A stretch of 29,455 bases of DNA from positions 1-29,455 of the IMG/VR virus record IMGVR_UViG_3300027126_000251. The stretch is one strand, 5' to 3'. The position numbers and the translations under genes were made by a program. This document shows positions 1-29,455 of this stretch, piece after piece. The first letter of the stretch is position 1, and each line of letters starts with the position of its first letter. This DNA comes from a virus. The notes below the pieces were generated by a model that saw only the letters and a program-made list of their open reading frames with translations, searched no databases and was not told the DNA's origin.

Positions 1-2303
1 TCCATAATCTCAGCACGTTTTTTAGCCCATTCGTACTGAATCTTCTGTTCCTTAGTCATCTGAGACATTAACAAAGCTTCTTCAGACATTGCTTTGAGTT
101 TTTCAAACTCTAGCTCATTGTTATCCATTTCTTCGTTTACTTGTCGTTGACGTGCTGCAGCTTCTTCGGCATCTTTGATTTTGTTTTCAACTTCCCATCG
201 TTCTCTAGCGATACGTAAACCTTCTTTACCGAGATCTTCGTATTCTTTTTCAAGTTCGATAAGACGTTGCTTACTTTCGATTTCTTTCTGCTGCCATTCT
301 TCAACTGCTCCAGCTAACTGAAGCTTCATGTACAGTGGCTCAAGTTCGTTAACTTCAAATGTATTGATTTTGGTCTGTCGAGCTTCACGTAGATCATTGA
401 TCTCAGTTTCGATTGCAAGAATCTTTTTATCAGCTTCTTCAATCTTTTTCAGATTACCTTCGTAATCCGTCAACATGGAATCTAGTTTTTCTTTATCATC
501 AAGTAGTTTTTTGATGTTGTCTGTTGATGTGATATCAGGTCCAAAGGTATCCGGACTTCCATCTAGCGTTGGATTTTCCAATCTTGATTTAGCTGTTAAT
601 GTACGTAAATCGTTTTCCAAACTTACCATATCTTTATGGTAGTTTTTCAATACGTCTTCAAAGCGTACATCACCATTTTCTAATTGCTGTGCAAATCTGT
701 TATTAATGGCTTCGTATTGTTTTTCAAGTTGATCAGCTAATAGTCGTTCTTCAACAGACAATTCACTTTTCAACTGTTTGATGCCGTCTTTAACAGCTTT
801 AACTTCGGCAGTAGGAATCAATGTGCTTGCTAGTGAATTCTTGAATGCAGCATGTTCTTGAATCAGTTTGTCACGTTCATTTTTTGCGTTAGGAATACTA
901 TTTTCCTTTTCACGCATTGAACGATCTAGATCCCGTACTGAGAAGTTTTTATCCTGTATCTGTCTCGCATTAGACTGGATATCGATCTGTTGAGAAACAG
1001 CATCGTTAAACCGTGTGTATTCTTCTGTAAGTCGGCGTAGTGACGTAGCCTGTGCGTCAAATGCGTCAGACGCACCCCATACTGAGGAAATAAGCTGTCC
1101 GCCAAGAATACCCGTAACAGACAAAGCAGCACCTAGCAACGGACCACCCATCAATGACGCAGCTTGTCCGATGTTGTTAGAAGCACCTCTCATAGCCATG
1201 CCGACACTGTTGATGTTGTAACCAGTGATGGACATAACCGTAATGAAGTCTTCAGCACCACGAGCAAGTTCACCAACAGCATATCCAAGATTACCAGCAC
1301 CGTTACGCATAGCCTGCTGTCTTCGTGTAGCTTCAGCAGTAGCTTCATTGTATGCGTCAAGTGTGATAAGTCCGTTAGCTCTGGCTACATCAAGTCTTCT
1401 AAGATCCTCAGTGATGATATGAGTTTGGTTACCGTACAGGCGTAGAAGTCTGTTTGCTTCCTGCTGCTCTGGTGAGATTTGACGTTCAAGAGCTAACTGA
1501 CGTTGTAGTTCGGCGTTCAATTCAGCCTTAGCTCGTGCCAGCACTTCCGTAGACGATCCTGCCTTTGCTGCATCATCTCTGATCTTTGCCAAATTTCTGA
1601 CGTAGGTTGCCTCTGGTGATTCAAATCGCTGCATTCTAGCTGCAGCTTGTGATTTAAGGGCCAGCCTACTATCAAGTTCTTCTTTGCGTTCTCTTGCTTT
1701 AATTTCCTGATCTTCATAATGCTTTCGCATCTGAGCAAGAACAACGTTAGAAGATCTTTCAAATTCAATTTGTTTTAAGTCTGCTGCTTGAATTCTTGCA
1801 AGACGTCTTTCACTAGCTTGCTGTTCTGCAGCTTCTGAACGTGCAAGAATGTCTCGTTTGAGAGTTTCCAACTCAATGAGTCTGCTCTTTTCAGATTCAA
1901 TATTCTCAGCTTGAAATGCTAAACCTGCTTTATTGATTCTGTCATTTTCAACAGCTTCAATTTTCAAATACGAACTGTAGATTGCCTCCAATTCTTTATG
2001 GTAGGTATCAGCACCGATAACCTTAGCACTCATAAGATTATCAAGACGTTCCATAGCTTTTGTAGCATCTTCGTTAGCCAATGCTACAGGGTCAGCATGC
2101 TTACGTCTGAGTTTTTCTCCTTCAGCACGCATCACAGCCATTTGTTCGGCTTTGATACGGTCTTCCGTAGACTTACGCATCTTCTCATTTTGTTTGATTG
2201 TTGCAGCAGTAAAGTTAGACATGAGTTTTTCAGCAGATGAGAATGAGTCCTCATCGCGAACCATGTTCAGCTTTACTGCCCAATCATGAATGGATTCAGC
2301 CAT
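1..2303 (-). CDS. Tail tape measure protein (3' end beyond window)
   Basis: The frame is open from the ATG at 2303 to the window edge, giving at least 767 residues with no stop. Most of the protein is charged, Glu/Lys/Arg-rich helix with heptad-like patterning (residues about 20-340 and 420-767), interrupted by a Gly/Ala/Ile-rich hydrophobic segment at about 350-408. This architecture, together with its place directly after the two tail chaperone frames, fits a siphovirus tape measure, which sets tail length and is threaded inside the tail tube. The start overlaps the stop of the frameshifted chaperone frame (AATGGCTGA), implying translational coupling. The C-terminus and the distal tail genes lie beyond base 1. 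No lytic or protease domain was recognised in the visible part. The assignment rests on position and composition, not on a conserved motif. Confidence 0.88.
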   Translation of the reverse strand, partial: MAESIHDWAVKLNMVRDEDSFSSAEKLMSNFTAATIKQNEKMRKSTEDRIKAEQMAVMRAEGEKLRRKHADPVALANEDATKAMERLDNLMSAKVIGADTYHKELEAIYSSYLKIEAVENDRINKAGLAFQAENIESEKSRLIELETLKRDILARSEAAEQQASERRLARIQAADLKQIEFERSSNVVLAQMRKHYEDQEIKARERKEELDSRLALKSQAAARMQRFESPEATYVRNLAKIRDDAAKAGSSTEVLARAKAELNAELQRQLALERQISPEQQEANRLLRLYGNQTHIITEDLRRLDVARANGLITLDAYNEATAEATRRQQAMRNGAGNLGYAVGELARGAEDFITVMSITGYNINSVGMAMRGASNNIGQAASLMGGPLLGAALSVTGILGGQLISSVWGASDAFDAQATSLRRLTEEYTRFNDAVSQQIDIQSNARQIQDKNFSVRDLDRSMREKENSIPNAKNERDKLIQEHAAFKNSLASTLIPTAEVKAVKDGIKQLKSELSVEERLLADQLEKQYEAINNRFAQQLENGDVRFEDVLKNYHKDMVSLENDLRTLTAKSRLENPTLDGSPDTFGPDITSTDNIKKLLDDKEKLDSMLTDYEGNLKKIEEADKKILAIETEINDLREARQTKINTFEVNELEPLYMKLQLAGAVEEWQQKEIESKQRLIELEKEYEDLGKEGLRIARERWEVENKIKDAEEAAARQRQVNEEMDNNELEFEKLKAMSEEALLMSQMTKEQKIQYEWAKKRAEIM

Positions 2304-3050
2304 TTGTTTTTCCTAAACCTTCAAACATACCGAAGATACTGCTACGTAGTACGTCTGCTGTTTCAATTACGAATGGTTTATGTGAGCATTTTTCCAATGC
2401 CCATGATTTAATTTGAATAGGATCAATTGGCGGTTTACCTGTCCTGTGTGCAACGATTTGGGAGGCTACCAAAGAAGAAATATCGTCCGATATTCCCCAT
2501 TGATGAGCCTCCCAATACGATCGCTGAAAGATGAATTCAGTAGCAGGTAGTTCTTTGATGATCCACGAAGGAACGCCCCAGCGAGTAGATAGAAAACCTA
2601 TGAACCACTCATCTGACTCCGGGGTTAGTCGTTTTTTAGTTCTTCCTTTTTCTTCTGAGATACCATCAATTCATCATCGATGATTCTAAACCATTCGTTA
2701 ATAGCACTGAGAGGAATAGAATCAGCTACGTTGTGGAGAAACTCAACAAATTCTTCATCCGGCAGAGCCATTACTTCCTCTGCAGATAATGGTTGTTGAT
2801 TTTCGAGTTTCTTAAATGCGTTGTAGAAAATCCCTGCTATCGATGTAGAACATTCATCATTCACAACTGTGTGAATACAGGTGAGAACATGAATAGTTTT
2901 CCATAGCGAAGCAGGGATGTTTCCTTCAGCATCAGTAATAAGTTTGACCTTCTTTACAGCGTTAGTGTAAGCCCCTGTAGAGGGTTCGCGAAGACAGAAC
3001 TTATCGTTGATGATGTGAACACGGTACAGAGAGTTGAAAATAGGGAACAT
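2296..3050 (-). CDS. Tail assembly chaperone, -1 frameshift product (G-GT type)
   Basis: Joined product: residues 1-140 come from the frame starting at 3050, then a -1 slip at A AAA AAC (2637-2631) continues in a frame open from 2631 to a TGA at 2296. This adds about 111 residues (251 aa total). The extension frame has a TGA shortly upstream of the overlap and no ATG until about 25 codons before its end, so it is not an independent gene. It contains Trp-rich helical sequence (DEWFIGFLSTRWGVPSWII at its start). In lambda-like siphoviruses the long form binds tape measure while the short form coats it; both are absent from finished virions. Frameshift efficiency cannot be judged from sequence. 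Confidence 0.85.
2625..3050 (-). CDS. Tail assembly chaperone, short (G-like) form
   Basis: A 141-aa protein starting at ATG 3050, with AAGGAT about 8-10 nt upstream on the minus strand. It lies between the tail tube gene and the tape measure, the invariant position of the siphovirus G/GT pair. The C-terminal third is acidic and helical, then ends in a Lys-rich run (SQKKKEELKND) encoded by the A-rich slippery tract. Its stop codon lies six bases beyond the heptamer, so most ribosomes should finish here while a minority shift into the downstream frame. No sequence family was recognised beyond the positional class. Confidence 0.82.
   Translation of the reverse strand: MFPIFNSLYRVHIINDKFCLREPSTGAYTNAVKKVKLITDAEGNIPASLWKTIHVLTCIHTVVNDECSTSIAGIFYNAFKKLENQQPLSAEEVMALPDEEFVEFLHNVADSIPLSAINEWFRIIDDELMVSQKKKEELKND
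2631..2637 (-). promoter_or_regulatory. Programmed -1 ribosomal frameshift heptamer A AAA AAC
   Basis: On the minus strand the zero-frame codons are CTA AAA AAC GAC TAA, giving a perfect X XXY YYZ heptamer (A AAA AAC). The -1 frame is open for 111 codons after it and lacks a usable start. A AAA AAC is one of the strongest bacterial -1 slippery sites. I did not establish a downstream pseudoknot. A second A-rich run just upstream (AAGAAAAAGG) is not a canonical heptamer in this frame. Confidence 0.85.
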
Positions 3051-3065
3051 GTAGGGGCATCCTTA

Positions 3066-3560
3066 TTATGAACCGGGAGTGATAGTAATATCGCCTGCAA
3101 TCTTGATTGTCAGATTACAGCGTGAACGAGATTCATCACCATTACCCATAACGTTAGTCATAGGATTGAAGTTAGTAACAAATCCCGGAATAGTGATGAT
3201 AGGGCCAGTTGTTTCACCAACTGCCTTAGGAAACTTGAACTTGTAATCACCTGTCAGACCAGATTTGAATGCTGCGTACAGACGACCACCAGTTGTAGTA
3301 AGAGCATCTGGAGACCAGTCAGCATCAAAGCTGATTGACCCCATATCGATTTCTTTACCAGCCTGAAACGCTGCAACAAGGTTACCGAAGGCATCCAGAG
3401 TAGTTTCTGAACAGTCAGAACGTACAGGTTGTCTTGAGAAACCTGTCCAACTGAAGTTACCTGTCAAGCAGATATAAGTGTCGGTAGACGCTGTAGGCGT
3501 ACCATCACCTGTATCGTCAATCAAAGGCAATTGAACACGTACACGACTTGCATCACGCAT
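3066..3560 (-). CDS. Major tail protein (tail tube)
   Basis: 164 aa, beta-rich, Gly/Thr-rich, with few long helices, ending in alternating strand sequence (LTIKIAGDITITPGS). It sits between the tail terminator gene and the tail chaperones, the expected site of the tail tube gene. AAAGGAA lies 9 nt before the ATG at 3560, matching the strong sites of other virion genes here. Motifs such as CLTGNFSWTGF and GSISFDADW are consistent with a tube-protein beta sandwich, but I recognise no named family. It would polymerise into hexameric rings around the tape measure. No immunoglobulin-like C-terminal domain is present. Identification is by synteny and composition. Confidence 0.75.
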   Translation of the reverse strand: MRDASRVRVQLPLIDDTGDGTPTASTDTYICLTGNFSWTGFSRQPVRSDCSETTLDAFGNLVAAFQAGKEIDMGSISFDADWSPDALTTTGGRLYAAFKSGLTGDYKFKFPKAVGETTGPIITIPGFVTNFNPMTNVMGNGDESRSRCNLTIKIAGDITITPGS

Positions 3561-3564
3561 TTTG

Positions 3565-4044
3565 CTATTCCTTTACTGAGAATGAACAATCAAAACTCAT
3601 TACGGCTGCTGATAGCTCTGGTGTTGATTGTCCGGATTTCTGTATATCATATTCCTGAGTCGAAATATGATGTACAAAGTTAATGTACCCATCGGCTATG
3701 GCAAGTCCTCTCAGTGGGGTACGAACACCAGAGACTATCGGATAGAACAGATTCATTATCAGTTTTGAAATACTACTTCGTACAGAGAATCTGCCGGAGT
3801 AACATGTCACTGTGAGTTCAAACTGAAGAGTGATGTAGTTGTCAGAGTTGGTAGTTGTCGTAACACCAGAATAACCAAATCCTTCGCTACATTCAAAGAA
3901 CCCATGATTGTCGGTTTCCCAGACAAAGAATCCTGATTGATTAGGAGCATCCTTGAATGGAGGGGCTTCATCAACAAAGTAACTAGGAACATCAACTGTT
4001 TTGAAAAGGGTTGTGAGGCTCTTTCTTAGGTTTGCTGGGATCAT
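3565..4044 (-). CDS. Tail terminator / tail completion protein
   Basis: 159 aa, starting within an ATGA overlap with the stop of the gp10-like gene, so the two are probably translationally coupled. The N-terminus (PANLRKSLTTLFKTVDVPSYFVDEAPP) is a helix followed by a sentence-like strand pattern, then alternating beta strands with an RFSVRSSISKLI helix. This is the usual alpha/beta layout of the lambda gpU / HK97 gp10-downstream tail terminator class. In that class a hexameric ring caps the finished tail and forms the head-tail joining surface. Support is mainly gene order: it lies between the gp10-like protein and the tail tube. An alternative is a generic neck protein of unassigned fold. 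Confidence 0.62.
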   Translation of the reverse strand: MIPANLRKSLTTLFKTVDVPSYFVDEAPPFKDAPNQSGFFVWETDNHGFFECSEGFGYSGVTTTTNSDNYITLQFELTVTCYSGRFSVRSSISKLIMNLFYPIVSGVRTPLRGLAIADGYINFVHHISTQEYDIQKSGQSTPELSAAVMSFDCSFSVKE

Positions 4045-4736
4045 TTGTTAGCATTCCTGATCTTACGCTGTATTAGGCGTATTGTACTCTGAGTAAGGGC
4101 TATTTGCAAGTGTCTTCTGAAGTCTAATAGTGGTGCCGCATCAATGTAGGCTTTCTGAACAAAGTTATAACCTTCTACGGCTCTACCACTGTGGTGCATG
4201 AACCCTCTATCAATGATATGCCAATAGTTGTTTGGTCTGCGTTTTACTATGCCCGTCTCTCTATTAGCTGTGTATGTTGAAGTTGATCTGAGTTGGGATT
4301 TGACTTCCTTTGTTTTAACTGTCCATGTCTTTGCTCTTGAGTTCCATTTTCTTGTTGTTTTCTCTGCCTTCAAAGCCATTCCTTTTAGGTTTGATCGGCC
4401 AGAGTATCTTCTTTTGATTTTTCCTTTTTGAGCAACTAACTGATTCAGATAGTGAACTTCAACTGCACGTCTCTGAATACCAGCATAGGCGTAGAATATA
4501 TTTTTGTTTTTCTTACTACGTCCTGCTTTTGATGTGACTGCTCTTACCGTAGCACCTGTTGATTGTAGACTTTTTCTCAGTGAAACACTCGCTCTGAGTT
4601 TTAGTTTGTCTCTTGCTGGACGAATGGCATGACGAAGAGACTGAGCAATAGCAAGATTTGCTTCGTTGTTCAGAGAGTCCATAATCTCTCTAACATTTTC
4701 GGTGAGCTTAAATTCAAATCTTACAATGCCATGCAT
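4041..4736 (-). CDS. HK97 gp10-like head-tail/neck protein
   Basis: 231 aa and strongly basic, with the phrase IRPARDKLKLRA...SLRKSLQSTGA at residues about 38-62, characteristic of the HK97 gp10-like family in which a helix precedes a Lys/Arg-rich loop and a beta domain. The middle (about 100-165) is an unusually Lys/Arg/Ser/Thr-rich, low-complexity insertion, making the protein longer than the usual 120-150 aa. The C-terminus returns to the family pattern (HIIDRGF...GRAVEGYNFVQKAYIDA). It lies one base after the stop of the head closure gene and overlaps the next gene by ATGA. The precise role of this family at the neck is not settled; it is needed for tail completion or joining in related phages. 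Confidence 0.72.
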   Translation of the reverse strand: MHGIVRFEFKLTENVREIMDSLNNEANLAIAQSLRHAIRPARDKLKLRASVSLRKSLQSTGATVRAVTSKAGRSKKNKNIFYAYAGIQRRAVEVHYLNQLVAQKGKIKRRYSGRSNLKGMALKAEKTTRKWNSRAKTWTVKTKEVKSQLRSTSTYTANRETGIVKRRPNNYWHIIDRGFMHHSGRAVEGYNFVQKAYIDAAPLLDFRRHLQIALTQSTIRLIQRKIRNANK

Positions 4737-4737
4737 A

Positions 4738-5145
4738 CTAAACTGGTGCCCCCGGAAACTTAGAGGCTATGTCCTGTGTGACGTTGTCAATGATACTAAT
4801 CTGAATCCACTGTTTGTCACCGTAGGGATCTGTTGCAGGACCATTTACAACGTACAACTTCTTTTCACTGGTGATGTAGCAGTAGTGTGCCCCGTTAACA
4901 TTACTGAGAGAAGTAGTATAACGACCTTGGAGCGTGTGACGTTGCTCGTCAATTGATCTGTCACCCTCTTCAACTTCTGTTGCTGTCTTTGGTTTCTCTT
5001 TGGAAAATAGCCCTACAGCTACAAGTGAGAACTCCTGCTCTAACTCGCCGTAAGCATTCGTAACAGGTACTCCATCTTTAGAGACAACACCATACCTGTA
5101 GAACTTGCATCGACGTGTAACGTTTGGTCTTTCTTTTCGTTTCAT
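4738..5145 (-). CDS. Phage head closure / head-tail adaptor protein
   Basis: 135 aa. The layout matches the SPP1 gp16 / head-tail joining family: an N-terminal strand with RCKFYRYGVVSKDGVPVTNAYG, a Val-rich strand (FSLVAVGLFS), then an adaptor-type core (RHTLQGRYTTSLSNVNG and YCYITSEKKLYVVNG), followed by a strand that usually forms the channel loop. It overlaps the 3' end of the connector gene by four bases (ATGA). In the family this protein docks on the connector ring and plugs DNA after packaging. The start gives a basic N-terminus (MKRKERP). No anomalies seen. Confidence 0.72.
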   Translation of the reverse strand: MKRKERPNVTRRCKFYRYGVVSKDGVPVTNAYGELEQEFSLVAVGLFSKEKPKTATEVEEGDRSIDEQRHTLQGRYTTSLSNVNGAHYCYITSEKKLYVVNGPATDPYGDKQWIQISIIDNVTQDIASKFPGAPV

Positions 5146-5819
5146 CGTGAGTTGACCTTAGTCCAATCATCGGCTACGTATTTGATTGCTCTACGATCGT
5201 TCAGAAGTCCGTGGTCACGATTATGGATGTAGGCAAGAGGCAGACCTACATTACTACCGTCAACAGCTTCTCGGAATGTGTTGAAGTGGTAGCATAGGAT
5301 TTTCAGAGCACTGACTGTTGAGTATGGAATTTGTGTGTAGCTGCTGTATCCTGCGTAATACATTACAGTGAGGGGATAAGGGTCACATGTGTCAATGTTA
5401 GTCAGGAGGGAAGACCAGTCAGCACAGTATAGCCGAATTGGCTCACCTTCATATCGTCGAATAGTTGTCAGTGTGACGTTCTGAGTTGCTCCATCCTTAT
5501 CGATGTATGAGAGTGTACGTATTGCGTTACCAGACACTGGAGGAACAATAGGACCGAAAGGAAGAAACACCATACCATCGGCTTCGTTAAAAGCTTCGTA
5601 GGGAAGGTATAGTGTGACTTTTTTTGGCAGAATGAATCGCCACTGTTCCATTTCACAAGTTGAGATAGCTTGTCTGAGCAGGTCTTCAACATCAAGTGGA
5701 ATATCAGAAGCGGGGGTATCAGGATCGTAACCTAGATACTGTTTCAATCTATTCATAAAAGCTGTGTCAAACAATGTTGACAAAGCTGATTCTGTAGATC
5801 GATCAATTACCATAGGCAT
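5142..5819 (-). CDS. Head-tail connector (HK97 gp6 / SPP1 gp15 type)
   Basis: 225 aa. The N-terminal half has the helix AEDLLRQAISTCEMEQWRF-like signature (seen as LRQAISTCEMEQW at about 48-60), typical of gp6-like connectors, followed by beta strands with LPFGPIVPPVSG and YYAGYSSYTQIPYSTVSALK, where the late helix packs in the ring. Family members form a 12- or 13-mer under the portal and link it to the head closure protein. It is followed by a four-base overlap with that gene. It lies downstream of the terminator hairpin at 5837-5877, so it depends on read-through or an unrecognised promoter. The protein is longer than minimal family members (about 110 aa), as is common for the two-domain version. 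Confidence 0.75.
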   Translation of the reverse strand: MPMVIDRSTESALSTLFDTAFMNRLKQYLGYDPDTPASDIPLDVEDLLRQAISTCEMEQWRFILPKKVTLYLPYEAFNEADGMVFLPFGPIVPPVSGNAIRTLSYIDKDGATQNVTLTTIRRYEGEPIRLYCADWSSLLTNIDTCDPYPLTVMYYAGYSSYTQIPYSTVSALKILCYHFNTFREAVDGSNVGLPLAYIHNRDHGLLNDRRAIKYVADDWTKVNSR

Positions 5820-5836
5820 AGGAATAGTCCTGATTG

Positions 5837-5877
5837 AAAAAACCAGTGTCTGACGCCCCTACGAAATCAGACACTGG
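5837..5877 (-). terminator. Intrinsic terminator after the decoration gene
   Basis: CCAGTGTCTGA (5843-5853) pairs perfectly with TCAGACACTGG (5867-5877) around a 13-nt loop. Read on the minus strand it is followed directly by six T residues (5842-5837), the classical Rho-independent form. It lies between the decoration-type gene and the head-tail connector gene. It probably reduces, rather than abolishes, transcription into the less-needed connector and tail genes. Confidence 0.85.
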
Positions 5878-5880
5878 CGG

Positions 5881-5919
5881 ATTGTGTTGTACCGGAGGAA
5901 GTGAACGGTACAACAACAA
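5881..5919 (-). other. Second stem-loop next to the terminator
   Basis: GTTGTACCG (5886-5894) and CGGTACAAC (5906-5914) form a perfect 9-bp stem around an 11-nt loop. Pairing extends outward to about 14 bp with one bulged base. It follows the decoration-type stop codon and precedes the T-run terminator. It has no T-run on the minus strand, so it more likely stabilises the 3' end of the capsid/decoration mRNA or pauses polymerase. Confidence 0.6.
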
Positions 5920-6372
5920 TTAGGAGACAGCAGTAACGTCACTAGGAGTCTGATCAGCGTATTCATGGAGACGTTCAACAACAATCGCTGCCTGAATAGT
6001 GTCAGTGTTGGTGCCGTCAATCTTGAATACCAAAGACTTAGCTGTTCCCGGTCCACCGTTGCGATCTTCGAAGTGGGCAATCAACTCTGATGGAATTTCC
6101 AGAGTGTAATCACCTGCAGCAGAAGCAACGATAGGACATGTCATAGTAGCAATGACAGTGTCAGTACCGCCAGTACCTGTAGTACCGATGGAAGCTGTCA
6201 GTACGGCAGCACCTGTGAGAGTAGCACCGTTGATGACAAGGGTTGCACGTCGAATCTGACCGAATGTGATCAGGTTCAGACGTTTGAGGGTATCAGGACC
6301 AGCAGTAAGTGTCACATCACCCAGAGGTTCGATGTGAAGGATACTGCCAAGGTGGTTGTATCTGAGAGCCAT
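5920..6372 (-). CDS. Probable head decoration / capsid-associated protein
   Basis: 150 aa, beta-rich, Gly/Ala/Thr-rich, with no long helix and no membrane segment. Examples are GAAVLTASIGTTGTGGTDT (about 54-72) and the closing IQAAIVVERLHEYA. AAGGAA stands 8 nt before the ATG at 6372, as for the major capsid gene. It lies immediately downstream of the capsid gene inside a segment bracketed by hairpins, so it is probably made at high level, which suits a stoichiometric virion protein such as a decoration or cement protein. I recognise no named family. An alternative is a minor structural protein or spike. Confidence 0.5.
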   Translation of the reverse strand: MALRYNHLGSILHIEPLGDVTLTAGPDTLKRLNLITFGQIRRATLVINGATLTGAAVLTASIGTTGTGGTDTVIATMTCPIVASAAGDYTLEIPSELIAHFEDRNGGPGTAKSLVFKIDGTNTDTIQAAIVVERLHEYADQTPSDVTAVS

Positions 6373-6390
6373 ATCTGTATTCCTTATGGA

Positions 6391-6439
6391 AGAGTTTGAG
6401 AAGAAATGGCCAGTTTATTTAAGAGAACTGGCAAACTCT
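6391..6439 (-). other. Two-tier stem-loop between capsid and decoration genes
   Basis: GCCAGTT (6409-6415) pairs with AACTGGC (6426-6432), and outside it AGAGTTTG (6391-6398) pairs with CAAACTCT (6432-6439, sharing one base). The minus-strand sequence after the inner stem is CATTTCTTCTC, only a weak U-tract. It may be a partial terminator or an mRNA-stabilising or processing hairpin that separates capsid and decoration messages. Confidence 0.55.
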
Positions 6440-6483
6440 ACTCTACTTCGGGGGGAGAGTGTTAATTGACATTACCAGACTGA

Positions 6484-7923
6484 TTAGCCTGATACGTCAG
6501 TGTTGGTCAGCATCACGAATGGACTTCGTGTCGTTACACCACGTTTCGGCGTGAGAACAGTTTTCCACCATGGTCGAGCGTCGTCACTCGTTACAAACTG
6601 GAATACTTCTTCACGCTCACTGAAGCGAACATGAACAGATCGGTTGAACTCAGTGTAAAGCTGACCGTACAGAACCTGTGACATGTTTACACATGCCAGC
6701 ATACCTGTAGACCATTCACTGATCTGGTTACCGTCCTGACCAGAAGTAATGCCCGGCATGTACTCAGTGAAGAAGATCGGACGACCCCACAGAGTAGCAC
6801 CAACACCACCTTCCATCGGACTGAACATCTTGACGATACCGGCATTGTTTGGCGATTCGTGGCAAACAAGTGACAGGATTTCGTACAGGTCATGGTTAGC
6901 GAGCCAGATTGCATTGTCGTAACCCCAAACACGCTGAGTCATACGAACAATGTCACGACCACTAACAATCACACCGTCAGCCTGACCAGTCGTTCGGTCA
7001 ACAGACAGAAGTGAAAGGTTAGCAGGATTGAGAACACCAAGAGGCGTTCCATTACCCTGACCATTGAGCAGTTCATCGATACGCTTGTCAACAGCAGCAA
7101 GACGCATTGAGGATTCAATCAGAGCAGGAATACTGATCGGACTGAAACGCATCAGCATCTGAGTTGCAGCAGCTTCACCGACAATTTCCGTAGCTTCCAG
7201 CTTGATCATCTCAAACTGGTCTTTGGTTTTGTCAGCAGTACGAGTTTCGCTGGTACGGTAGACTCGTGTACCACCTGTCACACTGGTTGCATGATTCTTA
7301 TCGACTCGTGCAGGAATCGATACCGATGGAGTAGCCATCGGAATAGAAGTCATACGTGGTGTCAGGAAGTCAGACTCCGGTGTCAGAGACAGAATTCGAT
7401 TGATCATCGAATCAGGAATCAGAACACCAGCACTGGACCAATTACCACGAGCGTATTCGTCGTCACCAACTGCGTTGACGATGACTGAGCGTAGTCGTGG
7501 ATTGATTTTTTCTGGGTTACACTTTTCTTTGTATGCGTTAGCAACGTCATACAGGAATTCAGTGCCACCACCCTTTTCATCATCAGCGTATCCGAAGCGT
7601 GGATCATTCTCATGATTTGGCTTCACACTGATAGACTGAGTAGCAAGATTGTGAAACACATTAGCAACCGTGTTAAGGTTACTTGGAAGTGTTGCCTGTC
7701 TTGCTCGTTCAGAAATGCCTGCATCACTTTCAGTGATCAGCTTGTTAACGACTTCCATTTCGGTGACAGCAGTGTTGAAGAGTTCTCGTTCTTCAGCATT
7801 GAGTGTCTTACCTTCTTCGACTCGTGCAGAATAGCCGTTGAGAACTGGAGTTAGCGTGGTTCGCACGTCCTTCAGTTCGTTGAAAGACATTTTTGCAAAG
7901 TCTTCCTTAGTTCGTGGTTTCAT
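6484..7923 (-). CDS. Major capsid protein, HK97 fold
   Basis: 479 aa from ATG 7923, chosen because AAGGAA lies 7 nt upstream; a longer in-frame start at 8031 would run through the promoter and leader. Residues about 8-100 form a charged helical region (MSFNELKDVRTTL..., EEGKTLNAEERELFNTAV), the delta domain that acts as internal scaffold and is normally removed by the head protease encoded upstream. The mature HK97-like core follows. It includes WSSAGVLIPDSMINRIL (about 162-178), the strand-rich MATPSVSIPARVD (about 196-208), and GQGNGTPLGVLN (about 288-299), the typical family motif before the P domain. It has its own promoter and strong ribosome site, consistent with high expression. A cleavage site near residues 100-120 is likely but not pinned down. 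Confidence 0.93.
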   Translation of the reverse strand: MKPRTKEDFAKMSFNELKDVRTTLTPVLNGYSARVEEGKTLNAEERELFNTAVTEMEVVNKLITESDAGISERARQATLPSNLNTVANVFHNLATQSISVKPNHENDPRFGYADDEKGGGTEFLYDVANAYKEKCNPEKINPRLRSVIVNAVGDDEYARGNWSSAGVLIPDSMINRILSLTPESDFLTPRMTSIPMATPSVSIPARVDKNHATSVTGGTRVYRTSETRTADKTKDQFEMIKLEATEIVGEAAATQMLMRFSPISIPALIESSMRLAAVDKRIDELLNGQGNGTPLGVLNPANLSLLSVDRTTGQADGVIVSGRDIVRMTQRVWGYDNAIWLANHDLYEILSLVCHESPNNAGIVKMFSPMEGGVGATLWGRPIFFTEYMPGITSGQDGNQISEWSTGMLACVNMSQVLYGQLYTEFNRSVHVRFSEREEVFQFVTSDDARPWWKTVLTPKRGVTTRSPFVMLTNTDVSG

Positions 7924-8003
7924 TGTCTGTTCCTTATGTGAAATGAGAATTGATTTTCTTGTTTGCGTATTATGCTCTGCTTTTAGCAAACTGAACGACG
8001 CAC

Positions 8004-8031
8004 AATATACCAGATTAACGTAATACGTCAA
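8004..8031 (-). promoter_or_regulatory. Sigma70-like promoter for the capsid gene
   Basis: Minus strand: TTGACG (8031-8026), a 16-bp spacer, TATATT (8009-8004), preceded by the bases TA so that the -35 reads TATTGAC. It begins just after the head protease stop codon and leaves a roughly 70-75-nt leader before the capsid ATG. Two other promoters in this window share the TATTGAC start and 16-bp spacer. Confidence 0.75.
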
Positions 8032-8035
8032 TAGG

Positions 8036-8728
8036 TTATTTCAGATTATCTGCTCTTAGTCTCAGAGCACGAGAATAGAGGTCTGAGCAGTCAACAGGGA
8101 ATGAGTTTCTGACTTCTTCAGGCATTGCATTACGTACAGCAGAGTTCACTGGACGAATAATCTCCTGAATAGAATTGCAGAACTTATTCTCAATTGCCTG
8201 ATTAGCTGTCATGAAGGTTTCATTCTCCATCATGTTCTTAACAGTGTCCGAAGGCAGACCTGTTCGATCAGTGATGATTGCATTGATAGCGTCTCTGTGT
8301 GCTGTCCACTGATTCCTGATATTCTCAAAATCAGATTCTTTTCTGATTTCAGGATACATCATAGGATTGTGGACCATAACAAGACCACCAATGTTGATAG
8401 TACGCTCGTCACCTGCCAACAGAATCCACGAAGCACATGAATAAGCGTAACCATCAACAATACATTTCACTGTACCGTTGTGTTCTCTCAGACGTTGGTA
8501 GATGCTGAGAGCGTTACCAACTTCACCACCACGAGAGTTGATGCGGACAGTGATATCACCCTTCATGGTGTTGAGAGCATCAAGGAATTCATTAGCTGTG
8601 ATACCCGGTTGTTCTTCGTAGTATCGCTGGCTGATGATGTAGTCGTAAAGTTCAATGGTGTTACCATCTACGTTTACAACTGTTGCCGTATTCTCTCGAC
8701 TGCTGTAGTTGAGAACGTATGTCTTCAT
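8036..8728 (-). CDS. Head maturation protease, ClpP-like (S14 family)
   Basis: 230 aa. ClpP-fold signatures appear in order: TVRINSRGGEVGNALSIY (about 60-77, the substrate-binding Gly-rich strand), GYAYSCASWILLAGDE with the likely nucleophile Ser97, and GGLVMVHNP with catalytic His120. An acidic residue further on (ITDRTGLP) probably completes the triad. Such proteins occupy the prohead protease position in many HK97-like phages and trim scaffold and capsid delta domains. The start overlaps the portal stop by four bases (ATGA), and the gene lies directly upstream of the capsid gene. The C-terminal about 70 residues are helical and may act as self-targeting or scaffold sequence. Confidence 0.9.
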   Translation of the reverse strand: MKTYVLNYSSRENTATVVNVDGNTIELYDYIISQRYYEEQPGITANEFLDALNTMKGDITVRINSRGGEVGNALSIYQRLREHNGTVKCIVDGYAYSCASWILLAGDERTINIGGLVMVHNPMMYPEIRKESDFENIRNQWTAHRDAINAIITDRTGLPSDTVKNMMENETFMTANQAIENKFCNSIQEIIRPVNSAVRNAMPEEVRNSFPVDCSDLYSRALRLRADNLK

Positions 8729-10503
8729 TTAAGTAGTTCCAGAAAGTGTGAATGTCCTTCAGCATTATCCGTCAGACAATACTGAGAAGAAAACCATGTG
8801 TTTAGTACATCGCTTACAGAGGTGAATGGGCTGACTTCGGTGATGAAACTTTCGTACTCACATACAGCATTGGTAATGGTGTCTCTGAACTTCTCATGGA
8901 AGAGAGCCATTGAAGTCTTCAGTTCTGCTGCGTCTGAGTATTTTTCTTTCTTCTGATTGAAGACTTTGAGTTCGTAGTCCTGCAATCCTTTTATGACAGC
9001 ACGAAATGAGTTTTTTGCAACTCTTAGCCGTTTGTCAATGTTAGGATTATCCGGAGAATTGTCCTGACTATCTGATTCAGGCTCTGCATCTGAACTATCT
9101 CCCTGCTGATCTGGTGGAACGAAATGGTCATTAGCGAGTTTTGCTGATCTGATCTGTTCGCTCAGAAGATCGTTAGCCATCAGAGCCTTATCCCGCAGAG
9201 CAATTGAATGGTCTACGGTCATGAGGTTTACTGGGACGTAACGAAGAGTGTTGTTGTCGTCTGACGGATCAATACTCATACCGAGTAGATTAGCAATTGC
9301 TGTTCTATCCATCACACCAATCTCAAAGAAGTTTCTCAACGCTTGTGAGAATTCGTTGATGATAGTTCTGAAGAGATAGATTAGGTTGAATTCGAAGTTG
9401 TACTGGAGTTGGTTACCTAGTGGGATCAGTTCATTCCTGATCTGCTTACCGATGCTATTGAGCATTGGGTGTAGACCAGTCTGAATGAATAGGTGAATCA
9501 GTTGAGACAGATCAGAACTTGCTTCTTTACCGCCACCCATGTGAGAATGAAGAAGACCTACAGGAACGTTAAACCAGCGTGCAATGTCTTCAACAGAAAA
9601 TGCTCTGGTCTGAATGAACTGAAGCTGCTCAAGAGGAATAGCTGTGTTAATAGGCTTCAAACCCTGTTCAAGTACACGGGTCTTGAATGCCTCAGCCATT
9701 GCCTGATTGGGATTCTCTTCGAAGATACCTTCGATACGCCTGAGAACATCTGGAGCAAGTCTTTGTTCTGTGCTGAGGAATGTCTGACTCTTATGACCTG
9801 TCTTGAAGAAGTGTACGCCATACTCTTCAGAGTTTTCGTACATGTTGAATGAACGTTGTGAGTTCTCAACAATACCGTAACCTCTGTGGTTAGCCTTATC
9901 CGGAATACCACTCTGGATATGAAACATGTACTCTCTTGGAAGAAGTAATGCTGAAGGATTACTATCTTCTTTAGTATTGCCTGTTTCAATCCTATAGATC
10001 AGTTCGCCTCTGGAAGCTTGTCTGTTGGTACTGAGTAATTCTGTACCTTCAGCATAGAAGATGTTTCCACGAGGAATTCTGGATGGATGAATGTAGTGAA
10101 TTCTGAATGTTCGATTCTGCGAATCAAACTCTCTAAGAGCGTAGTAATTACCCCACATCAGCCTGTCGTTGACAATGTCAACAATCATCTGATCTGCAGA
10201 GTAATTAGGGTTAGCGTAATGCAGGAAGATTTTTACTGCTGGATGTTCGTCTGTACGTAGTTGACGGTCAGGCTTACCACTGTTTACGTCGATACGATAG
10301 ACTGTGCGTGGTAGGCTGGAAATACTTCCTGTGTACAGATTCAAAGCACAGAAGACAGCAGACAATGAAAGACTGCTGTCTACGTTGTGTCTCTTTGATC
10401 GCCACATGAAGCTGTATAGGTCTCTGCCTGTTAAGGCTGAAGTAGCAACATTCAGAACATCCTTTAGGGTGAAAGGTGATTTCTTCCTGAATAGGTTAAA
10501 CAT
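8725..10503 (-). CDS. Portal protein, HK97 family
   Basis: 592 aa. The portal core runs to about residue 390. It includes LSLSAVFCALNLYTGSISSLP (about 45-65), the NDRLMWGNYYALRE motif (112-125), and RWFNVPVGLLHSHMGGG...SSDLSQLIHLFIQTGLHPML (309-348), the hallmark of HK97-type portals just before the long stem helix. The last about 170 residues are an acidic, Ser/Asp/Asn-rich linker (residues about 455-490) followed by a helical domain, an extension beyond typical 400-450-aa family members. It forms the dodecameric DNA gate at one capsid vertex and docks terminase. It overlaps the end of the large terminase by eight bases. Confidence 0.93.
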   Translation of the reverse strand: MFNLFRKKSPFTLKDVLNVATSALTGRDLYSFMWRSKRHNVDSSLSLSAVFCALNLYTGSISSLPRTVYRIDVNSGKPDRQLRTDEHPAVKIFLHYANPNYSADQMIVDIVNDRLMWGNYYALREFDSQNRTFRIHYIHPSRIPRGNIFYAEGTELLSTNRQASRGELIYRIETGNTKEDSNPSALLLPREYMFHIQSGIPDKANHRGYGIVENSQRSFNMYENSEEYGVHFFKTGHKSQTFLSTEQRLAPDVLRRIEGIFEENPNQAMAEAFKTRVLEQGLKPINTAIPLEQLQFIQTRAFSVEDIARWFNVPVGLLHSHMGGGKEASSDLSQLIHLFIQTGLHPMLNSIGKQIRNELIPLGNQLQYNFEFNLIYLFRTIINEFSQALRNFFEIGVMDRTAIANLLGMSIDPSDDNNTLRYVPVNLMTVDHSIALRDKALMANDLLSEQIRSAKLANDHFVPPDQQGDSSDAEPESDSQDNSPDNPNIDKRLRVAKNSFRAVIKGLQDYELKVFNQKKEKYSDAAELKTSMALFHEKFRDTITNAVCEYESFITEVSPFTSVSDVLNTWFSSQYCLTDNAEGHSHFLELLK

Positions 10504-12403
10504 CTTTTAATCCCGGAATGTCTGTAATGAGTTGCTGACCATGATACATGGAACCGCCAATAGCCATAAGCAGAGCTACGATACCGTCAATCTTGTCTGT
10601 TGACTTATCTTTGGCAGGTCTCATCTGATCGTTGTTGTTGGTGGTGATAGACACGTTACCTATCATCCATCGAAGAACAGGGTTAGTACCGTGGAAAAGT
10701 TCTTTATTCTCTGCAGCAGCTTCTAATCTTCTGCAAGGTCCGTTCATTCCGACATAACTCTGAGGATATTTCTTTGAGTTGAGACCAGCATTGTAAAGTG
10801 TCTCATAGATGAAGTTGCTTCCCCAAGCGTCGAAAGTTACTAGGTGTAAGCCTTTGAAATAGTTGCAAATGCCTGTGTGTGATCCATCACCTACAAGAGC
10901 CTTTGCAATATCCCTTTCTGAAATAGAAGCTAATGGAGTATTATTGATAAGACCTGACTTAAACCATCTATCGTAAGGAAGTCTCTCTTCAACTGATCGA
11001 CGATAGATTGATTCAGCAGGAACCCAGAACCACGGCAGAACTATTCCCTGTGTCGGGAAGTACAAAACGAATGAAGCAATGTCTTTCACACTTGTATTGT
11101 CATAACCGCCATAACATTCGGCTTCAACAAGTTCTTCCAGTTTCTTAAAGTACCACGTGTAATACGCTTGATACTCAGAAAGATAGATATCTACTTGTGG
11201 AGTTGAGAACCATTCAGGAGATGCAGCAAAGTTATGCCACTTTCGGTGATTATACAACCTATTCTTAATTTCGTCAATAGGTAGTAGTTCTGTTTCGGTG
11301 TTGTTTCCATTAGCCCATACCCAACTAGGAATCCACACTGTTTCTGTTTTTGTGCGTACATTAAGATGCAGACGAAGAAATCTGTTAAGAAGAACAGGAT
11401 TATTCTCACAGATTCTAATCTGTTTCTCAAAGTAGTCAGCGTAGATACTTACGCCGTAATTAGGATTGGCTTTTCTCCAGACTGATTCCTTTCGGAAATC
11501 ATCATCTATTTGGGCTTCATAGATTACTGGCAAGAAATATGGTTCAGATGTTTGACCTTTAGCTACGGAAATGGCTCTGTCGTATAACTGATTACATGTT
11601 GAAGGTCTGTCGTAGTCTGCTGTTGTTGTGTAGATTGTGAGAGACTGTCTACGTGCAGCCGTACCAGTGATCATTACGTCAATCAGTTCGCTGCTCTTGT
11701 GTGCATGAACTTCGTCGATGTAAACGTAATTAGGTGACAGACCGTGTTTTGTTTCGGCAATAGCTGAGAGCACTTTGAACATGCTTCCATCTTTAGCATA
11801 CTCAAAGCTTTTAGTGCTTCTGTTTACCTTGTTCTGTCTGAGACGATTAAGAAGGTTTGGATTGTTCTCAATGATGTAAGACGTGTGTCTGAAGTTTACA
11901 GAAGCTTGTTCAAGGTCTGCAGCACAGCAAAAGTTTTGACTACGTTGTTCCTTATCGACGTAAAACATGTACAGGGTTGGAACTGAACCAAACGCTGTAG
12001 TCTTACCATTCTTTCTAGGAACGTAAATGAATACTTCAGAGTATCGCCTGAAATTAGTCTTCTTAGACTTCCAACAGAAGATGTTGAAGTAAACTGCCCA
12101 TTGCCAAGGTTCAGGAATGAACGGCAGACCTGTATTTTCACCTTCAGGAAAGACAACTTCATTGATAACGAACTGGATGAACTTATGCATTTCATCCAGA
12201 TCGAAGTAATAATCTTCAGCATCTTGGAAGCAATCGTAGTAAGGGATTGACTTAAGAAGTTGAGGAATATTGAATTGTTTGTATTCGTAGCCTACAAGTA
12301 CGTCAGCGTTACGGATAGGTACAGGCACTTCCTGTGTACACTTACCGTCACCACCTTTGAAGAAACGTTTGTAGGAGACTTTGCTAGCTGTAGGAGCTAT
12401 CAT
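10496..12403 (-). CDS. terL: Terminase large subunit (TerL)
   Basis: 635 aa with the two expected domains. ATPase: Walker A-like PRKNGKTTA (129-137), Walker B YVYIDEVHAH (227-236), and the coupling motif TIYTTTA (257-263). RNase H-like nuclease: acidic positions in GGYDNT (D436), LVTFDAWGS (D526) and DKIDGIVALL (D607). This is the HK97-type packaging motor, which cuts concatemers and pumps DNA into the prohead. The start sits in an ATGA overlap with the preceding fibre-like gene. The small subunit is not adjacent; it is at 24419-24910 in another operon. No defect is apparent in any motif. Confidence 0.95.
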   Translation of the reverse strand: MIAPTASKVSYKRFFKGGDGKCTQEVPVPIRNADVLVGYEYKQFNIPQLLKSIPYYDCFQDAEDYYFDLDEMHKFIQFVINEVVFPEGENTGLPFIPEPWQWAVYFNIFCWKSKKTNFRRYSEVFIYVPRKNGKTTAFGSVPTLYMFYVDKEQRSQNFCCAADLEQASVNFRHTSYIIENNPNLLNRLRQNKVNRSTKSFEYAKDGSMFKVLSAIAETKHGLSPNYVYIDEVHAHKSSELIDVMITGTAARRQSLTIYTTTADYDRPSTCNQLYDRAISVAKGQTSEPYFLPVIYEAQIDDDFRKESVWRKANPNYGVSIYADYFEKQIRICENNPVLLNRFLRLHLNVRTKTETVWIPSWVWANGNNTETELLPIDEIKNRLYNHRKWHNFAASPEWFSTPQVDIYLSEYQAYYTWYFKKLEELVEAECYGGYDNTSVKDIASFVLYFPTQGIVLPWFWVPAESIYRRSVEERLPYDRWFKSGLINNTPLASISERDIAKALVGDGSHTGICNYFKGLHLVTFDAWGSNFIYETLYNAGLNSKKYPQSYVGMNGPCRRLEAAAENKELFHGTNPVLRWMIGNVSITTNNNDQMRPAKDKSTDKIDGIVALLMAIGGSMYHGQQLITDIPGLKDV

Positions 12404-14067
12404 GGATTTTCAACAAACTTAAATTGTGTTGTTTTGAATGTCTTTTGAGCGTCTTCTGATATCCAGATGAATTTCAATCGACCTTCGTAAGTAAACTCTG
12501 GAACGCCTTTAGAGGTTTCTGAAGAAGGAAGTATAATACTAACTACGCTTGATGCATAGGTACACACTCCTGTAATCCATTTTGATTCTGGATCGCCTGT
12601 TCTGTAGGCTATGAATTCAATGTCAGCGTCAACAAGAGCCAGAGAACCGATTGACGTAATCGGATCGCCTTCACTGTCAAGAATAGATACCTCAATATCT
12701 CCTGTGTCAGCATCATAGCTGTCACCGATGATTAATTCTGAAGGGAAACCTGTAATAGTTCCCGGAGCAAGAACAGCAGCAGCTATTAGAGAAGTGTTGC
12801 CTTGTGCTGTTCCGATAAGATCTGTTTTAGCTTTTACCTGTAGTAATGTGGTCTGTGAGGCATCACCGGCACCAGCAGTAGCAGAGTCACTAATCGCTTC
12901 CAGAGAATCAGTTGTGCCAGCGAATGTTGCAGTGCCGCCAGTGTTGATTTCGGTCTGAGCAGTTGTCATGCCTGCAGTACCTGCATCCTTCCGACTGATT
13001 CGGCGAACCCAGTCAGCCAGAGAGGTAATACCTGTGAACAGAGTAGAGGTGATACGTGTTACAAGATTACCTGTATCCGTTTTGACTGCAGCAATATCTG
13101 CAGCAACTGATGTAACAGGAGTACCGATTTTAGTGCTTACAGAAGCAATATCGTTAGATACCGTTACTGAAGGAATACCAATACGAGTCAGAATTGTATT
13201 AATCTGAGTAGCCGAATCATAGTCCACAATCTGTGGCATAATCACAGCAAACCGAGCTTCACCGCTGACTGTTCCTGAAGCTGCAAGTTTCAATGTTTCG
13301 TTTGTTGAAGACGAAGCAATAGTGATGGTGATTCCATATCGGCCCGTAGCAATAGTGCTTGTTGCAGTGATGAGAGCAGAACGGTCTGTACCTGAAGCAT
13401 TAACAAGAGTTAATGATGGTGTTGAGTCCAAAGCAACCAGTTTGTCTTCATCGTCTTTCACAACCAGTTCAAACAGGTATACTCGATTTCCGCTGTCAGG
13501 GATTTCAAGTAATAGACTTCCGAAGATGTTTGCCTTTGCAGACAAGTTATTCAGAGCAGTGATACTGGACGCGATTGCCTGTAGTGCGGACGAATTGCTG
13601 TCAATCTCTGTTCTGATCTGCGTAACAGTAGGAGGAGTGAGACCGCTTTGATAGGCCCCAACACTTGCGTCAATTCGCCCGCTGATCAATGCAGCAGGAA
13701 GCTTCGCGAGGATCGCCGTCTGAGCATCAGAGACGTTTGTTGGGGTTGCTGGGGCAGTGTCGCTACCACGTTCAGCCAACACAACAACAGCGTGCCAGTG
13801 AAAAGGGGGTTGAGCCACTCCGCTGATAGTGACATTTTCAGCGAAACCATACACATCATGTTCCGCCTCTCCGGCAGGATCAAATGAGCATTGATACCAG
13901 CCAGTTGTTGCTGCAGGCTTTGTGACTGTGACAGACTCACCAGTCGGTACACCAGCCTTATACACGGTGATAGTAGGATTCGCATCACCATTAACAGCAC
14001 CTGAGGCATTCGACAGACGAATATCCCACGTCCAAGTTGTATCTTTTTTGAATATAGCTGGACGCAT
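12400..14067 (-). CDS. Fibre- or baseplate-like virion surface protein
   Basis: 555 aa, no signal peptide or membrane segment. The N-terminal about 95 residues form a beta domain (MRPAIFKKDTTWTWDIRLSN to FHWHAVVVL) resembling the N-terminal domain of upper baseplate or tail fibre proteins. The middle is low-complexity Ala/Ser/Thr/Ile-rich sequence with repeating 'ASVSTKIGTPVTSVAADIAAVKT'-like heptads (single pieces visible at about 285-345), which suggests a trimeric coiled coil. This is followed by WVRRISRKDAGTAGM and a TTDSLEAIS motif seen in several phage fibre-like proteins. The C-terminal about 100 residues are another beta domain. It sits between adhesin-like proteins and TerL, an uncommon place for fibre genes. 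Receptor binding is inferred from architecture only. Confidence 0.6.
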   Translation of the reverse strand: MRPAIFKKDTTWTWDIRLSNASGAVNGDANPTITVYKAGVPTGESVTVTKPAATTGWYQCSFDPAGEAEHDVYGFAENVTISGVAQPPFHWHAVVVLAERGSDTAPATPTNVSDAQTAILAKLPAALISGRIDASVGAYQSGLTPPTVTQIRTEIDSNSSALQAIASSITALNNLSAKANIFGSLLLEIPDSGNRVYLFELVVKDDEDKLVALDSTPSLTLVNASGTDRSALITATSTIATGRYGITITIASSSTNETLKLAASGTVSGEARFAVIMPQIVDYDSATQINTILTRIGIPSVTVSNDIASVSTKIGTPVTSVAADIAAVKTDTGNLVTRITSTLFTGITSLADWVRRISRKDAGTAGMTTAQTEINTGGTATFAGTTDSLEAISDSATAGAGDASQTTLLQVKAKTDLIGTAQGNTSLIAAAVLAPGTITGFPSELIIGDSYDADTGDIEVSILDSEGDPITSIGSLALVDADIEFIAYRTGDPESKWITGVCTYASSVVSIILPSSETSKGVPEFTYEGRLKFIWISEDAQKTFKTTQFKFVENP

Positions 14068-15122
14068 TATGTTGCCCCAAATACTGAAGGAGGATGAAAC
14101 ACATTTTTGACCCCACCAGCGGAAAGTGTTACGAGTGTTCCGCTTGAATCTCTGACCCCAAGAGTCGCCACAGACAAGTCAATGAAAGCGACCTTGCCTG
14201 CATAAGGGAACACTCGATTGGTTCCCATCTCTGCACTTGCGATTGTTGTACTTCCAGTAACAGAACTGTTCACACCCGGACCCACATTGGAAATTGCCTT
14301 ACCATTTACAGTCAGTGTGCCTGTTCCTGTGTTACTAGCTCCGTAGGCCGTCGCGTTGCTGCCACCAGTGGCGTTGCCGGTGACTGTGATAGTTCCAGAG
14401 GACGAATTGAGAGCACCTATAGCAATTGCTGCCGAGCCACCGACAACAGAGCCGACTATAGTAATTGTGCCCGATCCGGCATTTTGCAACCCTGACGTGC
14501 TGCTCGCGGTGCCGCCAGTGACAGTGCCAGTCACTGTGCCGCCGCCACTAGCCCAGTATGCCGCCATCCCAGCCGCATTACCTGTGACAGTCCCTGTGAT
14601 GTTCAGCGTTCCTGTTGACGCATTTCTCGTTCCTGCGGAAGCAGACCCAGCTCCAGCCGAGGGGTTTCCTGTGACGTTCACAGTTCCAGTAGAGTTATTG
14701 AGTACGCCGAAAGCACTCGCTGCCGCTCCTCCGGTTGGATTACCAGTGATGTTAAGCGTCCCGCTGCTGGTGTTCGAGACACCGTAGCGACTGCCCGTTG
14801 TTGCTGATCCAATCGGATGCCCTATCAGCGTCGCAGAGTTACCGGTAGTTCCGGCGAAGGTAACGCAAGTCGTGCTACCCGCACGTGCTTCGCCGTTGCC
14901 ATTATTCAATGTCAGTGTCACCCCATTTGACAAAGTGAAACCACCACCTGCAACGGCTGTAGTCCCCGCCAGAGTGTACGCATTTTTCCAATGCGTGTTT
15001 ACATTCACGGTCACGGTGAACCCATTGGCATAGACATCATCATCTATGGCAGGGAGGGTTCCTCCATTCCATGTTGCTGTTGCGTTGGCATTTCCTGTTG
15101 CCACTGCCCATCGTTCAGCCAT
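14067..15122 (-). CDS. Repeat-rich beta-solenoid adhesin-like protein (shorter paralogue)
   Basis: 351 aa. After an N-terminal segment (ATGNANATATWNGGTLPA, YANGFTVTVN) it consists of about eight imperfect repeats of 20-25 residues with the consensus S/T-G-T-h-x-h-T/N-G-N-x-T-G-G-x-A. That pattern is expected for a right-handed beta helix or stacked solenoid. A conserved tail follows (LTVNGKAIS...GKVAFIDLS...VFHPPSVFGAT). The full length aligns with residues about 235-608 of the next protein upstream, so the two are paralogues. The start is linked to that gene by a TAATG overlap. The DNA is visibly GC-richer than its neighbours, which suggests separate acquisition. Likely virion-surface, host- or polysaccharide-binding; no enzymatic motif seen. 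Confidence 0.6.
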   Translation of the reverse strand: MAERWAVATGNANATATWNGGTLPAIDDDVYANGFTVTVNVNTHWKNAYTLAGTTAVAGGGFTLSNGVTLTLNNGNGEARAGSTTCVTFAGTTGNSATLIGHPIGSATTGSRYGVSNTSSGTLNITGNPTGGAAASAFGVLNNSTGTVNVTGNPSAGAGSASAGTRNASTGTLNITGTVTGNAAGMAAYWASGGGTVTGTVTGGTASSTSGLQNAGSGTITIVGSVVGGSAAIAIGALNSSSGTITVTGNATGGSNATAYGASNTGTGTLTVNGKAISNVGPGVNSSVTGSTTIASAEMGTNRVFPYAGKVAFIDLSVATLGVRDSSGTLVTLSAGGVKNVFHPPSVFGAT

Positions 15123-16010
15123 TATGCAACACCTCCAAAAATAGTGGGAGGAGCGAATACACTCTTTGGAGACCCTGCAGTGAGGTTTTGTGTCGTCAAC
15201 GCTGCGTTTCGAACAATAGCACTAGCAGTAGACAGGTTGGTCATCTCTACTTTACCCTCAACTGGTGCGATACAGGAAGATCCTGTTTCCATAGACTCCA
15301 CACGAGTGGTTCCGGTTGTAGAACCATTCACACCAGTAGCAGTGGCGGATATTGCTTTACCGTTGACTACAAGTGTGCCACTGCTTGTGTTGCTAGCTCC
15401 GTATGCTGTGGCGTTGGTTCCGCCTGTTGCATTACCGTTCACGGTAACTGTGCCTGCACCGGCATTATACACTCCCCATGCTCTGGTACTACTCCCCCCA
15501 GTGACGTTGCCGTTAATGACAACTGTGCCGCCTACTAGATTTGCAACTCCTGTGGATAAATCAGCACCTCCACCTGTCGCATTTCCATTCACTGTCAACA
15601 ACAGAGCAGATCCCCAATTGACACCGTGAGTACTACTCACACCCCCACCAGTAGCATTACCATTTATAGTAGCAGTACCGTTTGTGGTGAACCGCACTCC
15701 GGTAGTGGTAGATCCACCCAACGGAGTACCAATTGTATCACCATTCAATAACAATGATCCGGTTCCTTGGCAGCGAAGCCCTTCTGATCCTGATCCAATA
15801 CCACCATACGCGTTGCCGGTAACGACAATGTTTCCATTCGACCAGACAACCCCGATAGAGCCACCTGCTGATCCGCCTGTAGTATTTCCTATCAAATTGA
15901 ATGTTCCTGTCTGGGAAACATTCACTCCATGGGCTGCAGTGTTCGTCGCTGAACCCACCACATTACCAACAAGTGTTGCTTGATTCGGAGAGGTTCCGGC
16001 ATAAGTAATA
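14290..16010. repeat. Tandem degenerate coding repeats in two paralogous genes
   Basis: Each unit is roughly 60-75 bp and encodes a variant of SGT-hydrophobic-T/N-GN-x-TGG. The units run about 14300-14800 in the shorter gene and about 15390-15960 in the longer. The repeats are strong at protein level and moderate at DNA level (recurring CCGGTNACTGT and ACCAGT-type pieces on the plus strand), so unequal recombination or recombination between the two genes is possible. Pro/Val-rich open frames on the opposite strand here are by-products of this repeat. Confidence 0.7.
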
Positions 16011-16948
16011 CATGTCGTCGTTCCAGTGATGACGTTATTACCAGATCCGGTCAATGTCAGTGTCACACCATTCGAAATATTGAAAGTACCTCCAGCAGAT
16101 GCAACTGTTCCTGCAGTGGTTCTGACTGTCTTCCAAGAGGTTGACTCATTGACTGTGACGGTATATCCATTGGCATAAACATCTTGTGTTGATGTTGGAA
16201 CGGTTCCAGTGTTCCATGTTGCTCCGGAATTGCTATTCCCGCTTGCAACTGCGTAGACTTCAGTTGGCGATGCAACAGTTTCCTGCAATGCCAAAACCAA
16301 CATTGCCTGAACGTTGCTGATTGGTTGTCCGTCAGCGTCGTTGGTCCATTCAAATGTTGTTGAACCAATCGCTCCGGCTGCTGCTCTAACACCTGTTGCA
16401 CAAACCATACAACCACCGTTACCAGCGGTAGAGTTGAATGTTTTGCGAACTGTTACAGAGGTTAAATTAGCATTAGCAACAGCACAAGCAGCATCGTCGT
16501 TCAAATCTTCAGCATGTGTACCGATCAGGACAATCAAACAATCAGCAACTGATGTGGTAAATCCTGTAGCTGTGCCTGTTTGACCTGCTGAAGATAGAAC
16601 GCTACCAGCAGAATGAAGAACAGGTGTTGTACCATCGACACCAGAGAATGCTGTGATCCATGCAATCTGATGATCGCCAGAGTCAGCAACAGTTGGTGCT
16701 GTGTCTCCAGATTGAGCTATTCTGCCAAATACATGTAAACGTGTTGCAGATGTTCCACCGGCAGTGCCTGTAGATTGAGGAGAGTTAGGGACTTCCGTCC
16801 ATCCTGCAGGAGCAGAAACAGACTGGTTTGCTGTTTCCACTTTTAACAGCATATAATGTCCTGCAGCCCATCCAACAGGAAGTGCTGGGGTAATTGCTCC
16901 TACACCGGAAGCTTCAACACCAGATGCGACAAATGCTGGAACAGGCAT
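15122..16948 (-). CDS. Two-domain adhesin-like protein with beta-solenoid region (longer paralogue)
   Basis: 608 aa. Residues 1 to about 232 form a compact beta-sandwich-like domain (GWAAGHYMLLKVETANQ, PAGWTEVPNSPQS, HQIAWITAFSGVDGTTPV, VQAMLVLALQE). This type often begins phage and environmental surface proteins and may bind carbohydrate; no catalytic residues were recognised. Residues about 235-608 repeat the architecture of the downstream paralogue: WNTGTVP, YANGYTVTVN, ISNGVTLTL, then Gly/Asn/Thr repeats, then LVVNGKAIS and a VFAPPTIFGG tail. The start at 16948 is preceded by GGAG and lies three bases after the stop of the gene before it. Probably a receptor-binding or capsid/tail-surface protein. 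The assignment to virion rather than secretion is inferred from the absence of a signal peptide. Confidence 0.6.
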   Translation of the reverse strand: MPVPAFVASGVEASGVGAITPALPVGWAAGHYMLLKVETANQSVSAPAGWTEVPNSPQSTGTAGGTSATRLHVFGRIAQSGDTAPTVADSGDHQIAWITAFSGVDGTTPVLHSAGSVLSSAGQTGTATGFTTSVADCLIVLIGTHAEDLNDDAACAVANANLTSVTVRKTFNSTAGNGGCMVCATGVRAAAGAIGSTTFEWTNDADGQPISNVQAMLVLALQETVASPTEVYAVASGNSNSGATWNTGTVPTSTQDVYANGYTVTVNESTSWKTVRTTAGTVASAGGTFNISNGVTLTLTGSGNNVITGTTTCITYAGTSPNQATLVGNVVGSATNTAAHGVNVSQTGTFNLIGNTTGGSAGGSIGVVWSNGNIVVTGNAYGGIGSGSEGLRCQGTGSLLLNGDTIGTPLGGSTTTGVRFTTNGTATINGNATGGGVSSTHGVNWGSALLLTVNGNATGGGADLSTGVANLVGGTVVINGNVTGGSSTRAWGVYNAGAGTVTVNGNATGGTNATAYGASNTSSGTLVVNGKAISATATGVNGSTTGTTRVESMETGSSCIAPVEGKVEMTNLSTASAIVRNAALTTQNLTAGSPKSVFAPPTIFGGVA

Positions 16949-16951
16949 TGA

Positions 16952-17548
16952 TCACTCTCCAACCTGAACAGCAGCTACAAGTTCAGCGTAAGTCGTAATG
17001 CTACCTAACCTGATATTTTCCAATGCAACATTTGTCTTTGCATCGAATGATTGACGTAAGGTAGTCAGATGACTACGTAGAATATCTTTTGCTTCTTCTT
17101 CTTCTGCTGCAACTTTTTGTGCAGAGTACTCTTCTACTGTCAAAGCAGCATAAGGACGTCCACCGTCCAAAGCATAGAAAGCTTCTCGCTGTTCTACGGT
17201 TACTACGCCCATCTGAATAAGCACATTCAGAAGTGTCCAAGTTTGAACAGCAATACTCGGATCTGTTGTATCGACTGCTTCAGATGTACGTTTTCCGATG
17301 TGGACAAACAATGCCCTGAGACCAGCAACTACAGGTTCTGGTGAAGCTGGATGCTTAATTACATCAATCAGTGATCCTTGCCATACATTATCGATTGGAT
17401 CATGTTCAGCAAGATTCTGTTCATCGAAGAACTGAATAACTTCTGCAACTGGAATTTTATCAACTGTTAACGCCTGCAGAATAGGAACAATCTGTTCAGG
17501 AGTTCCGGTAAGCTGTAACTGTTGAGATTTCTGATATCCGTTTAGCAT
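16952..17548 (-). CDS. Unknown soluble protein, 198 aa
   Basis: I place the start at ATG 17548, which follows the upstream stop by a few bases and has AGG 6 nt before it; a longer in-frame start at 17662 would overlap the membrane-protein gene by more than 100 bases. The protein is acidic and mainly helical, with no signal peptide or membrane helix. It begins NGYQKSQQLQLTGTPEQIV and contains IPVAEVIQFFDEQNL, a WTLLNVLIQMGVVTVEQREAFYAL segment, and a Glu-rich helix (VAAEEEEAKDIL) near residue 150. No family recognised. Its place directly before the adhesin pair, in the same transcript, suggests a chaperone-like or structural accessory role, but that is only inference. Confidence 0.65.
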   Translation of the reverse strand: MLNGYQKSQQLQLTGTPEQIVPILQALTVDKIPVAEVIQFFDEQNLAEHDPIDNVWQGSLIDVIKHPASPEPVVAGLRALFVHIGKRTSEAVDTTDPSIAVQTWTLLNVLIQMGVVTVEQREAFYALDGGRPYAALTVEEYSAQKVAAEEEEAKDILRSHLTTLRQSFDAKTNVALENIRLGSITTYAELVAAVQVGE

Positions 17549-17555
17549 GGCAGAC

Positions 17556-17819
17556 CTAACGTGGTAGAATGAATGAGCCACTACCGGGAGTATAGACATG
17601 GTCAGTGGTTTTGATTTTTTCTGGCTCAGGAGCCATGTAACCAAAAATGTGTCCGCATACAAACCCTACTGAGAAGGAAACAGCAGGGTGTCGTAGGGCT
17701 GTTCGTTGCATGAACCGACTAATTGAACTACCGATGCTTAAATTGAAGGTAACAACAACAAGATCGTATATACCGAGGAATATAATAGCCCCTGTTACGA
17801 TTAGTGCTGTCAGACTCAT
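17556..17819 (-). CDS. Small membrane protein, possible holin or antiholin
   Basis: 87 aa. The N-terminus is a strong transmembrane helix (LTALIVTGAIIFLGIYDLVVVTF, residues 3-25). A second moderately hydrophobic stretch follows (AVSFSVGFVCGHIFGYM, about 46-62). The tail is polar (PEPEKIKTTDHVYTPG). The ATG overlaps the stop of the preceding holin-like gene by four bases, so the two are coupled. Size, two-helix topology and neighbours fit a class II holin or its antagonist, but no family match is certain and a general membrane-anchoring role is possible. Confidence 0.6.
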   Translation of the reverse strand: MSLTALIVTGAIIFLGIYDLVVVTFNLSIGSSISRFMQRTALRHPAVSFSVGFVCGHIFGYMAPEPEKIKTTDHVYTPGSGSFILPR

Positions 17820-18142
17820 GTCGTTGCTTTCACAACTGCAGAGAGGTTATTAATTGCTGCTGTATTGTTTTCAACAGCATGGGAAAGAGCCTTAGCTGCA
17901 TCGTGACCATCTTTAGCAGTTTGATGCCTACCTGCGTTCTCTTTTTCTCTGTTTGTCTCGATCTTATCAAGGATACGTTCAAAATGTTCTCTTGTCTTTT
18001 CCTGTGCAGCGTCGTGCCGTTCAAGTAGTTGTGGAAACCACTTGGTTATCATCCATACGAACATTGCCAATACTACGCCTGTTGCTGTCATTTGTGCCCA
18101 TGGTGCAAGATCTGTGATGTTGTGTACAGTTTCAGCTAACAT
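17816..18142 (-). CDS. Holin-like membrane protein with coiled-coil tail
   Basis: 108 aa. One transmembrane helix (WAQMTATGVVLAMFVWMITKWFPQLL, residues about 15-40) is followed by a highly charged coiled-coil tail (EKTREHFERILDKIETNREKENAG) and an Ala/Asn-rich end. This layout resembles BhlA/UviB-like phage holins. It has its own consensus promoter (18170-18197) and AAGGAA 6 nt before the ATG, the only lysis-region gene here with such strong private signals. It overlaps the next small membrane gene by ATGA. Role as holin is inferred from topology, size and expression signals. Confidence 0.6.
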   Translation of the reverse strand: MLAETVHNITDLAPWAQMTATGVVLAMFVWMITKWFPQLLERHDAAQEKTREHFERILDKIETNREKENAGRHQTAKDGHDAAKALSHAVENNTAAINNLSAVVKATT

Positions 18143-18169
18143 GATGGTTCCTTGATGAAAGAAGTTGGC

Positions 18170-18197
18170 ATTATACAGGGAAAGTCGATTATGTCAA
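18170..18197 (-). promoter_or_regulatory. Consensus sigma70 promoter (TTGACA-16-TATAAT)
   Basis: Minus strand: TTGACA at 18197-18192, 16-bp spacer, TATAAT at 18175-18170, both hexamers perfect. The -35 reads TATTGACA and overlaps the TGA stop of the upstream gene. It drives the holin-like gene and everything downstream unless terminated. Confidence 0.85.
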
Positions 18198-18529
18198 TAA
18201 CCCGCTGTGGATTTATGTTCCCATAGATAGGCTAAGATTTGTGGAGCAATCCATTTGATGAAGAACCATACAAACCAACCTACAGCAATGGATGTTTGTA
18301 ACTCCAAATCACTGTAGGTGTTGATTTTTCCTGATCGCATTAGTTCAACGAATACAGGATAAATTTTGTCACAGGCTTTTCTTTTTCGTTTAGCTTCTTT
18401 CAAAGACTTCTTAACGTGTTCTGAGCCTAAGAAAGGAGAACGTGTCAGACCTGATATGAAAGAGTCACTACATCCGAAACTGGTATGTAGTGACGTCTGA
18501 AGGATACTTTCGGCAACAGTCATTTTCAT
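18194..18529 (-). CDS. Small membrane protein of unknown function
   Basis: 111 aa. The N-terminal two thirds are soluble, with a basic stretch (VKKSLKEAKRKRKACDKIY, about 39-57). One transmembrane helix lies near the C-terminus (SIAVGWFVWFFIKWIAPQILAYLW, about 81-104). The tail is short (EHKSTAGY). Start within an ATGA overlap with the CxxC-protein gene. The C-terminal anchor with a basic cytoplasmic part is compatible with a lysis accessory or membrane-tethered factor. No family recognised. Confidence 0.6.
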   Translation of the reverse strand: MKMTVAESILQTSLHTSFGCSDSFISGLTRSPFLGSEHVKKSLKEAKRKRKACDKIYPVFVELMRSGKINTYSDLELQTSIAVGWFVWFFIKWIAPQILAYLWEHKSTAGY

Positions 18530-19296
18530 TTGAAGTTTACCGTTAGGTTTGGACAGGTTGTAAGTTCCGCCTCAATACGTTTCCCACTGTCTTTGATTGT
18601 TAGCTGTTTCAAAGATGTGGAATAACTGAAGATGCCTTTCTTCGCATGGATAGTAGGTGGTGGTGAGAATACGATTTTGTCTTTCTCAATAGAGACTGTT
18701 CGTTTACCGTTCCAGTCAATTGTAAGTACACCGTTAGTCCAGCGTTGTCCACTCATTAACGTGTTGATCATTCCCGGAACAGCATCGGGAGCATCAATAT
18801 CAATTTCGAATAGTGAAGAGTATGTGTAGTCTTTACTGGATTGGCAGAGCAGATGATCTGTGAGAGTGGCAAGAAACACATGAGCAGATGGAGCGTATTG
18901 CACTTCTGCTGATTGTGTATTGATTGGAGCGGAGTAATCGAATTCAAATGGGATGCGAGTAACGATCTGACCTAGTTGTGCAGCTTCTGCAATTGAAATC
19001 TCTGTGAAGGCAATACCTTGAGACTTCAAATAGTTCTTTCTTGGAATGCAGTAGGCACAGTTGGGACCAGTGACAAGATAATGTACCTGAGGAGCACTAC
19101 CTGTTACCTGATTCCATTTGACTTCAAACTTATCTTTCTTCTTCTCTTCCTTAACAGCTTCCTTGACTGCATACTGAGAAAGAACTTGTTTGTAGACTTC
19201 TCGTGCTTTTGTGAGGTGACTGTAATCGATATCCTCATAATCAGGAGGAACATATCCTTCAAACATGAGCGACAATAGTATCATCCAAGCAACCAT
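18526..19296 (-). CDS. Exported thioredoxin/glutaredoxin-like CxxC protein
   Basis: 256 aa from ATG 19296, chosen for TTGGAG six bases upstream; an ATG 12 bases earlier is possible. The N-terminus (VAWMILLSLMFEG) is hydrophobic and may be a short signal or anchor. A Lys/Glu-rich linker follows, then a thioredoxin-fold start: QVHYLVTGPNCAYCIPRKNYLKSQ, with CAYC as the redox motif and a helix behind it, and GIAFTEISIAEAAQLGQIVTRIPFEF as the next beta-alpha part. The cis-Pro-like IP near residue 132 fits the fold. The C-terminal about 110 residues are a separate beta domain of unknown type. It overlaps the end of the protease gene by 16 bases. Likely role: disulfide reduction or exchange outside the cytoplasm; substrate unknown. 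Confidence 0.6.
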   Translation of the reverse strand: MVAWMILLSLMFEGYVPPDYEDIDYSHLTKAREVYKQVLSQYAVKEAVKEEKKKDKFEVKWNQVTGSAPQVHYLVTGPNCAYCIPRKNYLKSQGIAFTEISIAEAAQLGQIVTRIPFEFDYSAPINTQSAEVQYAPSAHVFLATLTDHLLCQSSKDYTYSSLFEIDIDAPDAVPGMINTLMSGQRWTNGVLTIDWNGKRTVSIEKDKIVFSPPPTIHAKKGIFSYSTSLKQLTIKDSGKRIEAELTTCPNLTVNFK

Positions 19297-20144
19297 TGTG
19301 AACTCCAATCGATTTCTCGTGGTTCAGGTGAAGAAAGATCTGATACGCCGATAGTGACAGTGAAATTGCTCATTGCCTGTTGTTCGATGAACTCACGACT
19401 CTGGTAAGAGAATCCTTTGTCACCGTAGGATTCGTAATGGCTGTTAGCCTCTACCAGATAGATTACCCCATCAATAGTAATCCAGTCAACGTATGAGCGA
19501 GCATGACCGCCTCCACCGTCAACAAAACGAGTACAAATACCTCTTGCATTAGGTCTCCAGTTTCCCCATGAACCGCCAACAATGACAGCACCTTGGTTAG
19601 CTTGCAGGAATCGAAGAATATCATCAAAGCCTTTAAGCTCAATTGAATAACCAATCTTCCAATCTGCTGCAATCTGAGCAGAGTTTGGAGGATACGACAT
19701 GTTGTAGTCTTGTCGATATGGGATTTCAACAACACCATCGTTATCGAAGTCTTCAGGCAGGAAACCTACGTTCTTAGCAGCTTTGACAACACCGTGTATA
19801 GTGGCACCACTGTCACCACGAATATTGTTAACTTCCTGCCCACGACGATAGGACCACATTGGGTTGAACTGTCGCCATTTCAGAGTCTGAAGGTAGTATG
19901 TTACTTCTCCGGAGTTGGTCATACCGAAGCCAGAACAACTACTGATTCGTCCCTGATCGTCTCGCCTCATGAGTTCTTTGATTTTACGTGTTGGTGGTAT
20001 ATCACCACACACTACAAAATCTTTAGGATCGAAGTTGATACATTCAGCTTTTAGTAGTTCTCTTGGCTCAGCGTATTTATCGTAACCTGACCACCATTCA
20101 TCAGGAATAAACGATCGTCCCTGTGGTGTAACGATGCGACTCAT
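19281..20144 (-). CDS. Papain-like cysteine protease (C1-like)
   Basis: 287 aa. The catalytic layout of clan CA is visible: Gln64 (DDQGRISSC), nucleophile Cys70 in SSCSGFG, His214 in GGGGHARSYVDW, and Asn234 in VEANSHYESYG. The six-residue Gln-to-Cys spacing is that of papain. No signal peptide and no pro-peptide are evident, so release would need a holin or other export. The gene overlaps both neighbours (ATGA with the upstream exported-protein gene, 16 bases with the CxxC gene), placing it in one translational unit with them. No muramidase or amidase is visible in the window, so this is the only candidate lytic enzyme here. Alternative roles are virion-borne protease or host-protein cleavage. 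Confidence 0.78.
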   Translation of the reverse strand: MSRIVTPQGRSFIPDEWWSGYDKYAEPRELLKAECINFDPKDFVVCGDIPPTRKIKELMRRDDQGRISSCSGFGMTNSGEVTYYLQTLKWRQFNPMWSYRRGQEVNNIRGDSGATIHGVVKAAKNVGFLPEDFDNDGVVEIPYRQDYNMSYPPNSAQIAADWKIGYSIELKGFDDILRFLQANQGAVIVGGSWGNWRPNARGICTRFVDGGGGHARSYVDWITIDGVIYLVEANSHYESYGDKGFSYQSREFIEQQAMSNFTVTIGVSDLSSPEPREIDWSSQWLLG

Positions 20145-20479
20145 TTCAATTCCTTGCTTCTGAGTGATGTTGCGAAGTCTTTAACTTTGTTGTCTTTGAC
20201 TGCTGTCTGTAGTCTGGTGTTTACATCGTTGAATGCTGCTTTCCTTGCAGCCTCTGTATGCTCAAGAATGAACTTGAGTTTTTCATCGTCGTTCTTGAAT
20301 TCCTTCACTGCGAATTCATCAAGAGCATCTGATGTGAGGATTCTCTGAACTTCTGATGCTTTATCCCACAGGTCAGGAACAACCACAACAGGAGGTACAT
20401 CAGGATCAGGAATAGGTTCAGGAGTGTTATCAGGAGCAAAGATCAGAATCAGCAGAACAATCGTAATGACGTGTTTCAT
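20141..20479 (-). CDS. Small exported protein of unknown function
   Basis: 112 aa. Positively charged N-terminus, then a hydrophobic signal segment (MKHVITIVLLILIFAPDN) and a Pro/Asp-rich linker (TPEPIPDPDVPPVVVVPD). No Cys is present for a lipobox. The rest is helical and charged (LWDKASEVQRILTSDAL, KDNKVKDFATSLRSKELK). ATGA overlap with the gene before it and the protease after it. The layout (membrane or periplasmic anchor, proline linker, helical domain) recalls spanin-like or scaffold proteins, but no family was recognised. Confidence 0.6.
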   Translation of the reverse strand: MKHVITIVLLILIFAPDNTPEPIPDPDVPPVVVVPDLWDKASEVQRILTSDALDEFAVKEFKNDDEKLKFILEHTEAARKAAFNDVNTRLQTAVKDNKVKDFATSLRSKELK

Positions 20480-20856
20480 TTAGGGGCTACCTCTGTCTTA
20501 GGGAGTTTACGGGTTACTTCTTCTTTGAGAATCTGAGCTTCTGTCAGTTCTTTCATGGCGTATGAAAGTCTGAGAGTGTCTGTGGCATCAGGAGCAGATT
20601 CCATGATAAGCTGGATGTATTCTGCTGTGCCTTTAGGAGCAGGAGAGTCACTGCTGTGGGATGCTGGTGGAACAGTGAATCCGTCTTTGTATTCATCGAA
20701 CATCTTATCAAGAATCTCCGAACCTGTTCCGCTTGAAGCCTTACTGAAGAAAGAAATAAGCTTCGGTTTGAGGTATGGGAAGGTGTACATCCCAATAATA
20801 ATCAGGCCAAGCAGGTATTTAACATCGATTCCGGCAATTTCAATTTGGGGCAGCAT
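20476..20856 (-). CDS. Single-pass membrane protein of unknown function
   Basis: 126 aa; AAAGGAAAG precedes the ATG at 20856. One hydrophobic segment (DVKYLLGLIIIGMYTFPYL, about 11-29) is followed by a basic KPKLISFFSK flank, a Ser/Pro-rich linker with SHSSDSPAPKG, and a helical C-terminus (DTLRLSYAMKELTEAQILKEEVTRKL). Probably anchored with a cytoplasmic helical tail. Overlaps the next gene by ATGA and the previous by 17 bases. No family recognised. Confidence 0.6.
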   Translation of the reverse strand: MLPQIEIAGIDVKYLLGLIIIGMYTFPYLKPKLISFFSKASSGTGSEILDKMFDEYKDGFTVPPASHSSDSPAPKGTAEYIQLIMESAPDATDTLRLSYAMKELTEAQILKEEVTRKLPKTEVAPK

Positions 20857-21058
20857 TCTTCTTTCCTTTTACAGGTCTGAGTTCCAATAGGTGGTTTCTT
20901 AATCGTTGTTCCCGCAATTGACGCATAGCAATTCGAATTTCGCGGGGTGTTGGAATGGTTCGTTTTTTATTGTTTTGGTACGCCTCATAGAGTTCATCTT
21001 CCTCTTTTGCTGTCAGGTATAAGCTTTCGTGGTAATCGGCTAGGGGCCAATAAAGCAT
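20840..21058 (-). CDS. Small basic protein of unknown function
   Basis: 72 aa and highly charged: LTAKEEDELYEAYQNNKKR followed by a helix IRIAMRQLREQRLRNHLLEL and a basic tail. No membrane segment. The ATG at 21058 has no strong Shine-Dalgarno (AAAG only). It overlaps the downstream membrane gene by 17 bases, which argues for coupled translation. Could be a small regulator or assembly factor. Function not recognised. Confidence 0.5.
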   Translation of the reverse strand: MLYWPLADYHESLYLTAKEEDELYEAYQNNKKRTIPTPREIRIAMRQLREQRLRNHLLELRPVKGKKNAAPN

Positions 21059-21067
21059 AAAAGGCTT

Positions 21068-21259
21068 TCAGAGTTTGATTGACTGGGATGTTCGGAACCG
21101 ATTAGCAATATTCAGAACAAAAATAGCAGAAGCAATCGCTCCTGCCACTTTTGGGTTAGACGCAATCCACTGATCATTCATCGCCGTGGTGAGGAGCGTG
21201 ATAACCAGTGGAATTGCGTTGAACCAGATAGTACTGCTTTCTGCTGGGGTCTTTGACAT
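21068..21259 (-). CDS. Small two-helix membrane protein, holin-like
   Basis: 63 aa with two hydrophobic segments (IWFNAIPLVITLLTTAM about 11-27, AGAIASAIFVLNIANRF about 39-55) joined by a short DQWIASNPKV turn, and a polar C-terminus (RTSQSIKL). The pattern 'IWFN ... NPKVAG ... NIANR' matches a small family of phage membrane proteins often found near lysis genes. AAGGAT stands 6 nt before the ATG. Likely a holin or related inner-membrane protein; with the holin-like genes at 17816-18142 and 17556-17819 this region would have several candidates. Confidence 0.65.
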   Translation of the reverse strand: MSKTPAESSTIWFNAIPLVITLLTTAMNDQWIASNPKVAGAIASAIFVLNIANRFRTSQSIKL

Positions 21260-21286
21260 TGTAGATCCTTGAGTTTTACTGAGGAA

Positions 21287-21931
21287 TTAACCTTTGATGT
21301 CAAACGTAACATCGATGTTTGAGATTGTTGGAATTACGGCTGTTGCTGTTGCAGCATCGTTACAGGCAATGGCTACACGCAAATCAAGAACGTCTCCAGC
21401 AGCTAGACCAGATGAAGTGATAGTGAAAGTCTTCTCTGAGAATGTGAGACTGTTCATGGTGAGAGCAGCAACACTACATAGATCAGAACCTACAACACCG
21501 AGTTTATCGGCTTTGTAACATTCCAGATCGAGTGTGCAGGTTGTATCTGAGATTGTTGTGGTCATACCACAAGTAATAAGAACCTGTACTGTCTGTCCTG
21601 CGTCAAAACATTCAGGAACAACTGCTGTGAATCGTGCATAACGTGTTGTTGCTCCTGCAGCTTTCAGGTCACCTGCCTGAATTGTTGGTGCTGCTGTTCC
21701 GAATGTTCCACCGATCAAAGCTAAATCATCTGTAGCTGCTGTACCGGGAAGATTCGTATGGAGAGCGTCCCATACTCGCAAAGTGGTCAAGTTAACAGGA
21801 AATCGAATATTTGCGTCCTGTTGCAGAACGGTGGCTCTTGTCTGAGCAGAGAGAGCGTCATTTGAGGCATTAATTTTGCCGTTGAATGTGGCTTTGCCTG
21901 TTACTGTGAGTTCGTCAGTACTTTGTGGCAT
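21287..21931 (-). CDS. Putative virion structural protein, 214 aa
   Basis: First gene of the late transcript. Beta-rich and Ala/Thr-rich, no signal peptide or membrane helix. The N-terminus is a 'tag' region (DELTVTGKATFNGKINASND); then RFPVNLTTLRVWDAL and the motif LPGTAATDDLALIGGTFG, followed by GDLKAAGATTRYARF and alternating strands to the end. I recognise this pattern from phage-encoded virion-type proteins seen mainly in Planctomycetota-associated sequences, but cannot name the function. It may be a head fibre, decoration or tail-surface protein. The Shine-Dalgarno is weak (AGGC). Confidence 0.55.
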   Translation of the reverse strand: MPQSTDELTVTGKATFNGKINASNDALSAQTRATVLQQDANIRFPVNLTTLRVWDALHTNLPGTAATDDLALIGGTFGTAAPTIQAGDLKAAGATTRYARFTAVVPECFDAGQTVQVLITCGMTTTISDTTCTLDLECYKADKLGVVGSDLCSVAALTMNSLTFSEKTFTITSSGLAAGDVLDLRVAIACNDAATATAVIPTISNIDVTFDIKG

Positions 21932-21970
21932 GTCATGTGCCTGTTCTATGAGTTTTATTCAGAGAAAGAC

Positions 21971-22008
21971 ATATACATATAAATTTCAGAAGAAATATAT
22001 ACATATAA
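21971..22008. repeat. Direct repeat ATATACATATAA x2
   Basis: Two exact 12-bp copies, starts 26 bp apart (about 2.5 helical turns), in the AT-rich leader of the late operon. On the minus strand each reads TTATATGTATAT. Candidate binding sites for a phage late regulator or an alternative -10-like element; function is not shown. Confidence 0.55.
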
Positions 22009-22170
22009 TCATAATACATAACTTCATGCTGCAACCCCCCTACCCCCTTAAATAGATATAAGAGTGTAGAGAGATGATTTGTAACATGAATGACTTCATG
22101 CTGCCGGTTATCTGCAAGCTTATGTCCCCTTGCAGTCCATCCGGTCTAGACTCCCCCCAGGACGCACAAA

Positions 22171-22198
22171 AGCATAACAAGGTTTTTTACGAAGTCAA
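22171..22198 (-). promoter_or_regulatory. Sigma70-like promoter for the late operon
   Basis: Minus strand: TTGACT (22198-22193), 16-bp spacer, TATGCT (22176-22171), with TA before the -35 (TATTGACT). It leaves an untranslated leader of over 200 nt before the ATG at 21931, containing the repeats described above. The downstream bases include GTGCGTC, also found after the capsid promoter's -10. Confidence 0.65.
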
Positions 22199-22274
22199 TA
22201 CTGATTTTGGTATTTATGTAAAAATTTCTTAGGTTACACTTTACGCGGCCTATACACCTTACTAGGGGGCTTCA

Positions 22275-22655
22275 ATGCGTAAGCGTATTCCGATTGAAAT
22301 TTATGCAAAGATACTTCGAGAGAGAATGACACCATGCGAGCTAAAGCTGTGGAATCGGTTGAAGTATATGCAGGAATTCAAGTTTGAGCCGCAGATACCC
22401 GTTCATGGGTTTATACCTGACTTCTTCTGTGAAGAGTTACAATTGGCGATAGAAGTTGATGGTCAGATCCATAAAACATGGATCAAGAAGAAGAAAGACC
22501 AGCGGAAGGATACGATATTGGCAAGAAAAGGTGTAAAGGTGATCAGGTTTACCAATACTCAGGTCGCCAATAGTCTCGGTAGGGTGGTGAAGGCTATCAG
22601 AATCATCGCTACGATGCACAGGAACGCTCAGGAATGCATCAAAAGGAAAAGATGA
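22275..22655 (+). CDS. DUF559 / Vsr-like endonuclease-fold protein
   Basis: 126 aa, about the normal length of the DUF559 family. Core of the restriction-endonuclease-like fold: TPCELKLWNRLK helix (19-30), then FIPDFFCEELQLAIEVDGQIH (catalytic-type residues D49, E60, D62 and H66), KDQRKDTILARKGVKVIRFTN (74-94). A basic helical tail ends in KRKR. AGGGGG stands 5 nt before the ATG. It is a lone gene on the plus strand between two minus-strand operons, as expected of a separately acquired 'moron' gene. DUF559 proteins are predicted DNA nucleases; a role in exclusion of other phages or DNA repair is inference. Confidence 0.8.
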   Translation: MRKRIPIEIYAKILRERMTPCELKLWNRLKYMQEFKFEPQIPVHGFIPDFFCEELQLAIEVDGQIHKTWIKKKKDQRKDTILARKGVKVIRFTNTQVANSLGRVVKAIRIIATMHRNAQECIKRKR

Positions 22656-22704
22656 TGTAGGGTAGCCTAAACTGTCTCAGAGCGTTATACGAGGTCAAAA
22701 TGCA

Positions 22705-22745
22705 AAAATCCTCAACCACAATGAAGTAGTTGAGGATTTTGTTTT
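22705..22745. terminator. Bidirectional intrinsic terminator
   Basis: AAAATCCTCAAC (22705-22716) and GTTGAGGATTTT (22729-22740) form a perfect 12-bp stem around a 12-nt loop, with T-rich ends on both strands (TTTTGTTTTA on plus; TTTTGCATTTT on minus). It lies between the nuclease gene and the convergent 3' end of the second minus-strand operon, serving both. Confidence 0.9.
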
Positions 22746-22759
22746 ATCTCTTCGCCCGG

Positions 22760-22990
22760 TTATCGCACTTCGACAGCCAATCTGTCTTTATTCATCAGCA
22801 AATTACCTTTCAGGGTAACACTACATCCCGACACTTTCAGGCATCTCCCATCAAAACAACCGACACCAAAGTCACGTGTGAATGTGTGGTGAGGGATGAA
22901 TCTTCCACGTGTAAGCCTCTTCAGCAATCTACCTAGCCATGTTGGTTTGAGGTAAACGTATTTACTATCTTGAGTGACGCGACAAAACAT
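22760..22990 (-). CDS. Small protein of unknown function, 76 aa
   Basis: Start taken at ATG 22990 because GGAG of the upstream gene lies 10 nt before it; a 24-base-longer start at 23014 would overlap that gene. Basic, with TWLGRLLKRLTRGRF and two Cys-containing strands (GVGCFDGRCLKVSGCSV). Three Cys in about 13 residues could bind metal, though spacing is not a classical finger. It is the last gene of the operon, ending 15 bases before the terminator. No family recognised. Confidence 0.55.
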   Translation of the reverse strand: MFCRVTQDSKYVYLKPTWLGRLLKRLTRGRFIPHHTFTRDFGVGCFDGRCLKVSGCSVTLKGNLLMNKDRLAVEVR

Positions 22991-22991
22991 A

Positions 22992-23393
22992 TTATTTATT
23001 CTCCAGTATCGCATCTAAGTCGTGAAGCAATTCTTCACCTGCATCTGTCAGCCATCCCGGAACTGAGCCACCATGTTCGGTTAGGTTCTTCAAGTGGAGA
23101 AAGTAATACACGAAGTATAACTCACGTTCTCCACAAATCTTTTTACCTTCCTGTTCCCACTGTTTCCATGCGTCACCGAAACTAAGTTCAGATTCGTATA
23201 CCTTTTCTCTTACGTTTTTAATGTGTCTGAGAACATCTCTGACCAGTGATAGTGCATGGTTAGGTTCACCGCAACAACAGAAACCAAACATATAGCCTTG
23301 AATGAATTCTTGAGGGTTGTCCCAATGACACCCTGTAGGATCGATATAGGTTCTGTCGTCATGACTATAGTATTTGTTGATGTGTAGTTTCAT
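22992..23393 (-). CDS. Unknown protein, 133 aa, Cys/Trp-rich
   Basis: AAAGGAAG precedes the ATG at 23393. Features visible: HWDNPQEFIQGYMFGFCCCGEP (about 23-44), with three consecutive Cys, a helical mid-region (LVRDVLRHIKNVREKVYE) and a C-terminal acidic part (TDAGEELLHDLDAILENK). No membrane segment. The start region overlaps the 3' end of the two-helix membrane gene by 29 bases. It resembles an early-gene accessory protein; no function recognised. Confidence 0.6.
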   Translation of the reverse strand: MKLHINKYYSHDDRTYIDPTGCHWDNPQEFIQGYMFGFCCCGEPNHALSLVRDVLRHIKNVREKVYESELSFGDAWKQWEQEGKKICGERELYFVYYFLHLKNLTEHGGSVPGWLTDAGEELLHDLDAILENK

Positions 23394-23583
23394 CGTTTAC
23401 TTCCTTTACTCCATCAGAGAACATTCTGTAAATTGCGTAGGGAACACCTACAGGCCAAATAACACTGAGAAACAAATAGTCTATGTGATCTTTGACAGGC
23501 ATTCGTACATGCAGAGCAAAGACTATGTAGGGGAGTGTGAGCAACAGGAAACCACCTAACCAAACAGCAGCTATGAATGTCAT
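23365..23583 (-). CDS. Small two-helix membrane protein, early region
   Basis: 72 aa from ATG 23583, which overlaps the upstream stop as ATGA and has GGAG 9-10 nt before it; a longer start at 23649 would overlap the upstream gene by 70 bases. Two hydrophobic segments (FIAAVWLGGFLLLTLPYIVFAL about 3-24, YLFLSVIWPVGVPYAIYRMF about 36-55) are joined by a charged loop. Located in the operon with CsrA and small terminase, away from the lysis cassette. May be a superinfection-exclusion or membrane-modifying protein; unproven. Confidence 0.6.
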   Translation of the reverse strand: MTFIAAVWLGGFLLLTLPYIVFALHVRMPVKDHIDYLFLSVIWPVGVPYAIYRMFSDGVKEVNDETTHQQIL

Positions 23584-23903
23584 TTTCTTTTGCTCCGTTG
23601 AGGTATTACTGAAGAAGAAACAGTGGGCACGAGTTCGAAATAGTGCCACACTTCACCATGTTCATCCTGAGAAGAAGCTACAAAGATGTATTCAATACCA
23701 TTAATTTCCTCAAAGTATTGCGACGTCTTACCGTAAACGAATTTACGAATCTCTGTCTCAGCATGTGGGTTACCTGTGAAGTAAATGTGATCGAAGCCAT
23801 CGTGATACTTAATGGAGAGTATCTGAGCATTCTTTGGCATCTTCACATGAAGAGGCATCGGTAACGATCCGTCCAGCACTGATGTTAGAATTACAAGCTG
23901 CAT
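23580..23903 (-). CDS. DUF7352-like phage protein
   Basis: 107 aa. The arrangement MPKNAQILSIKYHDGF (about 22-37), FTGNPHAETEIRKFVYGKTS, then YIFVASSQDEHGEVWHYFEL is the typical sequence shape of a small beta-rich phage family now called DUF7352 (function unknown). The N-terminus overlaps the CsrA 3' end by up to 95 bases. A later ATG (about 23858, preceded by GGAT) would shorten the overlap but remove part of the conserved first strand, so I keep the longer form. Ends in a basic QRSKRK tail and ATGA-couples to the next gene. Confidence 0.6.
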   Translation of the reverse strand: MQLVILTSVLDGSLPMPLHVKMPKNAQILSIKYHDGFDHIYFTGNPHAETEIRKFVYGKTSQYFEEINGIEYIFVASSQDEHGEVWHYFELVPTVSSSVIPQRSKRK

Positions 23904-24084
23904 CCTTAATACCTTTTCTCAGATGAAAGATTTCTTTCCTATCAACTCTGTAATCAACTGGGGCATCGATTCCAATTCGAACCCTATGACTCGATTCAAC
24001 ATCCAATGTTAGTACGCGAATGATTGTACCATCAGGACACTGAATGTAAATTTCTTCGTCTGGTTTACGTGTCAGAATCAGCAT
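23809..24084 (-). CDS. csrA: CsrA-family RNA-binding translational regulator
   Basis: 91 aa; GAAGGTAA lies 5-6 nt before the ATG. Residues 1-58 match the CsrA/RsmA fold: MLILTRKPDEEIYI, the beta core (IIRVLTLDV, HRVRIGIDAPVDYRVDRKEIFHL) with the RNA-contacting Arg4-like N-terminus (L4, R6) and Arg49 equivalent to Arg44 of E. coli CsrA. The usual VHR is VDR here (Asp48 for His). An unusual about 30-residue tail (KDAACNSNISAGRIVTDASS...) follows, with three Cys; it overlaps the next gene. CsrA dimers bind GGA motifs in mRNA leaders. As the phage has its own copy, it may redirect host translation or control late genes. It sits between an unknown gene and the DUF7352-like gene. Confidence 0.88.
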   Translation of the reverse strand: MLILTRKPDEEIYIQCPDGTIIRVLTLDVESSHRVRIGIDAPVDYRVDRKEIFHLRKGIKDAACNSNISAGRIVTDASSCEDAKECSDTLH

Positions 24085-24422
24085 AACGTTACCTTCCGTG
24101 CTTGTGGGTTGTCCTCAGTGTAACCTAAGAAAAACATGGCTCTGTTCCATGTGTCGGCTACCACTTGTCGTGGCATCTTCTCCGCAAAATCATCAACTTG
24201 ATTCTTCACACCTACTAACTCAGTATCCCATGTTAGTTCTTTCATTGCCATGAGAAAACAGCGATAGAACTGGATTCTGTGAGACAAACAGAATACTCGG
24301 ATAGACCAGCCTATCACTGTGTGCTTGAAATCCTCATGTGACTTGAATGGTAGGTCTTTCCATCGGACTAAATCATCTGCTGAGAGAATAGGCACTGTCT
24401 CGGGCCAATCTTCGTCTATCAT
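24078..24422 (-). CDS. Unknown soluble protein, 114 aa
   Basis: Start at an ATGA overlap with the small-terminase stop. Acidic N-terminus (MIDEDWPETVPILSADDLVRW), then a helical region rich in aromatic residues (FKHTVIGWSIRVFCLSHRIQFYRCFL) and LTWDTELVGVKNQVDDFAEKM. No membrane segment; three Cys. No family recognised. Being coupled to the small terminase, it may belong to packaging or DNA metabolism. Confidence 0.6.
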   Translation of the reverse strand: MIDEDWPETVPILSADDLVRWKDLPFKSHEDFKHTVIGWSIRVFCLSHRIQFYRCFLMAMKELTWDTELVGVKNQVDDFAEKMPRQVVADTWNRAMFFLGYTEDNPQARKVTLC

Positions 24423-24910
24423 TTGAAGTAGTTCAGCTTCTTTCTTTCTTCAGCAACAGCCTGTATCTGTGCTGTAGCTGCAGGATTGACTACGTAAACA
24501 ATGTCTTTAGGGGTCATCCCCAGACTGACAAGCTTCTGAAGTATAGAAGACTTGAGTAGATGTACCTGAGTAAACTTTGGGTTAGTGTGGTGTTTCACAT
24601 TACCGTATTTGTCTACTGTTTGGTATGTCGTACCTTCATCTTCTAGTTCAGGAAGAAGTGTCTGATACATTGCAATATCGTTGATGAGCATTTCCAGCAA
24701 ATGAACATAACTAACATTGAGGACACCTCTGTTTGCCAAGTCTGCACAAATGAAATTCCATAGGGAAAGCTTACCTTCGTTCTCAGCAATCATGTGAGGG
24801 ATAGGGATATCATCGACGTTGATAACCTTCACTTCAGTAACTGGTGAGACCTTAGGCTTTCTGCCGAATATGGCATTCTCTGCATCTGTTCTTGTCTTTC
24901 TATTACCCAT
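24419..24910 (-). CDS. terS: Terminase small subunit, P27 family-like
   Basis: 163 aa. Basic N-terminus (MGNRKTRTDAE), then PHMIAENEGKLSLWNFICADLANRGVL (the family's helix after a Pro, followed by 'L..rGvL'), YVHLLEMLINDIAMYQ, TNPKFTQVHLLKSSILQKLVSLGMTPKDIVYV (the typical C-terminal helix with GMTP-type turn), and a tail with AEERKKLNYFK. This is the P27-like small terminase that selects DNA for packaging with TerL at 10496-12403. No clear Shine-Dalgarno precedes the ATG at 24910, and an intrinsic terminator stands just upstream, so expression is probably modest or regulated. Confidence 0.78.
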   Translation of the reverse strand: MGNRKTRTDAENAIFGRKPKVSPVTEVKVINVDDIPIPHMIAENEGKLSLWNFICADLANRGVLNVSYVHLLEMLINDIAMYQTLLPELEDEGTTYQTVDKYGNVKHHTNPKFTQVHLLKSSILQKLVSLGMTPKDIVYVVNPAATAQIQAVAEERKKLNYFK

Positions 24911-24930
24911 TGCGTTGAACCATTACTGAA

Positions 24931-24971
24931 AGGAAAAACAGAGCCTACTGCCGGTTACAATAGGCTCTGTT
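24931..24971 (-). terminator. Intrinsic terminator before the small terminase gene
   Basis: TAGGCTCTGTT at 24961-24971 and AACAGAGCCTA at 24937-24947 pair perfectly (11 bp, 13-nt loop). On the minus strand the stem is followed by TTTTTCC. It ends the upstream two-gene transcript (DNA glycosylase and unknown gene) or acts as a partial attenuator before terS. Confidence 0.85.
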
Positions 24972-24990
24972 GGAACTTCACACTTGATTA

Positions 24991-25329
24991 TCAGACGTTT
25001 GTGTGAGGTGCTCTAGGGCATCGGCGTTCAAGGTCTTCAATCTTCTTCTCAGCAATTTCCAGACGCCTAAGAGCATCTGTAACGCGAATGTGTAATGTGG
25101 CGAGTGGTGACGTGTGTCCGCCTACAATACTGCTGAATGGGATCTCTGCATTCTTGCAGGCTGTTTTGATGTTAGCTGCTGAAGGAACAAAATCACACCT
25201 TTCAGCCATAATGGCAATGCAATCATCGATGTTGTTGAACTTTGTACCTCTTGCATGAACATCCATTACCGTAGTCATCAACTGGTGGACTTGTTTGAAG
25301 CTAAGTGATTTAGGAGGGGCTGACTTCAC
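24991..25329 (-). CDS. Unknown protein, 112 aa (GTG start)
   Basis: Start assigned to GTG 25329, as GGAG lies 7 nt upstream inside the glycosylase gene's end; an ATG at 25380 lacks a ribosome site and would overlap more. Predicted helical: FKQVHQLMTTVMDVHARGTKF, DDCIAIMAERCDFVPSAANIK, then a charged coiled coil (ALRRLEIAEKKIEDLERRCP). The last part could be dimerising, and the middle could bind DNA (helix-turn-helix-like spacing at DDCIAIMAERCDFVPSAANIK, untested). Unknown family; possibly a regulator. Confidence 0.6.
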   Translation of the reverse strand: MKSAPPKSLSFKQVHQLMTTVMDVHARGTKFNNIDDCIAIMAERCDFVPSAANIKTACKNAEIPFSSIVGGHTSPLATLHIRVTDALRRLEIAEKKIEDLERRCPRAPHTNV

Positions 25330-25750
25330 TGTAATTCTCCGTAGGTAGTAGGGAAAAACCTTTGCTTGTGATGCGTTCAATAATCAATTGTCGGTCGGCT
25401 AGTGTGGGCTTGTAGTCGTAGTTGACTTTGAACATGTCTGCACCACGTTTAACCCACATTCCACAATCATCTGGATGACGAAAGGGAAAACTGTTCATCT
25501 TTGATGTGACATTGAAACCTCTCTTTCTACATTCGGCTAGTAGGGCAGTGTAACGACGTTTGAGGTAGTAGAGTCGCTGATAGAAGAATCTGACATGACC
25601 TTCATTCAATGTGAACTCTTTAGGTATCTTGTCAAACTTTGCTCTGCCTGACAATACAAAGTTTGGTATGCGAGTAATTTCGCGATGTTCTGCAAGCAGA
25701 AGTTGACTAGGGAGTTCTGAAGGATGAACACCCACATTTATCCGTGTCAT
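25310..25750 (-). CDS. denV: Pyrimidine dimer DNA glycosylase (T4 endonuclease V / DenV-like)
   Basis: 146 aa from ATG 25750; the frame is open further upstream but those codons lie in the promoter region and are not family-like. The N-terminus MTRINVGVHPSELPSQLLLAEHREITRIP aligns with T4 DenV (MTRINL... HLMAEYREL). It conserves Thr2, the reactive N-terminal amine, Arg23 and the catalytic Glu24 (T4 Glu23), with one residue inserted. GHVRFFYQRLYYLKRRYTALLAECRKRGFN (51-80) matches the core helix '[30 protein letters not shown]'. Excises UV photodimers and nicks the abasic strand. Suits a phage exposed to sunlight. It overlaps the next gene by 20 bases. Confidence 0.9.
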   Translation of the reverse strand: MTRINVGVHPSELPSQLLLAEHREITRIPNFVLSGRAKFDKIPKEFTLNEGHVRFFYQRLYYLKRRYTALLAECRKRGFNVTSKMNSFPFRHPDDCGMWVKRGADMFKVNYDYKPTLADRQLIIERITSKGFSLLPTENYSEVSPS

Positions 25751-25790
25751 GCGTTGGTCTCCGTTGGTGACATGTGTGACGACGTTGAGA

Positions 25791-25819
25791 AGAATATATG
25801 TTGGTTTTGTATGTGTCAA
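25791..25819 (-). promoter_or_regulatory. Sigma70-like promoter for the denV operon
   Basis: Minus strand: TTGACA (25819-25814), 17-bp spacer, TATTCT (25796-25791); alternatively TATATT at 25798-25793 with a 15-bp spacer. A second TTGACA (25827-25822) starts 8 bases further upstream (TTGACAGCTTGACA). The operon's first gene begins at 25750, giving a short leader. Confidence 0.65.
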
Positions 25820-25969
25820 GCTGTCAATAGGGAATTTTGAGAAATAATTACTACAAAAAATGCAGCTTTGGCACAGAGAGGTACGCCTAAACTCGCGACA
25901 GGTAGGGACACCCCTACTCCCTTGTATGTTGGGCAACCTGTGCCGGTTGTAACGTAGTGGGTAGATTTT

Positions 25970-26056
25970 GAGGGCTGGATATGAGAGGGAGGAATAGCGG
26001 GGATGTATGGATGGTATGGATTGTGAGAGGGTAGGGTGGTTCACCCCTGTTTTTTT
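25970..26056 (+). ncRNA. Possible GGA-rich small RNA with terminator
   Basis: Six GGA motifs lie within 44 bases (25977-26020), several as AUGGAU or GGGAGGA. They are followed by a GGGTG-GTT-CACCC hairpin (26034-26046) and seven T residues (26050-26056), a plausible Rho-independent 3' end. CsrA-sequestering RNAs carry repeated GGA motifs, and the window encodes a CsrA. No convincing promoter was found upstream, and the 5' end is unknown, so this is only a candidate. Confidence 0.35.
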
Positions 26057-26081
26057 GAATTGAAACGAGTCATCTCCAGAA

Positions 26082-26110
26082 TTGACTACTGAAGGGAATG
26101 AATGAGTAAT
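26082..26110 (+). promoter_or_regulatory. Weak candidate promoter for the plus-strand operon
   Basis: TTGACT (26082-26087), 17-bp spacer, AGTAAT (26105-26110): a good -35 but a poor -10. It lies after the terminator-like hairpin at 26034-26056 and before the GGTAGGG boxes. A start here would give a leader of about 400 nt with several hairpins. Confidence 0.3.
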
Positions 26111-26174
26111 GCCTGACAGGACTACTGTCAGTGAGTACTACTGGGGATGATGTGTGTGAGTCTGAAGGGTACGG

Positions 26175-26451
26175 CCTACCGCACTATGGTAGGTTACTGT
26201 TATGATCACATTGTAGGGTAGGAAATACCCGTAGTGATTCAATATGCAAACACTGTGCCAATGAATGCTCTGAACACTACTGAACATTTGATTTTAGGCT
26301 AAATCGTTCAGAATCGATTCCGATGCCTTGGTATGATGTGATTGTCATCCGAGCAGCTTCGAGCGTTTACGCTCATTTTATGCGATTGTAGACCATGGTA
26401 GGGTATACCCGCACTACTGATAGTAGGTGGTCTATGGTAGGGAATTCCCTA
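26175..26451. repeat. Palindromic GGTAGGG/CCCTACC boxes
   Basis: CCTACC-7-GGTAGG (26175-26193), GGGTA-5-TACCC (26216-26230), GGGTATACCC (26401-26410), CTACT-GAT-AGTAG (26413-26425) and TAGGGAATTCCCTA (26438-26451) are all inverted repeats of one theme; ATGGTAGGG also recurs exactly at 26395-26403 and 26434-26442, 39 bp apart. AGACCA (26390-26395) can pair with TGGTCT (26428-26433). These are candidate operator sites for a repressor or activator controlling the divergent operons. The last palindrome is followed by TTTTTC and could also slow transcription. Confidence 0.65.
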
Positions 26452-26511
26452 TTTTTCTAGAATGTGTTCGGAATTGTTTGCAAGTAAAGAGGACAGTCTG
26501 CGATAGTGTGA

Positions 26512-26886
26512 ATGGCTTCCGAATGGTTCGGGAGTCTTCGGTTGAACGTAGGAAACGAACGGGAGTGTATGACCATGGTGAAGACTGAATTGACTGATGC
26601 TGTTGTGAGTCTGAATTCTGAATATCGTAGTAAGTCTGACGATGTACTTACCGTCAATCGCAATCTGGACATGGTGGAACAGATCGTCACTGCCGATGCG
26701 TTCCTGTCAGACTCAGGGAAGGGCATCAAGGAATACGAGGGAAGAGTTGAGTCTGTTCGACGATCAGTGCGGGGTGTTACACTGCTGCTCAATACTGGAA
26801 AACAGGTTTGTTGGAAACTGTCTAATGTTGCTGCTGACATGTTGTGTGATAGTCTGACCGGGGTAGGAATGGTTGTTGTTCGTTAG
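26512..26886 (+). CDS. Unknown small protein, first gene of the amidoligase operon
   Basis: 124 aa from ATG 26512; in-frame ATGs at 26569 and 26575 (with GGGAG just upstream) are equally plausible and would give 105 or 103 aa. Helical and charged, with ELTDAVVSLNSEYRSKSDDVLTVNRNLDMVEQIV and a C-terminal beta-like VTLLLNTGKQVCWKLSNVAADML. No signal peptide, membrane helix or known motif. Followed by a terminator at 26898-26930 and then the amidoligase gene. It may be the acceptor or a regulator of the modification system, but this is only inference. An overlapping open frame on the other strand is less likely, given the operon direction. Confidence 0.5.
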   Translation: MASEWFGSLRLNVGNERECMTMVKTELTDAVVSLNSEYRSKSDDVLTVNRNLDMVEQIVTADAFLSDSGKGIKEYEGRVESVRRSVRGVTLLLNTGKQVCWKLSNVAADMLCDSLTGVGMVVVR

Positions 26887-26897
26887 TTCGTCTCATT

Positions 26898-26930
26898 AGC
26901 TATCCGGGGAGTTCCCGGATAGCTTTCTTT
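26898..26930 (+). terminator. Intrinsic terminator or attenuator between first and second genes
   Basis: AGCTATCCGGG (26898-26908) pairs perfectly with CCCGGATAGCT (26914-26924), 11 bp with a GAGTT loop, followed by TTCTTTGTTGTT. The U-tract is interrupted, so partial termination into the amidoligase gene 34 bases further on is likely. Confidence 0.85.
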
Positions 26931-26963
26931 GTTGTTAGTTGATTGTTTAGAAGGGTGAATACA

Positions 26964-28550
26964 ATGCTTAGTTTTTCTGCTGGTGTCAATCGTATTCCTG
27001 AAATGCGAATCGGTGATTCAATGGCCGTTACTTTCCGGAATAATTATGAGGGGTATATCGCTAGAGTATGTAATGTACAGCACAGGAGAGGACATGACTT
27101 CCCGTATGAATTGAGGTCTGAGAGGGTATTGGGTCTGGAGGGATTCAGGCTAATCGATTGTGTCGGATTGACACCGTCATGCTATGACGAAAATGGCAAT
27201 CTGAAACATGACTGGAGTGATTTCTTTCATATCACTGGAATTGCTGGATCAGTTATGCCGATTCCGGTGAACGCTGTCGTGATTGATTATGCTAAGTATA
27301 AACCGCGAGAGGTTACATCCTTGCCGGATAATGTTCAGGCATTGCTGAACGGTAACACTGATGATGAACTGATGAAACTCGTTAACGTCGGCGTTGAATT
27401 GGAATTCAGCAAAGCCGACGGATTGTTGCATTCTGACGAAGACGAACAGGAACATTCAACGGAGGACACACTCCGGAAAATGTTCCATTATTTTGATAGT
27501 GATTTGCCTGTGATTAAGGTGGTCAGTTATTGGTTGAACAACGCTATATATCGCGAGTTCAGCCATTCTATCGATGGGTACGATCCTACCGTATCCAGTC
27601 TGAACGATCCATGTAGTAACGATGTTCAGCATTTTATTCGAAAAGCTTATTACTGGCTCTTATCTGAAGACAGTGTCACATTGATGAACCTGACTACCCG
27701 CGTTGCAGACATGTCGCCTAGTCAATGGAACAATGCTCTCACATTGCTGGAAGAAGTATTCAGCCGATATACTAACTTTGCTGATGCCGAAGAGTGTATT
27801 AACACTCTGTCCGAAGACTATGGATTGTGGCCAAAGCATGACAACGAATGGAAAGAAATCGACGGTTGGTGTAATCATCCCGACGGTACATCTGGCATTG
27901 AGCAGGAGTACACAACAAAAGGCGGACAGACTATCCGGGAGATGCATGAACGGTTAAATGTGCTGTTCAATGAATTGGATAGTGCTGATTGGGATTGTCC
28001 TGTTAATGGTTCATGCCATGTACACGTTCAATTGCCTTACTGTCGTCATAAAATCCAGGCTAAATCATTACTCGGGCAGTGCATCATTTATGAATTGTCC
28101 GAGTGTTTGGCCGATGAAAAGCTAATATCCTCAGGATTAAGGCAACGTCTGGTTGAACGTTGGGAGGATGATAGTGCCACCCAATATTTCCATAATGTTC
28201 TCGGTTTTGACGATCATAAATATAGTGTGATTCATTCGCATTCGCAAGGTACACTAGAGTTTAGACTCTTCGGACATGTGGGGAGTAAGGGACATGTTAA
28301 GGCATGTGTTAATGTTGCAGCATTAGCAACAATACGGGGATTCCGTCGATTCCATGAGGGACGAACAGAATTTCTCGGATTACCAGAATATGATCGATAC
28401 CATAATTTTGGGGATTATTTCTGGAATGCTGCTATTACCGGGGAATTCATGGCTGATCGATGCGAGGAATTGAATCCGCCAACGATTGCCGATGTTATGG
28501 GGATTGAAAACTATCGTTATGTGCCAGAGTCTGAACTGATTTCAGCCTAG
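26964..28550 (+). CDS. Amidoligase_2-type enzyme (glutamine-synthetase-fold)
   Basis: 528 aa from ATG 26964, with GAAGGG 8 nt before it; a TTG 21 bases upstream is less likely. Residues 1-140 are a domain not recognised. Then the amidoligase signatures of the GS-like COOH-NH2 ligase fold: NVGVELEFSKADG (141-153), DGTSGIEQEYTTKGGQ (307-322), CHVHVQLP (351-358) and GTLEFRLFGHVGSKG (429-443), with the helix NVAALATIRGF after it. These glutamates, histidines and Arg would bind ATP/Mg and the substrate carboxylate. Members of this family are coupled with glutamine amidotransferase-like genes, as here. The product would be an amide or peptide-like bond; the substrate is unknown. An acidic Asp/Glu/His stretch at 156-170 is unusual. 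Confidence 0.75.
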   Translation: MLSFSAGVNRIPEMRIGDSMAVTFRNNYEGYIARVCNVQHRRGHDFPYELRSERVLGLEGFRLIDCVGLTPSCYDENGNLKHDWSDFFHITGIAGSVMPIPVNAVVIDYAKYKPREVTSLPDNVQALLNGNTDDELMKLVNVGVELEFSKADGLLHSDEDEQEHSTEDTLRKMFHYFDSDLPVIKVVSYWLNNAIYREFSHSIDGYDPTVSSLNDPCSNDVQHFIRKAYYWLLSEDSVTLMNLTTRVADMSPSQWNNALTLLEEVFSRYTNFADAEECINTLSEDYGLWPKHDNEWKEIDGWCNHPDGTSGIEQEYTTKGGQTIREMHERLNVLFNELDSADWDCPVNGSCHVHVQLPYCRHKIQAKSLLGQCIIYELSECLADEKLISSGLRQRLVERWEDDSATQYFHNVLGFDDHKYSVIHSHSQGTLEFRLFGHVGSKGHVKACVNVAALATIRGFRRFHEGRTEFLGLPEYDRYHNFGDYFWNAAITGEFMADRCEELNPPTIADVMGIENYRYVPESELISA

Positions 28551-28606
28551 TTAGTTTATCGTTCATTCCGTTCATTAGTTTACTGACAATTGAGAGGAAA
28601 TTCACT

Positions 28607-29440
28607 ATGTGTACATTGTACGTTTTCTGGAATGACAAGAAGAAAACCTTCGTTGACCAGATTGCGAAAGACTGGCAGCATAACTCTGATGGTGGTTCGG
28701 CCATTATGCTTGACAATCAGAACAATGTGGTAATGCGTGTTCAAACTACTGATCTTAAGATATTACTGAACTGTATCCGGACAAGTAAGTTTGCACGCTA
28801 CTGCGTTCATCTGCGAGCCGCAACGACAGACGCCCAAGGTGTAACGGGGTGTCATTTCTTTGACTCGCCAAAGGGTAAATATATCTATGCTCACAATGGT
28901 GTCATACATTCAGGGTATAAACACCGTGTTGATAGTATGATTGTCGGGGAATGGTTAGAGTCTGCAGACGATCGTAATAAACTTCCGCCGGAATTGGAGC
29001 ATGAAGGGTTCGCTAATCTGATCGTCTATTCAATGCTGACCGGGGAAATCATTATCCATCATGCAGGAGGTAGTCTTCACAGTGATGGACTAGGAAATTG
29101 GTCAACAAAGTATGTTGATGCATCTTTCAAGAGTCTACGACGGGAAGGTTGGTACGACGACTACGGGAACGTGATTCAATTACATCCGGAAGTGATTACA
29201 CCCCGATATAGCAAATTCTACCGGGGAGACTACGATCTGAACTATAACACTCGCTGCGATTGTTGCGGGGAACATAAAGGGAGTACAATGTATTATGCGG
29301 ATGCGAAATCAGAACTCTGTTACGCTTGTAGACGATCGTTCTATGCTGTTGACGATAAGAAAACAGTATCGGTCAAACTCATTACCGATAAGAGAACTGA
29401 AAAGAATGAGGATAGCAAATTGCTATTGCCAGAAGACTGA
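28607..29440 (+). CDS. Class II glutamine amidotransferase with Cys-rich tail
   Basis: 277 aa; GAGAGGAAATTC precedes the ATG. N-terminal Met-Cys2 gives the Ntn nucleophile once Met is removed. Family motifs: CVHLRAATTDAQG (66-78, the 'HxR..T..G' loop), YAHNGVI (94-100), VDSMIVGEWL (108-117) and a Gly-rich strand LTGEIIIHHAG. It would hydrolyse glutamine and pass ammonia to a partner, evidently the amidoligase in front, 56 bases upstream. Residues about 217-241 carry CDCC and CYAC, a likely zinc-binding knuckle not part of the basic GAT fold. The C-terminus is charged and probably disordered. Ends 15 bases before the window edge. Confidence 0.82.
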   Translation: MCTLYVFWNDKKKTFVDQIAKDWQHNSDGGSAIMLDNQNNVVMRVQTTDLKILLNCIRTSKFARYCVHLRAATTDAQGVTGCHFFDSPKGKYIYAHNGVIHSGYKHRVDSMIVGEWLESADDRNKLPPELEHEGFANLIVYSMLTGEIIIHHAGGSLHSDGLGNWSTKYVDASFKSLRREGWYDDYGNVIQLHPEVITPRYSKFYRGDYDLNYNTRCDCCGEHKGSTMYYADAKSELCYACRRSFYAVDDKKTVSVKLITDKRTEKNEDSKLLLPED

Positions 29441-29455
29441 GAACGGACACATTGA

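Follow-up and report, generated by a model that had tools for sequence, protein, structure and literature searches.

At the right end of a contig of 29,455 bases, on the plus strand and 3' of a non-coding region, three open reading frames lie one after the other (26512-26886, 26964-28550 and 28607-29440), and they raise the question of whether a phage carries here a small enzyme system for making amides and, if so, which of the three genes belong to it. The window analysed is the entire IMG/VR contig, which is classed as linear and is possibly a fragment. An earlier sequence-only reading had placed these three frames at the same coordinates, where all of them are indeed present, and had attributed them to a phage. 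This attribution is borne out by the genes for tailed-phage proteins annotated on the minus strand of the same contig, namely those for the major capsid protein (6484-8031), a Clp-type head protease (8036-8728), the portal (8725-10503) and the large subunit of terminase (10496-12403).

The putative ligase

The gene at 26964-28550 (plus strand) encodes a protein of 528 amino acids. Its ATG is preceded by a good Shine-Dalgarno sequence (AGAAGGG), and an alternative TTG start exists at 26943. A search of PHROG gave a weak match to family 7631, 'amidoligase enzyme' (E 0.0065), and no match was obtained in Pfam, including PF12224 (Amidoligase_2), or in NCBIfam. That the protein falls below the Pfam gathering score for PF12224 is a detection limit and not the absence of a biological feature. 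When compared by hhalign with 14 phage Amidoligase_2 proteins it scored 53.2, the maximum in the same comparison being 24.0 for about 80 unrelated ORFs and 23.0 for 60 shuffled sequences. Moreover, an HMM built from 47 amidoligases, this protein excluded, put it at the top of a list of 1737 ORFs (E 7e-6). Comparison with the profile of these 47 by hhalign gave an E value of 3e-8 with a probability of 95%.

Identity to any amidoligase is only 13-23%; the residues that are invariant across an alignment of 48 amidoligases are all kept (G143, E145, E147, E315, H352, H354, Y420, E432 and R434). They include the glycine and both invariant glutamates of the motif of the first catalytic strand, GVELE (residues 143-147, 27390-27404), the two histidines of the metal-site motif CHVHV (residues 351-355, 28014-28028), and the glutamate and arginine of GTLEFR (residues 429-434, 28248-28265). 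Between the first two of these motifs, the segment DGTSGIEQEYTT (residues 307-318, 27882-27917), with the conserved acidic residues D307 and E315, aligns with the DGSLR..EY of phage amidoligases; all four stretches lie on the plus strand.

The AlphaFold2 model of the protein has a mean pLDDT of 58 and a pTM of 0.59 and is confident in the core strands and the adjoining helices only. All 50 of the PDB matches listed for it are GS-fold enzymes, led by the glutamine synthetase of Azotobacter and including YbdK. Since the best E value is 0.005 and the alignment from which the model was built, like that used for the amidotransferase, presupposes homology, this fold match is to be taken as support and not as proof. 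Nevertheless, with three motifs kept, a highly significant profile match and best structural matches to glutamine synthetases and YbdK, which speak for a GS-like active site, we have little doubt that 26964-28550 encodes a GS-fold amidoligase of a divergent Amidoligase_2 type, as the sequence-only reading had it.

The protein departs from its family in two regions. The spacing between the GVE and HxH motifs is 208 residues, compared with 67-115 in 112 other amidoligases, and therefore some 100-140 extra residues are accommodated inside the catalytic domain. In the model they form a mostly helical insertion of low to moderate confidence at about residues 150-300 (27411-27863). The second region is an N-terminal extension (residues 1-140, 26964-27383) for which no relative was found and in which, as far as residue 120, pLDDT mostly stays under 45. 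Neither region gave a profile match, the gp17-like protein of LUZ24-type phages included. A fusion of this gp17-like protein to the ligase had been considered for the extension on account of similar GFRL stretches, and was discarded when the profile comparison returned a probability of only 0.2%. The extension had previously been described as a recognition domain of 140 amino acids: it does exist, while the role given to it finds no backing, as it matches nothing and the model has no confidence there. The insertion, which had been overlooked, is the larger departure of the two.

The putative amidotransferase

The gene at 28607-29440 (plus strand) encodes a protein of 277 amino acids. It matched Pfam GATase_6 with an E value of 0.0017, which is under the curated cut-off. 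In a tblastn search of plasmids, four of the eight records matched were annotated as 'class II glutamine amidotransferase' and another as HsdR. In a blastp search of 3278 ORFs from phage loci, 80 of which are glutamine amidotransferases (GATs), these made up 12 of the 18 matches, and hhalign with a phage GAT profile gave a probability of 64%.

On the plus strand, Cys2 (28610-28612), predicted to become the N-terminal nucleophile once the methionine is removed, lines up with the Cys2 that GATs of phages and of the YafJ-like type have. HLRAAT (residues 68-73, 28808-28825) contains the glutamine-binding Arg70, and its H68, R70 and T73 do not vary among 40 phage GATs or among the YafJ-like proteins. 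HNG (residues 96-98, 28892-28900) supplies in the alignment the oxyanion-hole Asn97-Gly98; the columns NAHPF and HNGT belonged to the search pattern by which the 40 phage GATs were found and are not counted as evidence. Asp109-Ser110 (28931-28936), the predicted binder of the substrate amino group, is invariant in the same 40 proteins. Residues 1-160 are modelled with pLDDT values of about 60-93, mostly above 80, and match GlmS, GFAT, PurF, EgtC and AsnB (E 1e-5, probability 1.00). The assignment to the Cys2 class II amidotransferases made from the sequence therefore holds on these residues and this fold, and we regard it as nearly certain that the gene encodes a class II (Ntn) glutamine amidotransferase.

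Near the C-terminus the protein carries a zinc ribbon, C217-x2-C220 ... C238-x2-C241 (29255-29329, plus strand), a feature absent from the earlier reading. Its four cysteines are aligned in 35-37 of the 40 phage GATs, and two CxxC pairs near the C-terminus were found in 55 of 80 phage GATs.

The subtype is less plain. In the alignment with the 40 phage GATs the protein lacks their RG..S/TG, RN..RP and SE motifs, having His25-Asn26 in the place of the Arg-Gly of the first. The loss of RG, judged from the alignment, would exclude the typical phage and GlmS/PurF subtype; it is not fatal to class II membership, because the YafJ-like enzymes compared lack RG as well. The hhalign probability was 87% against a small YafJ-like set and 4-79% against phage GAT sets matched to it in size, so that the scores for the two subfamilies overlap. 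Since the phage motifs are absent and the YafJ-like scores are slightly better, the enzyme may not be a classical ammonia donor.

This opens another way of reading the two genes. YbdK and the glutamate-cysteine ligases, which have the GS fold, use the side-chain carboxylate of glutamate, and EgtC acts on a gamma-glutamyl compound in the synthesis of ergothioneine. The ligase could then attach glutamate by its side-chain carboxylate to an amine, and the Cys2 enzyme could later remove or transfer the gamma-glutamyl group, with no free ammonia involved. The fold matches, which include YbdK for the ligase and EgtC for the amidotransferase, fit such a route, as do the HxRAAT and (G/N)CHxF motifs that the amidotransferase has in common with YafJ/EgtC-like GATase_4 proteins, likewise devoid of RG, its slightly better scores against these than against the size-matched phage sets, and the frequency of gamma-glutamyl cyclotransferase genes in phage cassettes. 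However, the phage GAT profiles match nearly as well, the stretch aligned with the YafJ-like proteins is short, the zinc ribbon links the enzyme to phage GATs, and fold matches cannot separate a hydrolase from an ammonia donor. We consider the gamma-glutamyl route rather unlikely, though it is the main alternative to the ammonia route and the YafJ/EgtC-like motifs lend it plausibility.

The divergence of both proteins could also mean that the pair is a decayed or repurposed relic in which one enzyme is non-catalytic and has a regulatory or binding role; the very low identity of the ligase to any amidoligase and the loss of several phage motifs from the amidotransferase would agree with this. 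But the known or predicted catalytic residues are all kept in both proteins (in the amidotransferase Cys2, His68, Arg70, Thr73, Asn97-Gly98 and Asp109, together with the four ribbon cysteines), and both reading frames are intact. Catalytic residues that are retained while their surroundings diverged suggest continued selection, and decay of this kind seems very improbable.

The small upstream gene

The frame at 26512-26886 (plus strand) encodes 124 amino acids of no recognised family, with internal starts possible at 26569 or 26575. It has a coding bias of 0.23 bits per codon, compared with at most 0.08 in the five other frames, and is probably a real gene. No relative of its product was found in Pfam, PADLOC, viral contigs or sister phages, the PHROG and NCBIfam matches were weak and implausible, and profile comparison with the members of the known phage cassette, the gp17-like protein included, gave no match.

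Twelve bases 3' of its stop codon starts a hairpin (26898-26924, plus strand) of 12 pairs, 7 of them GC, which is followed by the T-rich tail TTCTTTGTTG. Its fold has a z-score of -3.25 and none of 200 shuffled sequences was equally stable. This terminator-like structure divides the small gene from the ligase and amidotransferase genes; it may instead be an attenuator, because no good promoter was found in the 40 bases 5' of the ligase gene. The earlier proposal of a compact unit of three genes, in which the 124-amino-acid protein is the acceptor or a specificity factor, is therefore unsupported: a hairpin lies between the genes and the protein has neither relatives nor a match in the cassette. 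The argument that follows concerns the ligase and the amidotransferase.

The gene pair and the phage cassette

As the sequence-only reading had noted, the amidotransferase gene follows the amidoligase gene directly; the two are on the same strand with a gap of 56 nucleotides. Such pairs are common in phages. Among 80 phage class II GAT loci drawn from IMG/VR by a motif scan, 59 have an amidoligase, whose gene precedes that of the GAT in 22 of them and follows it in 37. In the phages with the ligase upstream the gap ranges from -13 to 101 nucleotides, one outlier aside, and the value found here is within this range. Most of the loci with an amidoligase also encode a COOH-NH2 ligase, and an ATP-grasp enzyme is frequent in them too. 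Annotated cassettes occur in phages LUZ24, phiEco32, PA11, RIO-1, Salmonella phage 7-11, A24, J3S and Lyrsu01, and these often carry a gamma-glutamyl cyclotransferase as well.

The cassette, which according to the papers citing that work was first predicted in 2009 by Iyer et al., is described as a putative peptidoglycan modification module or a set of auxiliary metabolic genes, and the functions proposed for it are a change of the cell wall against superinfection and the synthesis of a metabolite (PMC3890496, PMC10580990, PMC6209634, PMC11945000). These papers only suggest such functions; no function test of the cassette, and no activity of any phage member, was found in them.

The pairing itself is thus already known, and the copy described here is a far-diverged and unusually built variant of it. 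A tblastn search of 50,697 phages gave no close relative of either protein, and the matches that were returned (tape measure, tailspike and lysin) are weak and at chance level. Peptide patterns recovered no close relative in viral contigs or bacterial genomes, and two narrow motif patterns found nothing in viral contigs. Both genes are absent from the covered parts of the genomes of sister phages, whose terminase large subunits are 33-80% identical to that of this phage, and the pair therefore lacks confirmation from close relatives. Genes for a COOH-NH2 ligase, an ATP-grasp enzyme or a gp17-like protein were seen neither in the window nor in the sister contigs. As the contig ends 15 bases past the amidotransferase gene, the remaining genes of a cassette may have been cut off.

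Possible function

Glutamine amidotransferases of this class form a gamma-glutamyl thioester on Cys2 and free ammonia, and amidoligases make an acyl phosphate with ATP and from it the amide. Here, the Cys2 enzyme would attack glutamine at its side-chain amide, or else a gamma-glutamyl amide, and by way of a Cys2 thioester set ammonia free, and the GS-fold ligase would use ATP to convert a carboxylate to an acyl phosphate and join it to an amine, most simply the ammonia just freed. The joint release of ammonia and formation of amides that had been proposed from the sequence is the likeliest chemistry for the pair, given the identities of the enzymes and the adjacency of their genes, and we lean towards a coupled ammonia-to-amide mechanism. 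On balance we favour, with similar reserve, the view that the two genes provide a tailed phage with a two-enzyme unit for making amides, a strongly diverged version of the amidoligase and class II GAT core of the cassette. The substrate, or the docking of one enzyme to the other, would most likely be set by the N-terminal region and the helical insertion of the ligase and by the zinc ribbon of its partner, and the target is probably a peptide of the host envelope or peptidoglycan, or a small molecule synthesised while the cell is infected.

A different target would be the DNA or nucleotides of phage or host, or a virion protein, for instance through amidation of a carboxylated base. A phage ATP-dependent amide ligase that adds glycine to carboxymethylcytosine in DNA has been described, and among its relatives are proteins with a glutamine-hydrolysing domain (PMC12783734). 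In that system, though, the ligase is asparagine-synthetase-like and is accompanied by CmoA and a methyltransferase (PMC12783734). No gene of this kind could be identified in the window, although it covers only part of a genome. We hold this reading to be improbable.

It is also conceivable that the pair is a self-contained two-gene amide system apart from the known cassette, in which the N-terminal domain and the extra helices of the ligase stand in for the absent partner enzymes and steer the chemistry towards another sort of target, such as a specific host protein, with the YafJ/EgtC-like zinc-ribbon GAT as a dedicated partner. We think this unlikely. If the two-enzyme unit favoured above needs neither a COOH-NH2 ligase nor an ATP-grasp enzyme to work, it would reveal the minimal core of the cassette. 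A pair so short and so strongly diverged would, if complete, be a small system in which to look for the substrate, and specificity may be seated in its extra regions.

Comparison with known systems

With glutamine synthetase, YbdK and gamma-glutamylmethylamide synthetase the ligase has the predicted fold in common, whereas its set of active-site motifs is unlike theirs and there is no detectable sequence similarity. With Amidoligase_2 (PF12224) it has in common the GVExE, HxH and GTxEFR motifs as well as the predicted GS fold, and it is set apart from this family by the 140-residue extension and the wide GVE-HxH spacing.

The amidotransferase resembles the YafJ/EgtC-like GATs (PF13230, GATase_4) in its HxRAAT, (G/N)CHxF and HNG motifs, in having no RG and in its similar length. 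PF13230 itself was not matched, the (N)GDGFG motif of these enzymes reads NSDGGS here, and the YafJ-like examples compared have no zinc ribbon whereas this protein has one.

The cassette of phages LUZ24, phiEco32, PA11, RIO-1 and 7-11 (PF12224 and PF13522) differs in having a COOH-NH2 ligase, a gp17-like protein and an ATP-grasp enzyme, none of which is seen here before the contig ends. In LUZ24-type phages the gp17-like gene is placed directly upstream of the ligase gene, whereas here the gp17 profile finds no counterpart in the 124-amino-acid protein or in the N-terminal extension. Moreover, the catalytic domain of the ligase is enlarged by extra residues, and the amidotransferase, besides lacking RG..S/TG, has 277 amino acids compared with 356-512 in the aligned phage set. 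What the pair has in common with this cassette is an amidoligase and a class II GAT encoded side by side on the same strand, their catalytic motifs, and an amidotransferase that ends in a zinc ribbon.

Other features of the genome

A cluster of near-palindromic repeats, including GGTAGGGTATACCC, GGTAGGGAATTCCC, GGTAGGAAATACCC and others, was found at 25901-26450, within and adjoining the non-coding region which separates the minus-strand genes from the plus-strand amidoligase and amidotransferase pair. The motif is expected to match 2.4 times in the window and was observed 11 times, a number that none of 100 shuffles reached. No cluster was found when the sister contigs were searched with a related form of the motif. 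It is possible that these repeats serve as operators or as an origin.

An ORF at 25310-26044 encodes a pyrimidine-dimer DNA glycosylase (PF03013, E 1e-14; PHROG 1183, E 7e-29). Since the family match spans residues 99-228 only, the true start of this gene is probably internal.

The stretch that separates the terminase from the genes on its right-hand side (12400-17662) encodes four large proteins, of 555, 351, 608 and 236 aa, on the minus strand. None of them had a PHROG match or a convincing Pfam match, and two (14067-16948) were also without a match in the sister phages. The protein encoded at 18526-19308, which has a weak thioredoxin/glutaredoxin match, is conserved in two sister phages with 54% identity.

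In two sister phages the gene encoding the terminase large subunit (L004 2064-5108 and G005 12370-14748, on their own contigs) is interrupted by an intein-like insertion, placed exactly at the Walker A motif (PRKNGK|TT). This insertion comes in two lengths, short and long, whose ends are almost identical, and its first residue is Ala, not Cys. The terminases of the window and of a further contig, G008, were compared and both lack it.

A plus-strand gene at 22275-22655, encoding a DUF559/Vsr-like nuclease (PF04480, E 2e-23), sits within a block of minus-strand genes. A relative is found in G005 at the corresponding position and orientation, and the protein is possibly a homing-type nuclease.
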